Shown in pieces: positions 1 through 37,717 of a stretch of 37,717 nucleotides of DNA. The DNA lies in the IMG/VR virus record IMGVR_UViG_3300042305_001267, positions 1 through 37,717 of that record; one strand, written 5' to 3'. Position numbers and translations under genes: made by a program. Numbering within the stretch: position 1 is the stretch's first letter; each line of letters starts with the position of its first letter. The stretch is from a virus. Under the pieces are notes generated by a model, which did no database searches, was not told the DNA's origin, and saw only the letters and a program-made list of their open reading frames with translations.

Positions 1-127
1 ATCGAGAAGGACTGATACATAACCGCGAAGTTAAGGTCAGAGAGCAGCACTGGTATGAGTGTGGTCATGCGCTGCATATCGGTATCCATGACAGGCATGA
101 GAGCAGTCGCGGACTTCACCGAGTACA
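1..127. repeat. Left copy of 127-bp terminal overlap
   Basis: These 127 bases are identical to the last 127 bases of the window. The length is typical of a k-mer overlap left when a circular molecule is assembled. Dropping one copy closes the circle at 37,590 bp and joins the two halves of the portal gene in frame. It is therefore more likely an assembly overlap of a circular or circularly permuted genome than a biological terminal repeat. Confidence 0.97.
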
Positions 128-773
128 CGAACGGAATAGCTCCGTAAGGGTTACCGCCGTCCATGCGCATTTGATTCATCATGTCGGTCTGCACGTTACC
201 GTTTGAGTCCTGAATGATGAACTCATCGTCGGTGTAGACGTAGAGGATCGTTAATTCTCGGCCTGACTTATCCGCACGCTTCCCCATGACCTTGATGAAA
301 TGTGTGGGGCGGTTGGGCTCCACCATGTCGGTCGACACAACGAAGAACCTATCGGATGGGAGAGCGCGAAGGCGTGGCATCAAATTCCTGTTAAGGTACG
401 GCTCTACTGCGAAGTTCTTAAACAGGTTGAAGTAGTTATTGCAGATCCCCATGGCGATATTGGGCTGCATTTGTTTCTCGTACCAGCCGAACACTTCCTT
501 ATCGGTGTCGTTTCCTTCAATGACCAGGCGTTGCGGCGGCTTTAGATACAGGCCCGATTGTTTATCGACGATCTTCTTTAGGACGTTGATCGGTGCCGCG
601 CGGTGCTCAATCTGCTTGTAGACCTGCTGAGAGACTTGATTCTTAATTTGATACAGCACGTAAGGGAGGAGATTCCCCTCGAAGATATCGTACAGCTCGG
701 CGTTATGGGTGAGACGGTCGAGGTTAGACTTGTAGGCCGCCGCGATCATCTTCGTTTCTTGTGCAAGGCTCAT
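1..773 (-). CDS. Portal protein, N-terminal part (gene cut by the window edge)
   Basis: This is the N-terminal part (about 257 codons) of the portal protein, the dodecameric ring at the capsid vertex through which DNA is packaged. The ATG at 773 overlaps the large-terminase stop (ATGA), the usual terminase-portal coupling. The frame stays open to base 1 and continues across the circular joint into the part ending at 36909. The joined gene is 1,455 bp and 484 aa. The N-terminus begins MSLAQETKM. The overall pattern (helical N-terminus, mixed middle, acidic C-terminal tail) and the position after terminase fit an SPP1-gp6-like portal. The family call rests on position, size and general resemblance, not on a diagnostic motif. 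Confidence 0.88.
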   Translation of the reverse strand, partial: MSLAQETKMIAAAYKSNLDRLTHNAELYDIFEGNLLPYVLYQIKNQVSQQVYKQIEHRAAPINVLKKIVDKQSGLYLKPPQRLVIEGNDTDKEVFGWYEKQMQPNIAMGICNNYFNLFKNFAVEPYLNRNLMPRLRALPSDRFFVVSTDMVEPNRPTHFIKVMGKRADKSGRELTILYVYTDDEFIIQDSNGNVQTDMMNQMRMDGGNPYGAIPFVYSVKSATALMPVMDTDMQRMTTLIPVLLSDLNFAVMYQSFS

Positions 774-2014
774 AGCTCGATAGTCTCCTGTGGGCGACGG
801 TTCCCGACGATGTGCTGCCAGTAAATATAATACCCAAGCGCGTCTGCTTTGTGCCCTAAGTTATTTTTATCAGACGGAAAGCGCCCGTCGAGGGGCTGAG
901 ATGAGAGGTCACGAATTAACTCGCTGCATGACGGGTCGATCTCCACTCGGTGAGTTCCTACGGCTGACATGAGGTAGGAGTTAACTGCGGAGACGCGGTC
1001 AATGATTGCTGGGTTCTTAGCCATGACCTTGGTTTGGAAGCGGTAACCGTGGTGGGTGAGGAGCTCGGTGATGTAGTGGTAGTCCGAGAACCCTGTGGTC
1101 GAGTGGCGGTTAGACCCTGCCGCATCCCCGTGGACGAAGAGGTGGAGTTTCTCTTTCAAGTGGGCGTAGTCTTGGCAGAACTTCTTCACCGTCTCGATGG
1201 TCGAGGAGTTCTTTAAAGAATACTCCCGCTTAACTCTGTGTAGCTCTTGGTTCTGGATCAAGAGCAGCGAGGTGGGGTTCACGTTGAAGTCAAAGGTCAG
1301 TGCGAGAGGGAGCTCGGGGTTGATCTCGGGCTGTTTCTTGATGTGCACGTTCTCGTTAAAGGTGTAGTAGGCGAGCCCCTCGAAGGACTCCCATGTTGCC
1401 TCGTACTCTTGTCGGAATGACCGCTCATCGAGTTCTCTTTTGGCGTTCTCGATCTCTTCCTTATCGACCCCAGGGTTATCGTAGGTTGACCAGTAGTGAT
1501 ACGACCAGTCTTCCGGCTGTCGCATGATATCTAGATAGAAATCATATGCGTCCGTTCCCTTACCGTTTGGGGTGGTGGTGATTACTGCTCTGCCCTTGCG
1601 GTCTGAGAGGGCTGGTCGTACTGCACGCCAGATATCTTTAAGGGGCTTTGAAAAGAACGCGACCTCGTCAAGGCATACGAGCCCTGCCGCGTGACCACGG
1701 ATGCGAGATATCTTCTCTGCTCCGATGAGGAAGATCGCACGACGCCCAGGGAGTTCAATCCGCTGCTTTGATACGAGTGCCTTATACGATGCCCCGAGGT
1801 TGTATAGCCGCTCTTCAAGGGGCTCCCACATGAGTTCCATCGCTTGCATGTGAGACGGTGCGACCACGAACGCCTCTGTGCGTGGCTCGAACTTCGCTAC
1901 CTCTTCGAGAATGATCTCCCGAACTCCAACGGTCTTGCCTCCGCGCCGTCCCGCCAGTGCAAAGCGGTGACGTGTCTTGTCCTTACGGAATGCGTACTGC
2001 TTGGAGTGGTTCAA
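770..2014 (-). CDS. terL: Terminase large subunit
   Basis: This is the DNA-packaging motor ATPase and headful or cos nuclease, 414 aa. An ATPase domain comes first: a Walker A variant AGRRGGKT at residues 21-28, Walker B LVCLDE at 112-117, and a coupling motif ITTTPNG at about 145-151. The C-terminal RNase H-like nuclease has three acidic residues in the expected places: D242 in FDFNVNP, D297 in VHGDAAG, and D391 in HKADALGYY. Length is normal for the family. The ATG overlaps the small-terminase stop, and the stop overlaps the portal ATG, so the three genes are translationally coupled. No truncation or missing catalytic residue is visible. Confidence 0.97.
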   Translation of the reverse strand: MNHSKQYAFRKDKTRHRFALAGRRGGKTVGVREIILEEVAKFEPRTEAFVVAPSHMQAMELMWEPLEERLYNLGASYKALVSKQRIELPGRRAIFLIGAEKISRIRGHAAGLVCLDEVAFFSKPLKDIWRAVRPALSDRKGRAVITTTPNGKGTDAYDFYLDIMRQPEDWSYHYWSTYDNPGVDKEEIENAKRELDERSFRQEYEATWESFEGLAYYTFNENVHIKKQPEINPELPLALTFDFNVNPTSLLLIQNQELHRVKREYSLKNSSTIETVKKFCQDYAHLKEKLHLFVHGDAAGSNRHSTTGFSDYHYITELLTHHGYRFQTKVMAKNPAIIDRVSAVNSYLMSAVGTHRVEIDPSCSELIRDLSSQPLDGRFPSDKNNLGHKADALGYYIYWQHIVGNRRPQETIEL

Positions 2015-2517
2015 GCTGGAGGGTCCGACGGGTCGTCGTAGAGGTAAAGAGTTTTGTTCTCGTCGTCTGCGATATCAAACTTCTCTAGGAGAGCGACGAG
2101 GGCCTTAGCTTTGTCGTGCATCTTGAACTTGAGTGTGTGGCCGTTGTTCGTGACTGTCTCGGTGACCTCTGCGACGGCTGCGGTGACTTCTTTCGGCAGT
2201 TCTTCGGAGCTCGAATAGTGCACGCCTGAGTTATCCCACTTGATGACTTCCTCGACGTTGGCGAAAGCGATCTTGGAAAGTTCCTTCAGCACTCGCCCCT
2301 TAGTGATGTGTAGCCGCTTCAACTGCCGATCACGTTCTCGACGTATCGCGTCTTGAATATTAGCTTTTTTTAATAATTTATGCGCCGTGACAGCGGATGA
2401 GGAGTAGCTTTTAGATGGGTATCCCGCTGCTTCGTAAGCGCGTGTTGCGTTTTGGTCCTCGAGGTATTCAAGGACGAACTTTAGTTCTCTCTCGGAGAGT
2501 TCGCCGCGTTTGGGCAT
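2011..2517 (-). CDS. terS: Terminase small subunit (Terminase_2 / XtmA-like)
   Basis: This 168-aa protein is likely the DNA-recognition subunit of the packaging terminase. Its N-terminal third (about residues 5-50) has the pattern of Terminase_2 proteins: LSERELKFVLEYL, then a helix-turn-helix-like AATRAYEAAGY-type segment. A long basic helix and a region resembling the LxxIAFANVEEV segment of the family follow. The C-terminus ends with a helical oligomerisation-type stretch. It sits directly upstream of terL and overlaps it by 4 bp. The upstream 102 bp have no gene. Start choice: ATG at 2517, with only a weak Shine-Dalgarno. Confidence 0.93.
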   Translation of the reverse strand: MPKRGELSERELKFVLEYLEDQNATRAYEAAGYPSKSYSSSAVTAHKLLKKANIQDAIRRERDRQLKRLHITKGRVLKELSKIAFANVEEVIKWDNSGVHYSSSEELPKEVTAAVAEVTETVTNNGHTLKFKMHDKAKALVALLEKFDIADDENKTLYLYDDPSDPPA

Positions 2518-2577
2518 AGGTCTAGGATATCACTCTGAGTTAAAAGCAAAAGCAAGGCGTGCGCCCCGCGTTATCAT

Positions 2578-2596
2578 AAATCATGGTTCGTGATTT
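2578..2596. promoter_or_regulatory. Imperfect palindrome upstream of terS
   Basis: The 19-bp element has AAATCA and TGATTT arms with one further G/C pair inside. It lies in the 102-bp gap between terS and the preceding small gene. On the minus strand a TATGAT-like hexamer follows immediately, but no convincing -35 lies at 16-18 bp. It could be an operator or part of a late promoter. The evidence is only the symmetry. Confidence 0.25.
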
Positions 2597-2619
2597 GTGT
2601 TGCAACATTTTGGGGAAAT

Positions 2620-2820
2620 TCAATGAAGCGGCGCCCCGTCCTCGGGCATGGGCTCTACAACCTGGGAGTCCGTGGCGAGCATCCAGATCACGAAAGCGTG
2701 AACCGAGCAGCGAAGGTGAGAGGTCCCGTGCTGACCTGATTTGTAGAGGTCTTTAGCGATTTGATAAATCTGCTCCCACTCCTCGTCGGTGATGGTTTCC
2801 ATAGAGATTTCGCGGGTCAT
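2620..2820 (-). CDS. Hypothetical protein, 66 aa
   Basis: This is a small unrecognised protein beginning MTREISMETITDEEW. The reading frame is open further upstream to 2868, but the ATG at 2820 overlaps the stop of the preceding zinc-finger gene (ATGA), and that coupling makes it the likely start. The composition is helical with an acidic N-terminal half and a hydrophobic core (CSVHAFVIWML, residues about 38-48). It lies between a zinc-finger gene and terS at the head of the late operon. That position is compatible with a regulatory or packaging-accessory role, but nothing in the sequence names one. Confidence 0.7.
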   Translation of the reverse strand: MTREISMETITDEEWEQIYQIAKDLYKSGQHGTSHLRCSVHAFVIWMLATDSQVVEPMPEDGAPLH

Positions 2821-2963
2821 TTGGGGTCTAGGTACTTGTACATTTGTTTTCTTCGGCACTGATGACAAAGCCTCTGGAAGCGCGAGTCCGTCTTAAACTT
2901 CGTCTTGCACTCGGGCCCAAGGCAGACCCTTAGGATTAGTTTCGGTTTCGGCTTCCCTGCCAT
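2817..2963 (-). CDS. Small zinc-finger protein, 48 aa
   Basis: This short gene starts at the ATG at 2963 and encodes a basic N-terminus (MAGKPKPKLILRVC) followed by two cysteine pairs: C14 and C19 (CLGPEC), then C33 and C36 (CHQC). Between them lies a DSRFQRL-type segment seen in small phage zinc-finger proteins. The four cysteines probably bind zinc. It is the first gene of the leftward late operon and overlaps its neighbour by 4 bp. Its position next to terminase is common for such proteins, which may act as transcription or packaging cofactors; that role is inference. It diverges from the phosphoesterase gene at 3025. Confidence 0.8.
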   Translation of the reverse strand: MAGKPKPKLILRVCLGPECKTKFKTDSRFQRLCHQCRRKQMYKYLDPK

Positions 2964-3024
2964 GAATAGAATCTTAAGCGTGTTTTTAGTTGTGTGTCAC
3001 CCCGAGTGGGTCACCATTTAATTA

Positions 3025-3723
3025 ATGGCATATGATCTCGACCCGTCTCGTTGGCTCGTGATCTCGGATCTACAGATCCCATTTCATCATCAACACGCGC
3101 TAGAGTTCTGTAAGTACGTCGTGAAGCACTACCGAATCCCTTCGGAGAATATTCTGTGCATAGGCGATGAACTGGATAATTATTTCGGTGGGTTATGGCC
3201 TAAAGACCCGAACGCGAACCACTCGGCGATGGGAGAGATCCAAGCCTCTCTTGAGGAGTTGCGTAAGTGGTATCAGACTTTCCCTGAGATGCGTCTCGCT
3301 ATTTCAAACCACGGCACTCGGTGGATGAGGAAAGCAACACAGGCCGAGATCCCATCAATCATGCTCCGCCGTTACGAGGACGTGCTTGAAGCCCCTGCGG
3401 GATGGCGATGGCAGAAGACCTGGAAGGTTCCCTGTAAGTACCCGTTCATGATCGAGCACGGGGATGCTCATGGGGGTCAGACACCACACAAACAAGCGGC
3501 AATGCTTAACGGGATCTCGACTGCAATCGGACACTTCCACTCGATAGCAGGAGTGGAGTACATGAAAACCAATGGCATGAATGTTTGGGGATTATGTACA
3601 GGGTCACTAATTGATTTCGAGCAGTACGCATTCCACTACGCTCGGGATGCGAAACTAAAACCCCAGATCGGGGTTGGCGTGGTCGTTGACGATGGTCGGT
3701 GGGCACAATGGATTCCGCTCTAG
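3025..3723 (+). CDS. Calcineurin-like metallophosphoesterase
   Basis: This 232-aa metal-dependent phosphoesterase has the ordered motifs of the calcineurin-like fold: SDLQIPFHH (D15, with Q17 replacing the usual His), GDELDN (D48, D51), SNHGTRW (N95, H96), EHGDAHGG (H145) and GHFHS (H170, H172). The dinuclear metal site is therefore essentially intact. The D-x-Q first motif is a known variation in phage homologues. Its substrate (nucleotide, nucleic acid or phosphoprotein) cannot be read from the sequence. It is transcribed rightward alone, divergent from the late operon, with no clear Shine-Dalgarno upstream of the ATG. Confidence 0.88.
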   Translation: MAYDLDPSRWLVISDLQIPFHHQHALEFCKYVVKHYRIPSENILCIGDELDNYFGGLWPKDPNANHSAMGEIQASLEELRKWYQTFPEMRLAISNHGTRWMRKATQAEIPSIMLRRYEDVLEAPAGWRWQKTWKVPCKYPFMIEHGDAHGGQTPHKQAAMLNGISTAIGHFHSIAGVEYMKTNGMNVWGLCTGSLIDFEQYAFHYARDAKLKPQIGVGVVVDDGRWAQWIPL

Positions 3724-3947
3724 ATTTTAATCAATTCGCCGGACGGATGGTCAGTGTGAACTATTTCGAGTCTGACCGCTGGGTGGATGGCCGATTAGTT
3801 CGTCAAGTGTCACTTGGCGAGGATCTTTCGTTTCTAGTTCTTGAACTTCAAAACGGTTCTGAGTTTTTAGTTGATCTTCAACACTTGATAGCCGTTGAAT
3901 TAAAACCTTCAGCTCTGCGTCCAACTCTGCAAAGCGTTTCATCATAA
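3708..3947 (+). CDS. Small beta-rich hypothetical protein, 79 aa
   Basis: This reading frame starts inside the last codons of the phosphoesterase gene (ATG at 3708; GTG at 3699 also possible). It alternates hydrophobic and polar residues in a way typical of a small beta-barrel: VSVNYFES, WVDGRLVRQV, SFLVLELQNGSEFLV, HLIAVEL. No family is recognised. It overlaps, on the opposite strand, the end of a gene encoding a membrane-anchored coiled coil (3751-4092). Both look protein-like, so one may be a shadow or the two may be genuinely overlapping convergent genes. Confidence 0.5.
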   Translation: MDSALDFNQFAGRMVSVNYFESDRWVDGRLVRQVSLGEDLSFLVLELQNGSEFLVDLQHLIAVELKPSALRPTLQSVSS

Positions 3948-4092
3948 GATCGAGAGTCATTCCGTTCATACTTTTCCCTAGTGTCCTAAAAGAGTGAGCG
4001 ATGCTGTGCAGTACCTTAAACAGGTGCGCGATGAGAGAGACTAATCCGACGACGGCTGTGGCTGCAAGCACAGCGATAAATAAATCAAGCAC
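3751..4092 (-). CDS. Membrane-anchored coiled-coil protein, 113 aa
   Basis: The protein has one N-terminal hydrophobic segment (residues about 3-26, LFIAVLAATAVVGLVSLIAH) followed by a heptad-like helix (about 50-85, with LDAELKVLIQRLSSVEDQLK). The C-terminal tail is polar. The start is a GTG at 4092 just after AAAGGC, overlapping the stop of the upstream gene. The architecture suggests a small inner-membrane protein with a cytoplasmic or periplasmic coiled coil. It is the last gene of the leftward early operon. Function unknown. Confidence 0.6.
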   Translation of the reverse strand: MLDLFIAVLAATAVVGLVSLIAHLFKVLHSIAHSFRTLGKSMNGMTLDLMMKRFAELDAELKVLIQRLSSVEDQLKTQNRFEVQELETKDPRQVTLDELIGHPPSGQTRNSSH

Positions 4093-4288
4093 GCCTTTGG
4101 GCCTTCCGTCTCTCGAGCCCTCGCGTTGACTTAAGGATCAAGTCACGGAGTTTCCCGATCTCCTGTCTGATTAATCCCCGGTCGTTTGTGAGGAGTCTCC
4201 CAACCTGTTTCTCCATCGTCCACAACGAGTGCAGAATCTCTTCGGTGGCATTCGGTGCACGCCTCGTCGATTTGCGCGTCTCTTTCAT
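4085..4288 (-). CDS. Small coiled-coil protein, 67 aa
   Basis: This is a highly charged helical protein. A basic N-terminus (MKETRKSTRRAP) leads into a regular amphipathic helix (residues about 15-55, including EEILHSLWTMEKQVGRLL), and the C-terminus is arginine-rich. Its end overlaps the start of the membrane-anchored coiled-coil gene by 8 bp, suggesting co-translation and perhaps partnership. No family recognised. Confidence 0.6.
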   Translation of the reverse strand: MKETRKSTRRAPNATEEILHSLWTMEKQVGRLLTNDRGLIRQEIGKLRDLILKSTRGLERRKAQRRA

Positions 4289-4448
4289 AATTATCAGTCA
4301 CTCTCTGTTTTGAATTTGCGAGCGGGCCGGATTCGATACCGACTTGGGAATTATAATTAATTAGGCCGATGACCCGCTCTCTGCATTCCCGTGCAGCCCG
4401 GTCCACCTGTTGGGCTTTCCATCCCTCCTGCCTATGGTGCGTGTCCAC
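4143..4448 (-). CDS. Doubtful hypothetical protein, 101 aa
   Basis: This frame starts at a GTG at 4448. Its first half (about 50 residues, containing a helical AQQVDRAARECRERV segment) covers the only stretch between the ribbon-helix-helix gene and the coiled-coil gene with no other candidate. Its second half overlaps the more convincing 67-aa gene in another frame and looks like random translation. Either the true protein is different or the region 4289-4497 is non-coding. Confidence 0.25.
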   Translation of the reverse strand: MDTHHRQEGWKAQQVDRAARECRERVIGLINYNSQVGIESGPLANSKQRVTDNYERDAQIDEACTECHRRDSALVVDDGETGWETPHKRPGINQTGDRETP

Positions 4449-4470
4449 TCCACGCCGCCGCTCGCTTATC

Positions 4471-4485
4471 CCAGGTATTACCTGG
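4471..4485. promoter_or_regulatory. Perfect 15-bp palindrome, possible operator
   Basis: CCAGGTATTACCTGG is a perfect odd-length palindrome with 7-bp arms. It lies 13 bp beyond the stop of the ribbon-helix-helix gene. Neither strand has a T-run beside it, so it is not an intrinsic terminator. Position and symmetry suggest a repressor binding site, perhaps for the neighbouring RHH protein (inference). Confidence 0.45.
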
Positions 4486-4497
4486 AAACTTTTAAAA

Positions 4498-4698
4498 TCA
4501 TACCGCCTGTGATCTCTCTAACTTCCGGCTGAGGCGCTCGTTGTCCATAACGATATCAGTGCACATAAGCATGTAGCGAATCGCATCGGTGCGTGTTCCT
4601 TTCAGCTTCTCGGCGACCCTGTCTAGGTGCTCCAGTAGGGCGTCGTCGATGTAGAACGTGATCAAGTTATGGGGTCTTTGCTTCTTCTTTCGGGTCAT
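4498..4698 (-). CDS. Ribbon-helix-helix DNA-binding protein
   Basis: This 66-aa protein is probably a transcription regulator. After a basic arm (MTRKKKQRPHN) comes a beta-strand with alternating residues (LITFYID). Two helices follow, with DALLEHLDRVAEKL and a GTRTDAIRYML segment, which matches the Arc/CopG/MetJ-type ribbon-helix-helix layout. RHH proteins bind DNA as dimers through the beta-ribbon. It overlaps the upstream zinc-ribbon gene by 32 bp. It is the only obvious DNA-binding regulator seen in the genome, and a perfect palindrome lies just downstream. Confidence 0.72.
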   Translation of the reverse strand: MTRKKKQRPHNLITFYIDDALLEHLDRVAEKLKGTRTDAIRYMLMCTDIVMDNERLSRKLERSQAV

Positions 4699-4894
4699 AG
4701 TCTAGATAGATCCTTCCATTGCAATGGATACACTTTTCGCCGTCCTCGCCGTTACCATCCCAATCACACGAGTCACATTTCATTAAGTACTTCGGGGACT
4801 CGTCGGGGTCTTGGGAGTCGTACACCTCGATGATGTCCTCTCTCTCAGGCATTCGTCCGGGGTATACGATACGGAGCGCGTCTTTAAAATTCAT
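4667..4894 (-). CDS. Small zinc-ribbon protein, 75 aa
   Basis: An acidic small protein with two CxxC knuckles separated by 12 residues: CDSC at about 40-43 and CIHC at about 56-59. This is a typical zinc ribbon. The N-terminal part (DALRIVYPGRMPEREDIIEV) has no recognised family. The gene starts directly after the stop of the upstream gene (4895), so they are co-transcribed. Possible roles include binding nucleic acid or an enzyme; no evidence decides. Confidence 0.72.
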   Translation of the reverse strand: MNFKDALRIVYPGRMPEREDIIEVYDSQDPDESPKYLMKCDSCDWDGNGEDGEKCIHCNGRIYLDYDPKEEAKTP

Positions 4895-5101
4895 TTATCT
4901 ACACTCCAACTTATCGAGGATCTCAATCGCGGCGAAGAGGTCCATTATCAACTCGTCGCGCCTGTACTCATGAAGGCTGTCGTAATCTCCGTGTTGAAGG
5001 TCTTCCGATGCCTGGTGAACGCTTTGAAGCATGGCGCTGACCGCCCTGAGCTCCGGGATATGGTTTAGGATCTTCTCGGGCTTCTTAGCTCTTCTCTTCA
5101 T
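4895..5101 (-). CDS. Hypothetical helical protein, 68 aa
   Basis: A short all-helical protein with a basic start (MKRRAKKPEKIL) and a heptad-like body (AVSAMLQSVHQASEDL, ELIMDLFAAIEILDKL). The ATG lies inside the end of the upstream gene, 6-10 bases after a strong GGGGGA Shine-Dalgarno. Function not recognised. Confidence 0.68.
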   Translation of the reverse strand: MKRRAKKPEKILNHIPELRAVSAMLQSVHQASEDLQHGDYDSLHEYRRDELIMDLFAAIEILDKLECR

Positions 5102-5243
5102 TACTTCCCCCGTTTAAATAGTGAACACGCTTGGCTGCTTCATCTCTGTTTCCATAATCGGACTCAGGGTGCCACTTTCCGTCAGGAGAATAGAAACCTA
5201 CAGTCCAGAGGCTTGGTTCGGTGCGTATGTAAATGTAGTTCAT
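5085..5243 (-). CDS. Small conserved-type phage protein, 52 aa
   Basis: The ATG at 5243 opens a 52-residue protein with a compact, conserved-looking core: LWTVGFYSPDGKWHPESDY, then a DEAAKRVHYLNGG segment. Many phages carry short proteins of this type (aromatic strands followed by a D-E-A-A-x-R-V helix) in early regions; the function is not known. Its end overlaps the start of the next gene by 17 bp, and the C-terminal codons supply that gene's Shine-Dalgarno. Confidence 0.78.
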   Translation of the reverse strand: MNYIYIRTEPSLWTVGFYSPDGKWHPESDYGNRDEAAKRVHYLNGGSNEEKS

Positions 5244-5266
5244 TTACGATCTCCAATCGTTATTGA

Positions 5267-5647
5267 TCATGTTCTGACTAGCAGAGCCCATCTTTTTAGC
5301 GGCCAGTAGTTATCGAGTATATTCTGCCCGGCAGGTCCCATCTTCTCTACGACAGCCTTTTTAAAGTGGTAGCTGTGCTCGGCGTAGGACTCTTTAATAG
5401 CTTCAAAAATACCTACGTCAGCGGGGCTAGGCTCGAACCTATAACGAAGGTGAATCGCCGTCCCGCTATACCAACGGGTGTCGTCCATTAGGTCACCGTG
5501 GGCTTCTACCGTCTCGAGAGCTTTAATGGCCTTGATAAGGTCATCGTTAGGGCAGGATAGGAAGGTAACGTAAATCGAGCCGCTATACTTCCTAACCGAG
5601 TTCTTTACACCGTACTGCTTGCAAAGCGCCTTAATCGTCTTGGTCAT
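5267..5647 (-). CDS. Hypothetical protein, 126 aa (LPD29-like?)
   Basis: The N-terminus reads as a short helix followed by strands (GVKNSVRKYSGSIYVTFLS), then DDLIKAIKAL, and a W/Y-rich middle (DTRWYSGTAIHLRYRF). This alternation resembles the LPD29-type domain found in phage and polyvalent proteins; I hold that loosely. The C-terminal part is helical. It sits alone between short gaps in the leftward early operon. Function unknown. Confidence 0.7.
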   Translation of the reverse strand: MTKTIKALCKQYGVKNSVRKYSGSIYVTFLSCPNDDLIKAIKALETVEAHGDLMDDTRWYSGTAIHLRYRFEPSPADVGIFEAIKESYAEHSYHFKKAVVEKMGPAGQNILDNYWPLKRWALLVRT

Positions 5648-5675
5648 GTACTAACTATATCACTAGTTAGTCGAA

Positions 5676-5951
5676 CTAGTAAGTAAAATCGTCTAAGGGA
5701 ATAGGGTCTAATCCTTTCGCGTAGTTAGCCACTCTCTCAATGGGGGTATTGGTCCAGATCGAGATGCGCCAGATGTCCGCGTCCGATGGTGGGACTTTAT
5801 CGGTGACGACTCTCTTCCAAGCGAACTTTAGAAACCTATCCCTGCGCTTCTTATCGTATCCTGATTTCCGGTAGTGTTGTTTTAACCACTCGCTGAACTC
5901 TATCCGTGTGAGCTCCTCGTCTGTGAGGTGTTCCCATGCGTCGTATTTCAT
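5676..5951 (-). CDS. Hypothetical protein, 91 aa
   Basis: This is a charged, tryptophan-rich, mostly helical protein (EHLTDEELTRIEFSEWL, RFLKFAWKRVV, ADIWRISIWTNTPIERVANY). The segment ISIWTNTPIERVANYAKG could be a helix-turn-helix-like element, but this is weak. It lies directly downstream of the HNH gene in the same operon, separated by 9 bp. No family recognised. Confidence 0.68.
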   Translation of the reverse strand: MKYDAWEHLTDEELTRIEFSEWLKQHYRKSGYDKKRRDRFLKFAWKRVVTDKVPPSDADIWRISIWTNTPIERVANYAKGLDPIPLDDFTY

Positions 5952-5960
5952 GGGGTTAGC

Positions 5961-6209
5961 CTAAAGGGTTCTTTTCCTCCTGGCTAGATGCCTCTCGTAT
6001 AATCCCGGAGAAACCTTATCGATCCACGCCCGATATTTAGGGTAACGGTCAGCGAGCCAGACGATCCCCATCTGATGCCTAAGCGTGTGACAAGCCCTGC
6101 AAATAGGCACGAGGTTCTCGGGGTCGTCAGATCCTCCAGAGCCACGAGTTTTCAAGTGGTCGTACTCGGTAGCGGGTCCGTGGCAGATGATGCACTTAAC
6201 ACCGATCAT
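5961..6209 (-). CDS. HNH endonuclease-like protein, 82 aa
   Basis: A compact HNH/beta-beta-alpha-metal domain. It has zinc knuckles C6-C9 (CIIC) and C37-C40 (CRAC), the H-containing YDH at 16-18, a GGSDDPENLVPIC segment with N32, and H41 and H45 at the end. All features needed for a metal-dependent nuclease are present. In this early-operon setting, next to replication genes, it may process replication or recombination intermediates; small free-standing HNH proteins can also assist packaging. It overlaps the upstream gene by 4 bp (ATGA). Confidence 0.85.
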   Translation of the reverse strand: MIGVKCIICHGPATEYDHLKTRGSGGSDDPENLVPICRACHTLRHQMGIVWLADRYPKYRAWIDKVSPGLYERHLARRKRTL

Positions 6210-6685
6210 AGCTCCGATGATTTCGCCTGAGAAGAATCCATTTCGATCACGCGATTGATCCGAGTTACTAATTCACCTCCCAAATATTTTACCTCGCCGT
6301 GTTTCTGAACTCCCAAGAGCAACGCCTGACTCTCGGGTTTTAACTCTGGTGGAATCCGGTTAAGCGCCCAGCGGAGGGTTGAAAGTCTAGTTTGATTCTC
6401 TCCCGCGGCGGTAGCGTAAACCACAAGCCACCGAAGGAGTTTAAAAATCAAAACAGAATCCGCGTGGATGGGATTGGCCGCCAATCTTCCGTCGACGTAC
6501 TCCGCGAGCGTTGGGTGAAACGTCGGAACGTAAACCGGAAAGTGCATGTGAGATTTCGCCGCAACCATGATCGCGCTTTGGGTGAAGTACTCGTCTGCGG
6601 TGATTAGCTTTCTCACGTACATCGAATAGAGCTCATGCTCGGGTGAATCGTAAGAATCTGCGAGAGGTGGTAAATCAAAATCCAT
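6206..6685 (-). CDS. Hypothetical early protein, 159 aa, carrying the repeated 21-residue segment
   Basis: No family is recognised. Residues 9-29 (from ADSYDSPEH to YVRKLIT) are encoded by a 63-bp sequence that occurs again, inverted, at the end of the annealase gene (10926-10988). Here the segment runs naturally into the following residues (ADEYFTQSAIMVAAKS), so this copy looks ancestral. The rest is helical (LIFKLLRWLVVYATAA, RLSTLRWALNRIP). It lies directly downstream of the replication initiator, overlapping it by 11 bp, where a helicase loader is often found, but I see no Walker motif. The name should remain hypothetical. Confidence 0.75.
   Translation of the reverse strand: MDFDLPPLADSYDSPEHELYSMYVRKLITADEYFTQSAIMVAAKSHMHFPVYVPTFHPTLAEYVDGRLAANPIHADSVLIFKLLRWLVVYATAAGENQTRLSTLRWALNRIPPELKPESQALLLGVQKHGEVKYLGGELVTRINRVIEMDSSQAKSSEL
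6599..6661. repeat. 63-bp inverted repeat, copy A
   Basis: The reverse complement of these 63 bases equals 10926-10988 base for base, and identity stops sharply at both ends. It codes for residues 9-29 of the 159-aa early protein on the minus strand. The 4.26 kb between the copies contains the replication initiator, the control region, the glycosyltransferase and the annealase. Confidence 0.95.
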
Positions 6686-7424
6686 CGCCGAAAATCTCCT
6701 TGTCGAGTTGCTCGCTCCTTCGTCGCTGCTCTTCGGCTTTCACATCTGCCTCGAGTTTAGCTGCCAGCACCTTCGGTTTAAAATCCACCCAGTCGCGCCA
6801 CTCGGTTGCCCAAGTCGAGAAGTGCTTCAGGTATTGGGGCTCAGTCCGATTCAAACTACAGTGCTCTGCGTAATTCTCTACGGCTTTCTCGACGAGAGGT
6901 AAATCGGATTCTTTCACCTTTCGTAGCTTCTCCAGTCCCCGGCTCTTGCCTTCCTTCCGAGGAAACTTTTCATACACTCGCTCAAGGCGCGCAGCGAATT
7001 GAGCATATGTATTTCTGTTCTTATTTCTATCTTCTATCTTCTTACTTCTATCTTCTCCCGGGCAAGATCCGGGATCTTGCTTCTGTCTTGCTTGTCTCTT
7101 GCCCCCCCATGAACTCTGTAATTCTAAATACTTAGGACAAAATATCGACCAGGTTTCGCTCGAATCTTGATCCATTCTTGCTTGAATCTTGGGCGAAAGT
7201 CGGGCCAAAATGCGCTCCACTTTGGGCCAAGATCCGGCCAACTTTCGGCAGAGTTCCTTCTTCGTGGTGACCCAAACACCGTTAGCGCCGCGCTGCGAAA
7301 TGTACTCGATGATGAGCCAGTAGTACCCAAAGAGCTCGACTTGTTTTTCTGAGATTAGACGGCTGAGAAACTCGTCGTCATGAGCGTTGCCGAAATGTTT
7401 AAACCAGGGGCGCTTATCTGCCAT
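6675..7424 (-). CDS. Putative replication initiator / replisome organiser
   Basis: This 249-aa protein starts after AAAGGTGAAAC, a good Shine-Dalgarno. Its N-terminus (PWFKHFGNAHDDEFLSRLIS, then ELFGYYWLIIEYISQRG) and a winged-helix-like segment (VTTKKELCRKLAGSWPKVERIL) resemble the N-terminal domain of phage replication proteins of the lambda O / replisome-organiser kind. A low-complexity basic linker (about residues 110-140) separates it from a helical C-terminal part with aromatic repeats (FSTWATEWRDWVDF), as in DnaD-like or helicase-loading domains. The linker DNA holds iteron-like repeats and a polypurine tract, as expected of an origin embedded in an initiator gene. Confidence 0.68.
   Translation of the reverse strand: MADKRPWFKHFGNAHDDEFLSRLISEKQVELFGYYWLIIEYISQRGANGVWVTTKKELCRKLAGSWPKVERILARLSPKIQARMDQDSSETWSIFCPKYLELQSSWGGKRQARQKQDPGSCPGEDRSKKIEDRNKNRNTYAQFAARLERVYEKFPRKEGKSRGLEKLRKVKESDLPLVEKAVENYAEHCSLNRTEPQYLKHFSTWATEWRDWVDFKPKVLAAKLEADVKAEEQRRRSEQLDKEIFGDGF
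7025..7059. repeat. Tandem 7-bp repeats (five units)
   Basis: Five consecutive heptamers follow TTCTATC: three are exact and two are variants (TTCTTAC, TTCTCCC). They lie in the linker of the initiator gene and encode alternating charged residues. They could be a DNA-unwinding element or simply low-complexity coding. Confidence 0.8.
7062..7080. promoter_or_regulatory. Perfect 9-bp-arm palindrome in the initiator gene
   Basis: GCAAGATCC and GGATCTTGC face each other across a single G. The half-site CAAGATCC is echoed nearby (around 7208-7215) and the CAAGA core recurs several times, which supports an initiator binding site rather than chance. Confidence 0.6.
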
Positions 7425-7446
7425 GTTTCACCTTTGATGTTTCGGG

Positions 7447-7476
7447 TTGACACTATGACAGATGCCGTCGGATAAC
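7447..7476 (+). promoter_or_regulatory. Sigma70-type promoter, rightward
   Basis: A perfect -35 (TTGACA, 7447-7452) is followed after 18 bp by GATAAC (7471-7476), matching four of six -10 positions. Transcription would begin near 7483 and meet two hairpin terminators within 75 bases, before reaching the glycosyltransferase gene at 7605. Confidence 0.6.
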
Positions 7477-7491
7477 GGTTCCGTCCTAGCC

Positions 7492-7514
7492 AACTCATTC
7501 GCACTGAGTTTTTT
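7492..7514 (+). terminator. Short intrinsic terminator 1
   Basis: A 6-bp stem (AACTCA/TGAGTT) closes a 7-base loop and runs straight into six T residues (7509-7514). The stem is A/T-rich and thus weak by itself. It stands 7 bp before a stronger terminator. Confidence 0.5.
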
Positions 7515-7516
7515 CT

Positions 7517-7557
7517 AGCCCCGCAAGGAAGACCAAGTCAACCGAGCGGGGCTTTTT
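7517..7557 (+). terminator. Strong intrinsic terminator 2
   Basis: An 8-bp G/C-rich stem (AGCCCCGC / GCGGGGCT) spans a 21-base loop and is followed by TTTTT and CTT. The T-run is only on the plus strand, so it acts on rightward transcripts, upstream of the glycosyltransferase gene and downstream of the promoter at 7447. Confidence 0.75.
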
Positions 7558-7604
7558 CTTAGCCGGAACTCGACAAGTATTAAAGCGGCATTTACCCTCG
7601 CTAG

Positions 7605-9077
7605 ATGCACCCACCTAACAACGAAGAGAAGAACCTCTACCTCGACTGGCAGCGTAATAAACTCTATGCTTTCGGGACGTTAAGCCTTATCGCCCTTGTC
7701 ACGGGGATGGCCCTTTTCCTCCGGGCGCATGAGATGTTTCTCTTGTTCCTGCCCATCATGGGACTCACGGCGCTGTATCTCGCGGTGAGTTACCTCGTCG
7801 TCTGGACGGCCCTGCCTTTCAGTAAGGCGCTTCACGAGTTCACAAAGCAAGCACAGGGAGCGCGAAAGCCCGTTGATATTCTCTACCCGACCTGTGGGGA
7901 ATCCTTAGAAACAATCGCTGACGCTCTCGTATCAATCCGCCTGGCCGCCGATGCCTGGCATCCCGATTCGACTGTGTGGGTTTTGGATGACTCCGGGAGA
8001 GTGGAGGTCGCGTCTCTCGCTGATCAGTTCCAAATGAACTACCGCTCTCGTCCCAATAAGGGCGAAGGGAAGAAAGCGGGAAACTTACTTTCCGTTTGGC
8101 CGGAATTGACCCATGACTTCTTCTGCATCTTCGACGCTGACTTTCGTCCCTCGATCGAGTTCTTCCCGGAGTTAATGCCCCACTTCTCGACGAAGAAAGT
8201 CGCCATCGTTCAGTCGCCCCAGTTCTTCCGAGTCGAAGGGAATTGGATCTCGAAAGGTGCGGCCCAAGTTCAGGAGCTCTTCTACCGAATCATCCAAGTC
8301 GCCAGAGACTACTGGGGTGCTCCGATCTGTGTCGGGACCAACGCGATCTATCGGCGAGAGGCGTTCCCGAATGGGACTTACCAAATTTCATACTCCGAAG
8401 ACGTTCACACTGGATGGGACGCGAAGGCTCGGGGGTATTGGATTCAGTACGTGCCCTTGAATCTCGCGGTGGGGGAATGCCCTACCAAGGTTAAAAACTT
8501 CTTTGTGCAGCAGTACCGTTGGGCGATGGGGTCGTTATCACTTGCCGGTAATATCGAATTCTGGCGCTCCCCGATCGGAGTCATGAGAAAACTCTGCTAC
8601 TCGTGTGGATTCGGTTACTACATTTCCACAGGGCTCTCGGTGGTCGTGGCGTTCCTCCCATCCCTCTTCGTGCTCGTCTATCGACCGGATATGTTTAAGT
8701 ACTGGAACTATTTCTTCGTGCTTCCCTCGCTGCTCTTCTCGATCATCGGGATGGCGAAGTGGAGTAAAGCGAAGTTCGGCGTGTATTCCCTGGTAGTAAA
8801 ACGCATCTCGAGTGGCGCTCATTTCTCGGCTCTCGTTGATCGCATGACTGGGAAGATGATCCCCTGGCAGCCAACCGGGGGAGCGGTGTCCTCCTCATGG
8901 AAGTTCTATGCTTGGCTAGGGTTTCAGTGGTTCTGGCCGTGCCTCATGACTGGGGTCCTCTTGACGGTGGGACTCGCAACCGTGCCGATGATTCACTTGA
9001 TCCCTACGGTGCTTACTGCGGGGCTTGAACTGTATCTCGCGGGTTGTGTGCTCGCTCTCTATGCGAAGCACGGCTGA
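7605..9077 (+). CDS. Cellulose-synthase-like membrane glycosyltransferase (GT2)
   Basis: This 490-aa inner-membrane enzyme has the full signature of a processive GT2 synthase. Two N-terminal membrane segments (about 21-40 and 43-70) precede a cytoplasmic catalytic domain with VLDDS (D128, D129), KAGN (157-160), DAD (177-179), an ICVGTNAIYRR acceptor-side motif (241-251), SED (264-266, in the place of TED) and QQYRW (QxxRW, 302-306). Three or four further membrane segments follow (about 330-360, 366-384, 437-485). Such enzymes polymerise a sugar nucleotide and export the chain (cellulose, hyaluronan and similar glycans). No PilZ domain is present. It is the first gene of the rightward operon. 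The sugar donor cannot be told from sequence. Confidence 0.93.
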   Translation: MHPPNNEEKNLYLDWQRNKLYAFGTLSLIALVTGMALFLRAHEMFLLFLPIMGLTALYLAVSYLVVWTALPFSKALHEFTKQAQGARKPVDILYPTCGESLETIADALVSIRLAADAWHPDSTVWVLDDSGRVEVASLADQFQMNYRSRPNKGEGKKAGNLLSVWPELTHDFFCIFDADFRPSIEFFPELMPHFSTKKVAIVQSPQFFRVEGNWISKGAAQVQELFYRIIQVARDYWGAPICVGTNAIYRREAFPNGTYQISYSEDVHTGWDAKARGYWIQYVPLNLAVGECPTKVKNFFVQQYRWAMGSLSLAGNIEFWRSPIGVMRKLCYSCGFGYYISTGLSVVVAFLPSLFVLVYRPDMFKYWNYFFVLPSLLFSIIGMAKWSKAKFGVYSLVVKRISSGAHFSALVDRMTGKMIPWQPTGGAVSSSWKFYAWLGFQWFWPCLMTGVLLTVGLATVPMIHLIPTVLTAGLELYLAGCVLALYAKHG

Positions 9078-9300
9078 GCTAGAGTGGATGCAGAAAGAAG
9101 TCTTGGCGTTAATCCGAGACTTCGATCTCGCCGTAGCTCATTACCGAATAGAAGCCGAGATGATCGTGAACGAGCCGGAGTTAACAGCGCTCTTTGATCA
9201 CCTAGACGCCCTAACTCAGGACTACCCGATTGTGCGGCAGTGGTTCTTGCGTAAGAAAATGCTCATCGACGAGAGGTTAAGACTTGCTAGACTTAAGTAG
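9061..9300 (+). CDS. Hypothetical protein, 79 aa
   Basis: This is a helical protein whose ATG at 9061 lies 17 bp inside the end of the glycosyltransferase gene (an upstream in-frame start at 9025 is less likely). It begins MRSTAELEWMQKEV and continues with acidic amphipathic helices (ALIRDFDLAVAHYRIEAEMI, PIVRQWFLRKKMLIDERL). No signal, membrane segment or family recognised. Tight overlap with the synthase suggests coordinated expression. Confidence 0.7.
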   Translation: MRSTAELEWMQKEVLALIRDFDLAVAHYRIEAEMIVNEPELTALFDHLDALTQDYPIVRQWFLRKKMLIDERLRLARLK

Positions 9301-9542
9301 TGGGTCGCTTGATTGTCGTATTTACGGCTTTATTAGCTTTTAAATCAGGCGAGTGTAATCAGTTCTGCCGGGTTCAGGGGTTAGAATCTGGTCGGTACGC
9401 GGACAAGTACTGCGTCTGTGTAAAGAGTTTTAAATATTCTGAACTATCCAAACCCCGTTACGGTCTCCCTCCTGTTATAGATCACGAGGAAGAATCGAAG
9501 CCTATATTCAGGCTCGACGACACTTGGGACTTTACAGACTAG
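9300..9542 (+). CDS. Small exported cysteine-rich protein, 80 aa
   Basis: The GTG start overlaps the preceding stop (TAGTG). The N-terminus (MGRLIVVFTALLAF) is a short hydrophobic signal-like segment. It is followed by four close cysteines in CNQFCRVQG and YCVCVK (about residues 19-41), which could form two disulfides after export. The rest is polar with an acidic end (LDDTWDFTD). A periplasmic or envelope-associated role is likely but unspecified; being encoded beside a glycan synthase hints at host-surface modification. Confidence 0.7.
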   Translation: MGRLIVVFTALLAFKSGECNQFCRVQGLESGRYADKYCVCVKSFKYSELSKPRYGLPPVIDHEEESKPIFRLDDTWDFTD

Positions 9543-9566
9543 CTCCCCTTCGATAGCTAGTAAGTC

Positions 9567-10064
9567 ATGAAGTCACTACCCGATTTGATCATCGAGGCTC
9601 GTCAAATTTCTAAAGAAATACAGAACTACTCTGAGGATGTTTATCCATACGAGTTAGAGATTTTAAAAGATATCAACGAGGTCCAGAAGAAAGAAAAAAT
9701 CGATGGCTACTCCGCGCTCATGGAGCAGTTCAAGCGTGAGGCTGAAATGTGGGAGGAGCAGGAGAAACTTTGCAAAAGCCAAAAGCAAAAAGTCCAGAAT
9801 CTTCTCGATAGGTTTAAGGACCGCCTCAAAGAGTGCATGAAGTTAGCGGGCACGAATGAGCTAGAGGGTTATTTGGCGCGCTTCGTTAATGTGAATATGA
9901 AGCCCAAGCTCGTGGTCGATGAAACGAAACTTCCGAAGAAGTACCTCATGCCCGTTACCACCTACCAGGTGGACAAAGACGCGCTGCGTTTCGATCTCGA
10001 ACAAGGGGAGATCATCGAGGGCGCGCACCTCGAGCCCGTAACAGCTCTAAGGAAGTACCCCTGA
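9567..10064 (+). CDS. Siphovirus Gp157-like protein
   Basis: This 165-aa protein matches the Gp157 family layout: a long coiled-coil N-terminal half (residues about 10-95, rich in E/K/Q with LMEQFKREAEMWEEQEKL), then LERF/LARFVNVNMKPKLVVDE and PKKYLMPVTTYQVDKDALR, the conserved C-terminal strand region. Members are found next to recombination genes of siphoviruses. An early report linked Gp157 in Streptococcus thermophilus phage to resistance, but the biochemical role is unclear. Here it precedes the Rad52-type annealase and SSB, so recombination or replication support is the reasonable inference. Confidence 0.87.
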   Translation: MKSLPDLIIEARQISKEIQNYSEDVYPYELEILKDINEVQKKEKIDGYSALMEQFKREAEMWEEQEKLCKSQKQKVQNLLDRFKDRLKECMKLAGTNELEGYLARFVNVNMKPKLVVDETKLPKKYLMPVTTYQVDKDALRFDLEQGEIIEGAHLEPVTALRKYP

Positions 10065-10118
10065 CCCAATAGCGGGCATTTTAGACGGCTTAGAAAAGGT
10101 TTTAAGAGAGGAATCAAC

Positions 10119-10991
10119 ATGGATCTAAAAGCAATCGAGGCGAAGCTAAAAGCCCCGTTCCCAGAGTCAGACGTGCAGTGGCGCATCTTTAGGTGCGGGG
10201 TGTCTAACGGGAAGCCTTGGGCTAAGGTGCTCGCGTACATTGACGCCCGAGCAATTCAAGACCGACTCGACGAGGTGTTTGGAATCCAGAACTGGTCAAT
10301 CGAGTACCAACACACGGGCGGTGGGGTGATGTGCGGGATCACGGTCAACATCCACGGCATCCCTAACATCGAGTGTTGGGTCATCAAGTGGGACGGAGCC
10401 GACGCTACGGATATCGAACCTTTCAAGGGCGGGATTTCTTCAGCCATGAAGAGAGCCGCTAGTGCTTGGGGAATCGGGCGTTACTTGTACAACCTAGAAG
10501 AAGCGTTCGCTGAAGTTAGTAAGGAGAGAGTCGATGGAGCCCACCACCACAAAGATGGAAAAGGAAACGAGTTCTACTGGAAACCCCCCAAGCTCCCTCG
10601 ATGGGCGCTTCCAGGAAATGAACCAAGTACTAACGTGGCTAAAGAACCGGATCGACGAGCAGGGACGACAGCTGAACTACCAAGCGCAGAAACTCCACGA
10701 GCAGCAGGGACACATCCGAGCTCTGATGAACCTAACGGAAATCCTGATCTCATCCCAGCCGGTCAATACAAAGGTCGGAACCCTTGGGAGATTAATGAAA
10801 ATGAACTTACAAATTATCTCAACCGTATTCTCGAGACTGCCGACCTATCTAACTTACGCCCGGAACAAAAAGCGACAATAACAATCATCGGCGCACGTTT
10901 AGGTCGCACGATTAAATTCAACAAGGCAGATTCTTACGATTCACCCGAGCATGAGCTCTATTCGATGTACGTGAGAAAGCTAATCACCTAG
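10119..10991 (+). CDS. Rad52/Rad22-type single-strand annealing protein
   Basis: A 290-aa annealase. The N-terminal ~170 residues carry the Rad52_Rad22 pattern: LKAPFPESDVQWRI, AYIDARAIQDRLDEVFG, a DGADATDIEPFKGGISSAMKRAASAWGIGRYLY-type core (key residues G-G-x-S-x-A-x-K-R-A-A and W-G-I-G-R-Y-L-Y), and FYWKPPKLPRWALP. It anneals ssDNA for recombination and works with the SSB encoded next. A P/T/A-rich linker follows, then a folded-looking tail (GQYKGRNPWEINENELTNYL). The last 21 residues before the stop come from the 63-bp inverted repeat and look like a late addition. A second gene is nested in another frame at 10534-10881. Start preceded by GAGAGGA. Confidence 0.92.
   Translation: MDLKAIEAKLKAPFPESDVQWRIFRCGVSNGKPWAKVLAYIDARAIQDRLDEVFGIQNWSIEYQHTGGGVMCGITVNIHGIPNIECWVIKWDGADATDIEPFKGGISSAMKRAASAWGIGRYLYNLEEAFAEVSKERVDGAHHHKDGKGNEFYWKPPKLPRWALPGNEPSTNVAKEPDRRAGTTAELPSAETPRAAGTHPSSDEPNGNPDLIPAGQYKGRNPWEINENELTNYLNRILETADLSNLRPEQKATITIIGARLGRTIKFNKADSYDSPEHELYSMYVRKLIT
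10534..10881 (+). CDS. Nested out-of-frame coiled-coil protein, 115 aa
   Basis: Within the annealase gene, in the +1 frame, an ATG stands exactly 7 bases after a perfect AAGGAG (10521-10526). The product begins MEPTTTKMEKETSS and continues as a clear amphipathic coil (residues about 25-70, including EMNQVLTWLKNRIDEQGRQL and YQAQKLHEQQGHIRALM). The annealase frame over the same bases is a low-complexity P/T/A linker, which leaves room for overprinting. The C-terminal part (from about residue 75) looks less protein-like because there the annealase frame is the constrained one. No known family. Confidence 0.5.
   Translation: MEPTTTKMEKETSSTGNPPSSLDGRFQEMNQVLTWLKNRIDEQGRQLNYQAQKLHEQQGHIRALMNLTEILISSQPVNTKVGTLGRLMKMNLQIISTVFSRLPTYLTYARNKKRQ
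10926..10988. repeat. 63-bp inverted repeat, copy B
   Basis: The exact reverse complement of 6599-6661. It ends immediately before the stop codon of the annealase gene and adds residues 270-290 in the same reading frame used by copy A, so both proteins share an identical 21-residue peptide. Confidence 0.95.
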
Positions 10992-10999
10992 GAGAGAGC

Positions 11000-11356
11000 A
11001 TGTCCGCACAAATCCAATTCACTGGGAATATCGGCAAGGAACCTGAATATAAAACCTTCGCATCTGGAAAGTCTAAACTCTCGTTTTCAGTGGGAGTAAA
11101 CGACGGTTCAAAAGCAAAGCCTCACACGACGTGGTTCAACGTCGATATCTGGGACCCCGCACACTCACACCTAAAGAAGGGAATGCGCGTCCTCGTAATG
11201 GGACGGATCAAGCAAGAGGAGTGGAAGGCTAAAGACGGCACCACGAAACAGATCATGAAGGTCACCGCCGAGACTGTGGAAGAAGTTATCAAACAAGAAC
11301 GCAAGGACGCTCCAGTTCTTCAAAACGGCCCCGAAGAGCAGGACATAATGTTTTGA
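11000..11356 (+). CDS. ssb: Single-stranded DNA-binding protein
   Basis: This 118-aa SSB has an OB-fold layout: IQFTGNIGKEPEYKTFASG, LSFSVGVND, TTWFNVDIWD, LKKGMRVLVMGRIKQEEW, and a last strand (IMKVTAETVEEV). It ends in an acidic tip, EEQDIMF, equivalent to the DDIPF tip through which bacterial SSBs recruit partners. It is shorter than bacterial SSB and lacks a long linker. The start follows GGAGAGAGC. Adjacent annealase and Gp157 form the recombination module. Confidence 0.93.
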   Translation: MSAQIQFTGNIGKEPEYKTFASGKSKLSFSVGVNDGSKAKPHTTWFNVDIWDPAHSHLKKGMRVLVMGRIKQEEWKAKDGTTKQIMKVTAETVEEVIKQERKDAPVLQNGPEEQDIMF

Positions 11357-11493
11357 GCTACGGAGAAACGAAACAACCGAGGTCTTCGATAGGAGAGCCC
11401 GAGCCGTATTTCTTTTGGCAGATGTACCCATGGCAACCGATGAGCCTTGTCGGGATACGCCACGGGTTTGAGCGCAAATGGATCGGAGGATGA
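11353..11493 (+). CDS. Possible small protein, 46 aa
   Basis: A TTG at 11353 overlaps the SSB stop (TTGA) and opens a 46-residue frame rich in aromatics and proline (EPEPYFFWQMYPWQPM, HGFERKWIGG). The overlap pattern is the one used throughout this operon, and the end of the frame contains the GGAGG that lies in front of the next gene. There is no family match, and the start codon is weak. Confidence 0.4.
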   Translation: MSYGETKQPRSSIGEPEPYFFWQMYPWQPMSLVGIRHGFERKWIGG

Positions 11494-11698
11494 TATAACT
11501 TTACCGGACGAGAGAGCCCGTTCTCTGAAGTGGGCCAAAGAATTCCTGCGCTCGCTGTGCGACCCCAAGGCGACTCCAAGAGTGCCTAAAGCGGTGCGTA
11601 TGCGTGCGCGGGATGTGCTTAGACACTTCCCATCCGAGTATGAGCTTGAAGATGCATTGAAACGGTCTAAGTATTTTGAAGTGGAGGAAGAGAAGTGA
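11447..11698 (+). CDS. BPSL0761-like small phage protein
   Basis: The core ITLPDERARSLKWAKEFL ... RARDVLRHFPS resembles the BPSL0761-type family (pattern M-T-x-P-x-E-R-T-R ... REFL ... R-H-Y-P-S), whose function is unknown. The annotated start is a TTG at 11447 (83 aa). That gives a 16-residue extension lacking any Shine-Dalgarno. The family-like start would fall on codon 11495, which is ATA and lies 5 bases after a perfect GGAGG (11485-11489). Initiation at AUA would be unusual but fits both signals; the product would be 67 aa. The stop overlaps the next gene's GTG. Confidence 0.7.
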   Translation: MSGYATGLSANGSEDDITLPDERARSLKWAKEFLRSLCDPKATPRVPKAVRMRARDVLRHFPSEYELEDALKRSKYFEVEEEK

Positions 11699-12375
11699 AC
11701 TTAGTTGCTATTACGGAACTTATTCAAAACGAGATCTCTAAAGAGACCGATGACTCCAAGAAGCTCGAAGCTATAAATGAAATCAAATCTTTTTTGCACG
11801 AGCTTAGCCCACTAAAGAGCGAGCCAGTAAACAACGTCCAATGGATTCCTGGACACCTGCTCGACGCGAACGATTACAACCCAAACTCTGTCGCCCCCGT
11901 TGAAATGAAGCTGCTCGAGCACTCAATCAGAGAAGACGGATACACTCAGCCTATTGTCGCCTGGCGTAAAGATGATGGCCGTTTCGAGGTTGTGGACGGC
12001 TTCCATCGAAACAGAGTTGGGAAAGAGTCAAAGGTAGTTTCCAGCCGAGTAAAAGGCTTTTTGCCGATCGTAGTGATCAACTCTGCACGCGCAGACAAGT
12101 CGGATCGAATTGCCTCAACGATTCGCCACAATCGTGCGCGGGGTAAGCACGCGGTCAACTCGATGAGTGACATTGTCGTTGACCTAAAAAAACGCAATTG
12201 GAGCGATGAAAAAATAGGGCGAGAGCTTGGCATGGACCCGGATGAGGTCCTGCGTCTGGCTCAAATCAGCGGGCTTGCAGAGATGTTTGCAAATCGCGAA
12301 TTCTCAAAAGCCTGGGTCGCAAATTCAATTAATGAGTCCGACACACTCCAAGATTTTACGGAGGTTGCAGAATGA
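11695..12375 (+). CDS. ParB/sulfiredoxin-fold protein, IbrB/YbdM-like
   Basis: A 226-aa protein with a helical N-terminal extension (1-45), then a ParB-N fold: VQWIPGHLLDANDYNPNSV, an MKLLEHSIREDGYTQPIVAW segment, EVVDGFHRNRVGK with the DGxHRxR signature (101-107), and ASTIRHNRARGKHAV (140-153). A helix-turn-helix-like segment follows (WSDEKIGRELGMDPDEVLRL, 169-188). This arrangement matches IbrB/YbdM-type proteins that pair with PAPS-reductase-like IbrA/YbdN. GTG start after GGAGGAAGAG, overlapping the previous stop. It is first of a three-gene overlapping cassette. Whether it binds DNA, hydrolyses nucleotide or cleaves nucleic acid is not decided by sequence. Confidence 0.85.
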   Translation: MNLVAITELIQNEISKETDDSKKLEAINEIKSFLHELSPLKSEPVNNVQWIPGHLLDANDYNPNSVAPVEMKLLEHSIREDGYTQPIVAWRKDDGRFEVVDGFHRNRVGKESKVVSSRVKGFLPIVVINSARADKSDRIASTIRHNRARGKHAVNSMSDIVVDLKKRNWSDEKIGRELGMDPDEVLRLAQISGLAEMFANREFSKAWVANSINESDTLQDFTEVAE

Positions 12376-12785
12376 ACGAAGAGATTAAACGGTTTTATTT
12401 CCCTTACACAGAATGGGAGTGCTTCAACGCCGGAATGTATGACACTCGGCTTAAGTTTTTAGATGAGCAGCAAGTGATTCAGGAATGCGTCGATATGCTG
12501 TCGTGTCCGAACTATCTGCAAGAATCGATGCTATTTGTCACGCATCACTGGGTAAAATCTGCGCATCAACACCTCAGTAATACAGCGCGGAATCGGCAGG
12601 CGTATCTTGGGCAGACCGCAAGCTGTTGGGCTCATGGTGCTCCAGAGTTTATCACTAAGCGCGCATGGAACGAATTGACACCTGAGCAACAGAAGGCCGC
12701 GAACGATGTTGCGGATTACGTTATTGCAGACTGGGAAGAAAAACTGAAAACGGGATATTGGAAGCGTGTCAAAAACATATCTTGA
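12372..12785 (+). CDS. Unrecognised protein inside the IbrB-IbrA-like cassette, 137 aa
   Basis: No family recognised. The protein begins MNEEIKRFYFPYTEWECFNAGMY and continues with QQVIQECVDML, a segment rich in H/W (FVTHHWVKSAHQHLSNTARNR), SCWAHGAPEF and a helical C-terminus (ELTPEQQKAANDVADYVI, DWEEKLKTGYW). Three cysteines and six histidines are dispersed and could bind metal, though no standard motif is seen. It overlaps the ParB-like gene by 4 bp and the PAPS-reductase-like gene by 20 bp. The tight overlap implies that it works with them. Confidence 0.75.
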   Translation: MNEEIKRFYFPYTEWECFNAGMYDTRLKFLDEQQVIQECVDMLSCPNYLQESMLFVTHHWVKSAHQHLSNTARNRQAYLGQTASCWAHGAPEFITKRAWNELTPEQQKAANDVADYVIADWEEKLKTGYWKRVKNIS

Positions 12786-13989
12786 GCAGGACGTTCTAAG
12801 CGCCGCCAAAGAACGCATCGAAAAAACATTCAATGAGTTTGAGCGCGTGTATGTGAGCTTTTCTGCTGGTAAAGACTCGACCGTAATGCTTGGGCTTGTC
12901 GCTGAAGAAGCCCGAAAGCGCGGAAGAAAGTTTGGTCTTCTGTTTATTGATTTAGAAGGTCAGTACAAACTCACGATTAATCACGCCGAGCGAACCTTTA
13001 AAGAACTAGCAGACTGCACCGAGCCTTACTGGGTATGCCTGCCAATCCACCTTCGCAACGCAGTCTCGGTTTATGAGCCCTTCTGGGTATGTTGGGAAAA
13101 AGATAAGCGCAACCTTTGGATTAGAGATCTCCCTGAACAAGCGATCTCGGATGAATCGTTTTTCCCGTTCTTCAAACACGGCATGGAGTTCGAAGAGTTC
13201 GTCCCTGAGTTTGGCGAGTGGTACTCACAAGGAAAGCGCACTGCATGCTTAGTGGGAATTCGCGCCAATGAATCACTGAACCGATTTCGCACAATCGCAA
13301 GCCGGTCCAAGATTAGATTTAACGATTACCAGTGGACAACGAAGGTCACCGAGAACACCTATAACGTATATCCGATTTACGATTGGACAACGGCGGATCT
13401 TTGGACTTGGCACGCAAAATCCGGCGCACCTCACAATGAGCTGTACGATCGGATGTATCAAGCGGGGCTTTCAATTCATCAGATGCGTATTTGTCAGCCT
13501 TATGGGGATGATCAACGGCGCGGACTTTGGCTCTTTCACCTACTTGAACCGCAAACGTGGGCGAAGGTTGTCTACCGCGTGAATGGAGCAAACGGAGGGG
13601 CGCTCTACGTCAAGGAATGGGGCAACATCAACGGGTATCGCACGGTGAATAAACCAAAGGGACACACCTGGAAGTCATTCGCCACACTACTCATTGAATC
13701 AATGCCTCCGCAGACGAAGGAGCACTATCGCGCGAAGATTTTTGTCTTTAATGAATTTTGGAAGACGCGCGGGTATCCTGACGGTATTCCTGACGAAGGA
13801 GACTACGCGCTTGAAGTGAAACGTCAGATTCCTTCGTGGCGTCGCATTTGTAAATCACTCCTTCGAAATGACTTCTGGTGCAAAGGTCTAAGTTTCACGC
13901 AACACAAGAGCGACGCATACAAAGCATATCTTGAGAGAGTGAAGAAGAAGGCTGAAGCTGCCGGGATTCAAATGGAGGCGGTGCTTTAA
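12766..13989 (+). CDS. PAPS reductase-like PP-loop protein, IbrA/YbdN-like (DUF3440 type)
   Basis: A 407-aa adenine-nucleotide alpha-hydrolase-fold protein. The PP-loop SFSAGKDST (S33-A34-G35-K36-D37-S38) follows a helix and strand (EFERVYVSF). Further family-like segments are FGLLFIDLEGQYKLT, VGIRANESLNRFR, a YNVYPIYDWTTADLWTWH stretch and CQPYGDDQRRGLWLFHLLEP. The C-terminal region (about 320-400) is helical. Members of this branch are not known to reduce PAPS; IbrA acts with IbrB in activating eib prophage genes in E. coli. The ATG lies 20 bp inside the upstream gene. Last gene of the cassette. Confidence 0.88.
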   Translation: MSKTYLEQDVLSAAKERIEKTFNEFERVYVSFSAGKDSTVMLGLVAEEARKRGRKFGLLFIDLEGQYKLTINHAERTFKELADCTEPYWVCLPIHLRNAVSVYEPFWVCWEKDKRNLWIRDLPEQAISDESFFPFFKHGMEFEEFVPEFGEWYSQGKRTACLVGIRANESLNRFRTIASRSKIRFNDYQWTTKVTENTYNVYPIYDWTTADLWTWHAKSGAPHNELYDRMYQAGLSIHQMRICQPYGDDQRRGLWLFHLLEPQTWAKVVYRVNGANGGALYVKEWGNINGYRTVNKPKGHTWKSFATLLIESMPPQTKEHYRAKIFVFNEFWKTRGYPDGIPDEGDYALEVKRQIPSWRRICKSLLRNDFWCKGLSFTQHKSDAYKAYLERVKKKAEAAGIQMEAVL

Positions 13990-14253
13990 ATGAACACCCA
14001 GTAAGTCACCCAAAAAGTAACATACTGGATAAAGTTTCGTGAGGCGATGTCAAACGCGGATGCATTTGAATAGATCAACCTATGACAAGGGTTCATGCAA
14101 GCCGGTCGGATCGGGTAGCTCCTGCAACCGACCCTCACGAAAATAGCGCGCTGGTGCCAGGACAAAGATGGGTACGCCCAAAACGAGTCGGGGTAAATGG
14201 ATCTCAAGGAAACACAGCCGGCGCGTGAATTTAAGGACAGATAAGGACAGATA
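13990..14253 (+). other. 264-bp gap after the cassette
   Basis: No convincing gene. One 48-codon frame (14082-14228; product basic, no Shine-Dalgarno) and a shorter 28-codon frame exist. A hairpin GGTCGG/CCGACC (14104-14109 with 14128-14133) lacks a T-run. The gap ends in a duplicated ribosome-binding region. It may be a leader, a promoter region or a decayed gene. Confidence 0.5.
14232..14251 (+). repeat. Tandem 10-bp duplication of the ribosome-binding site
   Basis: TAAGGACAGA occurs twice in succession, the second copy ending 2 bases before the ATG at 14254. Each unit contains an AAGGA Shine-Dalgarno core, 5-7 bases (proximal) and 15-17 bases (distal) from the start codon. Confidence 0.85.
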
Positions 14254-14568
14254 ATGATTCCCGACTCACAACTGGACGAATCCGATCTCGAAGCCCGCAT
14301 ACAAAAGCTAACAACTTCTATTGCGCTCTATTCCGTTGAGATTGATAAGAGACACGACACGATATTGAAACAGCGGGACCGCATCGCGCAGCTTGAGGAG
14401 ATGCTCAGGGTGGCGGAGGAGGCGTTGAAAGATATTAAAAAAGAATCAACTCAAGGCGATGAAACTTCTACGGAGCTATCCTGTCATCATATTTCGTCCG
14501 ATGCGCTCGCCAAACTCGAAGCGATGCGAGGAGTGAAACAGCCCGAGTGGATCTCTGACCCTGAGTAA
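14254..14568 (+). CDS. Coiled-coil hypothetical protein, 104 aa
   Basis: Residues about 8-65 form a regular coiled coil (SDLEARIQKLTTSIALYSVEI, QRDRIAQLEEMLRVAEEALKDI). A polar segment with one Cys and two His follows, then a short helix (SDALAKLEAM). No signal or membrane segment. A strong duplicated Shine-Dalgarno precedes it. Function unknown. Confidence 0.75.
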   Translation: MIPDSQLDESDLEARIQKLTTSIALYSVEIDKRHDTILKQRDRIAQLEEMLRVAEEALKDIKKESTQGDETSTELSCHHISSDALAKLEAMRGVKQPEWISDPE

Positions 14569-14618
14569 TTTGATTTCTCCCCCGACCTATCAGACACTTC
14601 CACAATAGGAGATACACA

Positions 14619-14951
14619 ATGCGTTACTTTATCGGATGCGTCATGTTCATGTTGTGCGGTCAGTCTGAGGCCGGGTCTGTGAAGCTCATGCTCGAGCCCG
14701 CCTTGATCGGGAAAGAAGTCTATATGTCCGGCGGGATCAATATCCACGAGTCGGTCAATCAACTCTTAGGCGTGAACGTGTTCGCTGGGGTCGAAGCCGA
14801 CCAGATGAAAACCTTCAGCATGGAACCCACCGAGATGGCGGAAGTCAAAGCAGTCATGGGCTACGAGAAGATTTCTCTTCAACCAGGTGTCCGTTATTTC
14901 AATAAGAATCAAAATGTTGTGGGATTCATCCGCCTAGAGTACAAGCTCTAA
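14619..14951 (+). CDS. Exported beta-rich protein, 110 aa
   Basis: A signal peptide (MRYFIGCVMFMLCGQSEA, probable cleavage near residue 18) precedes amphipathic strands: SVKLMLEPALIG, VYMSGGINIHE, LLGVNVFAGVEAD, and a final pair QPGVRYFNKN / VVGFIRLEYKL. Alternating residues and a last strand ending in an aromatic plus hydrophobic residue resemble outer-membrane barrel strands, but about 90 residues is short for a closed monomeric barrel. It could be a multimeric outer-membrane or periplasmic protein affecting receptor access (inference). Good Shine-Dalgarno TAGGAGAT. It is convergent with the nuclease gene, overlapping by 4 bp. Confidence 0.72.
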   Translation: MRYFIGCVMFMLCGQSEAGSVKLMLEPALIGKEVYMSGGINIHESVNQLLGVNVFAGVEADQMKTFSMEPTEMAEVKAVMGYEKISLQPGVRYFNKNQNVVGFIRLEYKL

Positions 14952-15319
14952 GCATCCTTGAAATGCTCCAGGTCCGGGGGTGCTTGTTCAGGCTCCCGGA
15001 TTAGTGCCTTTAAAACATCCTCCACACCTCTAGCGACAAACGCGATCCCGCCCTGGGATTTGAACTCCTCGATAAACTCGATCTGTTCCTTGCTCACCAC
15101 CCCGTCGGACTTCTTCACTTCAACGGCCAGTGGTCGACCTCTCCAGATCCCTAGAATATCTGGCACACCTTTACGGTAGTAGGCAGACCGGTGAGTCGCC
15201 CTGGTGTGATTCGTGTTCCTCCAGACCATGCACTTCGGCTGTGCAGAGAGGAAATCAAGGATCTCTTTAACGAGTGGAGTTTCCGATTCTCTCGAGGATT
15301 TGATCTTGTTTATTCTCAA
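14948..15319 (-). CDS. VRR-NUC domain nuclease
   Basis: This 123-aa PD-(D/E)xK nuclease has the VRR-NUC pattern: a helical start with SETPLVKEILDFL, KGVPDILGIWRGRPLAVEVKK (catalytic D in PDIL, then E-x-K) and the hallmark EQIEFIEEFKSQGGIAFVARGVEDVL. Family members process branched DNA or act as Holliday-junction nucleases. Here it is the last gene of the late operon, so a role in trimming packaging substrates is plausible. The start is a TTG at 15319 inside the upstream holin-like gene. Confidence 0.9.
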   Translation of the reverse strand: MRINKIKSSRESETPLVKEILDFLSAQPKCMVWRNTNHTRATHRSAYYRKGVPDILGIWRGRPLAVEVKKSDGVVSKEQIEFIEEFKSQGGIAFVARGVEDVLKALIREPEQAPPDLEHFKDA

Positions 15320-15479
15320 TCCGCTCGAGCCTCTTCTCGATTCTTGCTTCTATCTTCTCGGCGTCCTTAGCCGTTTGGAAATTAGCGTACACAAACGAAG
15401 TCATGGTGACCGCTGCAATTAACGTGGCCGCAGTCCAGGCAATCCATTGCCGCATTGAGAAGGGATTCCATTCCCGCAT
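15267..15479 (-). CDS. Membrane plus coiled-coil protein, holin or i-spanin candidate
   Basis: The 70-aa protein has one membrane segment (about residues 12-31, IAWTAATLIAAVTMTSFVYA) and a charged heptad helix (AEKIEARIEKRLERIENKQDQIL). The single-TM, coiled-coil layout fits an inner-membrane spanin (Rz-like) or a small holin. The lipoprotein gene immediately upstream supports a spanin pair, but the coil is shorter than in lambda Rz. Confidence 0.62.
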   Translation of the reverse strand: MREWNPFSMRQWIAWTAATLIAAVTMTSFVYANFQTAKDAEKIEARIEKRLERIENKQDQILERIGNSTR

Positions 15480-15484
15480 AGAAT

Positions 15485-15754
15485 TTAACTACCCTGTTCG
15501 CAGGATTTAAGCCGTTCCTTGAGGTTGATGATGTCGGAGTTCATTCTCTCCCACTCAGCGGTAAGGACGACGCGGCACTTATCGAGGTTCTGCGCATCGG
15601 GCTGGCAGGTGGAAACGGGAATATCTTCGGAAGGCTTACGACCTTTGAGAGTCCCATCCCAAACAGGAAGGTCCATGATGTAAGACGTGTACGCCACAGA
15701 CGCACACGAGGTCAGGAGAGCACAGAACGCGAAACCGAGGATGAATTGCTTCAT
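15485..15754 (-). CDS. Small lipoprotein, o-spanin candidate
   Basis: This 89-aa protein has a lipoprotein signal (MKQFILGFAFCALLTSC) with lipobox LTSC and the lipidated cysteine at residue 17. The mature part has two cysteines (CQPDAQNLDKC) and a terminal helix (EWERMNSDIINLKERLKSCE). It would be anchored in the outer membrane. In a lysis cluster such a protein usually completes outer-membrane disruption with an inner-membrane partner. The ATG overlaps the upstream stop. Confidence 0.7.
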   Translation of the reverse strand: MKQFILGFAFCALLTSCASVAYTSYIMDLPVWDGTLKGRKPSEDIPVSTCQPDAQNLDKCRVVLTAEWERMNSDIINLKERLKSCEQGS

Positions 15755-15912
15755 GGGCGACCCGACTTCTTAGCTTCTTCTAAATCTTTGCGGAGTTTCT
15801 CGAGCTCTGACTCGATCTTCTGAGTTGGAGTTTTAGTGAACCACTTGTCGAGAATAGGAAGGGCCTTAATGATTGCCATCAGTGCGGATGCGATACCTGA
15901 AATCCAACCCAT
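15751..15912 (-). CDS. Small amphipathic-helix protein, 53 aa
   Basis: ATG at 15912 after a G-rich Shine-Dalgarno. Residues 1-22 (MGWISGIASALMAIIKALPI) are hydrophobic, like a short membrane or membrane-surface helix. The rest is a charged coil (KIESELEKLRKDLEEAKKS). It lies between the lipoprotein and another lysis-region gene and overlaps the lipoprotein start by 4 bp. It may be a holin or antiholin. Confidence 0.7.
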   Translation of the reverse strand: MGWISGIASALMAIIKALPILDKWFTKTPTQKIESELEKLRKDLEEAKKSGRP

Positions 15913-15927
15913 AAGGCCCCCCGAAAA

Positions 15928-16197
15928 TTAGATCTTCTTAATAACTTCAGCGATAGGCAGAGCAACGGCTGCGATGAACGCACCCTTGTCTTCTGCGATC
16001 TCACTCTTGATCTGGTCGACACCTTGAAGTGCGGGAGGAAGGATCGCGATTGCTGCTACCACGATAGCAGGAAGGTCCTGACCCGGCTGCCATCCATCCG
16101 CGGTAGCTTGCTTCACAGCATCAACCACAGAGGCGAGCCCCATTCCGAGCTCGTACATTTCCTTAGACACTTCGACTTGAACCATTTGCTTTGCCAT
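15928..16197 (-). CDS. Hypothetical lysis-region protein, 89 aa
   Basis: Begins MAKQMVQVEVSKEMYELG; the middle holds a DGWQPGQDLPAIVVAAIAIL segment and the end GAFIAAVALPIAEVIKKI. Similar short proteins occur beside lysis and tail genes of siphoviruses, without a known role. Two moderately hydrophobic stretches are too polar-flanked to call membrane spans with certainty. Shine-Dalgarno TAGGAGATA, shared with the tail tube and 14619 genes. Confidence 0.72.
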   Translation of the reverse strand: MAKQMVQVEVSKEMYELGMGLASVVDAVKQATADGWQPGQDLPAIVVAAIAILPPALQGVDQIKSEIAEDKGAFIAAVALPIAEVIKKI

Positions 16198-16222
16198 AAG
16201 ACCTATCTCCTAGTTTAGGTGG

Positions 16223-16660
16223 TTAAGTGTAAATAACAACCGCCCTAAAATCACCCGTTAAGTACCAGTAAAGCAAGCGCTTTGGATCGATATTAGGACA
16301 GGTCTTCCCTTGGGCCTTCGCTGTGTCGAACTCGTGGTGACAAAAGAGGTTCCACTGTAGCCAGTTATGACACCTCCGCATGTCCTCGAGAGTGGAGTGT
16401 AGAACGTCGAATTGTGCTTTAGAGAATTTATCCGTTCCAACGAGGCAGATCCCGATGTTACCCTCGTTGTGGCCTTTAACGTGTGCGCCCTTTTGATTGA
16501 GCCCCCGAGTATGGACCCTGGTTCCGTCGGGTTGGATTACCACGTGGTACCCACAGCCTCCGAATCCCTTAGCAATATGATCCTTCGTCATCGCATCAAT
16601 GCTGATTAGCTTCCCGTTCGGTGTAGCTGAGCAGTGAATTGTTACTTTCTCGACTTTCAT
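16223..16660 (-). CDS. N-acetylmuramoyl-L-alanine amidase (T7 lysozyme-like endolysin)
   Basis: A 145-aa Amidase_2 endolysin that cleaves the amide bond between MurNAc and the peptide stem. Zinc ligands are in place: H9 (IHCSAT), H108 or H109 (CHHEFD) and C121 (GKTCPNID), with K119 equivalent to the T7 lysozyme lysine. GYHVVIQPDG (37-46) and GNIGICLVG (67-75) are family segments. It has no signal peptide, so it needs a holin or pinholin for access. Its start codon overlaps the stop of the 22-residue membrane peptide gene. Confidence 0.95.
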   Translation of the reverse strand: MKVEKVTIHCSATPNGKLISIDAMTKDHIAKGFGGCGYHVVIQPDGTRVHTRGLNQKGAHVKGHNEGNIGICLVGTDKFSKAQFDVLHSTLEDMRRCHNWLQWNLFCHHEFDTAKAQGKTCPNIDPKRLLYWYLTGDFRAVVIYT

Positions 16661-16725
16661 CGAATAAGCACCCCGCAGATCACTCCCACAGAGAAGATCA
16701 AAATCATGTACTCGATATCCATCAT
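16657..16725 (-). CDS. Tiny membrane peptide, 22 aa
   Basis: ATG at 16725 overlaps the stop of the fibre-like gene and its own stop overlaps the amidase ATG (both ATGA). The product is MMDIEYMILIFSVGVICGVL plus IR: two acidic residues, a single hydrophobic helix and a terminal Arg. Double coupling in the lysis cassette suggests real translation. It may be a mini-holin, a lysis regulator or only a coupling leader for the amidase. Confidence 0.55.
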   Translation of the reverse strand: MMDIEYMILIFSVGVICGVLIR

Positions 16726-17273
16726 GCGGGGAAAATTGCTACTGAGAAAGTTGCGTCCTCTGTGGCCGCAATAACGTCACCTGCCTTGCACCACATGCCC
16801 CCAGTTCTGGCCCCAGGAGAAACGGAAGTAATTGTTAGGTGATATCTCATTTGAACGCCACCAGATACTACCAGTCGAATCGTCTCACCTGCTCCAACAA
16901 ATTGGCTTATGTTAAAGAAATATCCTTTTCCATTCCCAACCGGGTCCGTAAATTCTGTGTTGGTAAGAGGAACAAAGTAAGTTCCTTCAGAAACTCGAGC
17001 AGTAAAATTAGGTGTAATGCTGTTAGTTATTACATGACCACGAAGAAACCCGTTAATACTAACGCTAAGGTCACTCGTAGCGGCTGTAATATTACCGACG
17101 ATTTCCTGATACCCCTTAGCGAGCCACGTCTCAGAGTTGATCGTAATGCTTCCGTTGTTCGCAGCTCCAGAAACCCACACATATTTACCCGCCGGTACTG
17201 TGTAAGAACTAGAGGCGTTTCCGGTATCGACGCTCTCAGGATTCCCTAAAAAACCAAATGTAGCTGATGGCAT
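16722..17273 (-). CDS. Fibre/appendage-like virion protein, 183 aa
   Basis: A beta-rich protein low in charge and rich in G/S/T/N (SSSYTVPAGKYVWVSGAANN, GSITINSETWLA, AGETIRLVVSGG). The repeated short strands and the C-terminal VIAATEDATFSVAIFPA look like a jelly-roll receptor-binding or collar domain of tail fibres. It is the last virion gene before lysis, the usual place for receptor-binding proteins. Confidence 0.62.
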   Translation of the reverse strand: MPSATFGFLGNPESVDTGNASSSYTVPAGKYVWVSGAANNGSITINSETWLAKGYQEIVGNITAATSDLSVSINGFLRGHVITNSITPNFTARVSEGTYFVPLTNTEFTDPVGNGKGYFFNISQFVGAGETIRLVVSGGVQMRYHLTITSVSPGARTGGMWCKAGDVIAATEDATFSVAIFPA

Positions 17274-17281
17274 ATATTCCC

Positions 17282-17779
17282 TTAGGTGTAGACGTACTCT
17301 AGATTAAAATCAAAGCCGACGCCCACGGTTTGAACTGCGGTGATATCCAAGCGAACCAAATCCCCGGCGAGGAGTGAGGTCACCCCGATTACTGCGTTGG
17401 TACTAAGCGCATAGTCGCCTGAAGTGTACGCCACAGACGGACGCGTGGAGAAGATTGTAGTCCAAGCCCCAGCCCCGCGCTTGTACTTGATATCAATTTC
17501 TACGGACCCCGCCGTGCCTGCGGTCTGAGCGATGAGACGCGCACCCTGGACGGTGATGTTGTTCGAGATACGGGTAAACATCACTTCATTCTGTGGACCC
17601 TTTAAAGAGTATGGACCCGCCGCGTTAAACTCGATGACTAGGATGGCGTTGATTGAGTTTTCAGCCGAGACGATTCGAGACTCGTGGTCGTCGAAATTGT
17701 CCTTCATCTTCTGAAAGAGTTCTTTCGCGGTAGGTTCCCCGACCTGAATCTGCGCCGTAGTAATCGCCGTAAAAGCCAT
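17282..17779 (-). CDS. Tail appendage-like virion protein, 165 aa
   Basis: The N-terminal helix (AKELFQKMKDNFDDHESRIVSAENS) suggests trimerisation and attachment. It is followed by a beta-rich C-terminal domain (YSLKGPQNEVMFTRISNNITVQGARL, SVEIDIKYKRGAGAWTTIFSTRP, DLVRLDITAVQTVGVGFDFNLEYVYT). That helix-then-sandwich layout is typical of short tail-spike or fibre subunits. Good Shine-Dalgarno (TAGGG). It lies between the hub-like 851-aa protein and the fibre-like protein. Confidence 0.65.
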   Translation of the reverse strand: MAFTAITTAQIQVGEPTAKELFQKMKDNFDDHESRIVSAENSINAILVIEFNAAGPYSLKGPQNEVMFTRISNNITVQGARLIAQTAGTAGSVEIDIKYKRGAGAWTTIFSTRPSVAYTSGDYALSTNAVIGVTSLLAGDLVRLDITAVQTVGVGFDFNLEYVYT

Positions 17780-17788
17780 AAATAAACC

Positions 17789-20344
17789 CTACCAGATTAA
17801 ATGGAGCCCGAAAGTCTCGGAGTCGTTATCGATCATTCCATAAGTGTCCGTGATGTAACCTTGCACGGCGCGTTGAGAGTCATTGGAGTTTAAGAAATCT
17901 TCAGCCGTGTTTTCCGTAATCACAGAGCAACGAGAGAAGGCTTGGGCTAGGTCCTCTAGTTCCAATGAAGTCTCAAACGCACTCCTAGACGCCCTCTGTA
18001 CGGCCCCCACTTTACGGCTGGAGTTAGACCCTATGCGCTCGTAAATCTTCTCGTGGGAGAGCACCACAGCCTCGTTGACCTCGGTTTCAATGGCCTTTAG
18101 CTTTGTCTCTACAGTCATGATTGTAGAGGCGTACTCTAGGAGAAACGCCCACCGCTCAGCCGCAGTCTGTGCGTCCTGCTCGAATGCTAGAAACGTATCA
18201 ATGATAAATTCATTCTGAGTCTTAGTGAGGTACTGCCCAACGTCCGAGGTATGGGTCACCTCGTTGAAGAGCTCCTCTTTGGAGACGATGTCGTATTCTT
18301 TGAACTTGTAGCGAACCTTAGCGGTTTTAATAATCTTAGAAGAATCAGCTTTAATCGAGAAGGAAAGCACGTCCCGCTCTGAGAGGTTGAGAGACTCAGT
18401 GCTCCTCTTCGGGCGGAGTACGTTATAGGCCAATTCAAAATCATTGTTCTGTATCAACGACCCGAACACCGACTTATTAATTTCAGATATCACGTCTCGA
18501 ATCTTTGGAGGCTTAGTATCAGAAGCCTTCTTAGGGATTAACACGCCAAGAGGGGAGGAGTTTAAAACCGAAGCCTCATCAAAGGAAGTGGAGTCAATCG
18601 ACGAGGAGAGACCCGCGTCAATGAGAAGGTCCTCTACGATCTGAGCTCCAGTCTTTAGAAGAACCCCGCCAGTTCCACCAGTGGAAGACTTACCTATAAC
18701 ATCCAAGGACAACACATCCTCGTCGTTGTTAAACACTGAGAGCCTTTTACCTAGACCAGTCCCAGACTGAGAGTAGCTGGAGTTAGTTCTAAGAGTCATT
18801 TGGGTATCAGAGTCCACGGATAGGATCTCAAAGAAATTAGCTTGAGGAGAAACCCTAACCCAATCATTAACCTTAAACTCTGCCAGGAATAGAGTTCCAG
18901 ATCCCGACACCACGCGGCTAGCAGAGGTCAGTGTAATAGTCCCAGTGGGAGTGAACTCAGGCGCGACGTTAAACTCCGCGAGTGGGTCTAGCGTGAGTAC
19001 CGCCGTTGAAGCGTCGTAGTCATAGTCACGATCGATGATGAGTTTATCTGTGTTGATATAGACGTTGCTCACCGAGGGTCGGACGACTGTAGTTCCGTTA
19101 GCCGGGAGTGCTGCGAGGTTTGTCGTGGTCCGAATCCCGTTCCCGTTGATCTGGTCAACGATGAACGACTCGCCGTCAATCAGGATATTGTCCCCAGGAA
19201 GAATGTCCGAAGGGTCGTCCACTGTGAAGTAATCGAGAGTAAACCCCTCATCAATCGTAGTCGAAGGCTCTCTTGTAGAATGCCCTGCAATGAGCCACTC
19301 CCTATTTACCCACCGAGAGGAGTACTCTGATTCAAAAGAGATCGTGAGCCCCGCAGTAGTTAACCCCGTGTAGTTCTGAGTGAGGGTGATCTGAGTATTA
19401 GAGTCCACTGTCTTAATCGTGAAGTCGTCCTCAACCCCGTTAAACGTGACCTTATCCCCGATAGAAAGATACTTCAGAAACTCCGTGCTAGATCCAGTCA
19501 CCACAGGAGAGGCGGCGGTGAGGGTCACCGTCCCACCCAAAGGGTACCCGTCTAAGAATTGGTCAATGTTTAGTGGGCGATACCCGAAGTTATACCCGTA
19601 AACAATCCGCTGCTTTCTCTTAGCTTCTGAGTCCGTGATCCTGGCTCCAACGTAGTCCGCCATATCCACAAGAGGGACTGGAGCCCTAAGCTCGTTGATT
19701 AGATCCTTACACGAGAATGAGACGTTGGTAGGAGTCCACGCCTTCCCCACCACTCGACCACGGAAGAGAAGCCTAGCTTCTGTGGCTGGGAGTGATCTGT
19801 TCCACGAGTAAACGAAAACCCGTTGATTCTCCCAGGTGAGTTTATCAAAACGAGACTTCCAATAGGTTTGATCGTTGAAGAATCGTACAGATCCAGACCC
19901 TTCAATTGCGACACCGATCTGATTCTGATTGTCGAGCTCCAGAGTGAAATCGGAGGTATCGGATAAAAGAGGCAGCCAGTAAACGTCGTGACCTGTTTCG
20001 AGATCAAACGGTGCTTTCACTCCGTTATTAGAGTAAAAGTTCTTCTCGGTTAGAGTGATAAAACGAGCGTTAGGATTCCCGCTACCAGAAGCACGAAGAT
20101 ACAGAATAGAAGCAGATTCGTCATAGTAGTACTGACCCGCTGATAGTGAGGCACTAGATCCAGCGACTAGAGCCGTCCCGTTATCCTCGACCGACAAGAT
20201 CTTAGGACTAGAGAACTCGGTTAACTTATACACCGACCCAGAATGTAGAACCCACCCCATGAGACGACGACCACTCTCTAGGACTACTAGAGCGATCTTC
20301 TCGGAGGATTCTTTCTCCTTATATTCTGAGAAGGTGGTGACCAC
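17789..20344 (-). CDS. Large tail-tip / hub protein, 851 aa
   Basis: This is the largest protein of the genome. The N-terminal 220 residues (LVVLESGRRLMGWVLHSGSVYK, DFTLELDNQ, LLFRGRVVGKAW) read like a phage tail-hub region. A domain is duplicated: residues 271-325 and 468-522 share G-T-(V/I)-T-L-T-x-A-S-x-V-V-(T/S)-G-S and VDS(N/D)TQ(I/M)TL. The C-terminal third is helical with a long coil (VETKLKAIETEVNEAVVLSHEKI). Position downstream of tape measure and distal tail protein supports a central tail-tip role. GTG start overlaps the upstream stop (TAGTG). Confidence 0.72.
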   Translation of the reverse strand: MVTTFSEYKEKESSEKIALVVLESGRRLMGWVLHSGSVYKLTEFSSPKILSVEDNGTALVAGSSASLSAGQYYYDESASILYLRASGSGNPNARFITLTEKNFYSNNGVKAPFDLETGHDVYWLPLLSDTSDFTLELDNQNQIGVAIEGSGSVRFFNDQTYWKSRFDKLTWENQRVFVYSWNRSLPATEARLLFRGRVVGKAWTPTNVSFSCKDLINELRAPVPLVDMADYVGARITDSEAKRKQRIVYGYNFGYRPLNIDQFLDGYPLGGTVTLTAASPVVTGSSTEFLKYLSIGDKVTFNGVEDDFTIKTVDSNTQITLTQNYTGLTTAGLTISFESEYSSRWVNREWLIAGHSTREPSTTIDEGFTLDYFTVDDPSDILPGDNILIDGESFIVDQINGNGIRTTTNLAALPANGTTVVRPSVSNVYINTDKLIIDRDYDYDASTAVLTLDPLAEFNVAPEFTPTGTITLTSASRVVSGSGTLFLAEFKVNDWVRVSPQANFFEILSVDSDTQMTLRTNSSYSQSGTGLGKRLSVFNNDEDVLSLDVIGKSSTGGTGGVLLKTGAQIVEDLLIDAGLSSSIDSTSFDEASVLNSSPLGVLIPKKASDTKPPKIRDVISEINKSVFGSLIQNNDFELAYNVLRPKRSTESLNLSERDVLSFSIKADSSKIIKTAKVRYKFKEYDIVSKEELFNEVTHTSDVGQYLTKTQNEFIIDTFLAFEQDAQTAAERWAFLLEYASTIMTVETKLKAIETEVNEAVVLSHEKIYERIGSNSSRKVGAVQRASRSAFETSLELEDLAQAFSRCSVITENTAEDFLNSNDSQRAVQGYITDTYGMIDNDSETFGLHLIW

Positions 20345-22209
20345 TATCTAGGACCCATGCAAATCACTGTAAAGTCTGAGTTAATAAGGTCTCCGACAGG
20401 TGTAGTTAAGCGCCTAAATTGTCCAGCTACGCTTGTTGCTGAGTTCATACTAGCAGCAGACGACGCCCGCTCTCCAGAAAGTGGTTGAAATACGCAAGAC
20501 GGAGTTGCGCTAAAAATACCAGATGCAATCGTTAGAGTGTAATTTCCAGTAGACCCGTTTGTCACGGAGGACAACCAAGAGCCAGACTGAGATGTGATGG
20601 TTGTGGGAGATGTAATCGTCGCCCGCTCCACCCGCTCCATACCCGAGCTATTCGAAGTGACGGAGCCTACGAGAAGCGGGGCCGGGAAGGATTGATCGAG
20701 TGCGATGATCGTCCATCGGATGAAGCTGTTTCCTGCCGCTGTCGAACCAGTGATGCGAACGTCCCCACTCTCTGCGGCACCTCTAATTTTTAGAGTAACC
20801 GGAGATGTTGAACTAGCGACCACTACTCCCTGCAGAGTTAAGGCAACATATTCGTTACCTGGGCTTGAAAACTGCGTATAGTTTAGTCCGGTAGTTCCGT
20901 CATAAAGTTCATAGGTAGCAGTGTTTCCGGCGACTGTTTTTAGGCCGGAAAAGTTTGCTAAAACTAGAAACCTCCCAGCGCGGGCCGGAGTAAATACGAC
21001 TCCTGGGAGTTTATCTGAACCACTTAGGGCCGAGGTTACCGTTCCAAAATTCCGGTTGGTCAACTCCGTAAATCCGCAGGTCGAGTCTGCGGGGAAATCA
21101 CCGATTGTTGCCGATGTTCTGCTATAGGTACAAGTGTTGTCATGATACCCGCTCCAAGACGCTGGAAGCGTATCCACTCGTGCGGCGGTTTCGGAGGAGG
21201 TGGGGAAGCGGTAGACCGAAATCTCAAAATCCCGCGTGTCGCCACGGATAGAGATCGCGTTAGTTCCGTTGCGGATAGCTTGAAGCTGAACGGTAATGTC
21301 AGACTGAGCCGCAGTGTAGCTCACAAATCCATAAAGAGAAGTCTGACCTGCGTCGCTTGCGGCGATTGCTCCTTGCGGAGAAAACCCGTTTGTTCCGTCA
21401 AAGAACCTTAGAGCGTATTCTTCAGACGCAGCGTTTTGCTTTTGGAAGAAATTAGTAACGTAAAAAGCATAGTTCCCAGGAGGTAGGTTTTGCAATCTAA
21501 CGCCTGGTACTTTTGTCGTAGGAGCCGAAACTCCTCCTGTTACAGTAGCAGTAGGGCAATCCGTATCTGCTGGAAAACTTGTGAACGAAGCCGCTGATGA
21601 CACACTCCATAAGCAGTTAGTCGTAGAGGTGTATCTAAGGGTCCCGTAAAGCGTGGCTTGCGAAACTTGAGAGAGGTTGTACTCATCAGCGCGAGCGATG
21701 ATGCAAGAGTCTACTTTAAGCGAAGGCTCGTTGGCGGTTGATCGAAGCTGAAGACCCATAGCCCCACTTGTCGGAGCGATGAAGTTAGCAGTCACTCGTG
21801 GAGACGCCGTCGTGCTAGAAGTGATCGAAGTAGTTCCCTGAGCTACACCCGCAACGAGGGGCTCGAGCACATGCGTACAAGTACCAGTCGCGCACCTTAC
21901 CTGGCAGCTCGCTACTGCGTTTTGACCTTTAAGCCATTCAGGAACTGTAAACGCCACCGAGAGAGTTTCGTTAGAGGCTCCTGCATCCCAAACGAAAGAA
22001 GCGTTACCGGCGATAGGCGTGGAGTTCGACGCTGTGAATGACCCCGTGGACACCGCCCATCCAGACTTTCCGTTCTCTGCCCCAGGATTCTGGATTGCAT
22101 TCCTCGTGACGATCGTCGCGCGGTCTGGTTCTGAGATCGCTCCCAGTGCGACTTGCGCAATGGTAATAGCAGGAATCAATAAAGTCTTAATAAACATATT
22201 CTTAGCCAT
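20344..22209 (-). CDS. Large fibre/adhesin protein with secretion-like N-terminus, 621 aa
   Basis: The N-terminus (MAKNMFIKTLLIPAITIAQV) looks like a signal or membrane anchor, uncommon for a virion protein. Residues 38-170 resemble a carbohydrate-binding jelly roll (NPGAENGKSGWAVSTGSF, SFVWDAGASNETLSVAF). Two paralogous domains follow at about 197-336 and 358-505. Each opens with C...FPADxxC (C199/C218 and C360/C378) and contains LPGV and F/YDGT(N/T)G motifs, which suggests disulfide-stabilised units. The C-terminal 100 residues are another beta domain with cysteines. Likely a receptor or glycan-binding adhesin. Confidence 0.65.
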   Translation of the reverse strand: MAKNMFIKTLLIPAITIAQVALGAISEPDRATIVTRNAIQNPGAENGKSGWAVSTGSFTASNSTPIAGNASFVWDAGASNETLSVAFTVPEWLKGQNAVASCQVRCATGTCTHVLEPLVAGVAQGTTSITSSTTASPRVTANFIAPTSGAMGLQLRSTANEPSLKVDSCIIARADEYNLSQVSQATLYGTLRYTSTTNCLWSVSSAASFTSFPADTDCPTATVTGGVSAPTTKVPGVRLQNLPPGNYAFYVTNFFQKQNAASEEYALRFFDGTNGFSPQGAIAASDAGQTSLYGFVSYTAAQSDITVQLQAIRNGTNAISIRGDTRDFEISVYRFPTSSETAARVDTLPASWSGYHDNTCTYSRTSATIGDFPADSTCGFTELTNRNFGTVTSALSGSDKLPGVVFTPARAGRFLVLANFSGLKTVAGNTATYELYDGTTGLNYTQFSSPGNEYVALTLQGVVVASSTSPVTLKIRGAAESGDVRITGSTAAGNSFIRWTIIALDQSFPAPLLVGSVTSNSSGMERVERATITSPTTITSQSGSWLSSVTNGSTGNYTLTIASGIFSATPSCVFQPLSGERASSAASMNSATSVAGQFRRLTTPVGDLINSDFTVICMGPR

Positions 22210-22894
22210 TGAGAATCACCTCAGCCCCGTAGACCGGGACGTATAGAGGACCCGTTGAAGTATCGGTCCCACGAGTTAATCGAGTCATGATCTGACCGCT
22301 GATAGACACGGAGTTAATCTGCCCCGTGGCGGAAGTGATATCAAACTCCACGGTCTGGTTTTTATTCTGTGTCGATCCAGAGAGAGTCACTGCGGAGTTA
22401 GTCGACGTGCGTTGATTGGTCGTCGTAGTAACCAAGTCAGAGTCGCGGATGAGTGTTGCGACGGTCTGCATAAGCGCAGTTCCGCTGGTATCGGCGGAGT
22501 TAAACTTAATACGAACCTTCACCTGGTCGCCCGCTGTGTAAGTACTAGGTACGTTCACTAGGGTGTAAAGGCTCTGCCCTAATCCGGCTTCAAACACGTA
22601 ATGGAGCACGTTGTTAATCAGCGTCGTAGTGGGAGCGTTCTCTGCTTCCGTCCACGAGAGAGAAGAGCCCCCGCCGCCGCCAGTAACGGGAGCGACGATC
22701 ACCCATGCCCCATTGATGTAGGCCCTAATCGTGTCGGCTGTGGTGTTGTAGTAAATATCACCGTCGGCTGCTGTGCCTTCTGCCGAAACAAACGCAGCGT
22801 CCGAAGCGTAGGTCTTTAGTCCGTTCGCTTGTACCCCACCGACCGTAGGCTCTGTGGCCGAGGTAAACCCATCACTGAAATCTAGAATTCTCAT
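22202..22894 (-). CDS. Tail fibre-like protein, 230 aa
   Basis: An N-terminal adaptor-like domain (residues 1-70, ending DIYYNTTADTIRAYINGAWV, a motif typical of fibre attachment domains) is joined by a GGGGG linker to a beta-sandwich domain (LSWTEAENAPTTTLINNVLHY, VKVRIKFNSADTSG, VYGAEVILNG). Virion fibre or baseplate-attached protein. It overlaps both neighbours by 4-8 bp. Confidence 0.68.
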   Translation of the reverse strand: MRILDFSDGFTSATEPTVGGVQANGLKTYASDAAFVSAEGTAADGDIYYNTTADTIRAYINGAWVIVAPVTGGGGGSSLSWTEAENAPTTTLINNVLHYVFEAGLGQSLYTLVNVPSTYTAGDQVKVRIKFNSADTSGTALMQTVATLIRDSDLVTTTTNQRTSTNSAVTLSGSTQNKNQTVEFDITSATGQINSVSISGQIMTRLTRGTDTSTGPLYVPVYGAEVILNG

Positions 22895-23319
22895 CTCACC
22901 CTCGTGGATTTAGCCCAGACTTCCAAGTCTAGGGGTGCTGCCAGAGCAGAGCTCGGCGTGTATTCGGTGTCGTACTTTCGGAGGTCGAAGTCATTGCACC
23001 ACCCGATATAGGCCGACTCATTGAAGCTATAACCCGAACTGTTTAAATAAACCCTATACTGTTCATTTTTCTTAAGACTGCACTGGATTAGGAACCGCAC
23101 ATAGCCGTGATAAAAGTTCCCCGACGGGATAGCGGAGATCAAAACGGTGTCCGAGACGGCAATGGATCTGCCGTTTAGGTCCGCGACCCTCACGCTAAGC
23201 GAGCCCTCCGGGGAGTTGTGGCGGTACAGATGAATGCGAATCGCCTCGACGAGAGTGTTGGCCTTAGGTCTCACGACCTGGAAAAGCTCACTTTCGAGTT
23301 CGGCGACGCAGAGTTTCAA
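22891..23319 (-). CDS. Tail-associated hypothetical protein, 142 aa
   Basis: A beta-rich protein beginning MKLCVAELESELFQV, with NTLVEAIRIHLYRHN, SLSVRVADLNGRSIAVSDTV and YHGYVRFLIQCSLKKNEQYRVYLN. The pattern resembles a carbohydrate-binding or discoidin-like sandwich. It is embedded between the distal tail and fibre genes, so it is probably a virion component. Family not recognised. Confidence 0.6.
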   Translation of the reverse strand: MKLCVAELESELFQVVRPKANTLVEAIRIHLYRHNSPEGSLSVRVADLNGRSIAVSDTVLISAIPSGNFYHGYVRFLIQCSLKKNEQYRVYLNSSGYSFNESAYIGWCNDFDLRKYDTEYTPSSALAAPLDLEVWAKSTRVR

Positions 23320-24440
23320 GGGATCTCCCTCACCTGGAGCCCCGAGTTAAAGTAGTTGTATACCTGGTGTGAGTACGAGTTCGACCCTGAGAGCTTCCCG
23401 TAAATCGCCATGCGGTCCTTATCGAAAAGGGCCTCGGCGGAGTCGAGCACCACACAGATAGGGGTCACGTTACCCACCCGGTTATAAACCTCTTGTAGGG
23501 TCTTCACGTCCACGTATGGGAGGGCGGTGTAGTCAAACGACCCCGAGAGCATGATCGGATAGATATCCGCATACTCGTGGCCGTAGGGGGTTTCCTGAAC
23601 CTTTGACCTATCTTCGTACGAGATAGAGAACCCGTTATCAGGAGCCCGAGATAATTGCGTGGCCTTCCCAAGGATGACCTTGGAGAGTTCCACGTACAGG
23701 TTCGGGTTTGCGGGATCAACCACGTTGACCCTCCAGTAACGGTGGGACTGTGCAGTAGTCCAGAAATAGGAATACACCTCAGGAGTCTCGTCAAACGTAA
23801 GGGTTACGTCGACGGAAGGAGAGCCCCAAGAGTCCGTAGCGTTGGCTTGGATCTTTACTACTGCCGCCGTGGTGAGCTTAGCCCCGTCGATCTTATCGAA
23901 TACGAGAACACACGAATCAATCTCGGTAGCGGTCTGGAGATCAAACGTCACCCACTCCTCAGTGTGAAGAGCGATCGAGGGACCTGTGTAAGTCGTGGCT
24001 CCCGTGAAGTCAGAAGACCCAAACCCTAACACGCTACGAGCGGAGGTTGCGGCATTCGTCCCTGTAGAGAACAGGATCGATAAGAACGCGCCAGAGGTAG
24101 CGATGGTCCACTTCCCCGTTGCCGAAGACCTAGAGACGGTGATCGTATCCGCACCGTTCACAGCTTCCATCTGAGTCTTAATCTCAGCGGCTAAAGTAGC
24201 GGCGGTGTAGGTAGCCGCCGTGAGAGTAGCGGTGAGTTCTGGACCCCCTCCACTCTCTTTAAAATTGATCTTATTATTTGATGCAGTGATGACGTAGTTC
24301 CCAGACGAGCGCCACACAGCCGATCGCTGTTCTCTCTTTACGTTTGCTACAGGAAAGGAAGAGTCCGACGAGGACGCGGTAACGTCCGTCTCATCTCTTT
24401 GGGTCATGATGTCGTCGATGATTCTAAACTCTACGCTCAC
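23316..24440 (-). CDS. Distal tail / tail-tip structural protein, 374 aa
   Basis: The first gene after the tape measure, where the distal tail protein is normally found. Residues 46-156 form an inserted domain (KINFKESGG, TYTAATLAAEIKTQMEA, ATGKWTIATSG, VLGFGSSDFTGATTYT) that also occurs in the tail-tube protein of this phage. Residues about 165-255 resemble a discoidin/F5-F8-like sandwich (WVTFDLQTATEIDSCVLV, YWRVNVVDPANPNLYVELSKV). The C-terminal part has LSGSFDYTALPYVDVKTL. Confidence 0.68.
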   Translation of the reverse strand: MSVEFRIIDDIMTQRDETDVTASSSDSSFPVANVKREQRSAVWRSSGNYVITASNNKINFKESGGGPELTATLTAATYTAATLAAEIKTQMEAVNGADTITVSRSSATGKWTIATSGAFLSILFSTGTNAATSARSVLGFGSSDFTGATTYTGPSIALHTEEWVTFDLQTATEIDSCVLVFDKIDGAKLTTAAVVKIQANATDSWGSPSVDVTLTFDETPEVYSYFWTTAQSHRYWRVNVVDPANPNLYVELSKVILGKATQLSRAPDNGFSISYEDRSKVQETPYGHEYADIYPIMLSGSFDYTALPYVDVKTLQEVYNRVGNVTPICVVLDSAEALFDKDRMAIYGKLSGSNSYSHQVYNYFNSGLQVREIP

Positions 24441-26512
24441 GCGAACGACCTCCCGGAGTTAACGCCATCTCGCAGGACGTTGAAGACTTCCTTCTCGCCG
24501 ATGTTCACGGTGATCTGATTCTCGAGCCCATCGAGACGGTTCACGATCATCATGAGAATCTCATTTGACCCACCGCCACCGTTCGACATGAACTGCTTAA
24601 GGTCCTTATTCTGCTCCACGGATAGGACACGTTCACCGGAAGAAAGGTTCGCAGGGAAAGTATCATTCCTAAACCCTGGCGGGACTTCGGTAATCCCAGT
24701 AGCGAGGTTAGTCGCTGCGATGTTTGAGATGTTCACAGCGGAAGCAGCAGCAGCGGCTGCGGCGAAGATGGCGCCTAAGATAGGACCACCGATACCAGCC
24801 CCCACTTTGTACGCGCCCTGTGCTGCGGCGTATCCGTCAATTGCAGCCTGAGCAATAGCAGCAGCCTTACCGATAGCGAACAGCTCTGCCGACTGAGTCT
24901 TCTGAAGTGCGGAGAGGTTCCCAAAGAATTGGGAGAAACCCTTGAGACGAGCCTGAGAGAGCTGCTCTTCCTGTGCGTTACGTTTCTTTAGGAGCTCGAG
25001 CTGCTGCCTTGAGCCCTCTTGCTCTTGGGCAATGATCGCGTCAACCTTCGCTTGGTTATCCGCAATCTTCTGAGCGTTAGCGAATGCGTCCGTCTCAGCG
25101 AGGAGGGCGTTCTCTGCGAGGAGCGCCTCTGCTTCCTTTTGTCTAAAAGTCTGCTGAGCTACGGCCAACGCATCGAGGAACGTCTGCTCTGTGATGAGAT
25201 CCTGAGCCCTAGCTTCTGCGAGAGCGACCGATTGCTGCGCTAGTTTCTCGGCTGGGTTCTCTCCCAAGAGAGACTTCGCAAGGTCGGTGCCCTGCTGACC
25301 TAGCTTCTTCTGTTCTTCGGAAAGTTCAACGAGAGCTGGGACGAGTCTGTTTTTAATTTGATCCGCAGCTGTCGCAGAATCTTTTCCGATCCCCTGGTCA
25401 ATCGCTCCACCGATATCGGCTACCGCGTCTCGGAACTTCCCTAGAGTCGTCTCTTTAGTGAACGCCTCGTCGATGCTCTTCGACGTGTCCATGATGCTGC
25501 TGTCCATTGCACCGAGGACGTTGTCGATCGTGTCTGAGACTCCACGAAGTGGTTCGAGTGCGATGAGAATCCCACGGATCGCAACCTGTATCCCTAGGCG
25601 GATAATGTTAAACGCTTGCTCAGTGGCTCGAGCGAGCTGATCGAGTACGCCTATAGTGATCCCTACGGACTTAACGAAAAGGCTTAGGCCCTCTCCCAGG
25701 GCTGTGGCGATCTGAGGCCCGTTGTCTTTGATCTGTCCAGTGAGTGAAACGATTACGGCTTGAACGGCGTTGATACCGTTCACAAAAGCCTGGTTTCCTA
25801 CAATGGTTTTCCCGAGCTCTTCCTGAAGATTCCCGAAAGAGTTTGATAACCTAGTCTGCGCTCCTGCGAACGTCTGAGACTTTGCTTCCGCCGCACCCTG
25901 GAATCTCTCAAGAGCTTTTAAAGTGTTCGCGTAAGTCTCGGCGTCGGTGTTGCCCTTCTTAATCTCAATTCCTAGCTTACCGAACGCGGCTACGTTACCG
26001 TTTGCGGCTTTTGCGACGAGAGTGGCTGCTTGCTCTAGATCAATCCCAAGAGCTGCGGCGAGGTCGGCTGCTGAACTTGTTGCGGTCTTTAATCCCTCAC
26101 CAGAGAGACGGGTCAGCGTCCCGATGAGAGCGCCAGACTTGATGATCGCCTCATCTTCAAAAGAAGTGATTTGAGATAAGCCGTCTGCAAAATCACTAAA
26201 GCTTTTGGTCGACTCTTTTACGTTCTTATCGGTGTCGGAGATCGCAAACGCGAAAGCGGCCTGTGCTTCTTCCGCTTCCTTAGCTGCGTCAATACCAGCG
26301 GCGAATTGTCCGACTACCGCACCGAGGGCCTGGCCTAGGAGTTTAATCCCCTCGACAGCGATGGCCGCGCCGAACGCTCCCTTGAACACATCCAAGGAAC
26401 CGATCTTCTTAAAGGCTCCCTCTAAACCTTTGACCTCCGCCTGGACCTGCTTCAGAGGTCCGGTAGGGTCTTTTCCGTAATTGATTCTAAGGTTTAGATT
26501 TATGTCGGCCAT
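24437..26512 (-). CDS. Tail tape measure protein
   Basis: 691 aa. The early part (GLEGAFKKIGSLDVFKGAFG) leads into hydrophobic segments (about 40-75 and 290-320) and a long coiled region (LAQQSVALAEARAQDLITEQ, DNQAKVDAIIAQEQEGSRQQ). A second hydrophobic block rich in A/G follows (GIGGPILGAIFAAAAAAASA), then an NLSSGERVLSVEQNKDLKQF end, as in many tape measures. At about 1.5 angstrom per residue it would specify a tail near 100 nm. It directly follows the frameshifted chaperone genes. Confidence 0.93.
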   Translation of the reverse strand: MADINLNLRINYGKDPTGPLKQVQAEVKGLEGAFKKIGSLDVFKGAFGAAIAVEGIKLLGQALGAVVGQFAAGIDAAKEAEEAQAAFAFAISDTDKNVKESTKSFSDFADGLSQITSFEDEAIIKSGALIGTLTRLSGEGLKTATSSAADLAAALGIDLEQAATLVAKAANGNVAAFGKLGIEIKKGNTDAETYANTLKALERFQGAAEAKSQTFAGAQTRLSNSFGNLQEELGKTIVGNQAFVNGINAVQAVIVSLTGQIKDNGPQIATALGEGLSLFVKSVGITIGVLDQLARATEQAFNIIRLGIQVAIRGILIALEPLRGVSDTIDNVLGAMDSSIMDTSKSIDEAFTKETTLGKFRDAVADIGGAIDQGIGKDSATAADQIKNRLVPALVELSEEQKKLGQQGTDLAKSLLGENPAEKLAQQSVALAEARAQDLITEQTFLDALAVAQQTFRQKEAEALLAENALLAETDAFANAQKIADNQAKVDAIIAQEQEGSRQQLELLKKRNAQEEQLSQARLKGFSQFFGNLSALQKTQSAELFAIGKAAAIAQAAIDGYAAAQGAYKVGAGIGGPILGAIFAAAAAAASAVNISNIAATNLATGITEVPPGFRNDTFPANLSSGERVLSVEQNKDLKQFMSNGGGGSNEILMMIVNRLDGLENQITVNIGEKEVFNVLRDGVNSGRSFA

Positions 26513-27058
26513 TCCGTTGGCTTCGCCTTACCTTGTCATTCTCTAGCCGTTTGATCTCGCTCTCGATTAGTATAAACGCCTCACTGCTCAAGTCATCCAG
26601 ACTCTCACCCTGAAACGTGAACCCTAAATCTTTAAGGCTCTTATGAGCCATGTACGCCTCGAGGTATGGATAGGTTTCATTCATCCCATCCGTCCCGAGA
26701 TACGCCCACTTAACCTGCTGCTTTAGGGCGTCCCTTGAGACTTTCCCAGCGTCTCCCCCTTAAGGAATTCCGCCGAGAGATTACTGATTAGCACCGACCC
26801 CTCGTTGTAGAATCCAAGCTCTGAGAGATCCTTAAACACCTGACCCGTGGCCTTGTGTGTAATCTCACAACCCGTCACGTTCTCCAGCATCACCTCGACT
26901 TGACGCGCCATAGCCTCGAAGCTATCGGAGCTATTAGCGTCGGACATGATCACCCGAATCTTCGCCAAGAGCCGAAGCCTCTCGGGATACGAGAGGAGTT
27001 TGGTTTCTACGAATCCAGAAAAGTGCTCGTCTTCAATTGTGTATTTTTTGGTCTTCAT
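26487..27058 (-). CDS. Tail assembly chaperone, frameshift product (GT-like)
   Basis: The second chaperone frame has no need of its own start. It is open from 26759, overlaps the end of the first chaperone, and joins it at the slippery heptamer GGGAAAG (26741-26747). A -1 shift after the AAG codon gives a 190-aa product whose extension reads VSRDALKQQVKWAYLG and continues through MNETYPYLEAYMAH to the stop at 26487. The tape-measure gene starts 26 bp before its end. In lambda the corresponding gpGT is needed to recruit tape measure and tail tube; the same is expected here. Confidence 0.82.
26723..27058 (-). CDS. Tail assembly chaperone (G-like)
   Basis: The unshifted product, 111 aa from the ATG at 27058 (a TTG two codons earlier is also in frame). 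It is a helical, acidic protein (KYTIEDEHFSGFVETKLLSYPERL, SDSFEAMARQVEVMLEN). It lies directly between tail tube and tape measure, as tail chaperones do. Its last codons are CTG GGA AAG, containing the slippery sequence. In lambda the G:GT ratio is set by low-efficiency slippage. Confidence 0.85.
   Translation of the reverse strand: MKTKKYTIEDEHFSGFVETKLLSYPERLRLLAKIRVIMSDANSSDSFEAMARQVEVMLENVTGCEITHKATGQVFKDLSELGFYNEGSVLISNLSAEFLKGETLGKSQGTP
26741..26747 (-). promoter_or_regulatory. Programmed -1 ribosomal frameshift site GGGAAAG
   Basis: The heptamer is read in the zero frame as (CT)G GGA AAG, the X XXY YYZ form, and is the same heptamer lambda uses between G and T. The -1 frame is open for the 6 codons upstream of it and the 84 codons downstream. 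No obvious stimulatory stem is seen nearby. Confidence 0.85.
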
Positions 27059-27069
27059 GACCAAAGACG

Positions 27070-28599
27070 CTACACGAAGTTGAAGAAAACTTCACCCTCA
27101 CCAGAGGAAGTGTAACCGCTCAGTGTCATGGTGAGTGCGACCACTCCGTCGGCGTCGATCACTTCGATAGAGGAGATCGTGCACTTCGGAATGTACACAC
27201 AGAAGCACTTACCAGCGACCCAGTTCCCACCGGACTTAACACCACCGGCATACATGAAGCGGGTCTCTTCGTTGTTACGGAAGCGGCGGAACTTCTCGGC
27301 TTCGTATGGATCGAGAGTCGCTTGGAGCTCAACCGATACAGAGCGGGAGTTGATGACCTTTTCCTTGATCCCAGACTCTTGGCAGATCGAAGGCACATCC
27401 ACGATCTCGTTAGAGACGGTCATCGATACCGACGAAGGATGGAAGCAGACGTTGTCCGCGAAGTCTCCGAGGTACACGTCGTGGTTCTTAGCTGCGATCG
27501 GGTCTTGACCATCCAGAGCGGGAGTCTGAGGAGAGGTCAGCGTCTGAGCGTTGTCCGAGGTATAACCCGTCGTCGCCGCTGTTCCAGTGTCGTTTGCCGC
27601 AGTGAGGAACCCGATCTTATCGCCGATGGTATTCGCAGCGTTTACGCCAGTATTCCAGAGGAGCGAAAGAACCGTGCCAGTGCACTTGATGTTGAACTTA
27701 CCCGTGCTGTCTGAATAAGTGACCGTGTAGACTTCCGTCGACGCCGTGTTGTTCATCGCGTCTTGAAGAGCAGTCGCCAGTTCATGTGGGTCGCGGTAGA
27801 ACTTAGCGGGGATAGAAGCGGCGAACGTGCCGTCGTCATCAGTGAAGTCAATGAAGCGGTCAGCCGAGGTAATTTCAATCGGGTCCCAGAAGAACGAGGA
27901 GCCGTTCATCGAGAAGCTCATGTTGATGAGCTCACCGGCTGAAGCCTCAAACGTCATCTCAGAAACGCGAGCACCGGCCATGGCTTGAACCACGGCACCA
28001 TTTCCACGGTAGTCCCAAATGGAGAGGGTGGGGTGACCGTCGTCGGAAGGCTTGTACAGAACCGCGCGTCCGAGGTCTACACCGGTCCCAGGAGCGCCTG
28101 GAAGGTTAAAGCCCAAGGTCAGGTCGTTACCCGAAATGGATTCAATAGGGCGGATCGAGTAGCCGTTAGACGAGTCTTTGATGAGGAGTGCCTCACCGCG
28201 CTCGAACGTAGCACCTTCGCCCGTGTCGACTTTAACGACGGCGGCAGCCAATGCGGTGCCTGCGGTGGAAGCAGCGACGGTGTTGTATTGCGTAGAGGCC
28301 ACCGACTTATCGCCCATGACGCCCTTCATGAGGAGGTCGATCTCTGGCTCCGTGCCTTCCGTACCCGAGTGGTAGCAGTAGTGGGAGAGGGACGCCTCAG
28401 GGGACTCGAGTCCGAGGATCGTCTTAGATGCTGCGATAGAAGCCTTGAACTCGGCGTTCTCGAGCGTCTCGAAAGCAGGGGTGAGGGTCAGGCCGTCTTG
28501 TACGGCGACGTATTCCCCAGCCGCGCTAGGAGCCTTCAACGTCCCTTCGGTGGTCTCTTCAACGATCGCGACTCGTGTCTTGCGTGTACTCTCGGCCAT
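27070..28599 (-). CDS. Tail tube protein with inserted domain
   Basis: A 509-aa major tail protein, longer than typical. The N-terminus (RKTRVAIVEETTEGTLKAPSAAG) and the C-terminus (ISSIEVIDADGVVALTMTLSGYTS) are characteristic of tail tube proteins. Residues 245-354 (FIDFTDDDGTFAASIP to TTGYTSDNAQTL) form an insertion homologous in pattern to residues 46-156 of the 374-aa tail-tip protein, probably surface-exposed. Good Shine-Dalgarno TAGGAGATAA. It precedes the frameshifted chaperone genes. Confidence 0.85.
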   Translation of the reverse strand: MAESTRKTRVAIVEETTEGTLKAPSAAGEYVAVQDGLTLTPAFETLENAEFKASIAASKTILGLESPEASLSHYCYHSGTEGTEPEIDLLMKGVMGDKSVASTQYNTVAASTAGTALAAAVVKVDTGEGATFERGEALLIKDSSNGYSIRPIESISGNDLTLGFNLPGAPGTGVDLGRAVLYKPSDDGHPTLSIWDYRGNGAVVQAMAGARVSEMTFEASAGELINMSFSMNGSSFFWDPIEITSADRFIDFTDDDGTFAASIPAKFYRDPHELATALQDAMNNTASTEVYTVTYSDSTGKFNIKCTGTVLSLLWNTGVNAANTIGDKIGFLTAANDTGTAATTGYTSDNAQTLTSPQTPALDGQDPIAAKNHDVYLGDFADNVCFHPSSVSMTVSNEIVDVPSICQESGIKEKVINSRSVSVELQATLDPYEAEKFRRFRNNEETRFMYAGGVKSGGNWVAGKCFCVYIPKCTISSIEVIDADGVVALTMTLSGYTSSGEGEVFFNFV

Positions 28600-28611
28600 G
28601 TGCGTTATCTC

Positions 28612-29061
28612 CTAGATTGTTTCGAGGTGTTCTACTGAGAATGTGGCTCTTAAAACGAGGAAGTTATCCTTCTCCCCGAACACTTGCTCAACACCACCGT
28701 CTGAAGTGAAGTTTACTACTCCGAGAGCGCCCGGCAAGGCGGTGTTATCGCAAAAATCTCTAATCAATAAAATCAGGTCCTCGAAGAGTTCCTTTTCGAC
28801 GGAAGCCTTAGCCTCTACGTCGGACTCCTTAGCGTAGAACTTCCTCGATAGGACGATCTCGAAATCTCTCCCAATGGAGATGCGGCAGGAGAGCTCACGG
28901 TTAGTGTTCGTCCCACTCCCCAAGGCAATCCCCCAGCCCTGGCGGATCAACCCCTCAGGGTTCTGCTCCACGTTGTAGGGGTTAACGATACGAGTGTGTG
29001 ACGGGAGTACCACCCCGATCCTAGTCACAATCGCATCGTAGAGATCCGAGAAGTTACTCAT
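28612..29061 (-). CDS. Tail terminator / head-tail joining protein, 149 aa
   Basis: MSNFSDLYDAIVTRIGVVLPSHTRIVNPYN, then a middle strand pair (RELSCRISIGRDFEIVLSRKF) and FEDLILLIRDFCDN fit the alpha/beta layout of tail-terminator proteins (gpU-like). Position immediately upstream of the tail tube also fits. It overlaps the upstream gene by 4 bp. Confidence 0.68.
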   Translation of the reverse strand: MSNFSDLYDAIVTRIGVVLPSHTRIVNPYNVEQNPEGLIRQGWGIALGSGTNTNRELSCRISIGRDFEIVLSRKFYAKESDVEAKASVEKELFEDLILLIRDFCDNTALPGALGVVNFTSDGGVEQVFGEKDNFLVLRATFSVEHLETI

Positions 29062-29903
29062 CGCGTAACGAACACCGTGGTGGCGACCTTCTCTTGTTCA
29101 GTGAGAGTGGCGTCTCGGTTAGTGTCTAGGTTGTAGTACTTAATTTGAATCGCGTCTTTAAAGTCTCTGAGAGACTGAACGAGGTTGTCTGAGTAATCAT
29201 CCCCGAACGCTTTAAAGATTACTGAAGCCGTACGATGCACAGAAGCTTTTTGAAATAACTTCCAATCAAGAATCTGGTCAGCACTACGAGCAAGGTTCAT
29301 CGTGCGTAACTCTTGAATCACATACTCAGCAGCAGCAAGAGACTGCTCCTCCCAGGTAGTTTTACCTGCCTTGAAAGCCGTCTTAAAATTAGTAACAGAG
29401 AATTCTGGATACTCTACATAGAGGTCATCGTCAGTTGAGAACTTATGACCAATATATTGAAGAGCCGTTGATGGACGCAAGTCATTGGACCATTTAAGTC
29501 GCGCCCAATAAAGCCCCTGAATATTTAATGTTTGAAGCCCGGAGTTTGGCATTTCATTTGTGTCGTCGTAACTCCAAGACGATTTATCAGGATCTGGACT
29601 CCATGAAATAATCCCACTTTTTCCAAGAGGATGATTGTTATTAATTGTGTCGTCTAAAATATCAATAGCTGGGGTCCAACCGTCACCACTCCATAGGTCA
29701 ATAGAAATGGTTGCTGCTAAGTTATTCTCAACCGAGACCATAAAATATCTATGGTTGAAAGGAAGATCAGAGCCCACGTACAAAAAATCTGTGCCTGTAT
29801 CAATGTGAATCACTGCAGTGTTGCTGTTATAATCAGACAACCGGAGACTGAGATCAGTTAGGACACCGTTTTTATTTAAAATGACTCGGCTATTGATTAG
29901 CAT
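29058..29903 (-). CDS. Head-tail connector-like protein with EF-hand loop, 281 aa
   Basis: The N-terminal ~155 residues are a beta sandwich (LSLRLSDYNSNTAVIHIDTG, ISIDLWSGDGWTPA, GLYWARLKW). The C-terminal ~110 residues are helical (YVIQELRTMNLARSADQIL, ASVIFKAFGDDYSDNLVQSL) like connector/adaptor proteins. Near the end DTNRDATLTEQE forms a canonical 12-residue EF-hand calcium loop (positions 1, 3, 5 and 12 = D, N, D, E; Ala replaces Gly 6). Probably a neck component. Confidence 0.62.
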   Translation of the reverse strand: MLINSRVILNKNGVLTDLSLRLSDYNSNTAVIHIDTGTDFLYVGSDLPFNHRYFMVSVENNLAATISIDLWSGDGWTPAIDILDDTINNNHPLGKSGIISWSPDPDKSSWSYDDTNEMPNSGLQTLNIQGLYWARLKWSNDLRPSTALQYIGHKFSTDDDLYVEYPEFSVTNFKTAFKAGKTTWEEQSLAAAEYVIQELRTMNLARSADQILDWKLFQKASVHRTASVIFKAFGDDYSDNLVQSLRDFKDAIQIKYYNLDTNRDATLTEQEKVATTVFVTR

Positions 29904-30649
29904 TATTTAAGCCCCAAAAATTTAGCTACTGTTAAAAGCTTCTGCACAAACTTACCAAAGGTGCCATCTATTTGATGGTCAGAAGTAGGCTCGTCCCACA
30001 CCGCAATCGCTAGGTTTTTAGGAGATAGTTCTGTAAATGGAGTGATATTTGCCGCAATAATTCCTAAAGCATTGGCATCGGATTGAGTAATTGTCCCAGT
30101 GCCAGCAAGATTTGCTAGTGCTCCCTTAATCGCTGAAACATCTGCGTTACTAAAGCTAGCAGAAGCAGAAATCGCGGAAACAATCTCAGAAACAACCGCA
30201 CCACTAATGTCCCCACTAAAAGAACCCGATGCACTGATGCTTGATTGAATTGAGACAAGCAGCTCTAGAGTGGCATTGCTTACAGAACCAGATGCAGAAA
30301 GAGAGGCTACAATATCAACAAGAGCGCTGAGATCACCCGGATTAAATGCACCTTGACCGGCAATAGAAGAATCTAAGTTTCTCCCTAGCGCACCATTTAT
30401 TCCAAATCCTGAGGAAGAATTAATCGTCCTTGATCTTATCGACCCCTCTTTGATTGGAATTACCCAACATTGAGGCGGTCTACTGCCTGATGGGATGCCT
30501 TCTCTTGCTGAGATACTGGCATCACTTGCAAAGTAGTTTCTAGACTGTCCTTGTGTGTTCCAATTCGATCGCTGACTGGAAAGGTTATTTCCGCCTATGT
30601 ATTTTATCGGAATCTTGTAAAAAAGATTTTTATTCCCAATAAGCGCCAT
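29903..30649 (-). CDS. Virion protein with tandem helical repeats, 248 aa
   Basis: After a globular N-terminus (~100 residues), residues about 105-205 hold four tandem units of roughly 24-28 residues. Their shared pattern is ALVDIVASLSASGSVSNA, ELLVSIQSSISASGSFSG, EIVSAISASASFSNA, AIKGALANLAGTGTITQSD. Each unit is an alanine/serine amphipathic helix plus a turn, giving a rod. The last 40 residues are a small domain (FGKFVQKLLTVAKFLGL). The start is ATG 30649, 2 bp after the previous stop. Likely a neck or fibre appendage. Confidence 0.65.
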   Translation of the reverse strand: MALIGNKNLFYKIPIKYIGGNNLSSQRSNWNTQGQSRNYFASDASISAREGIPSGSRPPQCWVIPIKEGSIRSRTINSSSGFGINGALGRNLDSSIAGQGAFNPGDLSALVDIVASLSASGSVSNATLELLVSIQSSISASGSFSGDISGAVVSEIVSAISASASFSNADVSAIKGALANLAGTGTITQSDANALGIIAANITPFTELSPKNLAIAVWDEPTSDHQIDGTFGKFVQKLLTVAKFLGLK

Positions 30650-30651
30650 AA

Positions 30652-31521
30652 TCAACCGTAACTAAAATCACAATACCCGTAAAAGTTACTTGAAGCACCG
30701 ACAGCTGCTCCAGTAAATAACAACCACGTCAAACAAGCTCCATCAAACACCCTCGGAAGAGATGGGAGTTGATTCATAAGATCCCGCTCACCAGCTACCG
30801 ATGCGGTAGTAAGTGGAAGCGTTGCAAGCGGTCTACAAAGTACTAACGCTGCCGCACCAGCTCCTGAAGCTGCGGAAATTGTGATGCTTTGAACTGATCT
30901 GATACCAGTGTCACCAGAAGCTAAAGGCAAAAACGGTCCATAGTTGTTAGCCGCAGTTCCTGAGTGCGTAATGTGACCAGCAATTGCCGATGCCGTACAT
31001 GCGACAGTCACTGGCATGGATGCTCCAGAGTTACCGCCTTGATCGGTATAACTAATTGAGACGTTGTGACCAGTGGCACCAGTGGCAGTTGTTACAGTTA
31101 AAAAAGCCCTAACACCTGCGCCGGTCGTGTACCTAGTAAGCGCTGTTCCAGTTGTAAGTGTTTGAGCTGATGACGAGTTCATCGAGATGCCAGGGTAATA
31201 AAGCAACATATCGACCAGCATCAAAACCGCAGGAACACCCGTGGACACAGCAGTAAATGCGCCAATATTGGTTAGGTGTTTAGTGTCTGGAGATACGTTA
31301 CCGCCATGATATAAACTAAAACCGCTCGCTTCGGTAGGGACCTGAGAGTTAAGCGCAGTTCCGGTGAACGAATTGGCAATCGGTGTTCCGTTTAATAAAC
31401 TCAAATCATACCAACGACCGGCGGCGTAAGCTGTTCCTCCGGTAATCTTATTCCAGTCACTTCGCCAAAACTTACCGTTAGAAACTTCTGAAATGAAATC
31501 ATCTTGTGAATTAAATCCCAT
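30652..31521 (-). CDS. Structural protein, 289 aa (paralogue of 31690-32532)
   Basis: A beta-rich virion protein: GRWYDLSLLNGTPIANSF, VLMLVDMLLYYPGI, ATGHNVSISYTDQGGNS, NYGPFLPLASGDTGIRSVQSI, CRPLATLPL, and a terminal FYGYCDFSYG. The order RW(Y/F)DLS, internal YTD, GPFL and the ending layout is shared with the 280-aa protein encoded two genes upstream, so they are duplicates that diverged. Such proteins occur in capsid/neck regions of several siphoviruses; exact role unknown. Confidence 0.7.
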   Translation of the reverse strand: MGFNSQDDFISEVSNGKFWRSDWNKITGGTAYAAGRWYDLSLLNGTPIANSFTGTALNSQVPTEASGFSLYHGGNVSPDTKHLTNIGAFTAVSTGVPAVLMLVDMLLYYPGISMNSSSAQTLTTGTALTRYTTGAGVRAFLTVTTATGATGHNVSISYTDQGGNSGASMPVTVACTASAIAGHITHSGTAANNYGPFLPLASGDTGIRSVQSITISAASGAGAAALVLCRPLATLPLTTASVAGERDLMNQLPSLPRVFDGACLTWLLFTGAAVGASSNFYGYCDFSYG

Positions 31522-31690
31522 TGTCGGCCTCGTGTAGTTGTTTGAATTCTTCTAGAATCAAAATCAATTGATTTAGTGTTTCAATGTCATGAATTACAGC
31601 GCGCTCAAAGTTTGGCAATGAAACAGTGACCGGAAATTGAATGTCTTCTCGTGTAATATTTGAAATTGATACGTCGTTAAGCTTTACCAT
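31511..31690 (-). CDS. Small hypothetical protein, 59 aa
   Basis: ATG at 31690 overlaps the previous stop (TAATG), and the TAA at 31511-31513 overlaps the next start. The product begins MVKLNDVSISNITREDIQF and ends in an amphipathic helix (DIETLNQLILILEEFKQL). It lies between the two paralogous structural genes. Possibly a small virion or chaperone protein. Confidence 0.7.
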   Translation of the reverse strand: MVKLNDVSISNITREDIQFPVTVSLPNFERAVIHDIETLNQLILILEEFKQLHEADNGI

Positions 31691-32532
31691 TATATAAACC
31701 AGCTTTCGATTGTTCCGGTAATAACCGCAGAACTTAAACTGCCAGTAGCATGAACTAAAAAACTAGGCTGCGCACCTTTTGGAAGTTTAATTAACCTGGC
31801 CTGATCTTTAATGAAGTCAACCTCTACCGGTGAGTTGTTGGTTTGCAATTCAAACTCAGCTAAAACCTGGCACAGAACAAAACACAAAATGCCCCCAGGA
31901 AGACCACTAGAAAATTGAACCGATTCTAAAAACGCTGGTCCAAATTTATCATTTCCATCTAAATTTAAAAATGGTCCGTTAGACACGACCCCACCAGAAA
32001 TACTCCCAAAGCAGAGCTGCCCATATTGTGAGCCGTCGTTAATCTGTTGAGATGAAGAGTAAGTATTAGATAGTCTATCTGTGTAATTAATAGTTGCTTT
32101 TACGTTTCCTGAGATGGCTGATTGAGCAACTAAATAGACTTGAGTGTTGGGATAGTTATCAAGTTCTGCTTTAAAATCATTATTAAAAACCTGAAGACTA
32201 GGGTCATCACCATCGACAAAGGGCCAAAAAGCAATACGATTAATTAGTTTAACCTGCAATATCTGAGATGAAGATGTCGTTAAAATAACTTTCGTTATGT
32301 ATCTGGTATCTTCGTCTGCATCTCTAATCCTGAACGAGGTTTTATGATTAATGGGCGTGGCCGTTAATGGTGTAGATGCATAAAACTCAGGAACCGGATT
32401 TCCTGGAGCTACAGAAAGATCAAACCATCTGCTAGAGAATGTGGATTGGTTGTGAACTTTTCTATAAGAAATGATGTCGTAATATCCAAGCTCGACATCT
32501 CTTTCTATAAACTCGGAAAGAGTATAGCTCAT
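31690..32532 (-). CDS. Structural protein, 280 aa (paralogue of 30652-31521)
   Basis: It shares with the 289-aa protein RWFDLSVAPGNPVPEFY, DTRYITKVI, the central ATINYTDRLSNTYS, GPFLNLDGND and an LCQVLAEFEL segment. It is more polar and AT-rich in coding sequence. Likely a head-neck decoration or appendage protein. The ATG overlaps the stop of the upstream mini zinc-ribbon gene. Confidence 0.7.
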   Translation of the reverse strand: MSYTLSEFIERDVELGYYDIISYRKVHNQSTFSSRWFDLSVAPGNPVPEFYASTPLTATPINHKTSFRIRDADEDTRYITKVILTTSSSQILQVKLINRIAFWPFVDGDDPSLQVFNNDFKAELDNYPNTQVYLVAQSAISGNVKATINYTDRLSNTYSSSQQINDGSQYGQLCFGSISGGVVSNGPFLNLDGNDKFGPAFLESVQFSSGLPGGILCFVLCQVLAEFELQTNNSPVEVDFIKDQARLIKLPKGAQPSFLVHATGSLSSAVITGTIESWFI

Positions 32533-32645
32533 TTAATCCCGCCGCAACCAGTGGCCGTAGCCTGAATGTTGGCGACAATAGGAGCCTCACACTCACAAGG
32601 AGGGTTAATTGTCGTCATTTCAGCGCCACACTCTGAGCAATGCAT
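32529..32645 (-). CDS. Mini zinc-ribbon protein, 38 aa
   Basis: MHCSECGAEMTTINPPCECE carries C3 and C6 (CxxC) and C17/C19 (CxC); a further Cys is at 34. The ATG at 32645 follows GAGGA by 6 bases, and the stop overlaps the next start. Such tiny zinc-binding genes occur in phage structural operons with unknown function. Confidence 0.6.
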   Translation of the reverse strand: MHCSECGAEMTTINPPCECEAPIVANIQATATGCGGIK

Positions 32646-32646
32646 C

Positions 32647-33057
32647 TTAGTCCTCGGTGATGGTTAATGCGCTAATAGCAAACTGAGGTTGAACCAAGTT
32701 GCTAACAGACAAAGAAGAAGAAAGCACACCCTTGTAAAGAATCTGACCGGCTCCAGAGGATGCAGTCCCAATAGCGACATGAGTCACCACAGAGCTTCCG
32801 CCTGTGCATTGTGGGAATTGAATCAAAGCAGCGTTTGATGCTTGGTTTCCAGAGACAGTCCATCCCGATCCGCTTCGAGCAACAGCTACCCGAGCATAAC
32901 TTGTATAGGTCGCTTCTGAGGTAGTTTGAGATCCTGCCTCACCAGGGTCTGCGGTATGAAGCGAAATGTAAAGGTTTGTGTTTCCATTCCAAGAAAGAGT
33001 CGTTGCTTTAAAGATTAACTCTAGAACATCATTTTCAGTTGTGTTGCCTTTAGACAT
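32647..33057 (-). CDS. Structural protein, 136 aa
   Basis: The segments NTNLYISLHTADPGEAGSQT, SYARVAVARSGSGWTVSG, ALIQFPQCTGGSSVVTHVAIG and GQILYKGVLSSSL are typical of a common small phage structural protein found near capsid genes and in tail-fibre modules. Its precise role (decoration or appendage) is not settled. Confidence 0.72.
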   Translation of the reverse strand: MSKGNTTENDVLELIFKATTLSWNGNTNLYISLHTADPGEAGSQTTSEATYTSYARVAVARSGSGWTVSGNQASNAALIQFPQCTGGSSVVTHVAIGTASSGAGQILYKGVLSSSLSVSNLVQPQFAISALTITED

Positions 33058-33065
33058 ATTCCACC

Positions 33066-33401
33066 TTAGCTATAAGTATAATCTGCTCTATCGTCCCATA
33101 TTTTTGTGAACGAAGAAACCCCATCGGCCCATTCGATTGTCACATCGTTTGCGCTATCCGTAAAAGTAACTCTCTGTATTCTCCAAGACGCAGAACTGCT
33201 TGATTCACCTACATCAGCCTCGCCGATATAAATTATTGATTCGCCAACCGAGTCTACACGCTTTGCATAACTTGTAACACCGCCCGATGTTACTGGGATT
33301 GGATTAGATATATCTCCGACAATTCTAACAGCAGTTTCCCCTGACCCAGTCTCTGCGAACTTAGCTTTTTCAAGCGTGTTAATGTTCGGATCTAAAGCCA
33401 T
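33066..33401 (-). CDS. Hypothetical structural protein, 111 aa
   Basis: Begins MALDPNINTLEKAKF, then VRIVGDISNPIPVTSGG, ESIIYIGEADVG and a C-terminal beta hairpin (WRIQRVTFTDSANDVTIEWAD). Similar short proteins are common in siphovirus head-tail or fibre regions and often follow capsid genes. Just upstream is a leftward intrinsic terminator, so expression may depend on read-through. Confidence 0.68.
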   Translation of the reverse strand: MALDPNINTLEKAKFAETGSGETAVRIVGDISNPIPVTSGGVTSYAKRVDSVGESIIYIGEADVGESSSSASWRIQRVTFTDSANDVTIEWADGVSSFTKIWDDRADYTYS

Positions 33402-33410
33402 TCAAACCTC

Positions 33411-33454
33411 AAAATAAAACCCCGTGAGTGGGAGGACAGTCACCACCCACGGGG
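33411..33454 (-). terminator. Leftward intrinsic terminator after the head genes
   Basis: A 7-bp stem (CCCCGTG 33420-33426 with CACGGGG 33448-33454), probably extended by an inner GTGG/CCAC pairing, is followed on the minus strand by TTTTATTTT. It lies in the 84-bp gap between the capsid block and the neck/appendage module. Confidence 0.75.
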
Positions 33455-33485
33455 GATCTACGCCTGAAAGAGAGAGGAAACAGGC

Positions 33486-33884
33486 TTAGAACTTAGCAAG
33501 TTCCAAACGTACCTTGATCTTACCAGCGGTCAGAGCTGCCGTTGCGATATCGAGGACGATCACCGCATCGGGAGCAACCGCGAGGGTCGTACCGATGGAA
33601 GCGCCGTCGATCGAAGCGTTAGCAGTCAACGAAGCAACCGCCGTAGCTGCAACGAGTGCGGCAACAGAAGTGCTAGGTCCGATTGACACAGTAGCCGAAC
33701 CACCGGACGTGCAAGCGGTCTCGACGTCCATGTAAGCAGCGCGAATGACCGTGCGGTCCTTCAGCTTCACGAGGTCGTATGCGCCGATGGCTCCGCCGTC
33801 TTTAGCGAAGTCGTAGACGAATTCGAGATACTCAACTTCGGGACCCCAAGAGCGATGCTCTTTGTAACTTTTTGCTACTGGCAT
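33486..33884 (-). CDS. Head decoration-like protein, 132 aa
   Basis: Directly downstream of the capsid genes. The segments EVEYLEFVYDFAKDGGAIGAYDL, RTVIRAAYMDVETACTSGGSATVSIG, ALVAATAVASLTANASIDG and IVLDIATAALTAGKIKVRLEL show a beta-rich, small-residue-rich protein of the type often found as capsid decoration or stabiliser. Shine-Dalgarno AAAGGAAAG. Confidence 0.68.
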   Translation of the reverse strand: MPVAKSYKEHRSWGPEVEYLEFVYDFAKDGGAIGAYDLVKLKDRTVIRAAYMDVETACTSGGSATVSIGPSTSVAALVAATAVASLTANASIDGASIGTTLAVAPDAVIVLDIATAALTAGKIKVRLELAKF

Positions 33885-33885
33885 T

Positions 33886-34089
33886 TTACTTTCCTTTTAC
33901 TTTCTTAACGATTCTCGCCGTCGTCTGAATCCAAGCGACATGCTTAGACCCGACAGCATAAATTGCGATGATTTTAGTCGGCAGACGAATGCTCGTGATT
34001 TGATTCTTTAAATCCTCAGCAGAGTCTCCCATAAGAAACTCTAGTGCGGAGGTGTTAGGATTCAAACTATCGAACATTTCGTCTGCCAT
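33886..34089 (-). CDS. Hypothetical head-region protein, 67 aa
   Basis: A small protein with a helical acidic N-terminus (MADEMFDSLNPNTSALEFLM, EDLKNQITSIRL) and a basic beta-like C-terminus (IIAIYAVGSKHVAWIQTTARIV). It lies between major capsid and decoration genes. Possibly a head accessory protein; no family recognised. Confidence 0.7.
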   Translation of the reverse strand: MADEMFDSLNPNTSALEFLMGDSAEDLKNQITSIRLPTKIIAIYAVGSKHVAWIQTTARIVKKVKGK

Positions 34090-34100
34090 CTAATTACCTA

Positions 34101-34973
34101 TCAAACGTGAGCGAATGCAGCGTTAGATACGGTGATGTGCTTGAGCGATCCCTGGATACCAAGCTTAGCACCAAACACCATGTCAACGCTCAGGAGCATG
34201 CCGAACTTCTTATTGGAGTGCAGGTCAGACACTTTGAAGCGTGGCTGAATCTGCGTTACCAAGTGCATGAAGTCAGGGTGAAAGAACAGCGCAGTGTCGG
34301 CGTTCATCGAGTTGTCTTCGAGCAGGTTGAATCCAAAACGAGGAAGTGCAACTTGACCGCCGATGATCGGAGCATCAGAAGCGCCGAAGTCTGTTGAGAC
34401 GAGCGTCTGTGCGTTCATGATATCGCCCATATAAACTGGGTCGATCAACCCGTACCATCCCTTTTCACGCATCCACTTCGCTTGTGCCGCGAGAACGCGC
34501 ACGCCGCTGAGCTGCGAAGCATTCAGGTCGGTCACGGAAGTGACTTGGTGGTCAGGAGAAGAAGCCGAAGGAGCAACGAGGGAGTACAGGTAGTTGTTCA
34601 CTTGTTGCGCCACAGCGAACACGAGAGAGTCGCGGATAGCAGACTCTTGGCTGTTCAATTGGCTCATGAGCATTGCGGTGTCTGCGATTTCAAACGCAGC
34701 GACTGCACGCTTGTCAGCAACCACAGCAACACGAGTCGTCGAGAGCAGCGAGCTATCGAACGTGTCCGCGTCGGTGCCGACGGTCTTCAGTTGACCTTGA
34801 GGAGCATTGATCTGCGAAACGTAAACCGTATCGCCTTCCTGACCAATCGCGCCTTCATAGTCCTTGTTCACGAGCGAGCCCAAGAGAAGGGATTCGCGCA
34901 GTTCCTTCATGAACAATGGTGCCCACTTCTTCTGCACCTGTTCGCTGATTTGATTAATATCCGTAGTAGCCAT
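34101..34973 (-). CDS. Major capsid protein
   Basis: 290 aa. N-terminal helix (ISEQVQKKWAPLFMKELRESLLLGSLVNKDYEG), then VYVSQINAPQGQL, VAVVADKRAVAAFEIADTAMLM, VFAVAQQVNNYLYSLV, and the C-terminal LFFHPDFMHLVTQIQPRF with GAKLGIQGSLKHI, consistent with HK97-fold coat proteins of the P22-coat-like/phage-capsid type. It follows a coiled-coil scaffold gene and has a good Shine-Dalgarno (AAGGAAT), expected for the most abundant late protein. Confidence 0.9.
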   Translation of the reverse strand: MATTDINQISEQVQKKWAPLFMKELRESLLLGSLVNKDYEGAIGQEGDTVYVSQINAPQGQLKTVGTDADTFDSSLLSTTRVAVVADKRAVAAFEIADTAMLMSQLNSQESAIRDSLVFAVAQQVNNYLYSLVAPSASSPDHQVTSVTDLNASQLSGVRVLAAQAKWMREKGWYGLIDPVYMGDIMNAQTLVSTDFGASDAPIIGGQVALPRFGFNLLEDNSMNADTALFFHPDFMHLVTQIQPRFKVSDLHSNKKFGMLLSVDMVFGAKLGIQGSLKHITVSNAAFAHV

Positions 34974-34987
34974 TTTTTAAATTCCTT

Positions 34988-35614
34988 TTATGGTGCTGTG
35001 GACCAGTCAACTTCATTTTGACGGGCCTTCATTTCTTTAGAGTTCGGCAACGCTACCCATTCCTGATAAGTGAGCTTCTTTGCTCCTGCCGCTGCTTCAT
35101 GAGGAAGCCCTGTCTTTCCATCCTTAGAAAGAATGAGGAGTTTGTGCTCTTGCTCAAACGACCTCGCGACTTCCTGCACAGATGCCGGGTCCGGCTCGCC
35201 AGTCTCGGGATTGATTACAACCTTCGACACGTCGATCAGGCCCAGATACTTATCGGGGACCATGCCATTGATCGCACTCTTAACCGCGCCGCGTTTAATG
35301 GATGTAACGATGAGCGAATCCTTTTGCTCAACTTGCTTTTTGAGTTCCGAGAGTTCCTTCTCGCGGATCTCAACTAGCTTCTTCCATTCTTCTTTAGCTT
35401 TGAGTTCACTCTCCTGGCGCTCGCGTTCCTTCGCTTGCACCTGCTCGAGCTGGCTCTTGAGAGTTGCAAGTTCCTCATCGCGTTTCTTCTTCTCCGCGAG
35501 GAGTTTCTTGTGCGTCTCGTAGGCTACGCTTTGCTGGTCTTGTGATTGATCTCCGGCGGCGCCACTGGCTGACCCGTCGTTGCCTCCACTGGAGGGCTTG
35601 GCTTGTTCACTCAT
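34988..35614 (-). CDS. Capsid scaffolding protein
   Basis: 208 aa. A low-complexity start (S/G/Q) and a charged coiled coil at about 30-105 (KKRDEELATLKSQLEQVQAK, ELSELKKQVEQKDSL). A conserved-looking C-terminal half then follows (GMVPDKYLGLIDVSKVVINP, VQEVARSFEQEHKLLIL). Directly upstream of the capsid gene, in the standard order. Scaffold forms the procapsid core and leaves on maturation. Confidence 0.88.
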   Translation of the reverse strand: MSEQAKPSSGGNDGSASGAAGDQSQDQQSVAYETHKKLLAEKKKRDEELATLKSQLEQVQAKERERQESELKAKEEWKKLVEIREKELSELKKQVEQKDSLIVTSIKRGAVKSAINGMVPDKYLGLIDVSKVVINPETGEPDPASVQEVARSFEQEHKLLILSKDGKTGLPHEAAAGAKKLTYQEWVALPNSKEMKARQNEVDWSTAP

Positions 35615-35688
35615 TAGGTTACCCCTTTGAGTTAATCTTTCAACACTTTGTTAAAAAAAGGAAATCGCTAGGGGTTAAAATTAACTCT

Positions 35689-36393
35689 CTACTTACCGCC
35701 CAATGACTCCTCGATGATCTCTCGGATTGCTTCCCCATAGATACGCGCAAAGAATTTTAACTCTGGGTCTGTGATCCCCATGAATGGGCGACCAGGGCGA
35801 CCTCGTCCAGACGGCTGACCACCCTTTGCTTTTCTCTTCTTCTCACCACCGGGGGTCTTGGGTGCTCCCTTTAGTTTAAGCGCCTTTAGAACTTTCCTTA
35901 GAGCCTTTAAAATCCTAGACTTTCTCTTTCTCTCCTTAGGGGTCTTTGACGGTAGCTCACTTGCTTGAGCCTTTGCCCGCTTCGCGTCATCGACGGAAAG
36001 GATCTCGGCTAGGTTCTCATTCGTAAGACCTGAGTAATGTTTCCCCTCTAAGAGAATCTGAATTAAACCGTTACTGGCCTTATGCGTCAACGAGTCGAGA
36101 AGGTCGCCGCGTCTAGTGAGGTTAGACTTACCTGGGGCGGTCTGTGCGGATAGCTGAGAGTCTCTCTCTCGTGATGCGATGGTTGTAGTGGCTAATTTCT
36201 CGAGTGGCTTAGGTGACCCGCCTATAGCTCCGTTTTTAGAGACGCCCTTACCTAGCCTAGTTCTGAGCCGTATCCTATCGGCTAGCTGTCGGCCAACGTC
36301 ATCGAGCAGCTTCCCTTTTGTGGCACCCCTTAAAGACGATTCGATTTTTAGAATTAGGCGGGCAATCTTATCCGCTTCACTCATCATCTTCAC
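35689..36393 (-). CDS. Virion morphogenesis-like head protein, 234 aa
   Basis: Helical start (DKIARLILKIESSLRGATKG) followed by GRQLADRIRLRTRLGKGV, then a LTRRGDLLDSLT segment and a C-terminal GRPGRPFMGITDPELKFFARI motif, as in minor head / Mu gpG-like morphogenesis proteins (tail completion or connector assembly). Residues about 130-190 form a very basic Lys/Arg insertion, probably DNA-binding or disordered. The GTG at 36393 and ATGs at 36387 and 36384 are all possible starts. It overlaps the upstream gene. Confidence 0.62.
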   Translation of the reverse strand: MKMMSEADKIARLILKIESSLRGATKGKLLDDVGRQLADRIRLRTRLGKGVSKNGAIGGSPKPLEKLATTTIASRERDSQLSAQTAPGKSNLTRRGDLLDSLTHKASNGLIQILLEGKHYSGLTNENLAEILSVDDAKRAKAQASELPSKTPKERKRKSRILKALRKVLKALKLKGAPKTPGGEKKRKAKGGQPSGRGRPGRPFMGITDPELKFFARIYGEAIREIIEESLGGK

Positions 36394-36919
36394 CGAATAG
36401 GTTTGAGATCATCTCGCCAGAAAAATCAGTTGTAGCGTTCACAACCGCAGTTCTAAAACCTCGTGTCTCTGGGTCATCAAGCGGGTACTTCTCGAGCACC
36501 GCTTTAACCTCGTCGGGAGTGAGATCTAGAAACGGTCTCGCCTTACCTGGGATGGGTCGATCCTGGCCGTATGTTCCTCGGATGTTCCCGTCTGCTCTCG
36601 CGTTCTCTTCAGTGCCGTTCTCGAACCCGATGCGGATCTTGTTCCCTTCGGTTGAGAGAACGTCCATCGAGTCGAGCATGTCGCCCGAGAGGGTGAGGTC
36701 AACGGTCGAGTCCTTGCCCGCGATCTTAAACTCTAGGCTCTTCTTGTACTCGTCGGAGTACTTCCCAGCCCCACCGCCCCACTCCTTACCGCCTGGCCCT
36801 TTGCCCTCTTTAGTACGGTCGCGGATGTACGATACTAGGTCACGAGCAATAGCCCGACGCTCCTCTTCGGTGTACGCCGGGCTTACCTTGATATCTCTAA
36901 ACTGGTGTTTAGCTGCCAC
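36377..36919 (-). CDS. Virion morphogenesis-like head protein, 180 aa
   Basis: The protein carries YTEEERRAIARDLVSYIRDRT, then GGGAGKYSDEYKKSLEFKIAG, VDLTLSGDMLDSMDVL, KIRIGFENGTEENARADGN, and KARPFLDLTPDEVKAVL. These are the blocks of the virion-morphogenesis/HK97-gp10-like family. The following gene shares part of that pattern, so the two may be an ancient pair. GTG start at 36919 overlaps the portal end by 11 bp. Confidence 0.72.
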   Translation of the reverse strand: MAAKHQFRDIKVSPAYTEEERRAIARDLVSYIRDRTKEGKGPGGKEWGGGAGKYSDEYKKSLEFKIAGKDSTVDLTLSGDMLDSMDVLSTEGNKIRIGFENGTEENARADGNIRGTYGQDRPIPGKARPFLDLTPDEVKAVLEKYPLDDPETRGFRTAVVNATTDFSGEMISNLFGEDDE

Positions 36920-37717
36920 TTACTTCTTCGCTGGTTTCTTCTTCGTTGGCTTCTTCGACTTCGGTGCTTTCATCTAGTTTCTCCTCTCCACTGGTCTCAA
37001 CCGTAATTTCTTCCGGCTGGAGTTCGGAGAGTAGTTCATCAATCTGTTCTTGTGAATGATCAGGGTAGAGTTTTTTTAGAGCCATCTCTCTGGTCATGAG
37101 TCCGAGTGCGATCTGGTCCTTCACTTCCCGTAAGACCTGCTCGAAGTTCTGATTCGGGAGTTGTTCTCTGAAGAGCACCTCGACCTTTGCCCGCGACGAG
37201 AAGGAAAGTTTCTGCTCGTATCCAGCGTTACGCATCCACACGGGGTGCATCTTCTGGAGTACCAAATCCCAGAGCTGCTCTTCGGCTTCCTTGAAGAACG
37301 GGATCTGCTTCTGCCTATCATCCGAGGTGTCCATCTCGTCCACCATCTTAGAAATACCAGATGCGAAGTTCTCGGTAGTGAGTTGACCCACAGCCCCAGG
37401 ACGGATGCCCTTTGATTGCAGCCACATGGAGAGCTCGGCTTGGATTAGGGCGATGACCTTGTCAGTATCGACCTCAGGCTTAATCATCCCGATCTTAGGC
37501 TCTGTGCCCTTTGAAGGGTCTGACTTGAATCGCCAGAAAGCGTTAGGAGACATCTTGATATTCTCCTCGTCCACGTCGATACCGTAGAGGATCGAGAAGG
37601 ACTGATACATAACCGCGAAGTTAAGGTCAGAGAGCAGCACTGGTATGAGTGTGGTCATGCGCTGCATATCGGTATCCATGACAGGCATGAGAGCAGTCGC
37701 GGACTTCACCGAGTACA
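36909..37717 (-). CDS. Portal protein, C-terminal part (gene continues across the joint)
   Basis: This is the remainder of the portal gene that starts at 773 in the left part of the circle. After removing the duplicated 127 bases, the last codons on the left join the first here in frame, giving 484 aa. The segment includes SDLNFAVMYQSFSILYGIDV, FWRFKSDPSKGTEPKIGMIK, a stem/wing-like helical stretch (FEQVLREVKDQIALGLMTRE) and a strongly acidic tail (EEKLDESTEVEEANEEETSE). Confidence 0.88.
   Translation of the reverse strand, partial: YSVKSATALMPVMDTDMQRMTTLIPVLLSDLNFAVMYQSFSILYGIDVDEENIKMSPNAFWRFKSDPSKGTEPKIGMIKPEVDTDKVIALIQAELSMWLQSKGIRPGAVGQLTTENFASGISKMVDEMDTSDDRQKQIPFFKEAEEQLWDLVLQKMHPVWMRNAGYEQKLSFSSRAKVEVLFREQLPNQNFEQVLREVKDQIALGLMTREMALKKLYPDHSQEQIDELLSELQPEEITVETSGEEKLDESTEVEEANEEETSEEVSGS
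37591..37717. repeat. Right copy of 127-bp terminal overlap
   Basis: Exact copy of bases 1-127; see the left copy. It lies inside the portal gene. Confidence 0.97.

Follow-up and report, generated by a model that had tools for sequence, protein, structure and literature searches.

How did two unrelated proteins of one phage come to carry the same 21-residue peptide? The DNA analyzed here, a stretch of 37,717 nt that we call the window, contains a perfect inverted repeat at 6599-6661 and 10926-10988 (63 nt, 100% complementary, 4264 nt between the copies). The first-pass annotation had described this repeat as exact and abruptly bounded, and both properties were confirmed: the copies are identical at 63 of 63 positions, and the donor and recipient flanks, as we call them below, have 0 bp in common at either junction. 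No other inverted repeat was found in the 37,717-nt window at a length of at least 24 nt or at least 20 nt, nor any exact one of at least 18 nt. The longest dispersed inverted match in simulated windows was 16 nt (40 order-4 Markov simulations), and comparison DNA from other phages or from bacteria (11 stretches, about 290 kb altogether) had no inverted match above 19 nt. The 63-bp inverted repeat is far above chance expectation. The features of the locus are as follows, with donor and recipient named according to the reading that we favor.

6206..6685, minus strand: putative donor gene, 159-aa protein without a family match (homologue in the relative described below)
6599..6661, minus strand: putative donor copy of the 63-bp segment, encoding residues 9-29, ADSYDSPEHELYSMYVRKLIT (repeat search)
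6675..7424, minus strand: replication-initiation or primosome-like protein, upstream of the donor (phrog_9474, E=3.6e-4; phrog_9327, E=3.6e-3; both weak)
9567..10064, plus strand: Mu Gam-like end-protection protein, upstream of the annealase (phrog_253, E=1.1e-21)
10119..10991, plus strand: putative recipient, predicted 290-aa Erf/Rad52-like single-strand annealing protein with a C-terminal tail
10630..10925, plus strand: annealase tail common to the relative (94.3% DNA identity over 296 bp; protein alignments)
10926..10988, plus strand: putatively inserted 63-bp copy, annealase residues 270-290, between the AAG codon of Lys269 and the TAG stop
11000..11356, plus strand: SSB gene just 3' of the insertion (phrog_44, E=1e-20)

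The window is a circularized tailed-phage genome, with the overlap expected when a k=127 assembler closes a circle. Positions 1-127 recur as 37591-37717, a 127-bp direct repeat that is a separate matter from the 63-bp repeat; as a general rule, a terminal overlap at maxK is what metaSPAdes-type assemblers leave on circles (PMC10914622). A 513-codon open frame with the portal gene reads intact across the closure. The two copies of the repeat lie in divergent operons. The leftward early operon holds the replication-initiation-like gene, the gene of the 159-aa protein and an HNH gene, and the rightward operon encodes a glycosyltransferase, the Gam-like protein, the annealase, the SSB, a ParB-like protein and a PAPS reductase.

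The copies share one translated frame, a point already made by the first-pass annotation: they code for residues 9-29 of the 159-aa ORF and for the 21 residues that end the annealase. Only one of the six frames of the segment is open, namely the translated one, and both ends fall on codon boundaries. The segment showed no DNA or RNA structure (z of -0.4 and +0.5), and a role as a hairpin, a terminator or a DNA site was dropped on that ground. Antisense pairing between the donor and annealase mRNAs was ruled out, as the segment appears in the sense orientation in each of them. A transposable or insertion element was likewise rejected, as there is no target-site duplication and the 63-bp segment is an internal piece of a conserved gene.

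The 159-aa protein had no match in Pfam or PHROG, nothing was found for it by tblastn in phage and plasmid records or in the bacterial genomes searched, and the copied peptide had no homologue found outside the donor family. Its structure model has a mean pLDDT of 50, and the best fold match (E 0.2) is not usable. The gene overlaps the preceding replication-initiation-like gene by 11 bp, and the ORFs searched yielded no phage helicase; for these two reasons, and judged by position only, the protein could be a helicase loader or another part of the primosome. The core of the recipient, by its profile matches, clearly belongs to Erf/Rad52 (PF04098, E=1.8e-15, residues 3-139; phrog_1097, Erf-like, E=1.8e-67, residues 7-178). 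It is comparable in this respect to P22 Erf and lambda Redbeta; proteins of this kind use their C-terminal regions to bind partners (PMC5052646). The likeness to P22-type relatives is limited to the first ~170 residues, and the tail of ~100 aa had no homologue in the phage and plasmid records searched. The sole annealase match in bacterial genomes was a Meiothermus Erf core.

Viral contigs were queried with both proteins, their alignments, the SSB, the terminase and the initiator tail. The exact 63 bp were found there only in the window's own record, and the only relative found that covers the locus is the IMG/VR contig 3300035666_000068 (pieces L001, L002, L009 and L011). Two near-identical fragments (L007 and L008) end short of the locus, and L010 shares only a distant SSB. 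In the relative, the homologue of the 159-aa protein is 76% identical (L001 2855-3334, minus strand) and carries ADAYDSPEHELYSMYVRKIIS at the equal position, a peptide that is present once in the relative. At the DNA level, the donor segment has 85% identity to the relative over the best 47 bp, with 16 differences in the segment. The codons differ at 13 of the 21 positions, 10 of them synonymously and three conservatively. Since the changes are mostly synonymous and at third codon positions, the donor peptide is constrained as protein. Between the two phages, no residue is changed in positions 1-8 of the 159-aa protein, whereas 3 of 21 are changed in positions 9-29, all of them conservatively, and 26 of 89 in positions 71-159; on this alignment, residues 9-29 are among the best-conserved parts of the protein.

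The annealase locus of the relative has a different N-terminal core, which matches only PHROGs of unknown function, followed by the same tail of ~100 residues. This tail ends ...TIKFNK-TAG at the residue matching 269, and the 63-bp block is absent. The DNA aligns at 94% identity and without gaps to 10925; after AACAAG, 63 bp are cleanly missing from the relative, and the alignment resumes at TAGGAGAGAGCATG, where the two are identical. TAGGAGAGAGCATG is the ribosome-binding region of the SSB gene, which is intact in the window. The gene order at the locus is also the same in the relative, where the second copy of the repeat is missing. The first-pass annotation had named as grounds for discarding its reading that related phages have no such repeat and that their annealase stops near residue 269, and this is exactly what the relative presents. 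The repeat is no less real for that; the comparison marks it as a recent and lineage-specific insertion.

Because the relative has the peptide only in the homologue of the 159-aa protein and its annealase site is empty, the 159-aa gene is the donor. The two copies in the window show zero differences, which places the copying recently (divergence since then of at most 4.6%, 95% bound), and the contrast between 0 differences within the window and 16 to the relative places it after the split of the two phages' donor genes. Very probably, the repeat is the product of a recent accident of inverted copy and paste, from the 159-aa gene to the 3' end of the annealase gene, in the lineage of the window. 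The opposite-strand donor is retained and the site is empty in the relative, as would be expected of an inverted templated insertion, with one relative to compare. The polarity rests on this single outgroup, which is itself an apparent join of two strains. The relative matches the window at 100% identity over 26469-37717 and 1-3893 and at roughly 70-99% elsewhere, and the content of window positions 2998-3893 occurs at both ends of its contig, once identical and once at 88%. The contig has the appearance of two co-occurring strains, with a recombined structural half in common, fused during assembly. This join is not the source of the difference at the annealase, as the locus lies in a diverged stretch.

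As the sequence comparison shows, 63 bp were copied in inverted orientation across 4.3 kb to a site directly after the final sense codon of the annealase gene and ahead of its stop, with the donor copy kept, and the annealase gained a 21-residue tail repeating a conserved N-terminal peptide of the 159-aa protein. We infer that this arose by a two-step template switch or by end-joining of a short opposite-strand fragment, during replication or recombination. A target-site duplication, junction microhomology and lost recipient bases were looked for at the insertion site and none was found. Given the 0 bp of homology at the junctions, the phage annealase probably did not guide the insertion. The donor segment starts with GCAGA, which also directly follows the segment in the donor; slippage or circle formation may explain this, or it may be a coincidence. 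Since the insertion leaves the annealase end and the SSB start undamaged, the phage would tolerate it. The neat position is partly a matter of survivorship, as few sites would spare both the annealase and the SSB start. Even so, placement on codon boundaries in the sole open frame is slightly tidier than chance would lead one to expect, which counts somewhat against an accident; for the phases alone, the odds are roughly 1 in 27 when judged after the fact.

Templated and template-switch insertions (MMBIR and fold-back inverted) have been described in yeast and cancer (PMC11724301; PMC8421209). As in those insertions, the locus has a short inverted copy from elsewhere, a donor that is kept and homology confined to the segment. 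The segment here is 63 bp, against mostly about 5-34 bp in the yeast report; its donor lies 4.3 kb away, the setting is a phage, the insertion is in frame at a stop codon and the mechanism is inferred. MMBIR as such is not claimed, since both junctions have 0 bp of microhomology. Template switching between inverted repeats is also known to alter proteins (PMC8604942). The present case resembles that one in that inverted copying changes a coding sequence with no prior need for selection, and differs in that imperfect inverted repeats were homogenized there, whereas the empty site of the relative shows no pre-existing repeat. No close match was found in the literature on short inverted copying in phages.

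Could the insert be a product of sequencing, with a library chimera or a strain-mixing error having placed 63 bp in the annealase? The window is a metagenomic contig, the contig of the relative shows that assembly can fuse strains of this phage, and stretches of at least 127 bp common to both phages (9654-9791 and 11767-12143) flank the annealase locus. Strain switching, however, cannot make two new junctions, and a chimera would need two independent events in one molecule, with the insert falling exactly in frame. Furthermore, the 127-bp terminal overlap fits the maxK of metaSPAdes-type assemblers (PMC10914622) and the portal ORF is intact through the closure; at k=127, the insert and both flanks must be spanned by reads or by lower-k contigs. 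A pure assembly artefact is an unlikely source of the insert, and we regard artefacts of either kind as improbable. Still less probable is that the tag is ancestral, lost precisely in the relative and kept identical in the window by gene conversion. There is a single outgroup and gene conversion between the repeats can occur, but for this history the relative must have lost 63 bp without a footprint and without microhomology at the flanks, and the window copies must have been homogenized completely.

The first-pass annotation had suggested an inversion of the 4.26 kb between the copies. Recombination between them would flip 6599-10988, so that two divergent operons would trade their downstream halves, and the predicted products are a 420-aa fusion of the annealase with residues 30-159 of the 159-aa protein and a stub of 29 residues. 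The geometry is right, the two copies share the reading frame, and an annealase, a Gam-like protein and an SSB are all phage-encoded; two inverted repeats inside coding sequence are also what the Gin, Hin and Cin phage inversion systems have. Unlike in those systems, no invertase was found, and the 63-bp repeat is a protein-constrained sequence that is single-copy and uninverted in the relative, with the same gene order. No site-specific recombinase was present among the ORFs scanned with PHROGs or Pfam, a set that covers part of the small ORFs. The segment has diverged at synonymous sites between the phages, so that it is not conserved as a DNA site, and the flip would strip the conserved first eight residues from the rest of the 159-aa protein. 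The suggestion thus gained no positive evidence, and an invertible segment seems very improbable indeed, the least probable reading of this locus, with a rare inversion at low frequency through the 63 bp of homology being possible.

A functional C-terminal tag is another matter, because it adds a function to the copying event and does not contradict it. In this reading, a docking peptide of the 159-aa protein brings the annealase to the replication fork and is kept by selection. The copied peptide comes from the best-conserved part of its donor (3 of 21 residues changed, conservatively, vs. 26 of 89 in the C-terminal half), its ends are on codon boundaries, only its translated frame is open and it sits exactly at the C-terminus. 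The C-terminal regions of annealases are known as protein-interaction modules; in Redbeta, the C-terminal domain is needed for recombination and for Red-alpha binding (PMC5052646). Against this, one genome with zero divergence since copying gives no selection signal, the tag is missing from the sole relative and the donor has no family match. The structure model of the 159-aa protein is of too low quality to tell whether the peptide is an independent motif, and since insertions elsewhere would harm the annealase or the SSB, the position may reflect survivorship. By default, the insertion is considered selectively neutral or nearly so, and a selected tag is conceivable but on balance unlikely. 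The first-pass annotation had offered such a tag, copied to the annealase, as the other possibility: the copying is upheld, with the relative supplying its direction, while the functional half is a minority possibility. It is more doubtful still that this is natural "epitope tagging" caught very early, in which a transplanted docking peptide recruits the annealase to a new partner.

Donor and recipient can be read in the window and the vacant site in the relative, which makes this locus a fresh and polarized case of peptide transfer by inverted copying, in which a peptide appears to have moved between unrelated phage proteins. If the insertion is neutral, it is a warning against equating common peptides with common function. 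Should the peptide prove to be a docking motif, the annealase would have acquired a new interaction in one step, and a functional peptide would be marked within an otherwise unclassified early protein.

About 15 kb of structural genes (window 26469-37717 and 1-3893) are 100% identical in the relative's contig, IMGVR_UViG_3300035666_000068 (L011/L012), and outside this block the contig has diverged from the window. The content of window 2998-3893 occurs twice in that contig, at 88% identity at its start and at 100% at its end. Judged from sequence, the contig apparently either recombined recently or is an assembly chimera joining two strains.

The annealase core differs between the two phages (window 10065-10629 vs. 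6923-7544 of L001, a stretch of the relative's contig), being Erf/Rad52-like in the window and PHROG-unknown in the relative. The same tail is joined in frame to either core, and the core has been swapped. In the initiation-like protein (window 6675-7424; L001 3324-4100), the C-terminal 114 residues are common and 96% identical, and the N-terminal part is unlike; this is seemingly a further domain swap, beside that of the annealase core.

Within the window, a 28-nt direct repeat (86%; 15684-15711 and 17421-17448) lies in the same reading phase in two ORFs 1.7 kb apart, both copies encoding an SVAYTS motif.

The annealase linker is overlapped by a further reading frame:

Window 10618-10881, plus strand: out-of-frame ORF in another frame inside the annealase ORF, starting MNQVLTWLKNRIDEQGRQLNYQAQKLHEQQGHIRALMNLTEILISS...
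L001 7518-7796: the relative's counterpart

Between window and relative, 5 of the 6 changes in 10630-10760 fall at third positions of the out-of-frame ORF, giving four synonymous codons and one nonsynonymous in that reading vs. five nonsynonymous and no synonymous codons in the annealase frame. The opposite pattern was observed in 10761-10925. This suggests, from few changes, that the out-of-frame ORF is a genuine overlapping gene.

Follow-up and report, generated by a model that had tools for sequence, protein, structure and literature searches.

The window, by which we mean the whole 37,717-nucleotide stretch analysed (IMG/VR record IMGVR_UViG_3300042305_001267, positions 1 to 37,717), derives from a phage, with matches to terminase subunits, tape measure and tail proteins, and an amidase. 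Just downstream of genes for Gp157, Erf/Rad52 and SSB, at the end of the early recombination operon, its plus strand carries a cassette of three genes. These encode an IbrB-like protein of 226 amino acids with a ParB/sulfiredoxin fold (11695..12375, GTG start), an all-helical protein of 137 amino acids that belongs to an undescribed, almost purely viral family (12372..12785, ATG start; hereafter the middle protein), and an IbrA-like protein of 407 amino acids that combines a PP-loop ATP-pyrophosphatase domain with a DUF3440 domain (12766..13989, GTG start). The ParB and middle genes overlap by 4 bp and the middle and ibrA genes by 20 bp; reading frames, starts and overlaps are exactly those of the original prediction for this locus. 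Good ribosome-binding sites were found for the ParB gene and the middle gene (GGAGGAAGAG and GGAGG). On the 5' side, a gene of the BPSL0761 family (11447..11698, plus strand, 83 amino acids; above the cut-off of NCBIfam NF041728) runs 4 bp into the ParB gene, so that four genes are chained; it was absent from the recurrent neighbour clusters of cassette loci and does not belong to the conserved cassette. A 490-residue family 2 glycosyltransferase (Pfam Glyco_trans_2_3 and Glycos_transf_2) is encoded ahead of the early operon at 7605-9077 on the plus strand, and a gene for a VRR-NUC or Holliday-junction-resolvase-like nuclease lies at 14948-15319 on the minus strand.

The ParB protein matches phrog_2159 (E 7e-74), contains a ParB_N domain (Pfam, 28.5 bits versus a cut-off of 26.3) with a helix-turn-helix-like segment after it, and is 48% identical to Escherichia coli YbdM over the whole protein. 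Its relatives in the PDB are ParB, Noc and SbnI; with the model for ParB/RepB/Spo0J partition proteins (TIGR00180) it scores 22.9 bits, well under the 58.45 needed for membership. The three motifs named in the original prediction, two of them in this protein and one in IbrA, are all present. The presumed nucleotide-binding motif DGFHR (11995..12009, plus strand) is invariant in alignments that include YbdM, and within IRHNRARGKH (12121..12150, plus strand), which occupies the position of the third ParB box, RHNRARG and the final histidine are invariant.

The IbrA-like protein is 46% identical to E. coli YbdN over its entire length and scores 116 bits with the Pfam model DUF3440 (PF11922; cut-off 25) and 55 bits with PAPS_reduct. 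It is a member of PHROG_2302, which is named PAPS reductase and placed in the sulfur-metabolism category, and GenBank annotation uses the same name for IbrA. The earlier description of the protein as PAPS-reductase-like is borne out at the level of the superfamily fold but not as an enzyme identity. Its PP-loop, SAGKDS (12862..12879, plus strand), has G35-K36-D37-S38 invariant in 80 sequences; in alignment, the S(G/A)GKDS segment corresponds to SSSFGIQAAV in E. coli CysH, while CysD keeps the loop. The catalytic ECGxH cysteine of CysH was found in none of the 80 IbrA sequences, including that of the window as aligned with E. coli CysH. Judged by its sequence, then, IbrA is not a PAPS reductase, as the ATP-pyrophosphatase loop is intact and the CysH catalytic cysteine is missing; the intact loop favours an ATP-cleaving, probably adenylating enzyme, and the likeness to PAPS reductases is best confined to the ATP-pyrophosphatase/adenylyltransferase side of the superfamily, represented by CysD and FAD synthase. 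The AlphaFold model of IbrA (pLDDT 88.7) has FAD synthase as its closest structural match (Z 15.4, rmsd 3.6 over 175 residues), with APS/PAPS reductases at Z 13.8-14.9 and CysD at Z 14.2; since all of these fall within about 1.6 Z units, the fold alone cannot choose among them, and the matches cover the PP-loop domain, so that the DUF3440 part (about residues 268-407) is barely tested by them. The comparison with DndC that had been drawn for this gene likewise holds for the superfamily and fails for anything closer: IbrA scores 24 bits with the NCBIfam equivalog model of DndC, whose cut-off is 290.4, and the DndC-type cysteines (the dyad and the 4Fe-4S ligands) have no counterpart, with CxxC in 2 of 80 sequences and the conserved cysteines scattered, none of them invariant.

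The middle protein of the window matched no family in Pfam, PHROGs, NCBIfam or PADLOC, and searches of Pfam and PHROGs with all 65 aligned members of its family gave only isolated hits, each involving one or two members. A scan of viral contigs with a five-sequence alignment retrieved at least 562 relatives, among them proteins of annotated Microcystis, Pseudoalteromonas, Pseudomonas and Mycobacterium phages, in each of which the gene adjoins those for ParB and IbrA; cultured phages with the cassette include Pseudomonas phage Amjad_SA, Mycobacterium phage Gaia and Microcystis phage Mwe-JY13. These hundreds of homologues, encoded by a free gene or as part of a fusion, exclude a frameshifted known gene. 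Seven residues are invariant among the 65 sequences (W15, E16, N74, R75, A77, G80 and A114) and could have a structural role or form a binding site; W15-E16 are encoded at 12414..12419, and N74, R75, A77 and G80 fall within the family signature NRxA(W/Y)(L/I)G(Q/H)A(A/S), which reads NRQAYLGQTA in the window (12591..12620; both on the plus strand). The original prediction had singled out this protein as rich in histidine and cysteine. These residues are not conserved, and the family consensus S-C-E-H-x-L reads S-A-H-Q-H-L in the window, so a metal-binding His/Cys protein can be discarded as a family trait. The AlphaFold model is confident and all-helical (pLDDT 94.5, pTM 0.87). Its best Foldseek match in the PDB has an E value of 1.4, and the best VIA-align match, Z 3.5 over 65 residues, is at the background level for helical proteins; in BFVD, the sole significant match is a protein of 116 amino acids, equal in length to the homologue in Pseudoalteromonas phage XCL1123. 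Going by the model, a new fold is possible. Our literature searches, largely outside subscription journals, turned up no description of a third component of IbrAB.

The three genes are tightly linked. When loci were seeded with the middle protein alone, both partners were found on the same strand in 78 of the best 80 loci out of at least 562, and in the two exceptions the contig stops at the expected site of the missing gene; no other neighbour family exceeded 26 of about 98 loci. This arrangement lies far beyond chance. Seeding with IbrA gave the same picture for viral loci, with ParB in 77 of 78 (the remaining one being cut by a contig end) and the middle gene in 65, leaving 13 without it. 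Like nearly all of its relatives, the window has an IbrA gene together with an IbrB-like ParB gene; here the third gene separates the two. Among 84,980 bacterial and archaeal genomes, the middle protein had 8 hits, all in metagenome-assembled genomes and 7 of them with both partners; the search pattern would catch about 57% of the family (37 of 65 members), so the family is rare in these genomes rather than missed. In one bacterial class, a genome-scale survey for DUF3440 found it in 1 of 194 genomes, namely the seed genome. Pairwise distances of the three proteins are correlated (0.29, 0.52 and 0.71, with none of 500 permutations as high), which partly reflects shared phage ancestry.

The order of the genes is far less stable than their association. 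Mapped on a 112-sequence IbrA tree, the parB-mid-ibrA, mid-ibrA-parB, ibrA-parB-mid, fused, substituted and third-gene-free architectures require at least 21 changes between them; third-gene losses and replacements are part of this count, which comes from a FastTree phylogeny with local support only. The genes are thus readily reordered, yet the set persists. In about 59 loci, nested within the parB-mid-ibrA clade, the C-terminus of ParB is fused to the middle domain through a linker of roughly 25-30 residues. As the trio is fixed and the middle protein is often fused to ParB, the three proteins almost certainly act together as a unit, and we consider it very probable that IbrA, the IbrB-like ParB and the middle protein form a single module. 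The idea that an uncharacterised third component acts together with the IbrB-like and IbrA-like proteins, proposed originally from the overlaps, has become a strongly supported one through linkage, fusions, grouping that persists through rearrangements and an in-place substitute; the profile search and tabulation of neighbours suggested with it yielded no described family for the 137-residue protein and the partners listed above, and neither a lack of such neighbours elsewhere nor a frameshift explains the gene away.

The substitute is a second small protein, unrelated to the middle family (phrog_26647, with a GSRGI motif), that is encoded directly upstream of ibrA in 8 of the 13 IbrA-seeded viral loci without the middle gene. 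Conversely, in all 13 viral loci seeded with the substitute itself, ibrA and parB follow directly downstream. Its family was found in loci L136, L154, L157, L134, L137, L008 and L194-L206. The substitute and the middle protein never co-occur in 78 loci (Fisher 5e-8). This mutual exclusion draws on about two evolutionary events: on the IbrA tree the substitute has about two origins, one of them giving a nine-member clade inside the mid-ibrA-parB loci, which indicates in-place replacement in roughly two events and not eight independent cases. Other neighbours are more restricted. In one cassette clade an EctC-like cupin is encoded between ibrA and parB or, in Mycobacterium phage Gaia, fused to ParB (L002, L006, L024, L083, L086 and L087). 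Fifteen loci have an extra reading frame of 79-99 codons directly 3' of the middle gene, whose product resembles the C-terminal end of IbrA/DUF3440 (for example L006:5293-5583 and L017:2877-3176, with 13 other loci). In phages of Streptococcus, Flavobacterium, Lactobacillus and Fusobacterium without the 137-residue protein (L010-L014), a SNF2-type helicase gene adjoins the IbrA-ParB pair and, in 4 of these 5 loci, overlaps the neighbouring cassette gene, and another helicase type occurs near 8 cassette loci; neither type is constant, so a helicase was rejected as a fourth part of the cassette. A gene resembling those for DNA cytosine methyltransferases, named by eye from its sequence, lies 1.6-3 kb 3' of the cassette in L042, L045, L050, L053 and L094.

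What the trio does has to be judged mainly from its parts, and homology to ParB and PP-loop enzymes would fit several functions; gene regulation, nucleic-acid modification and conflict, the functions suggested originally, are all still candidates. The best explanation of the whole, although we hold it with somewhat less than even confidence, is an ATP-driven, DNA-bound enzyme unit of three subunits; the chemistry and target outlined here are offered a little more tentatively still. The natural fusions strongly suggest that the 137-residue subunit binds the IbrB-like protein and occupies the place of the ParB C-terminal domain. IbrB, by analogy with what is known of its family, would bring the unit to DNA through its nucleotide-binding ParB/Srx domain and its helix-turn-helix-like segment. 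IbrA is predicted to be a PP-loop ATP pyrophosphatase that adenylates a substrate (ATP -> AMP-X + PPi) and does not reduce sulfate, because its loop is intact, its fold agrees and the catalytic cysteine is missing. Most likely, and this is the least certain step, the trio would use ATP early in infection to alter DNA or a regulator bound to it, an alteration that would mark or reprogram phage DNA, and the third subunit, exchangeable for a different protein, would confer specificity for the target or partner. The position in an Erf/SSB recombination operon was counted in favour of this enzyme unit. A bolder version is possible but unlikely: a DNA-directed adenylating machine of three subunits, widespread in phages and hidden under the name of PAPS reductase, that would install an undescribed modification of DNA (or protein), its target set by the exchangeable small subunit.

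Alternatively, the trio might be a transcription regulator comparable to E. coli IbrAB acting on the eib genes, with IbrB binding DNA, with IbrA as sensor or producer of an adenylylated ligand, and with the third protein as a link to RNA polymerase or a host factor. SbnI, one of the solved relatives of IbrB, combines serine-kinase and regulatory roles and so lends this reading some weight, as do the ParB domain and helix-turn-helix-like segment of IbrB and the fact that annotated phages list IbrAB as co-activators of prophage genes. Activation of eib prophage genes by IbrAB (Sandt et al. 2002, as cited in PMC10434257), which also favours regulation, is to our knowledge the only genetic result for this family. 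However, the trio resides mostly on viral contigs and bacterial genomes seldom have it (8 hits in 84,980), which makes the switching of prophage genes improbable for most copies, and the catalytic PP-loop, intact in 80 of 80 IbrA sequences, suggests chemistry. We regard regulation as less likely than the enzyme unit but as a live alternative. A role in counter-defence or inter-phage conflict, in which the trio would adenylate or consume a host defence molecule or protein or attack the DNA of competitors, is rather improbable but likewise a live alternative. Patchy distribution, reshuffled gene order and a swappable component would suit it, and loci for defence, Dnd and BREX type 4 among them, repeatedly contain ParB and PP-loop proteins (PMC10853773, PMC12839542), but PADLOC gives only weak similarity to DndC/BrxP, confined to the PP-loop domain of IbrA, and one weak methyltransferase match for the ParB protein, and the neighbour clusters contain no nuclease or toxin gene as a constant partner.

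The names given by PHROG and GenBank would instead make IbrA a PAPS reductase that helps the host to produce reduced sulfur, with the other two proteins incidental. This is very improbable, as the ECGxH cysteine is absent throughout the 80 sequences, the ATP-cleaving loop, lost in true CysH, is retained, the ParB and third-protein partners are constant, and no cysI, cysJ, cysN or cysD adjoins ibrA in the annotated phage neighbourhoods examined. For the three-subunit enzyme unit, modification of nucleic acid or of its regulators is a likelier task than sulfate reduction. PAPS reductase has been reported as a viral sulfur-metabolism gene in many virome papers; with a large IbrA branch that by its sequence is not PAPS reductase and that travels with ParB and a third subunit, part of this ecological story may need revision.

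Among known systems, CysH shares with IbrA the PP-loop superfamily fold and the motifs GxRxxxS...R and P(I)xDW, and IbrA differs from it in the intact GKDS loop, in lacking the ECGxH cysteine and in its additional DUF3440 domain. The PP-loop domain of FAD synthase and CysD have in common with IbrA the intact GKD loop and the DWxxxDIW motif, although identity is low (18-19%) and both are without the DUF3440 domain. In DNA phosphorothioation, the ParB-superfamily NTPase DndB works with the PP-loop protein DndC (PMC10853773), a pairing that resembles the cassette; unlike Dnd, the cassette has no DndA, DndD or DndE, and IbrA no conserved cysteine dyad. The closest counterpart is the E. coli pair IbrA-IbrB or YbdN-YbdM, which has the same motifs and adjacent, overlapping genes and is present in 1913 of 5426 complete E. 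coli genomes. That pair consists of two genes only, ibrA being the first, in contrast to the three genes of the window; profile searches found no third component in three E. coli loci (phage PhiR5_2, O145 and S1-KEN-05-A), and the MG1655 gene map has no third gene next to those for YbdN and YbdM, so a third component is what distinguishes the phage form. The constant trio, the fusions and the swapped subunit turn the long-unexplained IbrAB/YbdNM pair into a module with testable partners.
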